A stretch of 64,000 nt of DNA. Origin: Siphonodentalium dalli. Taxonomy: Eukaryota > Mollusca > Scaphopoda > Gadilida > Siphonodentaliidae. Under the pieces are notes generated by a model, which was not told the origin of the DNA, ran no database searches, and saw only the letters and a program-made list of their open reading frames with translations. Shown piece after piece: positions 1 to 64,000 of the stretch (positions within the stretch are counted from its first letter, which is position 1; every line of letters begins with the position of its first letter). Both the position numbers and the translations under genes were made by a program. Location: NCBI GenBank assembly GCA_032622095.1, contig CP136069.1, positions 36,368,194 to 36,432,193 on the forward strand. Direction: 5' to 3'.

Positions 1-82
1 TGATAGCTACACATGTTTTGATAAGAACATGATGCATCTGGAAATTGGAATGCTCTACATGTACATGTACAAGTATGTATAC

Positions 83-330
83 TGCTATGCTCTAACTGAC
101 CCCTCCCCCCTTAATGACATTGACAACCGATTTTACCGTGTTACTCGACTGCGTTGATGCTATTAATCATGATCAATCTTACCATGAATGACCTTCGTAC
201 CCTTTTAAAGTCAGCGTTATAACCACCACAGAGTGTATATTTCTGGCATGGCTTGACGCTGCATCGATGAAGCAGTTGTGAATGTCGGTCAGTGACCCAA
301 CTTCGAATGTTGATTAAACCATAAACAAAT
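83..330 (+). repeat. Dispersed repeat, partner of inverted copy at window end
   Basis: This segment matches the reverse complement of 63741-63998 over most of its length. Shared stretches include 'tatgctctaa', 'ccccccttaatg', 'gttgatgc', 'gtgtatatttctggcatgg' and 'gaatgtcggtcagtgacc'. Indels separate the matching blocks, so the copies are diverged. No coding frame or terminal structure is visible. It is probably a dispersed repeat family, class unknown. Confidence 0.7.
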
Positions 331-2092
331 TATTAATTGATACATATGTGATGGAATTTAAATCCAACAGCTTGCCTGTATAATAGTCTATACCGGTATA
401 AAATTGATATCGTAAACAGGATGCGCCGACCTCGGATTCATTTACAGATAGTCGCAATCCATTTTGATTAGTGGTGAAAGCTGAATAGCTTTTTCCGTGA
501 AAACATTGCTCGGAGCTGTAAATTGGTAATGGATGGAATCTGTGTGCTAACAGTTGAAATTATACAGCTCAGAGCTCTAAATTGTGGCCCAGTTTACAGC
601 TCGTTGTATGAGTGTACCAGTTTCTCATTTCGCACTTCGATCTTCCATAAAGTTGCTTTGTTTTGTTCTCGAACATATTTGATCAGCACTTCTCCTGTGT
701 GTTGTGTTGCGATCTTCACAGAATTACCATAGGTAAGTACGCTATATTGTTCCATTCACGGTATGATTTGATTTTTTATTGGCAATAATGTCCCACCCTA
801 TCCAACATTTGTTAAAGTTTCCAACGGTTGTAAATTTGGAAAACAGTGCAAAAGATAATGTTTTAACCATATTCTGTCACATATATGTTGAAATTGTTCT
901 CATTATTTGAGAAATTAGTGGGGAATATTTTGTTTTTAAACAACAACAGCATATATTTTTCAGTTTGACATAATATTAGGTTAGATATTTCTAACACTTC
1001 GACAGTTCGAGGTACATGGGAGTTCGGTCTGGTTCAATGACAGGGGTATCACTAAGTGGTGTACAGCTTAGTCATCTCCTCCTCCTCGTCGGGGAAATGT
1101 GCAATGCTAAGACAGATAGCATTACGGTATAATAGCACCCCCCAACGGTGGGGGGGGGGGGGGGGTCGAGATCGATCGTATATTATAGCCCCTGCGTCGG
1201 CGGAATACTGGTGCCATCCCTGTTGCGAGGTCTAACTCACCCCCGCGACGGAACCCCTCTATTCACGTGCATATATATGTTACATGTTGAATAACAATGA
1301 TCGGACATAATTATTACGATATGAAAATTTATTCCGGTGGAAATGTTCAGTAGGAAGTCCCTCATGTGTGTGGGGAACACCTCAAAATGTTGCCAAGTAT
1401 CATTAAGAAAGACAGAAATAACAAATAATAAGTAGATGCTCAGCGTGATTATTGTTAAAAATGCCAATGTATACATAAGTTGATCACAGAGATAGGAATT
1501 GTTTTAAAAGTGAGTTTCTGTCTAGTACATGCAGATCACAATGCATTCGTTTTAAATTATAACTATAATCCTCTTTCACATCCGTGATTTTTAATATATT
1601 ATCCATCTCGCCGTGTACTTGAGTATTTACGAATGAAACGCGGAAATGAAAATGTTCATGAATTTTGAGATTGCATACGTCTTGAATATTAACCTATAAC
1701 CACTGATAACCAAATCTACATTGGTCTCAAATGATTATAAGTCCATCTTCTATGAGAAGGTAATTCAATTACGTACTATCATGTCTTATTTGAAGCCCAT
1801 CGATGCATGTGTACTGATTGACCCAACCAGCCAATACGGCAACACAACAGGCCAACTGAACTGCGACATTGTTTGGTTCAGTGAAAATAATATTGTAGGC
1901 CTGTAATTTTGGAAGACTGTTGTCTTTGAATTGGTAAGGTATTTTTCTTACAATCAAGTTACATATACTCTGGTACAAACCATAATATGATTTTAAACGT
2001 CGAGAATCTTAGAAAAAAGTGCAGGCAGGTAAGATGTCACCCCAATAACAATCATAATTAGGATGACATTCAATGAGTCACTAATATATATA
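331..2092. other. Unassigned intergenic sequence
   Basis: No gene was recognised. A poly-G run lies at 1150-1166. A strong donor-like site (ATAG followed by GTAAGT) sits at about 729-737 after a 69-codon open frame, but nothing supports that frame as coding. Confidence 0.5.
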
Positions 2093-2251
2093 GGTTATCA
2101 CCACCATGTGTGTTTCTGAGATCCGTATTCAAGTCGAGCTGCCTTCTCTGGGCAGTATATCGACGAGTCCGTAGGACGAGTCGATAGACAGCCCAGAGAA
2201 GGCAGCGAGACTTGAATACGGATCTCGGAAACACACAGGGTGATGATAACC
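2093..2251. mobile_element. Long-hairpin MITE-like element
   Basis: Two arms of about 70 bp are nearly perfect inverted repeats. The left arm begins 'ggttatcaccacc' and runs through 'gagatccgtattcaagtc' and 'tgccttctctgggc'; the right arm is its reverse complement ending 'gatgataacc'. The apex is a short hairpin, tatcgac / gtcgata around gtcc-gta-ggac, with tandem G.A mismatches. No open frame lies inside. The structure fits a non-autonomous foldback/MITE insertion. No target-site duplication was resolved. Confidence 0.75.
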
Positions 2252-3972
2252 AATTTATCTTACAATTCGTCCCATAAAAATGCAATAAAACTCAATTTAA
2301 AACAGGAACTATTTTATTACGCGCAACACACAACGTACACAATATTCTCAACACGCGACGTTGTGATAAGTCAAATTCTGAGAAATTCACGTCACTATTC
2401 AAATTCACTTTGGCTGGAATCCGATTCAATGAAGAGGCGACGATATTTTCGTTTGATATGTTCGACATAATTGTCACTTTTAACAGGATAATTGTATTAT
2501 TTTATGGTGCAATCTCCTTGGATAGTGATAGTGTTGGCGAGAGGCATTGCCGGAAATGACTGTCCATTCAGAGTTTTGGTGAATTTTGAACTTTCCGACA
2601 CTTCGACAATCGAGTTCTAACTCGCACTAAAATAACCCATTAAACTTCATTTAGAGGAAATGCACTAAATCACGGACTTTTCGTAAGTATTGTGTTTTAT
2701 ATCCTTAACATAAGATAAAATTAATTTGATTTTCCATTCTGTATTTTATCGAATAAAAAATGCGTTCAGTAGCTTTTGATCAAGACCGTACTGAATTACG
2801 GGGAATTCCCTACTTCGCTAAAATAGAAATTGTCAAAATAGTCCGTATTCGTGCGCGCTGTTAACAATGTGTAAACTTCGTTATTTTTTCGATTTCCAAA
2901 CATTTTTGGGTGGTTATTTTGAGCTTTTTGGGCCCTGTCTCCATTTTGTCAACTTTATTGAACTAATTATTGATTATTTTACATTCGTAGCACACGAGTA
3001 TATTATTTTACGACTTTTAGTTGGTTATTTAGACGTTTTGTTTTGAAAACAAGCCAGTTGTCGAAACGCACGTGCACCAGCTGTTGCCATCGAAGATATC
3101 CTTGTTGCCATCCAGGATACAAGATCGGAAACCGCCTAGGCGTTTTCGCGTGTATTTGATGAAATATAGCTATATTGTAAGATAAATTAAATTATTCTTT
3201 CTTTCAGGAGCTACACTGAGCTTGCACATGTTAGCATCAACCGAGTATCTGCGAAAAAACATCGGACACAACATACGGATGGTACAATCTTCTCAATTTG
3301 GTGTGTAATAACCGAAGTATCAGTACCGGTACTAGGCCTAGGGTTAGATCCATTGGATCTTACTATCATGGCTGACGCCATGTAAGATCCATCTTGCCCT
3401 TGAAACAATATAATGCGACTATGATTCGTATAAAGTAACAATTAGGACCAACGCACATGTATTTATCAACTAAATACGCATACAAGTGTGAAACCACCAA
3501 CTCACCTACGAGTCATTTATCCTTAAAATCTGTCAAATAACAGAACTTAAACACAGACATGTCTTCCATAACATGTGACCGCAATATGTCATTGCACGCG
3601 TTCCTGAATACCCGTGGAATATCCAAACGATCTACAATTAGGTCGCGTTTAACTACACTCTGCGCATGCGTGACCTTTGCTCTACTAGGTTCACTACAGA
3701 AAACTTCCATGAAATATGTCACATGTGACGTGTACGTTTGTCATGTGATATTTAGGACCTCCTACTTTTCTTCCTTCCGCCATTTGCAACATGTGTTTTC
3801 TAGATTGGAATTTTGGATTAAATAATTACGGAATTATACACATTTTCTGGTATGTTTTATAGTTACTATGAATTGCAACAGTGTTAACATTAATGACTGT
3901 GTTAGTTGATTCTTAAAATTAAGTGTATTTAAAAAAATGAGATAGTTGCCAAAGCTTATAGAAGATCCGCTC
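2252..3972. other. Unassigned intergenic sequence
   Basis: AT-rich sequence without a recognisable gene, RNA gene or clear repeat. Confidence 0.4.
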
Positions 3973-4010
3973 TCCGACCTGTATGGCCTCAGCCATATTA
4001 CCAGGTCGGA
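3973..4010. other. Compact 38-bp hairpin
   Basis: Stem tccgacctg / caggtcgga encloses a second stem tatggc / gccata with a four-base loop and a small bulge. It could form in DNA or RNA. No match to a known RNA family was recognised. Confidence 0.6.
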
Positions 4011-5100
4011 CTCAGACTAGCCTAGGGTGTGTGTGCGCGAGTGTGACTGAAGAACAGATTCCTTAATTGGTTCAATGAAATCTGGTATCTACAACTATGG
4101 TTTATTACATGTAGCACCATCTCAAACATATTCAGTGACTTATGGACTGTTCCGGTCTTGTTGGTGTCAGCTGATTGCAATACATCGAGAATGTTCAATA
4201 GGAACTGGCACAGAAATGCACTGAATATAATGTTATAAGATTTGTGGAAATTTAAGTGACTTAGATATTCTTATACACGTTACAGTTCCAATACTCGAAT
4301 ATAAGACTCAGCGACGACAACCAGCTTTACTATGAGCATGCGATGGCAACTGATGCACTGTCTGATATATAAAGTTGACAGTTGCAGGAAGGTGGTGTTT
4401 AATTTAGTTGTTCAATGATATTTCGAATGTTCTTTCCAATGAACTGGATTTTCGTGAAGAAATACTGTTGCCAATACATTGGCTGACCAACTGGACATGG
4501 ACATTTCCGGATATGTATACTTTTATGGAGATATCAAGTACATGGATAGATGAATATGTTGACTGTTGTGTCACTGATTCATCAGTTTATCAGGTTCGTT
4601 AAATGTTATTTGTCTACATAATATTTACATTTTACTATTAAGCGAAAGATGTTGTCTTTGTATGTTTTTTTTTCAAAGAGTTTTCTATCCTGGAAACGCG
4701 CTAACCTATATGCGATAACCGTATGTGCGTTTTATTTAATATATTCCATTGACACTCTATACTTACTCAAACTATGCATACATGTATATTAGCAGTGAAA
4801 TTGGACTGCAGGATTTAGCATAGTTGCAGTTAAGCCAAGTGTGCACAGAAAGTTATCTCTTAAGTTAATGCATTTTCAGGTTAGGTAACTCGTGAAATAC
4901 ATACAAAGACACTTTCAGCTTTACTAAGGTTGTATGAAACCACCCCCAGTTGCATATGCATTTCACATAATACATGTGTCTGTCCGGAGTTGAATTTACA
5001 ATATTGCTAAATATATTTGAAATTATAAGGAATATATTTTCAATTTTCTATCATCAGGCCTATTTTAATGACCACAGAAGTCAATACATGAACAGACTAA
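4011..5100. other. Unassigned intergenic sequence
   Basis: No gene was recognised. A TATATAAA box at 4366-4373 precedes a short open frame ending at a weak donor-like CAG/GTTCGT, which is not enough to call a promoter. Confidence 0.4.
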
Positions 5101-5403
5101 TACTAAGAATTTTACGGTGTGACTGTAACTGATAAATGGACAGACCGTGAAAATTCACGGTCTTGCTTTAATTTTTTAACGGCATAGCCGTTTAATTCTA
5201 CGGTTCAATTATAAAGTCAAGAACGGACAGACCGTGAACAATTCACGGATTGGCTGTAATTATTTTAACGTACAGACCGTGAAAAATTCACAGATTGGCT
5301 GTAAATTTTGTAACGGTAAGACCTTGAAAAATTCAGGGTCCAACCGGACCCCAAATTGTCGGCAAATTCCCGTGAAAATTCACGGTTCTGTTTTCACAGT
5401 GTA
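5101..5403. repeat. Degenerate tandem repeat built on a CCGTGAA...TTCACGG palindrome
   Basis: Four to five units of roughly 60-75 bp each carry 'gaccgtgaa' followed by 'ttcacgg' or a variant, with 'taacgg' between units. Each unit is itself palindromic. Several units are followed by 'attggctgtaa'. The block ends 'ttttcacagtgta'. The repeat copies have drifted and no coding frame exists. It may be the interior of a non-autonomous element. Confidence 0.7.
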
Positions 5404-6969
5404 GGTCCGAATACATTATACTTCCATTTGAAGCATCTAATTCGAGGAAACGGTATATTTCCCTCAAAGGTTCAAGCATGCAATTACATAACTACTCAAA
5501 CAACGAGCTAAAAGCTCATTATTAATACATTGTCAACAGTCATAAAATACTAACACGAAACGCTCTATATTTATTTTACTCTAGTCATTCTAATGTGCAC
5601 AGTACTTCACAGCACGTGTAATATAAACGATGCGCCTGTACTGTCGTTGGAAACATCACATGCATTATGGTTTGTAAGCATCCATTAGTAACTACCAGCT
5701 TCCATCTGCTAAACCAATGTGCCATAAACCTACACAAAAACAAATTCACAATGGTCTGTCAATGTTTGCCGCTGCGAATTGAACTGATAAACCTGTGTTC
5801 GACACGTCGGCGAGGCCATGGAATAAATGGATTCGGAAATGTCAACACATGGAGCTATATCCCACGGAAACCTTTTAATTCTGACAAATATTGTTAAAGA
5901 GAGATGTATTGTCAGCGATGGTTCATTATGGCGCCTTTGTACAGAAGTGCGTTCTTTTCCGCATGGGATTCGAGTAGCATTTCTTTTCAGCAACTATATA
6001 CACGCATATTGAAATGTCAGTCAGGCCATATTTATGCAATCAAATATGTTTAAAGTTTGCACACGTATAATGTGGAACAGTCAACGAGCCTGATTCATCT
6101 TGATATAGTGCATCAGACCAATTTGGACATTAAACGCTCGCTTATATGGTGTTGGGCCATCCCCAAATTATTTCCGTTTGAAACATAAATATACAAGTTT
6201 ATTCACTCTGGCTATATATATTTATAACTGTTCATTAAAGGTGGCCTATCTCATCCTACAACAAGTGTTTTATAGTTTCATGTGTATAAAATAATAAATA
6301 TTAACTGAAGACTCCTGTCCGGAAATGTTTCTATCAATTAATATTGATTTTATTTCGAATATTCTGGTAAAATATACATGTACATATAATCAATCTGGGA
6401 ATTTTACGGCTCGCGATCGTTCGGAGCGTAGCATGAAGGATAACTCAATCTAAAAATAGTAAATAAAAATGGTCCCAATTGATTATCGCATTATATAAGA
6501 AAATGTCGATATAGAACAATATTTATTGATAGAGGGTGTCAGCACAGGTGTCATCGACTCATATCTATTATTCTATCCCCGGACGACTATATAAAACGTA
6601 TTTATGAAGAGATAAACATGCATCATATATTAATCTATCCCCCGGACAACAATATAAAACGTAGTTACGAAGAGATAAAAATGCATCATTAAGCGACATA
6701 ATTTGTTTAACTTCAGTGTTTAAAACACCCTTAAAATATAGGAGCCTTTGCACGCCGACTCTAAATATGCTGTGTTTTCGGTCCATGACATAGTATATAG
6801 CCACACACAAACATAAACATTCGATTATTGTCATCTGATCTGTTTCTGTTGATATATACTAGCTGCATAGTTAATTAAAAAAAACTGAATGCGCAGCTCG
6901 AAATCACGACAATAGGGCTGCGTTGAACGACAATTTTACTTTCGTGTATTTATTTCCGCCACATACCCT
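5404..6969. other. Unassigned intergenic sequence
   Basis: AT-rich. A short direct duplication lies at about 6570-6680, where 'cccggac(g/a)ac(t/a)atataaaacgta' occurs twice about 75 bp apart. No gene was recognised. Confidence 0.4.
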
Positions 6970-7125
6970 TTCCGCTTGCTTCGTTTGGTTTTTTCTCTTG
7001 CTTTGGTTACTTCGCAAACGAAGAAACCGAAGCAAGCAAACAAAAATTAAACGAAGCAAGGGAAACAAATCGTATGACGAAAGCGAAAACACATCATTGC
7101 TATTTCGCTTGCTTCATTCGGTTCT
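6970..7125. repeat. Cluster of GAAGCAAGC motifs in both orientations
   Basis: The ten-base motif gaagcaagcg, or its reverse complement cgcttgcttc, appears at about 6973, 7028, 7053 and 7107. The inner copies form local inverted repeats with 'aaacgaag'. The 113-codon open frame that crosses it is low-complexity and not convincing. Confidence 0.5.
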
Positions 7126-7799
7126 TTCGTGCGACATTTCTTTTGTTTGGCTTTCGGTGGTTCCTTCGCGTGGTTCTCGTCGAAAATTTAAATTTTACCA
7201 CCAAATTCGTAATGCACTAACCCTGCATGGTATGGACAGTTGCAATTGTTTTGACGCGAGGTGAGGATAATGACGCCCGCAGCATCGGTTTATCTAACCG
7301 CATTGCAATCAATAAGAAGGAACATACACAATACAATGCGTTAACCGAGCAACACAAACCTTAGGATCGATTTCAGCTGTATGGTTGCTGTCCAATAGAC
7401 GCATCCTGACGGGATAACAAATTGTCACCTAACCAATTAAATGGATTTCTCGTGTGAATTAACCGGAGATAACACGGGCCGTCTTTCAAATGAGGAGCAA
7501 ATGACACACCAAGATATGGCCAGGCCACATGCCGTGGTATCATCTTTGATGAGAAAAATACGAGGTTAGTACTGCTTTTCAATTAATATCTCAGCACGTA
7601 TATCTAAGGACTATATGGTCGTTTTCCAAAACATCCTGATATTTCAATAGTAAAGGGTTTTCACAAAATCTGTTTGAATGTGTTGTTTAAGTCGATACGA
7701 TTTAAAAATTTCATAATTATTTTCATCTAGAAAGATAATCACCCATAACTGTCTATCATTGAGAGTATTCATGAATGTAATTCATGTTGATCAATATCA
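7126..7799. other. Unassigned intergenic sequence
   Basis: Nothing recognisable on either strand. Confidence 0.4.
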
Positions 7800-7935
7800 C
7801 ATTAGACTGAGATGAGTTATAGGTCATATACCCATAACCAAATCTTACCTCACCACCATCTTTTAATACAGTGACATATTTCCAGTTGATTGCTCTCTGT
7901 TTGGTGGCTCTGTTGTTCTTCCTGGTAATATTATT
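7800..7935 (+). repeat. Dispersed repeat family A, copy 1
   Basis: Shares 'gatgagtta', 'cataaccaa', a weak 'aatacagtg(a/g)ca' block and 'ttccagttgattgctc' in the same order and orientation with 14117-14290 and 32471-32600. The copies are diverged. The short frame with a hydrophobic N-terminus here (from 7871) is probably chance within the repeat. Confidence 0.45.
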
Positions 7936-9844
7936 ATGGGGTATGATGTCATATCATACAATTCCAAATATAAATCAACACTATGACACATTTGAAGCTT
8001 TATGTTTTGTGATGTTATGTTATATACATATTTATCCCATGATTATAGCCCCTAAACCTGGCGTCCTATACACATGTGCATTATCGGCATGCTCAGTGAC
8101 GTAAGAGCTGAGCGCAATGACGGAACGTTATTATTATGTTAATTAGAATATAATTATTATATTCAATTTGTGTTGGGTTATATAATGTTGACTGTGGTAT
8201 AAAGATGGGTGATGAGGGTGGTTGAAAAATGTTGTCAATAAAAAAGGACACATTCAAAATGGAACTATATTTGTTCTTGAAGGTGTCTTTACTTCCTCTT
8301 TGGTTGTGTAAGGAAATCAATATTATTTTGTTTAACCTCAGCCGTTTCGATGTCGTTTTTCCTAGATAAAATTATGTGATAAAAGGATCTCAAATTGGTC
8401 GCAATTTAAAAAAAAAATTAACATCTCCACTAAATTCGAATTTAGTGCAAATGTACGTAAATATATTTCGTATATATTTGCGACTCAGTATGGAGATCCT
8501 CTATATACACTGATCGGTGGTATGCAATGAGAGTCTGAATGAATGTCTAGTGTTCGTAAACCCTCTCAGTTCTGATTTCTACTCAGAAACTGTATCTTAT
8601 TCGGATAAGTTAGACGCATCAAGATAACACAAATAATTGATGAGGTCGGAGGAATATGTTTAGCGGCAAAGAAAATTGTCAAACTCTACTGAGTAGCGCG
8701 GTTATTAGAACTTCAAAGCTTATTGGCGAACCCCATATTGTAATGTCTCTCGGTTGTGCATTTGTCTGCGGTATTTCAGTATCAGCTGCGTTAAAATGCC
8801 ATTGACAACTATATGTGCCATTATGTGGTTCACAGTGTTCATATAATACCCAAATATGAACATTACACCATAAAACGAATTAACGTCGGTAGCAATGTAT
8901 ACACACCACATTTCAATTGCAAATTAAAAGCGATAATTACTAGTATGAAAATGATCACACACCATTATTCCAAAGAAAACATAGTTATAACATAGAGGTA
9001 ATCGGATGATGAGATATCTCCACACGTTGTACTTTGCATGTCAACAATTAAATGCTGATAAAATGCGTCTTTTTAAAATGAGTGGCATTGCAACCATTAT
9101 GGGTTCATAGCAAATCATTCAACGACTGATATAACTATGTATATACTTTATTCATTGATTGTGATTGATTTATAATGAGTTATGTTGAACCTTTCATATT
9201 GCTTTAAGAAACGCGTCCGATAATGTTTGGTGGAACTGTTTGACTTTAAACTTCTTAAAAGTAATATAGGTGGGAAAACGTTTAAGGTCATTCGAAAGTA
9301 TGTACGGTGGCAATGAGCCATGTGTTAAAAAGATGGGCGCCACATCACATTTTCGTGAAACATAGTCGTGACGCAGGTACAGAGCGTACCCCTTTCCATT
9401 CTCAATATTCGAAAAAGACATGGAATAGTGTTGTATCAGACTGTTGTATAGCCTTGATGATGTTGACGATTCTTTTTGGTGAGTTCCGCGAATATCTTAA
9501 AATTGTGTGAATCCTTTATGCGGATGAAACAGTTCTGATAGAAGAGAGGCCAGGCAGTTTGCAAATGGCATTAAATTTTTTCACATATTATATGGTTATT
9601 AACCGTGAATGCCGAGTAAACAAAAAATAACCAAAAGTATAAAACGGCGTAGCAATTAGCGTTGGATGGGTCGATTGTAGAAATAGTTGATATTTTGTGT
9701 TACTTGGGATTACGATTTTGTACGGCCTTGCAAAGAATTAGTCAAGTTGGAACGAATCTAATGTACGCACGTCTTCATAGAAGTGATCTGGCGAATCTTA
9801 AAATTAAAAACCCAGTTCCTTTACCGTGACTTTCTTTTCCTTCA
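7936..9844. other. Unassigned intergenic sequence with a 20-bp palindrome
   Basis: A perfect 20-bp palindrome (cactaaattc / gaatttagtg) lies at 8428-8447. No other feature was recognised. Confidence 0.4.
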
Positions 9845-10441
9845 ATTTTGAAACGACTTCCAAATGTAACTTTGTAACCCATTGTTAGCAAGTATAGTTG
9901 AAATATTTTCATTTTTCTTGAGTTATTCTCTGATAAGCATTTGTAACTATGTAACAAAAAACAAGTCGAATTTTGGAAACGACTTCAAAATGTAACTTTG
10001 TAACCCCTTTTAAAGAAGGATGGGTGAAATATTTTCATTTTTCTAGTCGGAGTTATTCTCTGATAAGCATTTGTAACTATGTAACAAAAAACACGTCGCA
10101 TTTTGAAACGACTTTCAAATGTAATTTTGTAACAAAAAACACGTCGCATTTTTGAAACGACTTCCAAATGTAACTTTGTATCCCTTTATTAACAAGGCCA
10201 GGTAAACTATTTTCATTTTTCTAGTTGGAGTAATTCTCTGAAAAGCATTTGTAACTATGTAACAAAAACACGTCGCATTTTTGCAACGACCTCCAAATGT
10301 AACTTTGTAACCCCATTAAAGAAGGATGGGTGAAATATTTTCATTTGTCTAGTTAGAGTAATTCTATGATAAGCATTTGTATCTATGTAACACAAAAAAC
10401 ACGTCACATTTTTTGACTCGTCACCTCTGTAACCCGGTTAC
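9845..10441. repeat. Minisatellite, ~129-bp unit, about 4.5 copies
   Basis: The motif cgactt-c-aaatgtaac recurs at 9854, 9980, 10109, 10158 and 10287. Spacings are therefore 126, 129, 49 and 129, which shows one partial unit. Each full unit also contains 'gaaatattttcattt', 'attctctgataagcatttg' and 'tatgtaacaaaaaacacg'. No protein-coding frame is conserved across units. Confidence 0.9.
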
Positions 10442-10599
10442 AAATGCATAACGTATATTTCGTGCAACAAATTTGGACATATCTATAACAATAACTAAGG
10501 TGACATTGGTTACTTAATCGAAATTCGATACGTTCATTACTTATTCGCATATTCTTTACATTCGCTGTATTCGCACGTTAACCATTGGGTCGTTGCACG

Positions 10600-11300
10600 T
10601 CGAATACAGACTATCATACTGTGGTCCCCGACCATACAAGCATAACGACACCAAAAAGTGTCCAAAAATTTCGACCAAATTAGGGGCAAAACATCGAATG
10701 TTCCAGTTTTCGTAGTTTTTGGCCCGATGTTGACCGGATAAAGACCACCGATGTGTGGCCCCCGACCATGCAATCAAAATGACATAAACAAGTTTCCAAA
10801 AGTTTGCGAAAATTTCGACAAAATATGGGACCAAGAATTGAATTTTTCGGAATTCGTAGTTTTGTCCCTATCTTGACCGGATAAAGACTACCGTAGGGTG
10901 GCCCCCGGCCATACAATCAAAATGGCACAAACAATTTTCCAAATTTTGAACCAAATTAGGGCCAACAATCGATTTTTTCAGCTTTCGTAGTTTTGGCCCG
11001 ATTTTGACAGGATAAAGACTAACGTGGGATGGCCCCCGATCATAGAAGCACAATGTCACAAGCAAGTTGTCAAATTTATTTTATCATAATTAGCGGTCTA
11101 AATCGAATTTTCTAATTTTCCTCGTTTGGTCCGATTCTGACAAGACAAAGACTACCGTTGGGTGGACCAAGCATACTATCAAAATGACAAAAAATGTTGC
11201 CAAAAACATCTGCCAAAATGTCGACAAAAGTAGGTGCCAAAATCGAATAATCCCCAAACCATTTTAATACTATAAACACTCGGGTATTGGTTCTTCGGTT
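10600..11300 (-). repeat. Tandem repeat, ~134-bp unit, five copies
   Basis: 'Tggcccccgaccat' and close variants start at about 10621, 10755, 10898, 11028 and 11162. Each unit also holds 'gaccggataaagac', 'gtagtttt(g/t)gcccg' and 'ccaaaattt'. On the minus strand each unit reads a similar peptide (RGP...SLYPVKIGPK...), but 134 is not a multiple of three, so no frame runs through the array. I regard it as non-coding satellite-like DNA. Confidence 0.9.
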
Positions 11301-11739
11301 GGTTCTTTGTGAAGAACCATTTGATTGCACCATGGGCTGCTTATTGGGGACAACTTTGAGAAGCTAGGGTAACGCGTGACTCGGTTCCTAAACGAATAAC
11401 CACACTAAGCCTTAAGAAGAAAATACAGGTTCATTGCTTGCATGGTTATTTGTGAAGAACAATATTATGTCAGCAATAACAAACTGAGCAACATGCTTGG
11501 ATTTGGATTTCAAATTTGAATCCATCGGCACACCATGCAGCCCGCAATTATTGGAGAAATGTTTTGAAAATATACATGCATGTTCAGAATCACATCTAGA
11601 TGGGAGCTATCAAATTTTTTGATGAAAAACATGGCCGCCAGCAGCCATCTTGATATTTACTCTTTGCACCATTAATTTGTTTGGATCACCATACAGACCA
11701 CATCCCTCATCTGATCACCATCAGGGCGCATATGGATCT
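11301..11739. other. Unassigned sequence between repeats
   Basis: Nothing recognisable. Confidence 0.4.
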
Positions 11740-11910
11740 TCAGGGTGACTGATAATAATTATCCAGTATAATACCATGGACAGAGGAGCACCAGGATATT
11801 TCTTTAAAACAGCTGTATCTTCGTGGAGATAACCAGATGTCCTCAATATATTAATTATATTGATTTATACATCTTCATGTAAAACCCAATTGCCGTCTTT
11901 TATTTGTTTT
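11740..11910 (+). repeat. Dispersed repeat, inverted partner at 54090-54270
   Basis: The block 'ccatggacagaggagcacc', then 'atttcttt-aaaac', 'ctgtatcttc-tggagata', 'atgtaaaacccaatt' and 'tcttttat' matches the reverse complement of 54090-54270 in the same order. No coding content. Confidence 0.75.
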
Positions 11911-12009
11911 CTACGCCGACAATCGGAGTAAATAATCGGCGTAACTCTGCTTTAACCCAACTAAATATAGACATTTCTGATGTTTCCCTCGGCCATTTGT
12001 GGAGGCGGT

Positions 12010-12540
12010 GGCTGAAACATTAATGTTCATAGATTTGGGAGCCGAGACCTGCCCTACCTTTTTCGTTAAGCGCTATGAGAGTAATATAAAATAATTTATG
12101 AACTCAGTCAAGTCAGAGTGACATAGTCAAGTCGAGACATGCACTACCTCTGCTCTACTACTTTACATTATGGGCTATATGGAAATAATATAAAATCATG
12201 CATGTAGTTAATCTTGACATATCCTACTTCAAAATATACGTATCCATATTCAGAAATCCATATTTCGAGGCAGATCTCGACTCCCAATTTATGGAATTTC
12301 ATGTTTCAGCCCCCTCCCCGACAAGAATGTATCACTCCCCAAACCACTGTTATGACTTTATCCCTTGTATCAAATCATATTGAAATAGGTTTGGCCACAA
12401 ATGACCAAGGTCGAGACCTATATCATAAATTATTTATCATAAATGCATATTTTTTAAAGTAGGTAAGGTGCGGGTAAGGTGGGGAAACTTGGTCGCCTTG
12501 CCTTTTAATCACTCTCCAACTGTGTAATCAAGTAACGGCG
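12010..12540 (+). repeat. Dispersed repeat related to 13440-13725
   Basis: The part near 12030-12070 (gagccgagacctgccctacc) is inverted relative to 13485-13520. The part 12310-12540 (aatgtatcactc... catattgaaata... ggtaaggtg... gaaacttgg) matches 13555-13725 directly. This suggests a rearranged or composite repeat. The overlapping small frames are not convincing as genes. Confidence 0.6.
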
Positions 12541-13439
12541 GGGAACCAATAACGTCGGCGCGGATCGATATCCAGCGATGGTGATAGAGTTACAATGACG
12601 TTTAACGGCAAACAACGGTGGCGATTGTTACGATTGACGAGGAGTACGTAACAAATTATTATGTTTGTAGTTATATCTCGCTTTTGTTAGTATACATTTA
12701 TTAACGCCCTAATTTATATACATTTGTTATATATATACGCAGCTTTAAACCACTTACCAGTAGTCAAGTTTCTAGCTTGAAATTGTCCATGTTTCTACGA
12801 CTTTAAACAGTATAACAGCCAAATTGTTTAATGCATTGTACGTGTCTGGGTTACGCGCAGCACATATCACCCATAGTAACCATACATCCAGGTTTCATCG
12901 AATCAGAAGGAAACGGCGGTGACGTGGGCGAACAACATCGTTGAACGATCTCACACACCGACAAAACGATTTGAATTCGTGTTTGGGTTCTAGTGTAGAA
13001 CTGTCAATTATTTCGTTTAGTGCATAATTCCATTACTTACTATACAATTCGGTTTAGTTTAAGATCCCAAAAACACATTCGCAATGGGATATGCCGTATC
13101 ACATCAGGTATATCATAGTGAACTACAAACCCACATATTAAAATAAAACAGTATCAGTATGAATCTGAGTGTATTCTTACCCAGACTGGGTAATATAATG
13201 CACCCGTACGAAGTTATGTACATGTAAGCATTTAGTCGATGTCCATACAAACAGTTTTTGCATTATAACTCAAGCATCAGTTACCGGATGTTGACGTCCT
13301 TTGGTATGGTAACTAGTTCACCGCAGTTGGACATCGATCCGTGCCTAAGTAGTTGCTTCATCGCCGTTACATGATTACATAGTGTGACTGTGGTTGCTTC
13401 AAAATTTCAAAATTTGTAAAGAGCTCTCTGAGATGTGGT
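12541..13439. other. Unassigned sequence between two related repeats
   Basis: Nothing recognisable on either strand. Confidence 0.4.
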
Positions 13440-13725
13440 TCTAAAGGAATATTAAAATATTGACTACATAAATTATTTTATATTATTCACAAAGGTAGGG
13501 CAGTTCTCGGATCCCAATTCTATTCAAGTTCGTGTTTACCCCCACACCACCCATATGAATGTATCAGTGTCTAATATATCATCATATTGAAACATAAGTT
13601 TATCCACAATTGACCAAGGACAACAACATTCGCATAAACTAATAACCAGAATTGCAGGGTAGGGCAGGTGTGGTGTAATGTAGAGGAAACTTGACCTCCT
13701 TGCCTTAATTACCCCTGTATGTGAC
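13440..13725 (+). repeat. Dispersed repeat related to 12010-12540
   Basis: Carries 'ggtagggcag-tctcgg', the reverse complement of a block near 12040, then the direct block 'tcatattgaaacataa...ccacaattgaccaagg...gaaacttgac(c)tccttgcctt' shared with 12370-12510. Confidence 0.6.
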
Positions 13726-14116
13726 AATCTCTTACATAGTTTATGATGTTCATGAATTAAATCCCAATTAAACATATGACAAAAAACGAAAATGGTGTAA
13801 ATTTCAATCACGTCTGAAGTACGCGAAGCTCTAAACATACAACTACTTCCTTGTTCCTTTACTGGTGGGACGTGTTAGTCGCGATAGACACAATGGCAAT
13901 CACTCCGAACCACAACTTATAATCCGTGTACAATAATGACCTTGTTTGATGCCATTATGATATGCAATTTATGAGAATAGGTGAACGTGTAACACTTTGA
14001 AAAAGAGTATTCTCTATTCCCACAAATGCCCACAACAGAGGGTTTCACATCACTTTTACCTGGACAACGCTGGTTATCCCTGTAATTTTCTATATTTGAC
14101 ATCTTTAATGTCATGC

Positions 14117-14290
14117 CTATTTGATCGATGCAAAATTGGAATGAAATGAATTATGGGTATGGGTTCATAACCAAGTTAAAGTTGACCGTCATATCTCGTA
14201 ACACTGTGGCATACATGTGTAATTCAGTTGATTGTTCCCTGCGTGGGTGGACCACACTGCATATCAACATTGGTTGGCATTGGACTGGCA
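14117..14290 (+). repeat. Dispersed repeat family A, copy 2
   Basis: Shares 'cataaccaa', 'gaccgtcatatctcgtaac', 'actgtggcat' and 'cagttgattg' with the copies at 7800-7935 and 32471-32600, in the same order. Diverged and non-coding. Confidence 0.45.
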
Positions 14291-15546
14291 TATTTGTAAC
14301 TGCTTTATTTTGAATTAATTATAATATAAGAGAGTGTTATGCTATGTTACACAATTAAAACTGTATCTCAACATTATGATACAAATGAAGCATCCTCTCA
14401 TAGAGCCAATGCAATAGGCTATTTTGGTGATTATAATCTTGCGTGAAATTCCTAATTATTCTAGCAGTTATGGGTACCGAAAGGAACACAAAATAAAATT
14501 ATATTTTCAACCTCTCAAATGTACTAAAATTCATTGGTGAAATGCAAAATAGACGTATTTTTGCTGGACTGGTATCTGCGGACTAGTAAAATCGTCAAGT
14601 ACACTCGGCATGCCATGCCAGAACTCATAAATTGTGTAGATACCACTTATGCCAAATTGTAAATCGACGTTAATAACCACAAATTGTCTTACTATTTATG
14701 CGACATATAATTTTAATCGATATATTATCTGGTAACGTGGACATATTATGAGTTACTGTGCAGATTCTAGTCCCAAAAATGGTATATGGTGTATACCGTA
14801 TTGGTCCACGTTACTTCTGACACGAACTTATTTCAAGAGTACATGCTTTTGGGGTCGGGCCGGTTACGTATACTAGCAAGCTGATCTACATGGATTATTG
14901 TCTGTCGGTGTCAGTCATGAATCGGTACTTGCTATTGAGGTAAGGTGTCAGCACCACCGCATCTAATGCAATGGCTATGCCAGTCCAATTCCACAGTTAC
15001 GAGGAGTAGCATATTAATTTGATCCCAATCCACGACTTCAACCCAATATTCTTTTTAAAAAATGGACAAGGCAATTGGGCCAGTTCCCAATCTATATGTA
15101 TGCATAAACGTCTTTGGATGGTTTTCCATGAACATATTGATTTTCGGGTGGCTATTATGGTTAATTCTGACAACATAGCTCAGGGGTGTCAATGTTACGT
15201 TCTAGTAGTAATCAAACACTTACGGAGCACCTTTCGCAGGGCAAACCATATATCCAAAGGTCAAATGACACTGAACAGCCAGACAGCCGCGTATTTTTGT
15301 CACTTAGTATAATGGGCATAATTAAGCGAAGTGTACTAGTATCTTTTCTTTCCTTTTTATTAATAAATAGTTTATTTACTGTTGTATATTCATTGTGGTA
15401 CTAGTTTCTTGGGTTACATTATGGTGTCAAAATGTTGTGTTCATTCCCATAATATTGTTTAAGGGAAACGCTGATTTGAGCGATTTTTTGCACATTAATT
15501 ATTTGTGTGATATTTATTTGTGAAGACTATACGGAAACCCAACCTT
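14291..15546. other. Unassigned intergenic sequence
   Basis: Open frames at 15019-15312 and 15186-15404 carry no recognisable domain. No repeat structure was seen. Confidence 0.4.
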
Positions 15547-15606
15547 TACCAGAGTTGTCCATCTTACCGATATTCATGAATATCGGCAAGATGGACAACC
15601 CTGGTA
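15547..15606. repeat. 60-bp near-perfect palindrome
   Basis: The arms taccagagttgtccatctta... and its reverse complement meet at attca/tgaat (centre 15576/15577) with only about two mismatches and no loop. It is a foldback remnant or cruciform-forming site. Confidence 0.8.
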
Positions 15607-17356
15607 TATATTGACGGAAACTCGGAGAATACAGCAGTGTTAAGCGTTCATTACACTCACCGCATAACAGTTACTGAAACACGTAACATAATGAACTTGT
15701 ATTCATCTGTTAATGACCTTGTTGTATCATATTGTACGTGCACATATATTCGGAATCGATAGTGTACGTGCACTCAGATACATGGTCGGACTATTCAAGT
15801 TTGTATATGGGAACTGACAGTATTGTGCATGGTCTCGGTCCTACTTAACGAGAAGTTTGTACTGTTAGAATACTGCAATTAGACACTTAGAAGGAAAGGA
15901 TTTTTATTGAGGAAGGCAAGTTATTTGAAGGGTATCGCACCATCGGTTTTACGATGGAGTGTGTGAGCGTATAGTCAATATTGTTGAGATTCCGACAATG
16001 ATGGTAATCGATGACAGTCAAGACTGGCCGCAAGCGCTCTCACAGAAACTCCAATCTCCAATATTTATTCCACTTATTTCATTGACAGCCACATCAATAT
16101 CATTATCATATGTATTTAAGGAACGAGTCTGCCAGACTTTTAGTCCCCGTATTTAACATACAACACTTTACACTAACGCACATATCACAAATTAAAGGAT
16201 TGGCATTAATCCGATTTCTCACAATGTATTGCTTCTACATCAGAGTTATACTTACATTACATTATTCGTTATCAATTTCCCATGTGTTCCATGTGTTATC
16301 TCTTTGTTTTTTGCTTTAATAAAATTCTAAGATTTTGCACTTCCGTTCTTGGTAATTATTTATTGAAGTTTATATCCTTATTACCGGCAAGCTCATGGCG
16401 GTTCATGTTGTAAACAGTAGCATCTCTTATCGCCTTGTCTCCTACATATTTCGACTGTAATATGATAATTACAGATAAGTTTGTATTCTAATATTATGTA
16501 CGTAACATTTGAAAAGACACGAATTCTTAATCTGGATTGCATGATGTCATTTTCCCTGATTGTGCGTGGTACATGTATCTCCTTCCAGTCGTTTTCGCCT
16601 GATATATCAGAATGTTGAGAATATGTCCTTTCTTGCAACTATACCGTCTTGTATCTCACTAATGACGCGATGTTTACATTCTAATCATATACTAATATAT
16701 ATGACCACTGTTTAGTAGACCGGCGATATCGAGTTGGGAAATCCCCTATACTGTAAAATGGATTATTAAGGAACAAGTATTAACAACGAAATTAATTCCC
16801 TGATTTACTATTTAAATATTATATAGTGCTCAGTTAGAACGTCAAAATGTATCCATGTTTTGAACTGGTGGAGTATGATTTTTACGGAAGTTGCCCAAGT
16901 CGAGATTCGTGACAATGAGCTGAAGGGTGAACATCAAACGGGAAACATACCCAATTAATTTAAGTTCATGTTAAATGTTATGTTTCCTGTCCGTCGTAAA
17001 TTATATGTGTCTATCCGGCATATAGTGTCAACACAATTATTATGTTCTCTATTCGTTCGTTCTCATTTTATTCCGTGTCCACTGTTGTTGTTTTTTTTAA
17101 GAAAAGAGTACGTGCACAAACTGTTGCACATGGGACAGCCATTATCTTCGGCTCCCGATACGACGGTGTGCCTATAGCACAGTGTCATTACTGGACATGA
17201 CGCTATCACACTATGAGAGGAGCGTAGGTTCGAATATTGTCGAGTATCGTAATTTTCAAAGCATTGGTTACGGAATCGTTGATATATTCATGATTCCCAC
17301 GACACTGACAATGCAGACAGAGTTGATACACATCAGTGTAATGAATTTGATTTCAG
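15607..17356. other. Unassigned sequence upstream of the PAN exon
   Basis: A poly(A)-signal-like AATAAA lies at 16318-16323 after a T-rich stretch, which might mark a transcript end, but no coding exon was found before it. A splice-acceptor-like 'tttgatttcag' ends at 17356 and would place a 5' exon boundary 44 bp upstream of the PAN-exon ATG. Confidence 0.35.
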
Positions 17357-17400
17357 TGAGAAGAGTCGACATCAAAGCAGCCTTTAGATCTGCCTCGACA

Positions 17401-17706
17401 ATGGTCACGGCGCTGTGTCTAGTTGGCATCGCTGCGCTGTGTGCAGTGGAAGTGGACGCTTCTAAGACACATTTCAACTCCACGCTCATGGAAGTCCTCA
17501 CAGGAAAAGCAGAGAATGACATCGTCTCAGATAACAATGGAAAAGCAACCGTCCACAACGAGGGAGCTTGCAGTCTTCTGTGCGTACAGACTGAAGGATG
17601 TGGTCAGGCAACATTTTTCAGCACACCTATGGCCAACGGGAACTGCTTCCTAGGTGGGAACGGCTACTTGGTTAGCAATGTCACAGGGACAGTTATTCGA
17701 CCAAAG
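17401..17706 (+). CDS. PAN/Apple-like secreted protein, first coding exon (likely lectin gene)
   Basis: The exon encodes 102 residues. The ATG chosen gives a typical signal peptide (residues 1-20, MVTALCLVGIAALCAVEVDA); the open frame extends upstream to 17182, but an acceptor-like site ends at 17356 and the upstream residues look non-coding. The mature part has four cysteines (57, 61, 67, 82) in the pattern C-x3-C-x5-C...C with 'GCGQATFF' and 'NCFLGGNGY', which resembles a PAN/Apple module. These modules are extracellular and bind protein or carbohydrate. Two N-glycosylation sequons are visible (N26-S-T, N93-V-T). The exon ends at AAG followed by GTGAGA in phase 0. The next recognised exon on this strand (32720) needs phase 1 input, so an exon between them is missing from my annotation or this is a separate gene. 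The domain call is by pattern, not by search. Confidence 0.7.
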
Positions 17707-19413
17707 GTGAGACGATTAACGGTTATGCAAGTTTTACGTGTATGTTACGCGCGTATCAAAACGCATTGTCACGAATGCACATCTTCGTACACGTGAGCCC
17801 ATGGCGATTATGTATATTCACCCGATACACAGAGTACAATCAGATATAGACTTAATTGCGAATATTATTTAAAAGCTATAGATACTTAGTTGTATACCGT
17901 GTACGCCCATCGAGCCAACATTTACGTTATATAAATCTTAATACTAAACTGACCACGACACATCATAATGATTATATTGAATAACGGAGAAATTCAGAAA
18001 TTATACACAAAAGCGGTTTTTTAATACAGCCGTATATTTAAGTTTAAAGCGTTTCATACATAAAAATACACCAGAGCAACTTGGACCCATACTCTTTGTA
18101 ACGCAACACAATCAAAATCAATTACTATAACCGAGTTAACTGGCAGATTAATAGAGCATTTAGCTCACATTTTCAAGGTTATTCACAAAGCTCGTTGCAA
18201 CTTCCGTCTACACAATATGGAAGCAAGAAAAAGGCGTGTGGGGTCCGAAGTTGTTTGGACATTAAATGTTGTTGGCAGATAGTTATGTGTCGCTAATACA
18301 ATCAAGATATCCTTCATTTTTGTTTTGAGTATTTGATGAATTACTAATTACTAAGTATCAATGATACCAGTTTCCATGTGTTTTCGGAAGACATATATTG
18401 ATTAGCTAGATGTTTTTAATTTCTACATAATTCCATAAAGAATGGAAATTAATGGCATGGGATACTCTAGAGGAGTAAAAACAAATAAATCAAAACGACA
18501 GAGTACTGTTGGTGATCGATATTAATTGTATCGTGTTAATGTGGGTATAAATAGATTGAGTGGCATAGTTCATACGTTAAATATAGTTGTAAGTTCCCCA
18601 TCGGATATTCCCATGTGTGCTTACTATATTGCCATTAATGTATAATTAAATTATGGTTTGTCTGTCAAATGGATATATATATATATATACACTAAGGTTT
18701 GAACTTTGTACAGAACATGTTTTGTCTGTTTTTCGAGGCAGTATACAATAATTGCAAATAACATATAGAAAAGTTCGCTGTGAGTTCTGTGTGCAACTTT
18801 CATAAATTACGTATTTATTGTGTGTACTCAAAATAGGCAACTTTCGCAATTGATTTTAGGGGTAGGGTGAAGTATCCATATTATTTTTTGGCGTTTTAAG
18901 AACATAATGGCAAATGTTATATTACAAAGGCCACAAATGATCAATCTATTATCAAAATCGCGGGAATCATCTTCTCCCGAATAAAGAATGCGTTCAACAT
19001 GGCCAACAATAAAAAGAATCAGCAAGCGATGTTTGACCAACCTAATTATGACGCTGTGCTCTTATAACACATACCGATTATTACATAATAGTTATGCTAA
19101 AACATGTGTGTACATAAAACGCATGTTCCATGTGAACCTTAACGAATAACAACATTCATTATTAACAACGTTATATTAGCGACGACACACAGTTTACCGA
19201 GGACAAGGTAGTACATGTTGACAGCCGGCGATTACTTTGGACCAAGGAACTGCGAATAGAATCCTGCATAAATTACATATCTCCAAGCCCAGGAAACAGA
19301 CATGATGAGACACAGTTAAATGGTTAAACCAGTATTCAGCCTCAAGCAATATACCCATATTATTGGCGTGTCGACATGCTATTTTGTCTCGCGGGTCGTC
19401 GGATCGTCATTAC
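17707..19413. other. Intron sequence, nothing recognised
   Basis: Begins with the donor GTGAGA. Contains a TA microsatellite at 18672-18689. No coding frame or clear repeat was seen. Confidence 0.4.
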
Positions 19414-20297
19414 TAAAACCCCTGTCACACTCAGGCCGGCGCTTGCACTGCGCTGCAAAAGTACCAAAATATGAGTAACACGCAGGAGGAGCGCCGAAAA
19501 CTGTCCAAAATTGTCAAACTTTTAAAACAAAGTATGCTCCTATTGCGTTCCTACTTTGTCAAGTCTCACGCTCTTATTGCGTTCAAGTCGCTGTCATTGT
19601 GATGCTAGTACGTTCTCAATACTTTTGCAAAACGCTCTCTTTGCGGGCGCGGAGAGTATATATAGCGTCTCCTGCGTTCTCCAGTCATAGTCAGTTTTTA
19701 GTTTGTGGGGAATATACCCAACAATCCGCAATAGATTAGCTGTCCGATTAAATCACTGTCACACTCCGCTGCGATCAGGCCGGGGCTTGCATTGCGCTGT
19801 AAAATTATCAAAGCGCCGAGCAAAGCGCACTAAGGTATCCAAAAACCGATTGGTGACGCAGTAACGTCGCAGTTGACACTGGCTAGGACGGGAGAGGGTC
19901 CCCGTGATCGCCTCTGAGCGACAGAGCGCCGCGTTTGTTTTGTGCATGCACAAAATAAGCGCAGAGGTTCGGCGTTCTGACCAGGCGCGGTACCGTCGCC
20001 ACGACAGCGCAACGCGAACGACATGAGCGCCACGTTGACGTAGCAAAGACTGGTACAAGCTACTCGTGGTCACAGGAAGAATTCATCTGCAACCGCAGTA
20101 AGCTTACTACGCCTTGGTCAGAACGCAGAGCCTCTGCGCTTGTTTTGTGCATGCACAAAACAAGCGCGGCGCTCTGGTGCCTATGGGCGACCATGGAGAC
20201 CCTCGCCCGTTCTCGGAGACCTTAGTGCGTTTAGGTGTGCGCTTTGATACTTTTGCAGCGCAATGCAAGCGCCGACCCGATTGTGACAGGGGCTTTA
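19414..20297. mobile_element. Foldback / TIR element with nested terminal repeat
   Basis: The left end 'taaaacccctgtcacac' followed by 'ccggcgcttgcactgcgctg' is repeated in inverted form at the right end ('cagcgcaatgcaagcgcc', 'gtgacaggggcttta'), giving terminal inverted repeats of about 50 bp. A second direct copy of the left terminus starts at 19749. The part 19749-20297 is palindromic along much of its length: 'cgcactaagg', 'gggagagggt', 'gagcgccgcg' and a central 'ttttgtgcatgcacaaaa' each occur in both arms. It is more GC-rich than its surroundings. The short frames inside read across the palindrome and are not genes. The family was not identified. Confidence 0.8.
19657..19665 (+). promoter_or_regulatory. 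TATA-box-like TATATATAG in GC-rich context
   Basis: TATATATAG is preceded by 'gcgggcgcggagag' and followed by 'cgtctcctgcgttctccagtc', a composition like a core promoter. It lies between the two left termini of the foldback element, so it may be the element's own promoter remnant. No transcript evidence. Confidence 0.2.
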
Positions 20298-23063
20298 CAC
20301 ATAGGTGTGCTTGTGTCCAAACCGTATATATATCTCAAATAACATATTTTGGCTTACATGAGATTAAATATTTGATTTTTTTAACGTGAGGGGAATATAC
20401 CTCTAATATTCATTGTCCGCTGTTTATTTTGACAGGTAGTACGCGATTGTGATGTCGAGTAAATTTGGCGATTTTATTTCGATATCTGCTAAAAGGTGAT
20501 ATCGTACCAACTGTTGTACCAAGATGAAGAACATGGTTCTCATAGCTGATCAGTGTATAACCTTGCTTCGTGTCCCCATTATTAATTTCTTGTTGCCATT
20601 CTGGACGTCTTCCTGGATTTGTACGAATATTCATCAACTAAAATGTTTGTGAAACAGTTACCTCAGTGATCCAATACACACATACTTTTGGATAGTCTTC
20701 ACGAGAATAACGCGCACTGGTTCAAAGCAGACATTGCGTGATTAGCGTCGAGTCATATGTGGTAAGACGTCACGTTTGGGGCTTGAAAATCGACATAGTA
20801 TGCATATGGTGGTCATATTTTGAGTCCTAATGAATCTTCTATCGGGCAGGTCTATAAATTCACAAATTTATCAATGTATTCCCACAATGAGTAATGATAT
20901 GTGGTGAAATGATTACTGTTAAAGGTGCGTTTCACATTATGGCTTCCATCTTGGCCGCATATTGGAATTCGGTGTACGATGTTAAACTCAATTATAAAGG
21001 CGATGTATAAGTCTGGCGAATCGTGTGGAAAGTACGACATCCTATGTAATGTATGTGCTATACTGGCTATCTAAGAGACCCTTGTGTATATCAAGGAAAA
21101 TGGCCACCAATCTGGACGCCATCTTGTTTGGAGATTATACGGCAACTTTGCTTTGTTAATATCCGAGTGAGACGAGACCCTAATGAAGATATTTGGGGGG
21201 TGCAAAGATCGACCGATATCTCCTGGACTAGTTATACTGATTCAGGAAACGGCTTTTCATTTTGAACTCTGTGACCTTTCGACCTGTTTGACATTGGTGA
21301 TAAGATACTCACGATCACACATAGTCTATCGTGCAGCAAAAGCACACCCTTTCGTTAGGTACATAACATGTCATCAATTTAAATACTCTTACTGTCGTCA
21401 TATTTTTAATTCCCTACACCAAAACAAATGCAACCAAAACAATTATGGTCGCTGCGAGAAACGATGGCAATTTCCATACTTTGCACACAGATATCACAGA
21501 GAACTTTTGATGTGTTGTCACGACGAGCCCCCCCCCCCCCCCCCCGAACACAATAAGAGTGAAATAACTTTTGTCAAGGTTGAGTGAGCCCATAGACTTG
21601 ACAAATAGCTTCCTAACTGCACTACAAATGATTTTAATGATGTTTTATTTTTATTTACAACCTGCTATACAGAAAGGTGAGTGATAGAACAATTAAACAC
21701 GAAACGAATTCACACTGTTTATACTACTAGCAGAGGTTACAGCCGCTGCCAAAGTTGAGGTGATTTGGAACCCTCCGTTGTGGAAATTTGATGGAAATCA
21801 AGAATACTATATAAAACATAGTCGTATAAGAGCGACGTATTTTATCCCAAAGGGTTAGCCAGATGCGTGAATTTAAACCAAAAATTGGGTACAAACAGAA
21901 ACATGTTTGGTAACGAGATCTTTCACTGGTATAGATCACTACAACATACCGCATGACATTTCAGATAAGTGAGCTATACACTAATGTTGCGAAGTACTTA
22001 GACGAAAATAAAACATATTTATAAAGTACAAGTATTTTGGCAGTATTGCTATTAATTAGCGAATGGGAGTAATTTGCAGAGCAGAATCGTGGGAACTATA
22101 TTTTTTGCCGGAGGGATGCGCGCAATGACTGATAACTTTCTTTCCAATAAATTTGTCGCCGAAGACGGTCGCTTATTTTGACAACCCTCCCTCCCTCCCT
22201 GTTTTTTTTATTTTTGTTTTGTTTTGGGAAATACACATTCGATTGATGTCTCCCTCTTTTGGCCTACATCTATATAGGCGGTTATTGTGCCTCAAAAAAT
22301 TGCCACCCACATGTTTGTATTGGTCACTACTACATTTATTGTATCGGCTTCCTGTAGATAATTATGATTTTCTAAACAGGTAGCTATAAACGCATTCCAG
22401 TTGTTGTCTTTCACTCTAACCCTGTGGGATAAATATAGTAATGTGCTCAATGTAGCACAACACAACACCAATTATATTATATTATAGTATATGCTATTAT
22501 ATTATATCGGGTGGTGTCATTGTGTAGATTTGCGTACATTTCTGATACAAATTTATATGACACGACAGAACCAACACGTTTTACGATTTCTGGTGCATCT
22601 AGCTGCCCGCGCGTAACACATGGCCGAGAACCACGCCATAAATTTCTCTAAAATTCTGCAATATGTCTGACATCGAAGTGTATAACGTTTTGTTGACCTA
22701 TATATATTTACATACATATAATATTTCTTCCGATTTCCCCATAGCGTTACGATAACACTCCCTGATTCACAATGATAATACAGCTATGAGCGCATTGATT
22801 CAATGTCGGAAATTGGTGGACATAAACGATCCGTAGCGAGCTGTCTATATGTGTTACGTGACAAGCAATGTGCAATTAAATTTGGAGAGAAATGTTTTGG
22901 TATTAAAACCTAGGAAATCGAGGCATTATCATTCCAAAAAGTAAAGGAAATCGAGGGTTTTATAGTGACAGTGGATTCTATTAAAAACAGCTGTATGTTC
23001 GCATTGGATACTGACTTAATTCGTAAAATATATTAAAGCGCAAACGCTGATCGAAAATCCAAT
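20298..23063. other. Intron sequence, nothing firm
   Basis: Contains a C-run at 21528-21545 and AT-rich runs near 22470-22510. A 134-codon frame at 21183-21587 overlaps the C-run and shows no domain. The 5' end of the LINE that follows may start some way before its first ATG at 23064, but I could not place it. Confidence 0.4.
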
Positions 23064-25160
23064 ATGGCGCCAACCAACACAAACAAAGACGGAGTAGTGA
23101 CGCGATCGGCATCAACGGAGAATAGTGATACGACTAAAAACAAGAAACTAAATCCGGGCGACGATCCTTTAACCCACTATCAACCTCACAACAGCGGGAA
23201 AGGCAGTGCAAATAAATGGACAGATGCTCCATGTGATGTAACTTTCGTCGTGGATAAAGGTGATCTTGATGTTTGGAGTAGTGCGATTGAGGAAATATGC
23301 AAAACGGACTATAACATCAACCGTAAGACATTAGACAACATGTACACACAAATGAATCTGCAAGACATTAAATCTAATGCTAAATTTGTGTCAATCAACA
23401 TGTATAACACTGGAACGATATTAGTACAGGGAATACATAACTGTGTAGTTTGGCACAGCAGATTTTATGACCGCATTCTAGCCAGGGTGAAAGGCAGCTA
23501 TGCACAAGAGAGTGACGAGACCCAGCCAAAGAAGATACAACAGGAGTCCCAACCAGCCTTGAAAGGCAGCCATGCACAAGAGAGTGACGAAACCCAGCCA
23601 AAGAAAATACAACAGGAGTCCCAACCAAAGACATCAAAAGTGGCCAGAAATAAAGCACCTAAGCCCACATTGTCAAAACTTCCCAAACCTGTGTCACAGC
23701 CCAGTGAGAACAGTGGTCCGAGCATTCAGGATATGTTCCGTTCCGTTGAGAGCACGCTTGCAAAGATATTGTTACAACTAAATGACATTGCCGACCGCAC
23801 CAAGGAAATAGACAGTCTAAACAATAGGATCGACTCAATATATGCAGCAATAAAATCTTCAATCACGAAACCAGAAACACCAGCCACCGATATAATGCCA
23901 GATATTATTGTTGATAGACTTGTGGATGCATTAAAATTAAATAGCACAACAACCGAACAGCTGCGGAGAAAAGTGTTAGCGAACCTGGATAGAGATAAGG
24001 CTCCACCACCTAGTAAACATATGCCACAAGCAAGAAACGAGTCAAGGACACAAGTCGATGATTCGTATGTGGAGACGACAGAGAACGACGAAATAGAATA
24101 CCACATACCAGTTGATAATGTGTATGATACCCTGCGGCGTGATAACTATCAAAGCGATTCGTTTATAGATACATATGTTAGCACAAAGTCTGTGGAGACC
24201 CATCCAGAGAGAACAACCATACATCAGTCTAGGTCTGACAGCTTGGAGTATGGTAATCTTATTCGAATTCCATAGCTAGGTGGGTGAAAGGACCAAGATT
24301 AGACCGCAAAGGAAACACATGGGTGATATACGTACCTACAGGCATATCAGGTATGGATGAGTTTCTTTGGAATGCGGATATCAACAATGTGGTTAAACAG
24401 CTGGTCGTTGTAACAGGTCACGGTGATATCGAATCAGGCACTGTTGGTGATGTTCGTGAGAAATTCAAGCAATTGATCAAACTATGTCGAAGTCGTTTCC
24501 CCAAAGCAACAATCAATATCTGCGCACTGCATCTGCACAGATCCGGCGATGAGGTGAACAATAAAATAATTGAACTCAACTCAGAACTGGAAATCGAATG
24601 CGAATCGGACCCTCGTCTCAAATATAAAGACTTTGTCAACAATTTTATGTTCCATCCAGGCATTCCCAACCGTAAGCTATATTGGGACAGCTTACATCTT
24701 AACGATCGAGGGATCGGCAGATTGTGTACCATCTTGAAGGAGATACTTGTCAACTGGAAACATTCTGAACGGATATAACCGTGACGGCAATGACCAGTCC
24801 AATCAACACGGACGACGAACGTGGCATGAAAATAGCAGTCGAGGAGACCCGAGAGGCACAGGCTATTATTACGGATACGACGGAAACCGCGGGCGTGGTA
24901 CAATATACCGATATGAGGATTATGAACAATATCCCGAAAGTTATGGATATAATGAACGCAGATTCTTCTCGAATGGTTTTTCGTCGGGGGATTATCAGGG
25001 AATACCAAACCTGTATGGTGGACATAAATCGCCAATCAGACGAGATGATCAAAGAAAAAACAACTGGACTAACTCTAGGAATTATGACAATGACAAGCAT
25101 CTTATTGATTTATGTACACGTACATTGCAGAAATTATCTCCAGACACCCTGCGAGGCTAA
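23064..25160 (+). pseudogene. LINE ORF1: coiled coil, SGNH-like and basic tail, frameshifted
   Basis: The first 403 codons (to 24275) are intact: a polar N-terminus, a globular block at about residues 50-145 (WTDAPCDVTFVVD ... GTILVQGIHNCVVW), a Lys/Gln-rich linker with a 24-residue tandem duplication, and a predicted coiled coil near residues 220-270 (SVESTLAKILLQLNDIAD). After a stop the frame moves, and 24284-24778 reads an SGNH-hydrolase-like segment with VVVTGHGD (in place of GxND) and a terminal D-x-x-H (WDSLHLNDRG). A further shift gives a Gly/Arg/Tyr/Asp-rich tail to 25160, likely RNA-binding. In CR1-type elements ORF1 esterase domains are known; their role is unclear. The SGNH first block (GDS) was not found. 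Confidence 0.75.
23489..23632 (+). repeat. 72-bp in-frame tandem duplication inside ORF1
   Basis: Two copies of a 72-bp unit (starts 23489 and 23561) encode 24 residues each, beginning KGSYAQESDETQPKK and KGSHAQESDETQPKK. The unit keeps the reading frame and lies in the linker between the globular block and the coiled coil. Confidence 0.9.
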
Positions 25161-25216
25161 AGATTTTCAGGTTGATAATTCCAAAACATTTTTCTTATAT
25201 TATACAAACGCTTACA

Positions 25217-28200
25217 ATGTCTTTGACCGTAGCAAAACTTAGAAACCTTAAAATATCATTCTGGAATATACATGGTTGGAAAGATAGCACTGGAGTAAAC
25301 TAATGTTTAGATGACCAGTTTATTGCCCAGCATATTCTCAAATTTGACATAAGTGCATATTTAGAAACCTGGTTATATGATAAACAATCAGTTTGCAATA
25401 TCCCTGGATATACAGTATTTCCCAAATTTAGACAACAAAATAAACGAGGTGGTAATGTTATTTACTGCAGAACAAATATTATTCAGGGTGTTAAACTATT
25501 GCAATCAGCTAGTAAAAACATTATCTGGCTCAAATTAAGTAAAGATTTCTTCAATACGCCATCCGATGTAATTCTGGGAACAACTTATTGCAGCCCAGAG
25601 AGCTGTCTAACTCAACAAAAGAATCCAGAAGAAACATTTGATATCTTGGCCCGTGAAATAAAACGGTACTCCCAGATTGGGCAATTACTTATACAAGGGG
25701 ATACTAATGGCAGGACAGGGGGGACTGGCAGATTATCCTCGGAACGAGGAGAACAGACATCCCATAAATAAACGGTGTAATGTTGATAAAACAATAAACA
25801 GCAGGGGGAGGGCTTTAATTGATATATGTATTGACTCGGATATGCGAATCGCCAATGGCAGAACAACAGGTGACATTACAGGAACGTTCACATCATTCCA
25901 GCCAAACGGGTCATCGGTTGTTGATTATGTTATATACAGTGATCCCCTTTACGAACACTCTCACACTTCCACGTGGAGCCTTTAACGATACATTCATATC
26001 ACTGTCAGTGCTTGTACACATTAAATGTTAATACTACTCTAGCAACAGTAGATCGAAGCGTCACAATCGAACTCACACAATTACCAAAAAGCTTCATTTG
26101 GAGTGACGCATCAAAGAAAACTTTTCAAGATGCATTTCAACATATTGATATTCAAAACAATATACAGGAACTAATGTGTTCAGAAATCTCAGATCCAGAA
26201 ATAATGCAATGTAAAGTGAATGCTATATTTCATGTTGCCGCTTCTCGTTCGTTCAAATTGCGGAACAAAGCTGCATGACTAAGATTCGTGTCAAACGTAA
26301 ACCGTGGTTCGATTGCGCATGTTATGAGATGAAACAACAGTTGAAGCTTTGTGCACGGGAACTTAATGCTCAGCACTATGATCCAGTCGTCCGGGGAAAT
26401 TATTTGTCGCTAAAGCGTCAATATAAAAAACTCATAAAAAGGAAACGTGATGATTATCGGAGTAATATATATGGGCAACTGGTACTCATGCAAAACAATA
26501 AGCCGAAGGAATACTGGTCGCTAGTTAAACAATTGGATCGCGAGTCCTCTAATTCAAATAAAATGTCGCAATCAGTTAGCCCCGATTAACTCTACGAACA
26601 CTTTAAAAATCTCGGACAGACAACGGACGACACCGGTGACCCTTTCTCTGATAACATCCATGGCCAGGTATCTGACATGGAACAAAATATCTCCTCCAAT
26701 AATCACCTTGATTATGACATATCTACAGAAGAAGTTGAAAAAGCATTGCGTAATTTAAAAATCGGAAAATCGACCGGCCCTGACAACATTAAAGCAGAAA
26801 TGCTGAAAGCTTCTAAAATATATACTCTCCCACTGTTAACACGTCTTTTTAATTTAGTTCTCAGTAAGGGACATATACCTAGCAAATGGACTGAAGGCAT
26901 AATTGTTGCAATTCCAAAATGTAATAATGCAAATTCCCCGGACCAGATGCGGGGTCTGACATTAACTAGTGTTCTTGGGAAAATGTATGCCAGCATTCTT
27001 CATGTGCGTCTAGACGAATACTTAAACGAAATGGAGGTTCCTTCCGAATATCAGTGTGGCTTCAGAAAGAATTACAGGACCACAGACAATTTATTTATTT
27101 TAAAATGTTTAATTGAAAAACGTATACATGATGGCAAAAAATTATACACATGCTTTCTGGACTTCAAAAGGCATTCGACAGTGTCTGGCGAGAAGGATTA
27201 TTATATAAACTATTAAATCTAGGAATTGGGGGAAACATCTATATGTGCTTGAAAGAAATAATAACCAGTTATTCTTCAAGGTTAACAATCAATGGAACTT
27301 CTCTTACTGCACCCATAAACAGCCAAATCGGCTTAATGCAAGGAAATAACCTTAGCCCTTTATTATTCAATATTTTCGTAGATGGTCTAGAAGGAGAACT
27401 AATGGCCGACGACATGCATGCACCTTGCATAGATAATTTTAAAGTACCGTGTTTAATGTACGCTTACGATCTTGTATTAACTTCGGAGTCACAAGACGGC
27501 TTGCAACAAATGTTGACTCAACTGAACATTTTTTGTACGCGGTGGAAACTAACTGTGAACAAAAATAAGACAAAAATATTGATTTTTAACAAAAGTGGAA
27601 AAAAACTAAAACACAATCCTTTTCAAATTGGTACTCATGCGTTGGAAACGACACAACAATATACATATATTGGGTTGAAACTAGCGGCGTCTGGCACTTT
27701 CTCACCCGCATTAAACGGTTTAAAGATTAGAGCATCGAGAGCTCATTTTTCACTACAAAGAACATGTGACGACTCGGCACCCATTGATGTCACGTGCAAA
27801 CTTTTTGATTCTTGTGTAAAACCGATATTGACTTATGGATCTGAAATATGGGGTGACTATTCAGAAAGTCGCAAGGAAAATCCCATCGAAAAATTCCACA
27901 CACAATTTTGTAAACGAATTTTGGGATTATTTAGAAACACATCTAATATGGCTGTACTAGCCGAAATGGGTATATTTCCGATCTATATCAATGTATTAAG
28001 GAACATGATAATCTATTGGCTTCGAGCTAACACTTTGTGTGATAAACGATTGGTGTATAAATGTTTAAAATTGATTTCTTGTGATGCAGATAATGAGTGG
28101 TTACAGTGTATTAAAAATAACTGGATTTGGGTACGTGTGGGAATCACCAAAATCAGTCAACATAGATACTTTTGGGGAGAAATTTCAATCCCGATTAAAA

Positions 28201-28661
28201 GACCATTTCCGACAAGCATGGAGGCACCTTGATATAAAAGATGCATGTGCAGAACATAGTAAATTAGAATTTATGGGAAAAATCAAAACAGATTTTGAAA
28301 CAAGGGCTTCTTATTTAACAACGTTATCTCGAAATGAAAGACGTCCCATGTCGAAACATGTTACAAGCTCGCACAAGCTATAAATAGAAATAGGCAGACA
28401 TGTGAAACATAATCCAATCCCCGTAGAGGAACGAACTTGCAAACAATGTAGTCATAATATGCCCGCTAAAGATAAACATATCGAAGATGAGTCTCATTTT
28501 TTATTACACTGCCCGAAGTACCACAATCCTAGGCAAGTCTTTAGCAGTTACGCGAAGAATGTGATATCAAATTACGATGTGTTAGACGCAAATCTAATGA
28601 TAAACAACTGAGCAGAGCTCTAAGTAAATATTTAATTGAAGCCGAAATATTACGACAATAA
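25217..28661 (+). pseudogene. LINE ORF2: APE endonuclease and reverse transcriptase, inactivated
   Basis: The ATG at 25217 starts MSLTVAKLRNLKISFWNIHGW, the APE Asn motif. A TAA follows at 25301. ETW (about 25358), GDTNGRTG (25697), SSVVDYVIYSD (about 25914) and HSYH (25991) mark the other endonuclease motifs; HSYH stands where SDH is expected, losing the catalytic Asp. RT begins near 26677 with KSTGPDNIKAEML, AIPK, GFR, a frameshift at FLDF (about 27160), KAFDSVW, GLMQGNNLSP and MYAYDLVL at 27459-27470, where YADD has become YAYD. A conserved C-terminal region follows (TYGSEIWG, FCKRILGL), then a CKQC...H...C zinc knuckle (28434-28520) and the end ALSKYLIEAEILRQ. Frame changes occur near 25720, 25975, 26275, 27160, 28140 and 28612. 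The element cannot encode active enzymes. Confidence 0.9.
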
Positions 28662-28783
28662 CACTGTAGTCACTCAGCACAAATATTCTAGTCATATATT
28701 TTTATTTGCATTTTTATGTACCGGTATATATTTTTTTCTTTCTTTGCCATATCCTGTATCCGTATAGCGATTGCGCAATAAAG

Positions 28784-28802
28784 TATCTATCTATCTATCT
28801 AT
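28784..28802 (+). repeat. TCTA microsatellite tail of the LINE
   Basis: Four to five TCTA units directly follow 'gcaataaag', which places the 3' end of the retrotransposon. Short tandem-repeat tails in place of poly(A) are usual for CR1/L2-type LINEs. Confidence 0.85.
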
Positions 28803-29029
28803 GAAGTGCTGAACACATAGAGATTCCGATGACAATTCACATACACGCTCCATTTAGAAACCCCAGTCTTTCGCAATAATCGATAACAGTGTTGTTTGCT
28901 AACTTCACAACTGTTGATTTTAATTTGCAATTAAAACATTTCCCACCATCAATCGGTTCACAGATAAAACATTTGAATGTGTGGTTCTCTAACAAGCGAG
29001 GATTCGAACTGTCCGAACTGAACTCCAGG

Positions 29030-29080
29030 AGTCGTATTCACCAGCTGGGTTTATATATAGTCCAGGTAGTTTATACGAGG
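29030..29080 (+). repeat. Repeat, inverted partner at 30495-30550
   Basis: 'Gtcgtattcaccag' followed about 27 bp later by 'ccaggtagttta' matches the reverse complement of 30495-30550 (aaactacctgg ... ttggtgaatacgg). A B-box-like 'ggattcgaact' lies just before at 29001-29011 on the minus strand, so a tRNA-derived SINE fragment is possible but unproved. Confidence 0.5.
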
Positions 29081-30494
29081 CGACGCTCAATGCGAACCTC
29101 TCGGTGGACATCGATGGGAAGACATCGCCGCGCGGTATAGGATTATTCAATCAAGGTAAATGGGGGACAATTATGGATTGACCACCGGTTGAGTATACAT
29201 AAAACATGGTGCGCATAGCAGAGTGACAGTACATGTTTGGTTCAGTGCAATCATGAGTAACCGATGGAAAGGATGGGGTACACAACCGATGAAGACATAA
29301 CTTTTTGAGCATATAGTTCATTGAAACATCAAGATCCTTGAAAACAAAGAGACCGAAACCATCCACCAGTGCCGGAAAGCAATTTCTTAGGAAATGTTAG
29401 GAAATAGATCATGTCCAGTATTCGGATTGTGCTTAAATTATATGGCGCCCAAACAAACCTCCACTCATCGTGTGGCGACGTGGCGACAGGGTCTTTGTAT
29501 ACTAGGGAATTCGTTGTTTGTTTACCAACATTTGCATATTCTCATACTTTTGGTCAAATTGATTGACTGTGAAGGCCATCACTTGGAAATTTACCGAACC
29601 AATTTGGGTGTCAGGTCGGAAATTTCCAAAACTTGGCAAGCGTGTGTCCTTGTTCTTCCTCCGTGGCCAGTCAAAAACTGCTGATTATTCGAAATTTCAA
29701 CCGTAGTAGGGGATGTTAGGTTGGAAATTTACAACGCTCGGAAATTGAGCTTGAAGCCAGTCTAGATGCTAGGATTTTGCGATATTAATGTGCCGATTTC
29801 AAAATATTTTTAAACCGAACCGTGGACTGAATCTCTTCAACTAAGTATGCAGGATGTATATAAGCGGAGCTGACTATTCCCACAGCTAGGTTCAACTTAC
29901 GCCAACGGCGGTTCTCCTACAATAGGAGGTACCTATCAGATGGAAGAAGAAGGACTGTCCGGTGTATCTTGATCCCTCACTATTGCCGTTTAAAAACAAT
30001 TTCTCAGAGCCATGGTGCGCCCAGTAGATTATCTTGATACCCCCGGCGAGTGACCCTATGGTGCAAATGAATTACGCAAACGTGTTTGGTCTGGTTGTAG
30101 GGGTGGTGCAGTTGAGATTATCAAAGTGGGCAAGCACCCCACACAGGAGACCCTCTAGCCACGTCACTGATTTTTCAATTAGTTGGAATATCCCTTACAA
30201 TTAACTGAGATGTTGTCTTGGTTTTTCCTCTCCTCACGTTCTGCCTTTTCGAAAATCTCAATTATGTCACCAAAACTCATTCTGCAGATATATATACACA
30301 CCGGCCAGTCTGAATCTCTTTAAAATGATACGCATAATGTATACCGCTATGCATGCGGATTATGGCCGGTTAGTACTCGGTATTTAGTCATAATACATTG
30401 ACAAATGCAAATGGCAAATCTGATATATTGGGTCGATCACACCATCGATAGCGTGTGTCGTTAACTCTATACCGAAGACACCTTGTGCGTTCAG
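29081..30494. other. Intron sequence, unassigned
   Basis: The stretch 29880-30180 looks GC-richer than its neighbours and contains two 'tatcttgat' direct repeats, but it matches no RNA or gene I know. A small inverted repeat (accggcca / tggccggt) flanks 30301-30372. Confidence 0.35.
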
Positions 30495-30550
30495 CCGCTA
30501 CCAAATAAACTACCTGGTTTATAACGTAAACCAACTTGGTGAATACGGCA
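30495..30550 (-). repeat. Repeat, inverted partner of 29030-29080
   Basis: See 29030-29080; 'aaataaactacctgg' and 'ttggtgaatacgg' are the shared blocks in opposite orientation. Confidence 0.5.
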
Positions 30551-30892
30551 CATCATGTTTTCAATTGAACTTGTGTAACTAGTGGGAAAGACAAACAATA
30601 TTGGTTCATAATGAATTTATACCACAAGGTGAATTCAACCGAATGTTGGCACTTTGCAAGTTGACGTCGTTCCTGTGTAAACATTGTCCACAGTAATGTT
30701 TTTATTTCCTTTGGACACGCCTCAGTAAATGCGTGGACACATTTCTGTCTATATGTTCTCGAGACTGTTGCCTCTGATCGTTAGTTTTGTTTTGTATGTA
30801 AGTTTGGAATAGTAGTGTTCTAAAGTTTGCAAGATACTATAAAGACAAACAATATTGGTTCATAATAAAATTATTTATATGAACATAAATAA

Positions 30893-31012
30893 TAAACGGC
30901 GGATTCAACGAGGTCATAGGTTTTGACCGTAATAAAAATCCCGGGGGTTCATGCAGTACGCTTCGTTTTTCTCGCGGTCAAAATCCCATGACCACATTCA
31001 AACCGCCGTTCA
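30893..31012. repeat. Inverted repeat with ~35-bp arms
   Basis: Left arm 'aacggcggattcaacgagg' then 'tcatagg-ttttgaccg'; right arm 'cggtcaaaatcccatgacc' then 'attcaaaccgccgtt'. The stem encloses about 45 bp. Confidence 0.8.
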
Positions 31013-31560
31013 TTTCTTATATAAATATTTTATACCAAAAATGATAATGTAGCAGCTAACTGAACTTCTCAACTTTTGCTAGCTCAATGTGATAAACAGC
31101 CACATATAAATGAGAAGATATGTGTTCGCGTGACTTCGGTCACCATTTTCGAGGTTGTGAAATGTAATGCCAATATCTCCCTAAAACGAATCTAATCGAC
31201 ATCCGGTTTTAAAAGTATCCGAAGTGCTAAACATAGAGAGATTTCCGGACAATTCCTGGGGTTCGTGCAGTTCGCTTAGTTTTTCTCGGGGTCAAAATTC
31301 CATGACAATATTCAACTCGCCGTTCATTTCTTATATAAATATTTGAACCAAAAAAGATAATGTAGCAGCTAACTCAGCTTCTCAACTGTTCCTAGCTCAA
31401 TGTGAATCCCGTTATAAGCATCCTCACAAAATATGAAGATATGTGTTCGCGTGACCATTTTTCGAGTTTGTGCAATTTGAATGTCAATATCTCCTTTAAA
31501 GAATCTAATCTATCTCCGGTGTTGGAACTATCCGATGTGATGTGTTGTGAGAGTTCATTA
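30935..31560 (+). repeat. Tandem duplication, ~314-bp unit, two copies
   Basis: 'Cttcgtttttctcgcggtc' at 30961 and 'cttagtttttctcggggtc' at 31275 start equivalent parts of two units. Both continue with 'cgccgttcatttcttatat', 'gataatgtagcagctaact', 'gaagatatgtgttcgcgtga' and 'tcaatatctcc'. A third, partial and diverged copy lies at about 54660-54800. Confidence 0.85.
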
Positions 31561-32470
31561 GTCTAATAGCCTGCTTATGTTGCTCATATATTTGCAAAAT
31601 GTAGAGAACAAAAAACTATCGAGCAAATTATTAAGCCGGTTCCTGTCCCTGGCCCGCTGTATTATTAATGTTGGTAATAGTTGGTGGTGACAAAATATTA
31701 ATTCTGGTGCCAAACTCTTGGGTCACAGGCACCATTTCCTGCTATTTCAAATGAATTGGCCTTAAACATTTCTTTTTAAATATGGTATAGCAATTATTGC
31801 GATACAGTATTTAAAGGTATATTATGGACTTGTTGGTGTGCGTGAAACTGATAAGTTAGTATTCAGGTGCTATGCCAACTGGAGGAATGTAGCATTCGAC
31901 TAACATCACCGAAAATCTCAAGCAAATCGACCGTACAACTCCATAGAAAACATCATCTGAACTACGCTAAATTGTAAATATTTACTACTCGAATCGGGAC
32001 GCTTCTATCGGCGATAAACTAACGAAATTGATTTCGCCATCGGCAGTCACTGCATTTAATCAATATATAAGAATGACGTTGTGACTAGTAATTTTGGATA
32101 TATTATTTGTAAAAATAATTACTTTGAGCAATATTATTTTCCTTTTATATTGTATCACCCTACCGCAGTGTTTCACATCACTTTTTAAAGTTGTGAACTC
32201 GCCGGAAATTATACACCAATTTACCGTAAACTTTTATTGCAATTTCGCTGTTTCTGTACCATGAATTTCTGTTCGACATAACATTTTTCAAAAATGCAAT
32301 GCATTTATCCATGATATCACATCAGAAGATCAGAACAGGTATATACTAATGTTTCTTGATTTAAGAAATGTATTAATTAGTTTCCTTCAGAAAAAACATC
32401 CATCAACTGTTTTCTATATTTGAGAATGTTCATGATATGCCTGCCGATCAATGTAACAATGGCATGATTA
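31561..32470. other. Intron sequence, nothing recognised
   Basis: AT-rich, no coding frame or repeat recognised. Confidence 0.4.
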
Positions 32471-32600
32471 GATGAGTTTTATGTTATATGCCCATAGTCA
32501 AATCCCCAACTGACCACGTATCTCTAATACTGTGGCATGTTTCCAGTTGATAGCTCCCTGCTTGAGTGGAATAGCCGAGACACCAACTAGTTGGCGCACC
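32471..32600 (+). repeat. Dispersed repeat family A, copy 3
   Basis: Shares 'gatgagtt', 'cccata', 'aatactgtggcatgtttcc' and 'agttgatagctccctg' with copies at 7800-7935 and 14117-14290. It lies about 120 bp upstream of the first lectin-domain exon. Confidence 0.45.
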
Positions 32601-32719
32601 TTTGTTTTCTGGAAGAGTGACCAACCTAATTATATATCAACCGACTGAAATAGTGTATGCTATGCATTGGCAGCTAATGATTAAATAACATTCTTATCTT
32701 TTGGCAACCTCCATTTTAG

Positions 32720-32911
32720 TATGCCGTGATGACCTTGGCTACTCATTCCTCATCAGGGACAAGTGCATTAAAGTTAATGTGGCGCTACTGACCAAGACCA
32801 ACGCCAGAAATGAGTGCAGATCAGACGGAGGTGAGCTCATCCTTCTGAGCAATGCTGAGGAATTAAATGCCATCAAAACATTCTTGGCATCATTGGACCC
32901 CACAGGACTTA
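32720..32911 (+). CDS. C-type lectin domain, N-terminal half exon
   Basis: The exon starts after the acceptor 'cctccattttag' and ends before GTGAGT. It carries two bases completing a codon, then 63 codons, then one base, so both boundaries are phase 1. The peptide starts CRDDLGYSFLIRDKC and continues TNARNECRSDGGELILLSN and NAIKTFLASL. This is the usual start of a long-form C-type lectin domain: two N-terminal cysteines (C0 and C0'), the alpha-1 helix with C1 in 'NARNEC', and the 'GGELILLSNAEE' strand-helix. These domains are extracellular and often bind sugars, in molluscs commonly as soluble immune or shell-matrix proteins. The donor joins in phase with 48417. The upstream partner exon is not the PAN exon directly, because that ends in phase 0 and its frame would hit a stop here. 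Confidence 0.85.
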
Positions 32912-34079
32912 GTGAGTACTAATTATTGCACGAAATGGTGTCAATTATTCTCTTAAAAACCGACGATACCCTTTCAGACTTATGTCTCTAGAACTCCCAT
33001 TACACACAGGTTCCGCTATTATCGTATATTCGTAGTATGCATAATTTCTTTGGCAATGCTTATATTGCACTTTCGATAATGTTAGTGGTATGAATGACAT
33101 ATCGTTTGAAAACACAGCTTCGTGATATTAATTAAACTCCATGTCCTAGATGGTTTACCTGTGTCATACCCCGTAATACCCATGCACATTATATATGTTC
33201 CATTATTACTAATCAGTGTACATATCTTACATGTCTACCGTGCGTTCTGATTGGCTGCACACTTATATAATATTTGCCGATATTACCATACACAGAGTTG
33301 AATTCCCACATGCCCACTGTTCATTTTTCTATTTTAGTAACATATTACTGTCGTACACTCGTTTTGATTCCCGAAGACACGATAAATCTGAGTCAATACA
33401 CGTACCTGTACTTTAATCGGCGCACTATCGGCATATTATTAGAATTATTAATTCATGTTATGGCTATACAAGTGTCCAATCATAATTATCCAATGTATAT
33501 AAGTAGCTACTCCAATTGTCATTTAAATTGGATTTGAAATAATTGATGGAGCCAGCTAGTAGTAGGTAACATGTTGGTTGTGTGTGGTAATAATGTAGTC
33601 TGTATAGCCTCAGAAATCCGCACCCTTTGTATTGACCGGTCACGTGTCACGATGTTCACGTGACTCGCGTATCTATCCCGCATTTCTGCCTAATAAGGTA
33701 TATGGATAATTCAAAGGAATGGTGTTTCAGCCGCTGCTCTTCTTCCTAATACAGTATAGTCCTATGTCCTTTCACCTGCATCAACTACCGCACGTCTGTC
33801 TGATATGTGAGGGACCCTTATGCGTTTGACCCACATTTCTGCCTTATAAGGTACATGTATGGGGCGAATATAATCAATAGTCAATAACACTAAACCATTT
33901 TTTAAATGTTATTTTATTTATTTACACACATATATACATATGTATATAAACACACATTATTAAATAGGCACACATACATTTTCTATCTTTATCTATAGAC
34001 AATTGGGACGGGGAAGTGCCATATACTCTTAAAAGAATAGGTAATCCAGAGTGCCTACGTAGTTACCTAACTTGTCCCG
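32912..34079. other. Intron sequence, mostly unassigned
   Basis: Two copies of 'atttctgcc(t/t)ataaggta' (about 33682 and 33835) form a loose direct repeat. AT-rich dinucleotide runs lie near 33920-33960. No coding exon was seen. Confidence 0.4.
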
Positions 34080-34470
34080 TGGGGAGTTCCGAATTGTATG
34101 TACTCTGGGTACAAAATTGTTGGTACCCAGGGTTAGCAAATATTGTTGGTACTCTGGAGTACCAAATTGTTTGTACTCTGGTGTACCACATGTTGTTGGT
34201 ACTCTAGAATACCAAATATTCAGGTTCTCTGGAGTTTTTGTTTTTGTTTTTTTGTTTTTTGTGATACCCATAAACATATGAGCAGAGGGATGCTCGTATC
34301 CCGGTTCCGCAGTAGAGGCACCCCTGTCTTGGATTCCGGTAGTGGTTCTCTGGAGTACCTGTTCGCCAGTGTTCGGGTACCTTGGATAACCAAATACCAA
34401 GACGGGTACTCTGCAGTACCTGCTTGGGTACCCTGGAGTACCAAATATTTAGGTACTATGCATATTACCT
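34080..34470. repeat. Short tandem repeat of a GGTACTCTGGAGTACC core
   Basis: The palindromic core ggtactctggagtacc and its variants recur about every 30-35 bp from 34145 to 34445, usually followed by 'aaat(a/t)tt'. A T-rich interruption lies at 34235-34262. The frames on both strands are repeat translations. Confidence 0.85.
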
Positions 34471-34859
34471 AGATATGTGGTAGCCCATAGTACAAAACAT
34501 ATGGGTATTATGTGGAGAACCTGCCCAGGTACCAAGCACTAAAAATTAAGAAAATGTCCCGCAAATATAACAATGCGGCATGTTAGATTCCTAATGCTGC
34601 CACGGCGTTTAATCTTCGAATTAAGTACAAAACCCCGATTCTTCGAGATCATGTTATCAGTTAGATGGACTCCCTTGCAAAATGAAATTAACCGAATTAT
34701 AATACTTTTATTAGTATAGAACCTTGGTCGTGTGTTTGTACTTAATCCAAGGTTTAATACCTCGATCTCAGGATTTATTTGACCTGTTCCCTGCAGGTGG
34801 AGTAAAATTTGTCTGAATGTCTAAAATGAAAAAGCCAAATTTCTCGATTTGTGTGTAAT

Positions 34860-35960
34860 AATATTTAAGTAAACATTATAAATCAAACATCTTAAACAGG
34901 TATGGATGAAACACCTAGCCCGATATATAAAAAACTACTTTGTGATAAATTGCAAACCTTTGCGATAAATCACAAGCTACTTTGAGATAAATATAAGCGA
35001 TTTAGTGCAAATGTTTTCGATTTATCACAAATGTTTGCTATTAATCGCAATGGTTTGTGATCTATCGCAGCTATATTTTTATGCATTGGTACTAATGGGC
35101 TTGAGCCGTATACAAATTATAAATCAGACATCTTAAACAGGTCTGGATGAACCACCAATCTATCTATAAAAGCACAGTCGCGTTAAAATAGACCGAACGG
35201 TCTTTCACAGCCAGCATGCATGTAGGATAAGGGGAGCAAACATATGCGATAAATCACAAAATAGCTTTGCGAAAAATCACAAACCTTTGCAATAAATCTC
35301 AAACATCTTTACGATTACTTTCAAACTACTTGGTGATTTTACTTTTCGATTTATCGCAAAGATGTTTGAGATTTATTGGAAAGGTTTGTGATTTATTGCA
35401 CGTACAATTTTATCCGTTGGCACTAATGGGCTTGAACCGTATACACATTATAAATCAGACATCTTAAACAAGTCTGGGTGATCCACCAATCGATCTATAA
35501 TAGCACCGTCTGGTTAAAATAGACAGATCGATCTTTCACAACCAGCATGCATGTGGGATAAAGGGAGCCAGCCTTTGCGACAAATTTCAAAACAACTTTG
35601 TGATAAATCACAAACAGCTTTGCAATAGCTCGCAAACCTTTGCGATAAATCTCAAATATCTTTAAGATAACTCTCAAACTACTTCGTGATTAAACTTTGC
35701 GATTTATCGCAAAGATGTTTCAGGTTTTTTGCAAAGGTTTGTGATTTATCGCAGAAATATGTGTATGCGTTGGCGCTAATGGGCTTCTGTGTAAACATAA
35801 ATCAGACATATTAAACAGGTCTGGGTCAGGATTTCCCTGACCGTTCCCTGCACGTGTAGTATAATTTGTCTGATTGTCTGAAATAATGGGCCAAATGTAT
35901 TAATTTGTGTGTAGTTAAAGTAAACATTATAAATCAGACATCTTAGACAGGTCTAGGTGA
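34860..35960. repeat. Satellite-like tandem array, ~330-bp unit, with GCGATAAATCACA clusters
   Basis: 'Cattataaatcagacatctt' recurs at about 34875, 35115, 35446, 35795 and 35930. Between these anchors each unit holds both orientations of 'tttgcgataaatcacaaa', forming internal stems, plus 'ccagcatgcatgt' and 'gcactaatgggctt'. The first and last units are truncated. No protein frame is kept. Confidence 0.85.
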
Positions 35961-36459
35961 GCAGTTTTTTGGGACGGATTAAAAGTCGAACAGCGACCCA
36001 GAGGCCGAGTCCGATAAAAGGTGTAGTTGGGAATTTCAATTTCGTTTATTGTCGTTTACATTATTATTTCATGCATCGGGCGTCTCTCGAGACATGCTTG
36101 ATTGACCCATGGCTTGTTATTCGGATGCCAAGAAGTGCAAGGCGATTAATATTAACGTGAATTCGTGCGTTAACCATTGGCGCGCTGCGCGTTATGTGTT
36201 TCTATTGTTCTTTAACCTGCTTTGTTGCATTATTATTTGAACATCCTTCGTTTATTTTTACGTGACATAAATCGGAATGCTATCTACTATTATACTGCAC
36301 GGGGATTTGACGACTGTATAAGAAATTTAATTCAAACATGAATCCTACGAGGTGTTTGTTTATATCGGGGTTTAACATGTTATTTAATATCGTTTAGTGA
36401 ACTTTTTCATTTAGTTATACGCGACAAATATCGGCATTTTATATTCTAAATGATTTGGG
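35961..36459. other. Intron sequence, unassigned
   Basis: Nothing recognisable. Confidence 0.4.
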
Positions 36460-37290
36460 ATGATAATTATTAAATATTGCATCTTTTCTGATAGAACAGC
36501 TCTTCCACCGAAGTCGAAAGTCGAAAGTTCAAATAGGGATTGGGTGTCCCCTGAGACAGTGGAAATTAGCCTTTTTCGTTTGCCACTTTTTTTGGAAAAG
36601 TTCAATAGGATTTCGTGAACAACCCCATCATACAGTTTCCCACACCATCAGCTAATATGGAAAGCATATCATTTCAGTTCGTGGCGTGTTTAAGACTTCA
36701 AATGGGATAGTGGGGTCCTCAAAACAGAACATTCTCCTTTCGTATTTGCCAGCCACTGTTTGTAAAAATGCCCCTGGATTTCGGGGGGGGGGGGCAACCC
36801 ACCCATACCAATTGTATGTTTCCCAATAGCACTACCTTTCATTCACACAGCCAGCTAATTTGAGAATATATAACTTCAGTTTATGGTGCGTCAGAAATAT
36901 TAACTGGGTTAGAATGTCCTCCAATAACAGTGAGAATTCGCCTTTCTCGTTCGCCAGCCGCTTTTTTGTGAAGTATCCCAGACATTAGGAACATCCTTTC
37001 AGTTCGTAGTGTGTAGACTTCAAATGGGATAGGGGCCTCAAAACAAAGAAATTCATATTTCGTATTTTCCAGCTGCCTTTTGTAAAGTGCCCTAGTTTTC
37101 TGTAACCACCCATACAAATTTTATATAATCCATGACAACACTGTCCTTCGTTCACTTATTTAATATTGGGAGCATATACCTTTCAGTTTCAGTATTTAAG
37201 ATTTTAAATGGGGTAGGCAGCCGTACATAAACAAAGAAAATTAAACTTTCTTATTTGCCAGCCGCCCTTTTTAAAGTGCCCTATATGATT
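36460..37290. repeat. Degenerate tandem repeat, roughly 130-200-bp spacing
   Basis: 'Ttcagttcgt-g-gtgt', 'acttcaaatgggata', 'ctcaaaacaa', 'tttcgtatttgccagcc' and 'tgtaaagtgccct' recur in that order at about 36672, 36872, 37000 and 37182. A poly-G run lies at 36783-36794. Copies are well diverged. Confidence 0.7.
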
Positions 37291-37939
37291 TTATTACATT
37301 TTATACTTGACAAATATAATCTGAAAAATGATTAATCAAAAGGGATGGGAGCGCAAGTTATTCAACTTAGAGTATTGCTCCTCTCCCTTAACAATATTGA
37401 AACGCATACTAATATTTATATATTGTATTATGTTTGGTCTCAAAGTTTGCTTAGTTGGAATGTAGTACATAAAACGGTGATCGAGATCCATGGTGAGGTC
37501 TGGAGTTGTGAGTGGACAGATATCACGGAGGGGATGTAAGTCCCATGGCGAGATGAGCCGATACTTTTGATAACAATATGGGCGAATACATAGGCGAATG
37601 TATAGGGATTTTGGGATTTTGAAAGTTTTCCGTCAATGAGATCTACCTGCGTGCTGCTAAACAATTGATCACTTAGAGTATTGGATAGGTTGCTTTGACC
37701 GAAGAGGATATCTTCAACCCTATATAAAATCAGCATTGACAGTGAAAATATAGTTCCCAAGTTTATCAAAATTTAACATATCTATTGTGACCCACTATAT
37801 AAATGAAGAATAGTATGCACACCGGGTTATATGAAATATGTTGAGCGCATGTGCACTGCCTCTCAATAATGTCACAACAGTCATGTTTTAACAGCCGCTT
37901 GGTTGTCTGATAAACAAATCCAAATACAAATTCGCAACC

Positions 37940-38305
37940 AGTATGCACATATGGAACAAGTAGAGAGAATTGTATAAATGTTGGCCAAGTATCAACAATG
38001 TGTCTATTGAACAGCCTCTATAAGATATCTCCACACAACTTTAAAAGATAACATCAATTTCCTCAGTAGTTCTGAACATGAATAGATATAATTTAAACAT
38101 TATCACATGAAGCACAATTCCGTGGAGTTGGTATGTAGATGGTATTTAAGAACGCACAATGTCCAATTATTTTTCAACTTATACAATAATTCGCAGTTAA
38201 CAAGTATCAACAATGTGTCCACTGAACAGCCTCCATCAGATATCTGAACACCACTTTGACAAATAACGCCAATTTGCTCAGTAGTTCTGAGCTTCTCGTA
38301 AATAT
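37940..38305. repeat. Tandem duplication, 215-bp offset
   Basis: 'Agtatcaacaatgtgtc' begins at 37988 and 38203; both copies continue 'tgaacagcctc', 'agatatct', 'caatttcctcagtagttctg' (or 'tgctcagtagttctg'). Confidence 0.85.
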
Positions 38306-38529
38306 GTTCAAGTATGAACACAGCCAGGAGGTCGATGACTTACACATACTCGAGCCAAAATGTCCGCTATTAAGAAGTCTGAACAAGGAAGTTCATAATA
38401 CTGAAGCAAAATAATTGTTGCTTGATTTCTTGAAGCGACATTCAAATTGACGTACGTGATACTTGTGAAAATGGGAGAGTCACTCGTTTCTATTCCCAAA
38501 CGATTTAGTTAAACAAATGTGATTCAGAC

Positions 38530-38780
38530 TCAAAGCACTCTTGTGTCGAAGTGCTCCAATCCTAATCATCACGACGGTGGTTGCACTTTCTTTGAATCAT
38601 AGCACAAATTTAATATACAATGGAGATAATAGCTCGGTAAGTTTTTTGCCCCTCTCCTCATCACTGACGGGGACGACGCCACAATGCAACATATGTATCC
38701 CTAAACCACAGCATGATACTATTACCTATACCATGAAGATGACCACACATAAGTTTGGTAGAAACCGCCAACAATAAAAG
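38530..38780 (+). repeat. Repeat related to the 55420-56360 array
   Basis: 'Tgcccctctcc', 'gacgacgcca', 'aaaccaca', 'accatgaagatgacc' and 'ataagtttggtagaaaccg' match the unit of the array at 55420-56360 in the same order, as about one diverged unit. Confidence 0.6.
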
Positions 38781-39077
38781 TGTTCATTAACTCTGACGCA
38801 ACTTTTCCCACCGTCCCTGATTCGAGCGGTGTGACATTTATGTATATGTAAACGAAGTATTAACATTCTATGTACTAGAGACCGTTCGCAAAATCACGAA
38901 TACGATTATGGATATGGAAATATCACGCCAGTATACGGCAAAAATTTGATTTTTATGCACGGGGGTTCTTATGCGAGACGTAATATACCCCACTCAGTTA
39001 ATTATGTGCAAATGTGTCAATAATTAGCTTAGGGACACTCTAACATTCTCCGTTCATACAGAATTACCTGTTATCAA

Positions 39078-39300
39078 TAAAATATGTTGTTGTTGTAACT
39101 GGGATATGGAAGTCTAAACATATCTGTAATCAATTAAATCGCATCTCTGGACACCCCTGTCAGTACACGATTTATATCTGGTCACATTAAGATCAATTAG
39201 AAAATTGTAAAGTCGTTATCAAAAATGTGTAATTTTTCGACCAAAACGTGTTTGGGGAGGGGTAGCTAAAATCAAGTATCTCGCAAACTATTCAAACTTT
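39078..39300 (+). repeat. 225-bp direct repeat, copy 1
   Basis: Begins 'atcaataaaatatgttg' and continues 'gtaactggg', 'tgtaatcaattaaa', 'cattaagatcaatt', 'aaaacgtgtttggggagg' and 'ggtagctaaaatc'. The same sequence is at 41724-41955, directly abutting the right end of the large palindrome. Confidence 0.85.
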
Positions 39301-40844
39301 CTGTTAACTTCTTTATCCGCATGCTTGCTAGATAACTACTGCACCACATTGATTAAATATGTTGGCGTTATTACAATATATGTTTAAATGATAATGTTTG
39401 GAAAAAATATTTCCGTGAAAAAGAGAGATTTTTCAGCAGAAAATAAATGATTCGGCTCCAAATGGTAGGAAAATCCAAATTTACCAACACTTTTTCCTAT
39501 AAAGTAAAGGTATGGTATGATGTGGCAATATTAACACAAACAATCTTTGCAAATAAGTTAGAACTTCGCCACACCTTTCGCCTGACCAAAATCGTTAATT
39601 TCTGGAAAAAGTTACTTGTGGGCATCTTTCATCGTCGATTTGACAATAGCCACCACCAATTCCGATATTTTTCACTATCAATTTCGTGAACAATATATGT
39701 TTCAACTTGTTCTACTGTGAGTAGGGGTACCCGACCACTTTTGGCGTTTGGTTGCTGCGCTATTTAGTCTTAGTATATTATAATATTACTCGACATAAGC
39801 CAGGGGCCCGTGTATGTGCTTAGGGGTGACGCATATTACGAGGGGGCCAAGTGCCAAGCCCTTGTGGTTCATTGTTTGGGTTAATATATATTAGTTTCAA
39901 CAATATTATGAATATAAATAAAGTTAATTTATTTCATCAATTATAACAGCATTATATGCATGCATGCGTGTATTCATGTTTCCGAGTTTGCTGAATAAAA
40001 TAATTTGTCCGCAATTTTGAAAGTTATTTAGAGTTCACGTGTTTTTCTCGAAAATAATAGTAAAAATAGGGAAAATGCAACAGAACAGTTCTTATTCCAA
40101 GGTGTATAACTAAGAGAGGAAGATAGAATGTATTCATTAATATATATGTTTTTGAAGCACATATGCCAAGTAACAATTAAATTGTGAACAATATACAAAG
40201 TTTGGTATATTTGGCATAAAAATACAATGATTAATGTTATAATTTGCTATGGTAATTTTAATTGCATAGCAACTGTTGTTATGGACAACACATTTGACAA
40301 CATAATCAACGTGAGAGGAATGGGGAGGGAACCTTTAATGTGGACACAAAGTTTCTGGCGGTCTTTGCCCTTTCTCTCGAAAATGTTATAACAAATGTTT
40401 TTGAGTCCAATTTATGCAAATTTGGCATATCTAATTTGAACTTGACCTTTGACCTTGATAGAGGTAACTAGAAAATTGCCAACAATGATTGTATTTATCG
40501 GGGTATCCCATAGCACATTATTAATATTGTTGGCGTATAGTACTAAAAATGTTTAACAAAAATTGTTCTAGCCACCTTTTCTCTGACCTGCCTCCTGACT
40601 ATGTGCCGACTTCACTCATTCATGCGTTAGACCAATAACAGTACCAATCATATTGCCATACTGGTTAGTATCAGATCTTGTTCTGATCAAACTAGAGCAG
40701 CGCATGTACATTAATATAATGGTTCCAGCTGTAATGTTTAAAAGCTTCTTAGAACAAGGATATACGCCATAAACAGCCATTATTATTTGCTACCTTGTTC
40801 GACTATGGCAGATATTAATGTAATTTTGGTAACACTCAATGTCA
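39301..40844. other. Intron sequence between direct repeat and palindrome
   Basis: AT-rich; no gene or repeat recognised. Confidence 0.4.
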
Positions 40845-41723
40845 GATTTTATATAAAGATGGATAAACACCAACACCCCGTCCGATCTATGGACGGGACA
40901 TTCCATGTAGCACTCTACACTGCCTTTTATTGTTTCGACCTATTTTGTTCCCGAATTTAGGAATTGGTGAACCCGCAAGGTCATCACCAGGAGAGAGCGG
41001 AAGTCAGATTCCTCAAAGTAACTGAGGGATCGACACATACATGTATATGTGCATGGTAGATACAGTCTGTCTCGGGACAGCTGAGTTGAGCGATGGCCTT
41101 CAAGTAGGATTCGCATGTTGTTCAGAGTAACATGCCTATTATAATAAGCGTGAGTAATTGGGTCATTCGTTGTGAAATAGCAGTAAGTCGGACGTAACAT
41201 TATGTGCAAGTTATCGCATACTGGAGTTGTGTGGTCTGTACTTAATTTGTTGCGAATATCGGTGGTCAATATAACCCGAGCACGTGCTCTATTGACAACC
41301 AATATTCGCAACAAATTAAGTACAAACACAACTTCAGTCTGCATTAACCTGCACAAAATGATGCTTCCGACTTATTGCTGTGTCACAATGAATGACGCAA
41401 TTACTCACGCTTATTATAATAAGCATGTTATACTCTGAACAAAATGCGAAGCCTACTTAAAGGTCATCGCTCAACTCAGCTGTCATGAGACAGACTGTAT
41501 CTACCATGCACACATGCGCACATACACGTATGTGACGATCCCTCAGTTACTTTGAGGAATACGACTTCCGCTCTCTCCTGACGATGACCTTGCGGGGTCA
41601 CCAATTTCTAAATTGTGTGACAAAATAGGTCGAAACACTAATAGGCAGTATAGAGTGCTACATGGAATGTCCCGTTTATAGATCGGACGGGGTGTTGGTA
41701 TTTATCCATCTTTATATAAAATC
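40845..41723. mobile_element. 879-bp foldback palindrome
   Basis: The two arms of about 439 bp are inverted copies differing by scattered substitutions and a few small indels; by eye they are above 90% identical. The centre is 'gagcac/gtgctc' at 41283/41284 with no spacer. The outer ends read 'gattttatataaagatgg' and its reverse complement. Matching landmarks in both arms include 'ccccgtccgatctat', 'gagagagcggaagtc', 'cctcaaagtaactgaggg', 'atacagtctgtctc' and 'ttattataataagc'. The open frames on the two strands (138 and 78 codons) are mirror readings of the same arm, not genes. It is probably a non-autonomous foldback DNA transposon or an inverted duplication; the 225-bp repeat starts at its right edge. 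Confidence 0.9.
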
Positions 41724-41955
41724 AATAAAATATGTTGTTGTTGTAACTGGGGGTCTGGAAGCCTGAACAAATATGTAATCAATTAAACGGTATTTCTGGA
41801 CAACACCCTGAGTACAGGATTTTTGTTGGGTCCCATTAAGATCAATTGGAAAATGTTTGTACAATTGTTAACAAAATTATGTAATTTTCGACAAAAACGT
41901 GTTTGGGGAGGGGTAGCTAAAATCCAGTATCTCACCAACCGTTCAAAACATAAAT
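41724..41955 (+). repeat. 225-bp direct repeat, copy 2
   Basis: Diverged copy of 39078-39300 in the same orientation, beginning immediately after the palindrome. Confidence 0.85.
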
Positions 41956-42699
41956 TAACCAACCAGTCCCACTTTGTCCTATGTGACGTAACATGTAGTT
42001 ATTCGGACCTCATTTATTCCACGTGACATAAATGACGTAGAATCAACGGATGAAACAAATTGGAACTAAATTAGTACGGCAAAAACCATTCAGTTCGTTA
42101 AACGCGTGTCATATAATTCGGTTCCATATAGTCCCAAGTGAGTAAATTTCGATTTTTCAACACAATGATCAACCTGTAGCTGGATTATTGGCAAAAAGTG
42201 TGTAAGGACATATAGAAACAACAATTATAACTGCGTTGGATAAATGAGACATATTGGAATTGAATTCATACTACTTTCGAGCACAACGGACAAACAGGAA
42301 TCGTATTTTACTCTTCGTTGAATCAAGTTACATCACCAGGTTTGAGCGCATCGGGTAGAGCTTGAAATATCGGTCCTAGTGAGTATAGAACGGACGTTTC
42401 GTAGGCCCTACCAGTATGTCACATCGGACAAGTTGGAACTCTGGTCGCGAACTATGTGAATCATGTCTTGGTGTAATAACTGTTATAAATGTCGTCATTG
42501 TAACATATGTACTATACACGAGCAAGTAGATGTTCATTTTTAAATTATAAATTGCCTTCAGAGAAAGTGGAAAGAAATTGAAAAGGCAAAACATATCCCC
42601 CTGATAATTTCGGAGAACTATTGTAATCAGTGGCGTCAGTTCGTTGGCGCGTTCGCTCGTGTGTCCGCTCGATTCATTGTTAGACTGTTAACTCCAGTT
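41956..42699. other. Intron sequence, unassigned
   Basis: Nothing recognisable on either strand. Confidence 0.4.
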
Positions 42700-43640
42700 C
42701 AAATTATCTGATCGAAACGATACCTCGTATGAGTAATGACAATTACGTTATTGAGGTCAGTTTCAATTATGGTTCCAGTCCGATGTTTTTCTCTCTGATG
42801 TATGGCCCTTTTTTCTTTTCTTTTTTATTTCTTTTTACTAAGATATTATTAGTTATCTTCGGCAACATCGGGGGTAGATGGAGATTTAATACCTGGATGT
42901 CGATTTTGAATCCCGAGGCGGGGCCGATGGGTTCAAAAAGAGACATCCAGGTATTAAATCTCCATGTACCCCACGGTGTTGCCGGAGATAACGATTTTGT
43001 CCCCACAACAATAACCATGTCTCCTTAATTTAAGTGTGTTTTTCATAGGTTATCCGATTAATTCACACCAATAAGAATAATTCAGTAGCTGACCTAAGGA
43101 TCCGGCGTTAGGTGACGTCAAAGTCGGCGTGCGAGAGCAACGTCACGATTGGCGGAAACTGCCAGTTCAAGGTTCATTCATATACCCCCGATGTTTCACG
43201 TGCTCATATACCCCCTATGTTTGGCGCATGTTCTCTTATACCCCGCTGTCAAGGGTGACGGGGGACATGGTGATTTAAACATGGCGTTGTAGCCAATCAG
43301 ATTGCTATTTTCATGTTGTCATGATAATAACTCCGGTGAATAATATCCGATCGGAACGAAACTTGGTAGTAGTAATAAACATTACATTGTTGAGGTCGAG
43401 TTCCAGTATCGTTCCGGTCACAGGATTTTGTTAGAGCTATAGTTCTTTTCAGACCTATAAATTACCATTTTCGTGTTGCCGGATAATTCCAGTTAATCCA
43501 CTAACACTAATCCCAACTAAACTTGACACAGGAATATCCATCACATTGTTCAAGTCAAGTTTGAAAGTGTTCAGAACTGCTGATTTTTGACGGAGCTTTC
43601 TCCCTTTTTCGACTATAAAATATATCATCTGTTTTGACTT
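42700..43640. repeat. Degenerate repeat region interrupted by a hairpin element
   Basis: Three diverged blocks (about 42710, 43355 and 43490) share 'atc(c/t)gatcg(g)aacga', 'cattacattgttgaggtc' and 'gttccagt'. A short three-copy repeat of 'tcatatacccccgatgttt' type lies at 43180-43245. Confidence 0.55.
42852..42992. mobile_element. Hairpin MITE-like element
   Basis: Outer stem 'gttatcttcggcaacatcg' against 'cggtgttgccggagataac', inner stem 'tggagatttaatacctgga' then 'tgtc' against its exact complement. The loop (gattttgaatcccgagg...) is about 35 bp. No frame of interest. Confidence 0.8.
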
Positions 43641-43701
43641 AGAATCTGCCGATTATTATTCCACACACATTGCTTTTCTGAGCTTGTTTCTCTCGTAGTT
43701 G

Positions 43702-43896
43702 TTATAGTAGCACACACGGTGACAAGGTTCCATGATGTCTTGATTTGTGTATCTTCGGGTTATACTTGTATTTAGATTTAAATCCGCATATCTCACATGT
43801 TTTTTCGTTGTCCACCTGAACAGACTCTACTACGGGTGCGATCTCAAGTGATGATATTTTGGACAGAATGAATACCTCGTTCGCAATTTGTGCCAT
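43702..43896 (-). CDS. Possible C2H2 zinc-finger frame
   Basis: A 64-codon frame from an ATG contains EKTCEICGFKSKYKYNPKIH followed by KSRHHG. This fits the C2H2 zinc finger pattern C-x2-C-x12-H-x3-H with basic, helical spacing, so the peptide is plausible as a nucleic-acid-binding finger. There is only one finger and no obvious upstream exon. It overlaps, in another frame, the 3' end of a possible transposase remnant (43830-44117), so it may be the frame-shifted continuation of a transposon-derived protein. Whether it is expressed cannot be told. The N-terminal part (MAQIANEVFILSK) matches nothing I know. Confidence 0.35.
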   Translation of the reverse strand: MAQIANEVFILSKISSLEIAPVVESVQVDNEKTCEICGFKSKYKYNPKIHKSRHHGTLSPCVLL

Positions 43897-44117
43897 TTAT
43901 ACATGCACACAATACATACTCGGCGCTTTGAATGGACATCACGGTGTGGACGCGGTGTTATCTGACCTGAATCGCAAATAGGAAGGCCATTATAACCCCA
44001 GTGCATTACTGATGTGGTAAGACCCTTGCAGGTGAAATTATTGACAGCTACGCACGTTTGTTCACGCCCCGTGCATATTCGGCGAATATAAACAAATATG
44101 TTGATGACCTCACCCAA
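43830..44117 (-). pseudogene. Possible piggyBac-like transposase C-terminal cysteine-rich remnant
   Basis: The C-terminal third reads PRPHRDVHSKRRVCIVCMYK, then WHKLRTRYSFCPKYHHLRSHP. The arrangement R-x-C-x2-C ... TRY-x2-C resembles the cysteine-rich C-terminus of piggyBac transposases, where further Cys pairs are expected; here the second Cys of one pair appears as Tyr (FCPKY) and another as Arg. The N-terminal two thirds show no clear match. I see no terminal repeats or TTAA sites around it. It could also be chance, so this is a hypothesis from pattern only. Confidence 0.35.
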
Positions 44118-44480
44118 TCACAACACCGCAGTCCTCCATATAGAGAGCATTTTGACTATTCTATTGACGTTTATGGTCGCTGCCACCCATATGGTGAAAT
44201 GATTCGCAATGGCAAAATTATGTCGCTTGTCCTTGTAGTATAACCTCAAGTCAAATCAAGATCCAACTCTTTAATCTATTTAAACAACTGACAATTATTC
44301 AGGATGCACTTCCCTGGCGGCAGTTGGACAACTGTAAAAGATTCGCATTGCTGAACACCCCCTCGAATGAAACAAGGGATCCATAATCCCATATCTCCAG
44401 GAACGATAAGAACAATTAAAACTAGAGGTCAGATTCCATGGAATCAGATATACTTCCATGGTATTCCATCCCATCCCATC

Positions 44481-44740
44481 CCGACCTGACCTTGGCCTTC
44501 AAAATGGTCAATCGAAGGTCAAATCGGGTAAAACAGACGGATTTCCACGAAATTTGATACCTAGGGATACTTTTGTCCGGGGAGTCTTTTGGGCGGGTCA
44601 AGTCGTGACCCCGACCTGACATCGACCTTCGAAATGGTCAGTTCAAGGTCAAATCGGGTAAAACGAACGGATTTCGACGAAATTTTATATCTAGGAAAAC
44701 TTTTGTCCGGGGAGTGTTTTGGACAGGTCAAATCGTGACA
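44481..44740. repeat. Tandem duplication, 130-bp unit, two copies
   Basis: 'Ccgacctgac' begins at 44481 and 44611; both units continue 'gaccttc-aaatggtca', 'aaggtcaaatcgggtaaaac', 'cggattt', 'acgaaatttgatacctagg' (variant in copy 2) and 'cttttgtccggggagt'. Preceded by a short CCATC run. Confidence 0.9.
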
Positions 44741-44745
44741 ATAGG

Positions 44746-45500
44746 TTACTTTTATAGTAGAGCGGACATACCTATATAGTATATCGGTGAGCATATTCAT
44801 GCATTTGCCTTGCTTCTTGATAAGTCCGTTTGAATTTGCGTCATGAAGAGAGGGTTTGAATTTGAGTAATATATATCACCCGTTACAACGTTATACTTTA
44901 CCAGGGTTAAACCGTCCGATCTAAATCATTAAAAAGTGTACTAATCTTGCGTTTAGATACTACTTATCCCATCCAGTCGTCGAAAAGTTTTTATCTCAAT
45001 ATCCGATTTTCGGAGTAATTTTCCCCATTTGATCTTCGGTGGAATTTGCCAATTCTGAACCCACCCGACACAAACACTCCCTTGAGCAGGTTGCGTTTGT
45101 ATTAGAGCGGTAAAATTTTGAAGGCATACCTACAGTATACCGGCTTACATGCTCCTGCGTGAAACTCGCTCCTACATTAGCCCGTTTGGATTTGGGGCTA
45201 ACAAATCGGCTAGTGATAGACTACATAAGTATACATTTTAATGAAATATAGCGTTGTCACGAGTAAACCGTTCCATCTGAAAATTAGAAAATCGCCCTCT
45301 GGATGCGCGTTAATACTAGCCATCAGATGTACGCGTCAAAAAAAATTATCTCGATGTTTGAATTTTCCCCCCTTTGCAATTTTCGTGGAATTTTCTTAAA
45401 GTCTCAACCCACACTGACACACATTCTCCGTTGGGCATGTTACATTTATAGTATAACCGTCAAACTTCTGGAACGTACATAAAGTATGTCAATGTACATT
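44746..45500. repeat. Tandem repeat, ~345-bp unit, two copies plus a start
   Basis: 'Gtta-tttatagta' followed by 'agcgg' and 'catacctacagtata' begins units at about 44746, 45091 and 45439. Each unit also has 'gagtaaaccgt-c-atct', 'tttatctcaatatccgatttt' or variants and 'gtggaattt'. Moderately diverged. Confidence 0.7.
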
Positions 45501-45713
45501 CTACGACATTATCGTGCTCTTTGGATTTGGCGGGAAAAATAGTTGCAATATTTCCGTTCACCATAACACGGAAAGCCCCGAGTAAAAACATTTTTAAGCA
45601 GTATATTCGAGTCCTAATCTCTCGTCCAATTTGGAATATGCAATAAAAAAATTAGAGCTTATAAAAAAACAAAAAAACCAACAAAAAAACCTTGGTTTAT
45701 TCGTCCTGGGCGG

Positions 45714-46178
45714 TAACTCCTCAGGAAAAGCGCGGACACAAGTTTTGATGCCCGTGGGCAGTAGGGCATATCGAGGTGTGCATACGGTCCAATTTTCGAT
45801 GCTCTGCTCCTTATAATTTCCGAGATAATAAAATGAAATGTTTTCAGATAAAGGGAGATAACTCCTCGGGAAAAATGCGGACACTATGCTTTATGCGACC
45901 TGGGCATACAACTCTTTGAACCCAACATACGTACCAAGTTTTAGTGTGCTACTCCTTATATTTTTCGAGTAATAAGGGTTGCAAAAGTGTCAAGTATAAT
46001 AATAATAATAATGAAAAATAATCGAAAAAGGGCCATAACTCCGTCAAGAAACATTGGACCGACATGCGGATACCTTTATTTTTAGTAGACCTCAGATGCC
46101 TACATATTCGCTACAGGTTTTGTGTTTCTACTGCAATTACTTTCTGAATATTTCCAAATAAACGGAAAACGGCGCCAG
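45714..46178 (+). repeat. 465-bp direct repeat, copy 1
   Basis: Nearly identical to 46975-47439 with a constant 1261-bp offset from end to end, so there are no net indels. Only a few substitutions were seen (for example ctctgctcc against ctcggctcc). Contains 'gataactcctcgggaaaa' and 'ggccataactccgtc', which I associate with molluscan repeats. Both copies end exactly at 'cggcgccag'. Confidence 0.95.
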
Positions 46179-46203
46179 AACATCCGAGAATAATTAAAAA
46201 TTG

Positions 46204-46690
46204 GTACCACGGACCACCCCTCTCAGACCCACTATAATGAACCGACACTGGCAAAATTTGGTCAGCCGCGTGCCCTCTTCAGTCCGCACACATTGGCGTA
46301 TCAGATGACATCCTATGTTCGATATCTTCGGAGGAGATGTGGTCACAAGCACATGGGCCCAAAATTGCAAAGTTTGAGGGCCTGCAATTCTTTCAGTTTT
46401 CGATGGATTTTCGAAATTCTTTCAGTTTCTAGACCGGCTGATGTTGCAGATGTTATATTCCAAGTTTCATCTGATTCCGAGAAGAATTAAAATTTGGCAC
46501 CACGGACCACCCCTCCCCAGACCAACAATAATGAGCCGATACTGGCAAAATTTGGCCCACCGCGTGCCCTCTTCCGTCCGCACACGTTGGCGTATCAGTT
46601 GACATCCAAACTTCGACATCTTCGGAGGAGATGTGGTCACAAGCACATGGGCCCAAATTGCAAACTTTGAGGGCCCGTAACTCTTGCATT
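46204..46690 (+). repeat. Tandem duplication, 293-bp offset, between the 465-bp repeats
   Basis: 'Accacggaccacccctc' begins equivalent parts near 46206 and 46498. Both copies continue 'actggcaaaatttgg', 'cgcgtgccctcttc', 'ttcggaggagatgtggtca' and 'aagcacatgggcccaaa'. Confidence 0.9.
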
Positions 46691-46974
46691 TCTTCTCGGA
46701 TTTCAAAAATCCTTTCCAGTATGGGTTTGTTTTCGTTCAGGGAATCAACATACTTAAATAGAGGAATGTCAATCAAAACCTTTTGTTTCCGAAAATTTTG
46801 CCCCCACTTTGCCCACACCCCAGCGTCAAAATATATGTCCGACCCTGTTCAATTTTCTTTTTCAGACTAAACTGACAACGGTCAACACGACTATGAAATC
46901 CAAATGCAGTTATCTCTAATGATACGAGAGTACAGCATAGTAAATGAAATAGAGGTTTGCCTATTTATGGGCTG

Positions 46975-47439
46975 TAACTCCTCAGGAAAAGCGCGGACAC
47001 AAGTTTTGATGCCCGTGGGCAGTAGGGCATATCGAGGTGTGCATACGGTCCAATTTTCGATGCTCGGCTCCTTATAATTTCCGAGATAATAAAATGAAAT
47101 GTTTTCAGATAAAGGGAGATAACTCCTCGGGAAAAATGCGGACACTATGCTTTATGCGACCTGGGCATACAACTCTTTGAACCCAACATACGTACCAAGT
47201 TTTAGTGTGCTACTCCTTATACTTTTCGAGTAATAAGGGTTGCAAAAGTGTCAAGTATAATAATAATAATAATGAAAAATAATCGAAAAAGGGCCATAAC
47301 TCCGTCAAGAAACATTGGACCGACATGCGGATACCTTTATTTTTAGTAGACCTCAGATGCCTACATATTCGCTACAGGTTTTGTGTTTCTACTGCAATTA
47401 CTTTCTGAATATTTCCAAATAAACGGAAAACGGCGCCAG
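46975..47439 (+). repeat. 465-bp direct repeat, copy 2
   Basis: See 45714-46178. The sequences flanking the two copies differ on both sides, so the repeat boundaries are sharp. Confidence 0.95.
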
Positions 47440-47669
47440 TACAAAAACAATATACTTCCTTGGTTACACCATGGAAGTATAATATATATATATGAATATT
47501 TGTAGATGAATATCTTTCATGCTCACAAGTTTAGGATCACAACTAAATTTATTGGAAAAGGAAAACAATAATATTCATTATGTGAGAAAATATGATGCTA
47601 TATTTAAATATTAATTGACAGGAGCCAAATATGTGACCCGTGCAGTAGAGCAATTAGCACCCTCCTTAT

Positions 47670-48071
47670 TTGAATTTTATAGGAGATCCGAGGAGCTGGA
47701 GCATCGATGAAGGGCTTAATAAGTTGCAAACAAAATGTCCTAACCCCTATTGTGTATTATATATAACAAATAAATGTCAAGTCATGTTGGAACAATTGAT
47801 CTCCCTAAAAACTAGGGCTGACTTCGTTTCAGCACATTTCAATGTAGCTAATAGCTACAAGTTAGTTCATCTTAATGGTAGTCAGTCGGTCGTATGTGTG
47901 CAGATTTCTGGGCTGCAATGTTGTTTCTTCCTGGAAGGCGATAGCGCCAATTCGCACGACAGTAAAAATATTGTGATTTGTAATTTGCCGTACACTATCA
48001 TCCAACGTTCAAGTATGATTTGTGCGGATGCGATACATGTCAACATGATTACGCATTATAAATTAAATTAA
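47670..48071 (+). other. Unidentified 133-codon open frame near the last lectin exon
   Basis: A frame of 133 codons without an ATG start opens INFIGDPRSWSIDEGLNKL if read from the isoleucine-like region, contains eight cysteines and ends before 48074. An overlapping frame just upstream reads TRAVEQLAPSLFEFYRRSEE. Neither matches a family I know. Its length exceeds most chance frames here, but splice sites and a start are lacking. It may be a decayed mobile-element fragment. Confidence 0.2.
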
Positions 48072-48416
48072 TAACATTCTAACAGTGGTAAGATATAAAG
48101 AGGACAACACTGGCAAAATTCCTTCATAATGTCCGGTGTCGGATATACACAGTAGTGTAATACATACCTGTTTATGGTACACATTATTCTCTGAACTATA
48201 ATTGAAAGTGTGTGTCTAGTCGTTGACTACGCAGATACAGTGACAAGTTGGATGGGATGGGATGGGAATAGTCCACTCCCCTTCGTGTCGTGAACTAAAC
48301 CTACCCCACCGGTCACTACACCCGAGTAGCCAACTAAAAGCCACGCCCTATTGTATAACTGATTGGAGAGTCCATTCAGTAAGAAAGGCTTAATTCTAAA
48401 TTCGTTCTGTCTACAG

Positions 48417-48655
48417 ACCACTACTTCATACAAGGGGACGACATCGGGCATGATGATACAATCACCGATGACGCAGGAAACCTGATGACGTATTTTGACT
48501 GGTACACCAATGAACCTGATGCGGGCTGGACGGATTATCTTGCATTGGCGTGGCAGGATAACACATGGAAGCACGATGGATATGGGTGTGCATTGCCACT
48601 CACATGTGAAGATGCAACAACATTCATGAGCATCTGCCAAATGACAGTGCCGTAG
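48417..48655 (+). CDS. C-type lectin domain, C-terminal half and stop (last exon)
   Basis: The exon follows the acceptor 'ttctgtctacag' and begins in phase 1, matching the end of 32720-32911; the joint codon is Asn. It encodes 78 residues, starting HYFIQGDDIGHDDTITDD and reading FDWYTNEPDAGWTDYLALAW, NTWKHDGYGCALPLTCED and MSICQMTVP before TAG at 48653. The motif EPD occupies the place of the sugar-specificity EPN/QPD triplet, and WKHD is the nearest thing to WND. The residue where C2 is expected is Tyr (TDYLAL), so the C2-C3 bridge of the canonical fold is probably absent, while an extra Cys (MSIC) follows C4. Sugar binding is therefore uncertain. The protein would be secreted. Confidence 0.85.
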
Positions 48656-48992
48656 AGTAAACTGACGAGTTCCATCCGGACTCAGGACAGTCTCAGAGAT
48701 GGCACAGTCCATGGGCGTGGCTACAGGGTTTCCGTTGCGTTGTCTGTCTTCCGTGGAGGTTCCAGTTGCACAACACATTGAAGCAGACCGAACATTCCCG
48801 ATGTGAGGAATTCCATCTGCACCAGGCCCTTTAGATACTCTGGCTAACGCCCGTATTCATCATATTCCACCAGCTCAAAACCTGGGAACGTTTTGAAGTT
48901 TTGATAGGGAACCTTATAAAGTCGAAAAAATAACGCAGGGAATATATTTATTTTAATACATGTTGCTCAATACTTAATACAAGTTATAGAAA

Positions 48993-49139
48993 ATAGCTAA
49001 CTGTCATCAGCGACGAACGAAGTTTCTCCTCGCGTGAGATGCGCAGGATTATTTCTGACGAGGCGTTAGCCGAGTGAAAAATAATCCTCGCATCTCACGA
49101 GAGGAGAAACTTCGTTCGTCGCTGATGAGAGTTAACTAT
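48993..49139. mobile_element. Hairpin MITE-like element in the probable 3' UTR
   Basis: Arms of about 58 bp ('catcagcgacgaacgaag', 'tttctcctcgcgtgagatg', 'aggattattt') are matched by their inverted copy ending 'cgctgatgagagttaac'. The loop is 'tctgacgaggcgttagccga' with flanking bases. It lies between the lectin stop codon and the first AATAAA. Confidence 0.85.
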
Positions 49140-49184
49140 TGTGTTTATTATATTTTCCACAGCAGTTTGTCACGATACAACTCT

Positions 49185-49190
49185 AATAAA
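49185..49190 (+). terminator. Candidate poly(A) signal AATAAA for the lectin gene
   Basis: First AATAAA seen after the stop codon at 48655, about 530 bp downstream. The gene's real 3' end is not otherwise shown. Confidence 0.3.
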
Positions 49191-49513
49191 ATGCATTGAG
49201 AAGATGTTCCGATTCTGAATATTGACCTAAATGTTTCCGTCAAATTACGCGCAATGATAAGATAACAACCCAAATAAGGTAAATCGATTACGTCACTCAT
49301 TCATGAATTTTTTACTATAGCCGCGCGCGCCATAGTATTTTACCCCGTATAAGGAACGTGACGTCATTTCATTGACAGATTTCTCCTATTGCCACCAACT
49401 TCAAAGGGGATTTTTCGGAGGAATTTTTCAAACAAACAACAAACTTTATTGATTAAATTAGTAACTGTTTCGAATGTCATTGTGTGGATAAGCCTTCGGA
49501 GTTCTATGAGATA

Positions 49514-49807
49514 TCACTGCTCACTTTCATTTGGAATATGCACTCGAATATCAGTGGAATTTGAAGTGGAACTGCTTGAAGATACTAAAGTGGATTTCAA
49601 CACTGTTGTCATTTTCTTGGTGCGAATGCACTTGTGGGAACAATTGTTTATCACGATTTCGATCTTTGGATTCCGAAGTGTAGCGTAACCAAAAATGTTT
49701 CCCAGTTGGTGTTGATCCTGCAAATCCACTGAGCTGGAATTTGATGTCGATAACACATTGGTGGTCTGTGTTTTTGGTGATGTATTTTGTGTTATCTGAC
49801 TATGCAC
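49514..49807 (-). other. Unidentified 97-codon open frame
   Basis: Reads Ser/Thr/Asn-rich sequence with HQLGNIFGYATLRNPKIEIV and INNCSHKC in the middle. A splice-acceptor-like 'tctcaattctag' lies just upstream on the minus strand. The peptide is somewhat protein-like but I cannot assign it; the opposite strand is open over much of the same stretch, which argues for caution. Confidence 0.2.
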
Positions 49808-50100
49808 TAGAATTGAGACAATTATTTTGGTGTAAGGGGGAGTAACCCAAAACGTGCACTTCGAATTACGTAATTCGGAACGTGCGAGGTTGGGACAAAT
49901 AGTCCGTCATCGCTGGGAGTAGGATAAACCTCTGGGAGTAGGATAACATCGTGGCACTTCCGGGAGTGGGGATACGATTATTATTTTGGCAGAAAAAGTT
50001 ACTGAAAATATAATAAGATAGTTTATTCATCAGTAGGCAAAGGTCCCATTGCGAAATTACATCAATTGAGGGACTTTGTTGGCGATTTGTCGTTACCCAA

Positions 50101-50758
50101 CTTACAATCATGGAATGTCTCCATGGTAATTAATTAAATGTTTTTGCGTTATCCGAACAAAAATGTAAACTAAGAAGTATATTCCCTGCCTCATTTGTTC
50201 AATGTCATAAAGTTCTATGACAGATGGGGTCAGTGGATCAAAACGTTTCCAGGTTTCGTACTGGTGGGATATGATCTATACGTGCGTTAGCCAGAGTAGA
50301 GACACATGACGTTGTCTACCGGGCATTGGGTTAGAATGATCAATGTGGTACCTCTAACTTTGCAACTGTTGGATATTTTCAATTGACAACACCCTAATGG
50401 TTGAAAATTCCCAACTGAGGCATTTTCAGTCCAAAACAACGCCGCTTACAATCATGGAATTTCTCCAGGGTAATTCATTCAATGTTTTTGCGATACCGGA
50501 ACAAATATAAACTAAGTATATTCCCTGCCTGTCGGACGGGGTCAGTGGATCAAACAGTTTCCAGGTTTTGCACTGGTGGGATATAATCTCTTTGGGCGTT
50601 AGCCAGAGTAGCTATTCATGGCATGGTCCACCGGCCATAGGGTTAGAGTGGTCAAACTGGTATCTGAGTATCTCTAACGTTGCAACTGTTGAATATTTCC
50701 AATTGACAACACCCTAAAGGTTGAATATTACCAACTGATGGCAATATCAGTCAAAACA
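50101..50758 (+). repeat. Tandem duplication, 344-bp offset, two copies
   Basis: 'Cttacaatcatggaat' begins at 50101 and 50445. Both copies continue 'atgtttttgcg', 'tatattccctgcct', 'ggggtcagtggatcaaa', 'ggcgttagccagagtag', 'gcaactgtt' and 'caattgacaacaccctaa'. The copies differ by substitutions and small indels. Confidence 0.9.
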
Positions 50759-51099
50759 ATCTATCAAACAAATCTGAACATTTTCAACTTGTTTTGGTCT
50801 GGCAACAACACATTTCATTGGTTGAAATATCAAACTACCAAAAATATACAACCAACTACTGGTCGGAAATTATTAACTAATGTTTGTCAGTCATGAAATT
50901 TCCAACTGTCAAAGATTTGGGAGATACTTCCCAATATACCCCTGTCGCCACGCCACTGCGCCATACTTCTCACTGGCAGAATTATTATATTATGCTCAAT
51001 CAAAACTCACAATACAGTTCACATGTATATTTCCAGACAAAAAAAGGACCTAGTCACTACGAATCGGCGGTTTGTTCAATTAGTGGCAGTACCAGTATA

Positions 51100-51612
51100 A
51101 AGCCGCTTTCACATAAATGCGTGCTACCATGATAGCACGAAACTCTACTAGGGTACTCCACCATGATACTGCCATGGTAGTATGGTACAACAATGGCAGT
51201 ACGGTACTACCATCGTATACTACCATGATACTACCACGTTAAATTGATATATACCATGTACTAAACTATGGCACTGTACTAAGGTACTTGATTACAGTTG
51301 GTACTACCATTGCATAGTATGGTATACGAACCCGCATGGTATTACCAGGGTAAAGTGATATCCCCATGGTACTACCATGGTACCATGGAACTGTGCTAGG
51401 GTACTCTACACTTTTACATTTGATGCCGTTGTAAAGTGTCTTTTGTCATATTAGACTTGATTATTCCAAATATAGCTAAATGCATTGCATGGGTGTCAAA
51501 CGCTTGCGTTAAATGGACACATAATGGATAATTAAACGCACTTATGTGAAAGATGTACACGCCGGGCGTAAACTAAACGCAGGCGTTAAACGCATTTACG
51601 TGAAAGCAGCTT
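51100..51612. mobile_element. Non-autonomous TIR element with GGTACTACCATGG-rich interior
   Basis: Terminal inverted repeats of 23 bp: left 'aagccgctttcacataaat', right 'atttacgtgaaagcagctt', each extended by acg/cgt. The left half of the interior is made of drifting copies of 'ggtactaccatggtac'. The right half has 'aaacgc' repeats. No transposase frame. Flanking target duplication not certain. Confidence 0.75.
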
Positions 51613-53813
51613 AATGCATGACTGTATGGAATATTTGTCTACCTTACTCGTATTTAAATTCGAGTAGTACTATTTTTGGCTCAGTTTTGTATTCGCGCAC
51701 TGAAACAACTATTTTCATAAAAGTCCTGGATCTGATGACAGTTTGAGTGCTCAATCGTTCCCAAAGACACATGTGTATCTTAAACACCATCAAAACGGAT
51801 TTACATAATTTTACTGCGTCATCAACTTGTTTTGTGTTTATATGCTCTAAATAATTATTCGTACACTATAACTGTTATAGACATTATTGATATGAACTAG
51901 AAAGAAGTAAAACCACAACCGCGTCTTCATAAAAAAATCAGCTCTTGTCTGCAAGTTGTGTTGGCAAAATTAATTTACGCTACTTGGTCAGGGAGGTGTC
52001 ACTCCGTGGTTGTAGTCATGCTTTCGCGCTCCTTCAGTCTGGACCATGTGTACTTCTTAACAATCACATGTGTTTCAACATCGACGATGTTACCATGATT
52101 TTTCGCTTCACATATGGGTAATTGTGTTGGTGTTGGTTGATTGTATGTAAATATTGGCATGCAAGCAGGACTATATCTGTCTTTCTAACATTGCGTAATA
52201 TATCAACATAGCCCTATCGCCTGCTATGTGGTTTGGTGTACATTCGGGAGTCGTACTTTTTCCGCTCATTTTTAAATTTGCGCATCGATTGGAGCGCGAA
52301 AATTAGTACTGCGCGAATTTAAATAAGAGAAAGGTACTAAATTTTAAGAGATAGCATTCAAACGCAGAGTAACAATGCATGATATGAGAGTAAGAATTTA
52401 TACTTTTGACATACACCTAAAGGTCTATATATGTCATAGCTAGATACCATGCTGATCAGATAAAATATCTTGAATGGAAATGTATGGTAGTACACCGAAT
52501 ACTAATCAGTTGGAGTAACATGATAGGTAGGACACCATCCGAGTTTATGTGGTAGATGATCAGCCCAATCAAAATCAGAGGACATTTCAGACAAGGTCAT
52601 ACGAGCACTGCACAAGAATTGAACAGTGAGGAACAAAGTGTAGCACATACAAATGGTAGTTATTATGTTGAGCAAAGTAAATCCAGACGAATTATTGTGT
52701 AATTCATTTCAAGGAAAACGAGTTGTCAAACAAAGTTAACTGTTCAAATGCACTCAAATAGTGATAAAGGGTGATCTGAGAGACCGATTAAATCTAACCT
52801 ATTGAGGATGTCTAAATAATATGCATTAGTTGAAGTAACCTGGAGAGTTGGGGATGGTCCAATTAAATCAACTTAATCATCTTTCTGATATGTAATGTAT
52901 AGAATTTCATTAAACAGTAATTATGTGTATACATATGACAATTTATTGATAATATATAAATATAGAATACGTAGCTAGTGCCGTCGCCTAAACTGTTTAT
53001 GTCCGTGAATGGGATTTTATCATCTATTGGGCGGGGCTTTGCCGAGTCCAATGTATGCCAAATCATCCGAGCGGACATAACCAGTTTTATCCACATTAGC
53101 TACATATCTTATATATCCATCGCTCAAAACTTGCATTTTGTGAGATAAATTTTCCTAAGTTTTACATTCGTTTCTTCGATGACGCCCTTACATTTATTAA
53201 GTAAAGCAAACTAATTAACATTCATGACGTGGAAAAACCGGAGTGAAGCTTAGAGCAAAATAGTTCGTTTGGTTTTTTTAATAGTTATTCTAAGCTGACC
53301 TTTAGCTAATGGTTTATAGATGTTTTAGATCGGAAACATACATCCGATTGCGAATTTTGTATCAATTGCGGTGAATTATGGACGATAAAAATCACATGAC
53401 GCCATTCAGGTCGGTTGACGTCGCTAGTAACTGCGCAATTTGCATATACATTTACGTCACGGAAATAGTACTAACCTAGTAAAGCTACGTTGACCTAATA
53501 AAGCTACATTGACGTAATAAACGTAACGTTTATTGGACAGGTTTTATGTAGGCAATATAGGTAGTGAGCGGTGGATAAAACTAAATATGTGTGTATCTAT
53601 ATATATGTATGTATGTGTCATTTTGAAATATTATGTGGAATATATGTAACTTAAACGGCTAATGGACCAATCATTACAATTGATACGTAATTGACAAAAC
53701 TTTGAATCGAAATTATTATATTATTAGTTTGTTCATGCTAAATGGGCTGCAGAGAGAAATTCGGGCAGGAAAACTGTCAAAAATATAATGACATCGCATG
53801 CATATATATATAT
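51613..53813. other. Intergenic sequence with small inverted repeats
   Basis: Small inverted repeats lie at about 51646-51667 (tactcgtattt / aaattcgagta), 52250-52340 (gtactttttccgct / agagaaaggtac) and 52990-53087 (aactgtttatgtccg / cggacataaccagtt). No gene was recognised. Confidence 0.4.
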
Positions 53814-54089
53814 ACTAGCAGGGTTACCCGGCGTTGCCCAGGTTAATGTATGCTGTGGATTTTTTTGGGAATAGAGAATGCTCTTGCTTAAAGTGTTAAT
53901 AAATAAATTGTATATTCAAATATCATCACAAAACATGATTATTACAGTCATGGAATATAAGTAGTGGCTCACCTTGTCAATTGTCATTCTGTTTATCGCG
54001 ATTAATCCGTTCCACCAATAATGAAGTATTTATTTATTTACAACTGCGTATCCATTAGACGTTATAATATGATACATGCACATCATAAA

Positions 54090-54270
54090 CACATTAGTTC
54101 GATAAAAGATGATAATTGGGTTTTACATATTGAGATGTATCAATCAATCTAGTGGGATGGACTAAGATCTCGAGGACAGCTGTCTATCATATCTCCATGA
54201 AGATACAGATGTTTCAAAGAAATTTACAGGTGCTCCTCTGTTCATGGTGCTATATATTGACTAAATATTC
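54090..54270 (-). repeat. Dispersed repeat, inverted partner of 11740-11910
   Basis: Reverse complement carries 'agaggagcacc', 'atttcttt', 'ctgtatcttc', 'gtaaaacccaatt' and 'tcttttat' in the same order as 11740-11910. Confidence 0.75.
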
Positions 54271-54303
54271 TTAGTTTAAACGAAATATTGCTGCGCACGT
54301 ATA

Positions 54304-54630
54304 TCAGCTACACGTGCCAGGCACAGAGCGAGATTTTGAGTTGTTTATGTCAGTCGATGAGTCTGTTCTAAAACCCTTGTCAGATGTCAGTATTGGTAGG
54401 ATCCTGAAAAGTCTTGTGCTACTAACTGCATTTTCTTGTATATCAGAAGAAACTATCTTTGACTGCACACTGTGACCACTATTTTTGTACAGGCCTTCCA
54501 TATCTCTTGACAAATTGTAATTTTTTGTGGAAACTATTGAATGGAACAGACTATATTTTGTTATTATATATATGCAATCCTCTGACGGTTCGATGTCTCT
54601 CAGTTTGCACGAATATATGTATCTCTTCAA
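54304..54630 (-). other. Unidentified 108-codon open frame
   Basis: ATG-initiated frame, Ser-rich, with MKRYIYSCKLRDIEPSED near its start and a charged C-terminal part. No domain or signal peptide is recognised. It lies inside the composite repeat region, so it may be part of an element. Confidence 0.2.
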
Positions 54631-54659
54631 TAGAATGATACATATACGTTTAATGCTTC

Positions 54660-54800
54660 TTCTAGTTATCTCTTTTTGCTAGCTCATTGTGTGAATGCCT
54701 TGATTGCCATTCCCATATAAATATGACTGTTAAGAAGATATAATTGTTCAAGTGACTTATGTGGGTCACCATATGTCGGGATTGTGAAATGTGAACGCCC
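54660..54800 (+). repeat. Partial diverged copy of the 30935-31560 repeat
   Basis: Shares 'tttttgctagctcat', 'aagaagatataattgttca', 'ggtcacca' and 'gattgtgaaatgtgaa' with the unit at 31070-31180. Confidence 0.55.
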
Positions 54801-55419
54801 AACTACTTAAAATGATATGGAGATGTCCTGGTGACTGTATATAACTTATATGTGGATATCGGCGAATAGCAATATTATCAATGATAGTGCATATCCGCTC
54901 GCCATCCGTGACGCAAACGACACCAAATGTGATTTAATTCATGGTATATCATCAGAGAAAAACGTGTATGAATTTGGTGGAATTTGGTTTATTAAATCAA
55001 TTGTTGATGCAACACTGACTCGAACAACGCCATATTGCGAAGGTGATTATGTATTCGTTTGGTGGAAATCAGCGACAAAACTATTTCACCATATTTTTTT
55101 AATTTCCCCTCCCACCAACAGCGTCATTTTAGAATATTTTAACCCGCACCATTATCTTCTTTGTAAAAAGTTACCCCTCTTAGAACGCCTTGGTGCCATC
55201 TCGATTGTACCGCGTGAAGTTATAAATAGAACGCACACAGACAGACAACAATTCAGACAGACAGCACGATTTTATTTATTGTATCATTTGAGAAGAACGT
55301 GACTGAATTTGATGGTACATGTAATTGGTACTAAAAATATTTTGTATAAGTTTTGGTGACCCTCCCGTCCCTATTTCGGACTCAAGCTGCACACACTAAG
55401 ACTCATTAGAGATTAGAGA

Positions 55420-56360
55420 TGCATATATATAAAATTGGTGAAAATTGGCGAGTATACAATTTCGTATAAAATTTAAGGTCCCCATATCTCTCACCCATAG
55501 GGCACCAAACAAGATATAATTGTTTGTGTCCCTCTTATCTCTATACACCACTGACTCGAATGGCCCCACTTGTGACATCCTTAAACCACACGATTACACT
55601 CCTGATATCTTGAAGATGATTGTTTATAAGTTTGGTGATAATCGGCGACTAAACATTTTTGTTTTATCAAATTTGGTGCAAATCCCTCCCCTCTCCATCT
55701 CTCACTCAAACAGCACCACTATGGCGTCTTTAAATCACGATTAGATTCCTCATATCATGGATAAGAACGTGTATCAATTTGGTGGAAATTGGCGCTAAAA
55801 AAAGTGTGCATCAGTTTTGGTGCCCTTGTCCCTTTCAATGCAACCCTGACTCGAATGAGGCCACATATGACAGATAAAAGCCACACCATTAGACTCCTCA
55901 TACCATGGGGATGATTTTGTATAAGTGTGGTGGCAATCGGCGACTTATTATCAAATTTAGTGCCCACCCCCTCCCAATCTCTCATCCAAAAACAACAATT
56001 TGGCGTTGTTAAATCGCACAATTAGATTCCTTGTATGATGAAGAAGAATATATATAAATTTGGTGGAAATTAGTTTTATCAATTTTGGTGCCCCTCTCCC
56101 CTTCCATTCATCCCTGACTCAAACGACGCCACTTTTGACATATTTAAACCACACTGTTGGATTCTTCATATCCTGGGGATGATTATATGTAAGTTTCGTG
56201 GCAATCGGCGACACAAAAAATCTGCCCACCCCCCCCCCCCCTTCCGGGCAGCCCTGGCGCGAACGGCGCGACTTTTGCCATATTTAAACCACGTCATTAG
56301 ATTCCTCATATTATGGGGATGATTATATATAAGTTTGGTGGCAATCGGCGACAAATATTT
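55420..56360 (+). repeat. Tandem array, ~140-bp unit, about seven copies
   Basis: 'Tataa(g/a)tttggtgg(c/a)aatcggcga' recurs at about 55420, 55615, 55758, 55908, 56040, 56174 and 56313. Units also hold 'tgcccctccc', 'ccctgactcgaacg', 'ccacttttgacatatttaa' and 'attagattcctcatatcatg'. Earlier, weaker units extend back to about 54860. Confidence 0.8.
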
Positions 56361-56508
56361 TTTCTGCCCCTCCCCCTTTTCTGCCCCTGACAACAACGGC
56401 GTCACTTTAGAAAATTCTAACCCCGACCATTATCTTTCTCGTAAAAAGCTACTCCTAGTAGACCCCTTTGGCATAATCTAGATGGTCCCCTGTGAATTTC
56501 TATAGAAC

Positions 56509-56509
<1 letters not shown>

Positions 56510-56551
<42 letters not shown>
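56510..56551 (+). repeat. ACAG microsatellite
   Basis: About ten uninterrupted ACAG units, followed by 'attcgcaaatatagatatag'. Confidence 0.95.
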
Positions 56552-56560
56552 TTCGCAAAT

Positions 56561-57149
56561 ATAGATATAGATATAATAATAATGTAACTAGATCAGTATG
56601 TAAAGAGTTACTCTTTTTAAGGGATAGTTTTTCTCCGAGACCCACTCATATCGAGACCGAAACCTTGAGTGGCAAGGATTAGCGACCGCTGCTCTGTAAT
56701 TAACCTCACAATATACGACCACGAATCACCACGAAACATCACCGGTCACCGATTGTCACCGATAACTTTATATACGTGTATATGCAACAGGCATGGCATT
56801 GCATAGGTCAATAATTGCCACAAATTGCTAAATTAAAAGTTTGAACAAGAAAAGTCAATATTTAGTTCTTACTGTTACAACATAAATCTAAATGGCGTAT
56901 TCGAATATTTAAGGTAGTTGTCGATGTTCTGTGGCGATTCTCAGTGGTTCATGGTGATTATCGGTGCTATATGGCGATGTTCAGTGGTTCATTGTGATTC
57001 TTGGTGCTTTGAGGCGATTTTCAGTGGTTCGTGATGATTCTTGGTGAGCCCGTCAGTCTCCAGGATTCATATTAAACAACTCCACGCAAGTTCGCCATGG
57101 ATCAAAATCACCGTCAACCCTGGTGATATATATTGGGATTACATGTATA
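56561..57149. other. Unassigned sequence upstream of candidate exon
   Basis: Contains a loose repeat of 'gtggttcatggtgattctcgg' style phrases at 56930-57040. No gene. Confidence 0.4.
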
Positions 57150-57296
57150 ATGGGGCCCACGGTGTTGAGTTTATTGCTCATCGCATGCTCTTCACATACT
57201 GTTCATAAGACAACGATCATGTCATTAAATACTTCATATATTATAGATATTCAAAGATATATTGAAGGCAACGAATACAGAACAAATTTCTACAAA
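57150..57296 (+). CDS. Candidate first exon of a secreted protein
   Basis: From the ATG at 57150 the frame reads MGPTVLSLLLIACSSHTVHK, a short hydrophobic core followed by a polar stretch, as in a signal peptide; it then reads YIIDIQRYIEGNEYRTNFYK. The segment ends at AAA followed by GTAAGT, a good donor, in phase 0 (49 codons). Beyond the donor the frame continues for another 27 codons of low-quality sequence, consistent with intron read-through. No homologous family is recognised and no second exon was found in the remaining 6.7 kb. It could be chance: one signal-like peptide plus one donor is weak evidence. Confidence 0.3.
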
Positions 57297-57641
57297 GTAA
57301 GTTTTGCTATTTATTTGAATGCATTAAAAAACCCAGTTCTACATCACAAAAAGATTAAAAAACAGATATGCATGTAAACAGCTGGAATTATTGTGTAGAT
57401 TCGACATTTCTCTCATTCCAGATTGTTATATTATCATATTGTTATATTATTTCTTGTTTAGTGTTTACAAAAAAATGTATTGCATAGTTGACATTCTGAA
57501 ATTAATTATAATTTGTTACGTAATTTGAATCAGTTTTCATTTATTGAAAGGGTTCCTTGTCATTCTTTTCTATAAATTCCATTAATATGTTGATTGCTGG
57601 CCATTGAATTCTTTCAAAGGAAATCCATCTGCTTTGAAATT

Positions 57642-57716
57642 CAATTCAAGAGTGATAACTCTATTGACTTCAACCAGAGCATTACAGTAGTCAATAGAGT
57701 TCTCCTCCTTGAATTG
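57642..57716. repeat. 75-bp hairpin
   Basis: Stem 'caattcaag' / 'cttgaattg' and inner stem 'aactctattgact' / 'agtcaatagagtt', separated by short bulges, around a loop of about 20 bp. Confidence 0.8.
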
Positions 57717-58764
57717 CCTTGCTCAGTTGTTTGTGCTTAAAGGAATTAGTCTCTCAATTTTTTATTTTTTTTATAGTCATAATAATAATAATATATGTCT
57801 AACAGACCCATTTCGCCAAGAAAATTCAAAATCGAGCAGATAGTATTTATATTATTATGATATTTAAAAAATCGCGGAAATATCCGAAGTCAGTCAATGA
57901 GTGCGATCACATGACCACAACGCGGTCACATGACCGATCATCTGCATCGACTCTTACCGATGACAGCGGTGGGTGGAGCTTGAAATAATTCCGCCAATCG
58001 CGTAACGAGTTGATAAATTACGCTGGATAATTACCTAAGCCTTTACGATAAATAGCGATCACGGAATAAAACTGTTTGAATGTGCTGAATTATGAACTGG
58101 CTTTGCTAGAATGTGGATTATATAATGATGTCTAAAATGCACTTTGATGCGATAAAAGTTATTTGAAATGAGATTAATTTATGCAGAAATGCAATGAGCG
58201 AGCGGAATTTCGTGCAAAACTAATTTAACTGTTTCTGAAAGAATACAAGTTAGGCCATATACCGGTACTTCATTCTTCGTTGTATATATGGTACCAATTT
58301 CGGAAGCTAGTTTACACATTAGTGTCATCCCGTTGTGCGCTATATGCGTACAATTAAATACAAATGAGTGTGATTAAAAAGGTGGTAGTTATTGTACTAG
58401 TACATGTATCACGATGGCTTGAATTCGTCATAATAATGTTCCTGTCTGTTTCTTCACACGAAACATTTTGTGTGGAGAAGTGCACGACTGTGAACAGCTT
58501 GCTAAAATCCTTCCAGTCAAGATCGATAAGTGAGTAAACAAAATAATTCACTCGAATACACAACAGACTGTTGAAACTACAATAATTATTAGTTAGGCTG
58601 CAGTTTGGCATAACGATATTTTTTTTAATTGAAGGCTAGCCTGGCATTGTTTTTCAGTTTGTTGTTTGTTTTATTTTACGTTTTGATGGCACATATTGAC
58701 TTTCTAGAGAGGATTTGTTTTGAATTGTTAGCATAGAAAAACTCCAATGATTGCCTCTAATAAA
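57717..58764. other. Unassigned intergenic sequence
   Basis: No gene or repeat recognised. Confidence 0.4.
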
Positions 58765-58945
58765 GAGCGTCCATGTTTTCGTCGCGGTGTAGACAATAAA
58801 GAGCGTTCTCAATTATGAACGTGCTCTATTTCAATGTCATGGGTGATTTTGTATGTGGTATTGTGACAATTAAATATACATAGCGTCCATGCTTCCGTCT
58901 CCCAAACGCGGTAGACAACAAAGAGCGTTCTAAATTACGCACTGT
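58765..58945 (+). repeat. Direct duplication, 117-bp offset
   Basis: 'Agcgtccatg' starts at 58765 and 58882; both copies continue 'ttccgtc' (or 'tttcgtc'), 'gcggtagaca', 'aaagagcgttct' and 'aaatta'. Confidence 0.75.
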
Positions 58946-61900
58946 GTTGTCTTTTTGGAGGTACTAAATAATGGATCGCTAGCCCGCCCACAACTGAACA
59001 CACTACATCTACCATCTTGGAATATGTGGAGATGAGATACTCGGGATATTTATATCGAAAGTAAAACAACAAACAAACACAAAACAAAGGCGCATAAATA
59101 GAGTTAACATTATTCAGCCCAGTGTTTATATAAATTTGGGCGCTTCTTATATATGTATGACCATAGAGATAATGTTCGAATTCTTTCTATTCACTTTGTG
59201 GCATATTAGAGTGCAAACAAGTTCGTGACTGACACTGATGAATAGTCACTGAGTGATTACAAATCACCGAGTGAATACGCGAGACAATCAAAGCACTATT
59301 ACTGCCATCTATTTACCAAAACAGACATGTGCCGGCATGTTAATTATTAATGGCTACAAAAACAACAATCATTATAGGGGCTATTAATTACTTTTTTCAC
59401 ATAGTTATTGCCTTCTATTTCCAGATAAACGGCCAAAGCGTAACGTAATCTATACACCACACGCGCACATACGACTCCGCATTTTAGTATCGGCTGACTT
59501 ACGATTACGTCCTCGTAGTCTGCATAATAAACTCCGGCTCCGAAGCTGTGTTTTTAATTCGCTCCCCACAAGTACGTCACTCGTAGTTTAGTCACGGAAA
59601 TCTCCGAATACCGGTGCTGGTATTATTTATTTATTTTACGGGTTATTTATTATGCGATCGGAATGGGACTTGGATCATTTTAATCACAACAGGGAGGGCT
59701 TTCCGATTGCGTTTTGTAGTTTCTAGAGCGAATAAGTCCTTTAACACTTTTTGAGCGGTTTCGCTCATTGAAACGAAATTCAATATTGATGTTTGGTAAC
59801 CTGGTTAATGAACAGATACATCTTATTTTAAACATTATTTAATAGTATTCCAGCAGCTACATAGATAATCAAACTATGACAATAACATATATCCAATCAG
59901 TCTTATCGGAATGACTGCTATGGGGAACCAGTGTCAACATACACCCAATTGGTGGACTGTTTTAAATGTAATCATTCAAAACAAATTGAAAATTCTAAAC
60001 TGATTTGGCATACGTGTTGATACAAATTGTATCTGTGATTGTGTCAATTGCAGGGTTGCAAAAGCATTTTTAATTTAACGTAACTATTGAAATTGTAATG
60101 ACAAGTTAATGTTATTGCTGGAATTCATTCAGTTTTTAATGTGTGAAAGTACCCACATATCCACACTAAAACATGATTGCTTGTTGAAATTAATGCTGAA
60201 AAATGCAGGCAGTATGCTATGCTCATATTTAATCCAACTCGATCTGAACAAGACAGATGCCGTTGAAGTCTGCGTGTACTTTAGTGTGATCCGCAGGGTG
60301 ATATCAGCCGTTCAACGTCTTAATCTTTTCCCGATTACGTTACACGAAATTCTGGGAACGCCTTTATATATTGTCGTCGCATCAACGTCGTAACACTTAT
60401 AACGTCGTATTTCGAGGACTCTCCGACTGCGATTTTGGAGTATAGTGGACGTCCGCTAAGAATTTTGGTGCACGCGCTAAATGACGTAAATGCTAGCGTC
60501 GTCTATTGCGCGTGAGTTTTTTTTTACGATATCGACCACCACCAGCAATGTTGTTTGTTTGGAAACATTTTCGCAAAATATGTTGCCGTGTTTAGAGTCC
60601 TATTTCATCGTGGATTAATTGATTATGTTATGGAATCCATCATGTAAGTCTATTTGTGTTTTAAACTAGCTGTATTATTCCATAATTATGTTCCATTCAA
60701 GAGTGTTGATAAACGGCTATGTTTTGGATTATAGATTATTGTGTCTTGTGGAATTATCATCGCTATTTAGCATTTAATGCAGTAAGTAGACGAATAAAAA
60801 TTAGGACCGTTTGCATTGATAACGAATTAAATTGGAAAATCCTACGTATTTCCAGCAAATGACATTATTATTTACATTAACGAGACTCACAATGTTTAAT
60901 GTGGTTTTCATATTAAACATTCTACCGTTTGCTTTTGACATGTGCTTGTGATAAAACTGATAGGTCGATAAGTGTATGACGTACTTATCAGAGGAATGCC
61001 ATAGCCTCAGAATGCTAACAAGATGACAGCACATAGCGTCCGTTGTCATATATTGCAAAGAGCGTTTATGTGGATAATCGTTAAAATTTCTAATTAATTG
61101 TGGTACTAAATATGACAATTAACGCCAGTGTGGATTTTAGTTCGAGGCTAGAACGTATAAATAAATCATTATTAGTCAGTTTAGAATTAAAATAATAATC
61201 ATTGTATCGCATCCCACCATTAAGAGCACAACATAGATTACTCAAGAAATTCCGTCAATGATACACACATGTGCACCCTGAGCGGGCGTGTTTTTTCGTT
61301 TCCGATCTCGGATACCCTGCACTCCAACGTCAAATGAAATGCCAATCATGTAATCCTAATAGAATCACCAGAAATGTAAAAATCACCAAACCCTAGCTAA
61401 TTAAACTTGTAAAACAATGTTCTGCATCCGTACGCATAAGTTACCAGCAACAGTATAAATGCGACAACTCTTCGGAATAACGTTTGGTGTGGGTACCTAT
61501 TGGTGTAAATTCCTTCCAGAGAGATAACATGGCCATGAAACCTATGTGACTTTGTTCCGTGGAGAATTAACCGGTCACACCAAGCTGCTTGGATGAGGCG
61601 GTCATGGACGATAAATTTCCACATTGAGAAGGAACAGAACTCATGGCGGCATCGAATAGTCTTTTTTACAGTATACAACAATGGAGAAAACACAACATAA
61701 CATTCCGCTTACACCGTTTATTTTGCAGACGACTCAGCCTCGGCTTAAACGTTATAGTATGTACCCAATTAGGTACGTTTTCACAATAACTGGTTGGTAT
61801 TTAAGAATTATCGAAGCTTGAATGCGGAAGTGAAAATGTTTTCTCGAAATACTTTTCTTGTGAATTTAGGACTGACTTCCCATATGATAATCCACCCTAT

Positions 61901-62374
61901 TAAATCAACCCAGGTTTCACCCCGATTGTTTTGGGTCAAAACCTGGCTCTCTATCTGTCTACCAATACATCCACCAATCAGCAAAACCTCCAGAAACCCG
62001 TGTTTAACCAGGCTTAACCCAGCTGAAACGAGCAAAAACATTACCCAGATGACCACACCCAGGTGTACCCTGGTGTTTCCTACAGGCGGGTTTATTGTCT
62101 ATAATCTTATATTGCGTTTTTCAATTTTGGAATTTCACCGGGAAGCGAAAAGGAAGTCATTGTAGTAGTTAGTGTTCTCGCCCATCGAATTGAATTTTTC
62201 AGGGTTTCTAAAATTATAGGATTTGTATTTCCTTTCTATTGAGGCAAGGTTACGTACGTATATTAAGGGGTTTTATTTTCTATAATCTTGGCAAGTTTAT
62301 GTTTGTTTCTGCTTCCATTGAGTGAAGGCCAACCCATTACAAAGGATATCATCCATTAAGAACGATACCATTGT
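58946..62374. other. Unassigned intergenic sequence
   Basis: Open frames at 60109-60393 (+), 60801-61118 (-), 61397-61693 (-) and 61794-62165 (+) show no domain, signal peptide or splice context that I recognise. Confidence 0.4.
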
Positions 62375-62810
62375 TAACAAAAGGAAAGATGGCGAGCCCG
62401 GATTCAATATGTTCAAGCCGTTATATGCTGGAAAGCAGGGTGACACCCTCAATGGCTTGCGGTACACAACATTTATGGAATGTTATCCTCCTTAGATCCT
62501 CAGAAATTACCACCAACAGAACGAGCGGCTTATTTCATAGCTTACGTGTGCACTTGCAAGTGGTTATCTGGAAAATCTTGGGGAACACTACTATCGACCC
62601 CAATGATTGGCGATGGCAAATTCAGATTTTTATTTTGTTCCAATTATGACCGACCTCGATCCTGCACCAGAAACGCTATTAAAATTCGTACGCTGCAAAT
62701 GCAAGCTGGCTATTATAAATCCGCGCGGTGGTAATTTGTTTTCCTGTAAAAAACATTGACTCAAGTGTTTCGTAGCCTGTTGTGACTGTCCTGGTGAAGC
62801 TGTAGACATT
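62375..62810 (+). pseudogene. Relic of a cysteine-rich CXC-domain repetitive gene
   Basis: Reading across three frames gives segments in a consistent order: AGKQGDTLNGLRYTTFME, then LDPQKLPPTERAAYF, HSLRVHLQVVIWKILGN, IDPNDWRW, MTDLDPAPETLLKFVRCKCK, and a degraded cysteine-rich tail (FSCKKH, stop, LKCFVACCDCPGEA). From memory this matches a family common in mollusc and arthropod genomes: 'LPPTERAA-HSLRVHLQ-W', then 'MTDLDPAPE-LLKFVRCKC' and a TSO1/tesmin-like CXC tail. Here several expected cysteines of the tail are lost and there are at least two frameshifts and two stops, so it is dead. The family is multicopy and probably spread with mobile DNA; its biochemical role is unknown to me. Confidence 0.65.
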
Positions 62811-63740
62811 CAGAAGCTATTGTTGACTGATATTGTGAAGTTGAGTCTTTGGTTGAATAACATCTTAATTTCAATGTTGGTGCTCTGGATTACTCGCTTA
62901 CATGTACTTCAAAACCGGACTTGGGTTAGTTGATTGGTGCTCAGTTCTGTGTTTTCAGCAGTCACATCAGATGTCATACAGAGATTTGAATGAAAGATAA
63001 TACTTTGGTGAAGTTCCTCTTTTTTGTTTGGTTACATGTCCGTTCTCCCAGCGATTCAGGATAACGCAAATTTTTGGCGGCAATTTTGGCAGCATCTTAG
63101 ATTTCTGGAACGTATTTACGGCCAAAACTACACACTGGCCCTTAATTCCAGCATAGTTCAGTGCCAATTTACACGTAACTGTCATACTATGGATTTCAAA
63201 GTGTTTGTCGGCCATATTGGACGCCATCTTGATTTGTGAATTTTCCCCAAAGAGGATTTTAATGTATTTTGGAAATGTCATTCTGGAGATTTTCCTGCTT
63301 CTAATGACACCAAAATTGCTTCTTTACCGATTTCTTTCGGATCGAACCCTCTGACGACCATACTAATTGGGGCAAAGAGAATTATCCACGCTACCCAGAA
63401 GTCATTACAAGAACCCGGCTCACGTTACACTGTTATTCGAAGTTGACTTTGTTCACTGCAACGTACCACAAATATGCTCTAATTAATGGACCCCTTTAAC
63501 AAGGTTGTAGGGGTTCACGGCAGCGATTATACCATACCTAGATTCAACCACGGTCAAGTAGTTGACATGTGGCATCCGCGGGCAATCTTACTGCGGTACT
63601 AGTAATATTTTTTTGCGACCGCTGTACTCCGCATTAATTTTCCACATAACCACCATACACCCAGTTCAGTTTTTGTTAGCGCCGTGCACCGCGTTAAATA
63701 TACACAAAACAATATTTCATGTAATAATTGTTTCGCGGTA
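62811..63740. other. Unassigned intergenic sequence
   Basis: The frames on both strands at 62967-63281 overlap and are not convincing. No repeat recognised. Confidence 0.4.
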
Positions 63741-63998
63741 AATCAACATTCAAAATTGGTCACTGACCGACATTCGCAATTGCATCAGCAATGCAGCGAC
63801 ACGCCATGCCAGAAATATACACTCTATATAATTATGACGTAAACAAAACCCCACATCAAATTCATATAAACACTGTATGAAAATGCCGCGAACGCCAAGG
63901 TCGGCCACTGTAGGATTGATGGCATCAACGAGGTTAAGTAGCGCAAAATATCGGTGGTCAACGTCGCATTAAGGGGGGTCGATTAATTAGAGCATAAC
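63741..63998 (-). repeat. Dispersed repeat, inverted partner of 83-330
   Basis: Reverse complement matches 83-330 in order; see that entry. The copy runs almost to the end of the window. Confidence 0.7.
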
Positions 63999-64000
63999 TG

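Follow-up and report, generated by a model that had tools for sequence, protein, structure and literature searches.

The question raised by this locus is what a long palindrome is doing in the genome of the scaphopod Siphonodentalium dalli, and whether it calls for anything beyond ordinary mobile DNA. It lies in a 64,000-nucleotide stretch of contig CP136069.1, called the window hereafter. Our answer is that the structure is confirmed and its nature is ordinary; it is most likely a known kind of element, judged on one copy.

The earlier note described positions 40845-41723 as an 879-bp palindrome without spacer and as the largest inverted structure in the window. When the window was searched by BLAST, this interval matched its own reverse complement over 892 columns with 86.5% identity, gaps counted, giving arms of about 435 bp each that meet without spacer. 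The size, the place and the lack of a spacer are thus as described, but the arms are about 90% alike and not perfect. When 40848-41720 was split at the exact centre and the arms were aligned globally, 385 of 427 aligned columns were identical (90.2%), and the 446 columns of the whole alignment contained 42 substitutions (23 transitions and 19 transversions; K2P 0.106) and 19 gap columns. The longest perfect runs between the arms are 26, 25, 25, 24 and 23 bp. At the centre there is a perfect 12-mer, to which a gap of 6 nt is adjacent in the BLAST alignment of the arms; the central 20 bp have 55% G+C, i.e. they are not A+T-rich. The left arm has 44% G+C versus 34% and 37% in the flanks, and both arms stop at the same point, beyond which the flanks are unrelated.

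A chance origin is excluded because, folded as RNA, the palindrome reaches -653.4 kcal/mol versus a shuffle mean of -225.3 (sd 9.4, n=20; z -45.5), and 0 of 20 shuffles folded as well. Self-comparison of the window by BLAST (minus strand, E 1e-5) gave ten rows, two of them overlapping, and hence nine distinct self-reversed places, among which the palindrome is the longest. In a gapless scan for spacer-free palindromes, four places in the window scored at least 22, the best being 57.5 at 2082-2262; the large palindrome, which is broken by indels, showed only its central 94 bp with a score of 29.5. Of 10 first-order Markov windows scanned likewise, one reached a score of 12, and the other nine had no place scoring 12 or more.

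The ends of the palindrome need closer attention (Table 1). The body, GATGG...CCATC, is 853 bp long and is bounded on both sides by TTTATATAAA. Because TTTATATAAA is its own reverse complement, a duplicated target and a repeat tip look the same here, and a single copy does not allow a choice between a target-site duplication and the outermost part of the inverted repeat. The outermost 3 bp of 40845-41723 are GAT/ATC, and it is doubtful from the sequence whether they belong to the palindrome. Since the ATC on the right doubles as the first bases of an adjoining 227-bp repeat, we prefer the limits 40848-41720 for the element, slightly shorter than at first proposed.

Table 1. Parts of the palindrome and copies of the adjoining repeat, in positions of the window
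Feature	Positions	Strand	Basis or remark
Left TTTATATAAA, self-complementary 10-mer	40848-40857		Candidate target-site duplication or TIR tip; read directly
Left arm, begins GATGGATAAACACCAACACCCC	40858-41283	+	BLAST and global alignment
Centre of symmetry, perfect 12-bp palindrome GAGCACGTGCTC	41278-41289		Arm alignment
Right arm, ends GGTGTTGGTATTTATCCATC	41284-41710	-	BLAST and global alignment
Right TTTATATAAA, identical to left copy	41711-41720		Read directly
Adjoining 227-bp repeat; left end abuts the palindrome, outside it as drawn	41721-41947	+	83% identical to 39073-39296
Second copy of the 227-bp repeat, no palindrome beside it	39073-39296	+	CTGTTA at 39068-39073 and 39301-39306

We looked for coding content and for further copies. 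The one long frame of the palindrome (40940-41371, minus strand) had no Pfam match, and neither did the six frames of 36-50 kb, palindrome included, at E 0.01. No transposase domain was found inside it, as is required of a non-autonomous MITE or foldback transposon, and the terminal inverted repeats of such elements are represented here by the whole palindrome. No tandem repeats were listed within it by Tandem Repeats Finder. BLAST of the window against itself detected no further copy in the 64 kb. The left arm had no blastn match in plasmids and phages, and exact patterns of 18-24 bases, taken from the arm or tip and from the adjoining repeat, had 0 matches in viral contigs and prokaryote genomes, these being collections in which the host is not expected.

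On this evidence, we consider that the palindrome is probably (about 0.72) a fossil non-autonomous palindromic DNA transposon of the long-TIR MITE or foldback type, consisting of almost nothing but inverted repeats. This reading is favoured because the arms share one end point, beyond which the flanks are unrelated, and TTTATATAAA stands on both sides, because the long frame has no Pfam match and the G+C content of the left arm differs from its surroundings, and because eight other self-reversed places, all shorter (51-181 bp), are found in the window, as one would expect if palindromic MITEs were abundant in the genome. We also counted in its favour that the arms differ less at their tips, though not significantly: 1 difference versus 3.9 expected in the first 40 arm columns (P 0.075), 3 in 60 columns (P 0.13), 5 in 80 (P 0.16) and 6 in 100 (P 0.09). 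The reading is weakened because no second copy was found in the window or in the collections mentioned above, and because the TIRs of Tetris, a known foldback element, carry tandem sub-repeats that the palindrome does not have. It is also weakened because not all eight other places need be MITEs; two belong to one tandem array (about 35 kb) and a third is enclosed by a wider inverted pair (about 20 kb), leaving five that are free-standing. The simplest account is that the genome contains palindromic non-autonomous elements of several families, of which 40848-41720 would be the longest here.

The palindrome itself, its sharp ends, the identical 10-bp motifs at them, the lack of a recognisable coding domain and the divergence of the arms are observed, and from them we infer its transposition, its transposase family and its age. 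A transposase supplied in trans by an autonomous relative would bind the two like ends (GATGG...CCATC, or ends including TTTATATAAA), excise the element and insert it at an A+T-rich site by cut-and-paste, and nothing in this copy itself would do more than serve as the substrate. The inserted copy would then have been immobile while its arms diverged to about 10%. All of this divergence is later decay provided that the arms were identical at insertion; it gives no clock if the arms of the family were already unlike when it moved. The 10-bp TTTATATAAA, if it is a duplicated target, would by analogy suit a transposase of the Mutator type, for which a target-site duplication of about 8-11 bp is typical; the 10-bp candidate seen here is self-complementary and from a single copy.

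Palindromic MITEs are termed snap-back elements, and the palindrome resembles them in being non-coding, in being an inverted repeat from end to end and in sharing the window with shorter palindromes that differ in sequence; it differs in being longer than the usual MITE and in having one copy seen in the 64-kb window. Among better described systems, Tetris of Drosophila virilis is a foldback element with target-site duplications of 8-10 bp, from which its authors suggested the Mutator superfamily, and its TIRs with their tandem sub-repeats reach up to 1,735 bp (PMC4079207). Tm1 of Meloidogyne includes MITE-like foldback elements with 9-bp duplications, and its transposase resembles that of the Phantom subclass of Mutator (PMC3169594). 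The palindrome shares with both long inverted repeats as the main feature and a candidate duplication (10 bp) of similar length, and with Tetris also the lack of coding capacity. Unlike these elements, it has no middle domain and no tandem sub-repeats, its arms are about 435 bp in comparison with the longest Tetris TIRs, and it is known from one copy without a known transposase. The human palindromic A+T-rich repeats (PATRRs) are likewise near-perfect palindromes of several hundred bp, but they are reported to be over 90% A+T (PMC7999016), unlike the left arm here. MITEs have been reported to form a considerable share of bivalve genomes (PMC10294476).

Other origins have to be weighed against a transposon. 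A broken or stalled DNA end may have folded back and copied about 430 bp once, leaving an inverted duplication that was never mobile. The single copy in the window, the absence of an unambiguous target-site duplication and the perfect centre are all consistent with this, and we allow it a modest chance; but the composition of the arms is unlike that of both flanks, and the presence of several unrelated palindromes of other sizes in the same window is more readily explained by mobile elements than by a series of accidents. Head-to-head insertion of two copies of one non-palindromic element at a single site would account for arms that differ by about 10% plus indels, as two separate copies do, but it would hardly leave a zero spacer and a perfect 12-bp centre, and no target duplication is seen between the arms, so that we regard this account as improbable. 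The 10% difference of the arms and the sharp ends largely dispel the worry about an assembly error. Spacer-free palindromes are a known type of assembly or library artefact, e.g. from an unsplit hairpin-adapter read; such an artefact, however, should mirror on with arms near-identical, whereas here 42 substitutions and 19 gap columns separate arms that stop together at unrelated flanks, and an artefact is unlikely, the probability we give it being very small indeed.

It has also been proposed that the palindrome extrudes cruciforms or feeds a small-RNA pathway. Such roles may be proposed for any palindrome of this sort, but no measurement favours them at 40845-41723. A centre without A+T-richness is thought to hinder the opening of a cruciform, and the case for one is lowered here by the G+C content of the central 20 bp and by the arm differences. 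A transcript of the palindrome would, according to the folding model, form a near-continuous duplex, and the locus might thus be an active hairpin-RNA locus whose transcript is processed by dicing into siRNAs, which in turn silence sequences related to the arms. The z of -45.5 and the perfect duplex runs above 20 bp fit such a locus, but equally good folding is expected of any long palindrome. If RNA stems had been selected, G:U-compatible changes should be favoured; we examined this and obtained no support, as 11 of the arm transitions are G:U-compatible in a transcript of the + strand and 12 are not (23 events, low power). Within this low power, nothing points to selection for hairpin RNA, and the arms have decayed as expected without it. 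No Rfam family reached the gathering score anywhere in the window, and no host transcript was identified by hmmscan in the six frames of 28-64 kb. Many plant MITEs with hairpin structure are small-RNA loci, according to one study (PMC3086885); nevertheless, we hold an active hairpin-RNA locus to be quite improbable here, a shade more so than the double insertion.

Returning to the right end of the element, the two copies of the 227-bp repeat agree over their first 28 bp without gap or mismatch in a gapped alignment, and over 31 of 31 bp in an ungapped one, while no likeness was found to the left of the two copies. The CTGTTA flanking the second copy, recognised by eye, hints that the repeat is in itself a small, separate mobile element, a weak sign from one instance. 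We considered the second copy as an empty site of the palindrome and rejected it, since only the right flank matched when the joined flanks were compared with 38800-39500. Because the left end of this tail meets the end of the palindrome to the base, the two might be one composite mobile unit with a foldback head and a directional tail, or the tail might home to palindrome ends; we think this rather doubtful, and the other tail copy has no palindrome. There are 136 repeat ends in the window at E 1e-8, and 1.4% of positions are within 3 bp of one, so that by position alone a repeat end would be met at either of two palindrome ends with a chance of about 3%. In a check of 7 of the nine palindromes, a repeat end was present within 6 bp only at 40845-41723 and at 35268-35400, the latter of which sits in a tandem array. 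At 48976, a looser BLAST let a repeat reach 48972, 4 bp from the palindrome there, but none was within 6 bp at E 1e-8 and the likeness in a four-copy alignment faded before it; this candidate was discarded.

The palindrome had further been placed in the second intron of a lectin gene, a claim left unsupported, though not disproved, by our scans: hmmscan gave no lectin in any of the six frames of 28-64 kb, where the single match was below the cut-off (DUF2573, E 0.076), and a six-frame search with lectin motifs gave nothing convincing. Stops were read as X, and the E limit was 0.01 in some runs, otherwise 0.1. Besides these frames the scans covered the + frames of 17.0-27.9 kb, where LINE domains and a single match below the cut-off (PIR2-like_helical, E 0.055) were obtained, and ten single ORFs, none below 17 kb, were scanned separately against Pfam. 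Lectin exons may possibly be too short or diverged for Pfam. The ORF 17101-17796 (+) looks secreted by eye; Pfam had nothing for it at E 1, and its single PDB match was at E 0.88.

Several other elements were recorded. A decayed LINE occupies 23037-28232 (extent judged by eye from the frames), with a reverse transcriptase (PF00078, E 1.9e-19) at 27132-28232 and, in the upstream frame, a GDSL-esterase match below the Pfam cut-off (E 2.2e-4), an arrangement that we take to be that of CR1/L2-like LINEs. A 476-bp direct repeat, 45707-46182 and 46968-47443, is the most alike pair in the scan (99.2% identity, starts 1.26 kb apart), and between its copies 46183-46423 and 46476-46716 are 85.5% alike. 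Direct-repeat clusters are present at 9843-10413 and 10601-11248, with periods of 126-178 bp and about 131 bp, and overlapping direct matches at 55518-56362. At 2082-2262 there is a 181-bp spacer-free palindrome with ends GGTTATCA...TGATAACC, whose arms are alike in 77 of 90 columns and beyond whose ends A+T-rich stretches look alike by eye. Further self-reversed places are 48992-49140, 42852-42992, 6969-7065 and 15547-15606, the last being bounded by TA on both sides, presumably as in Tc1/mariner MITEs.

Instability is expected of long palindromes without a spacer. That the arms of this copy have diverged by about 10% while its 12-bp centre is intact would mean that an element of this kind is able to persist in this genome. 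Otherwise the palindrome is a further non-autonomous element among others, useful as a seed for finding its family and transposase in the host.
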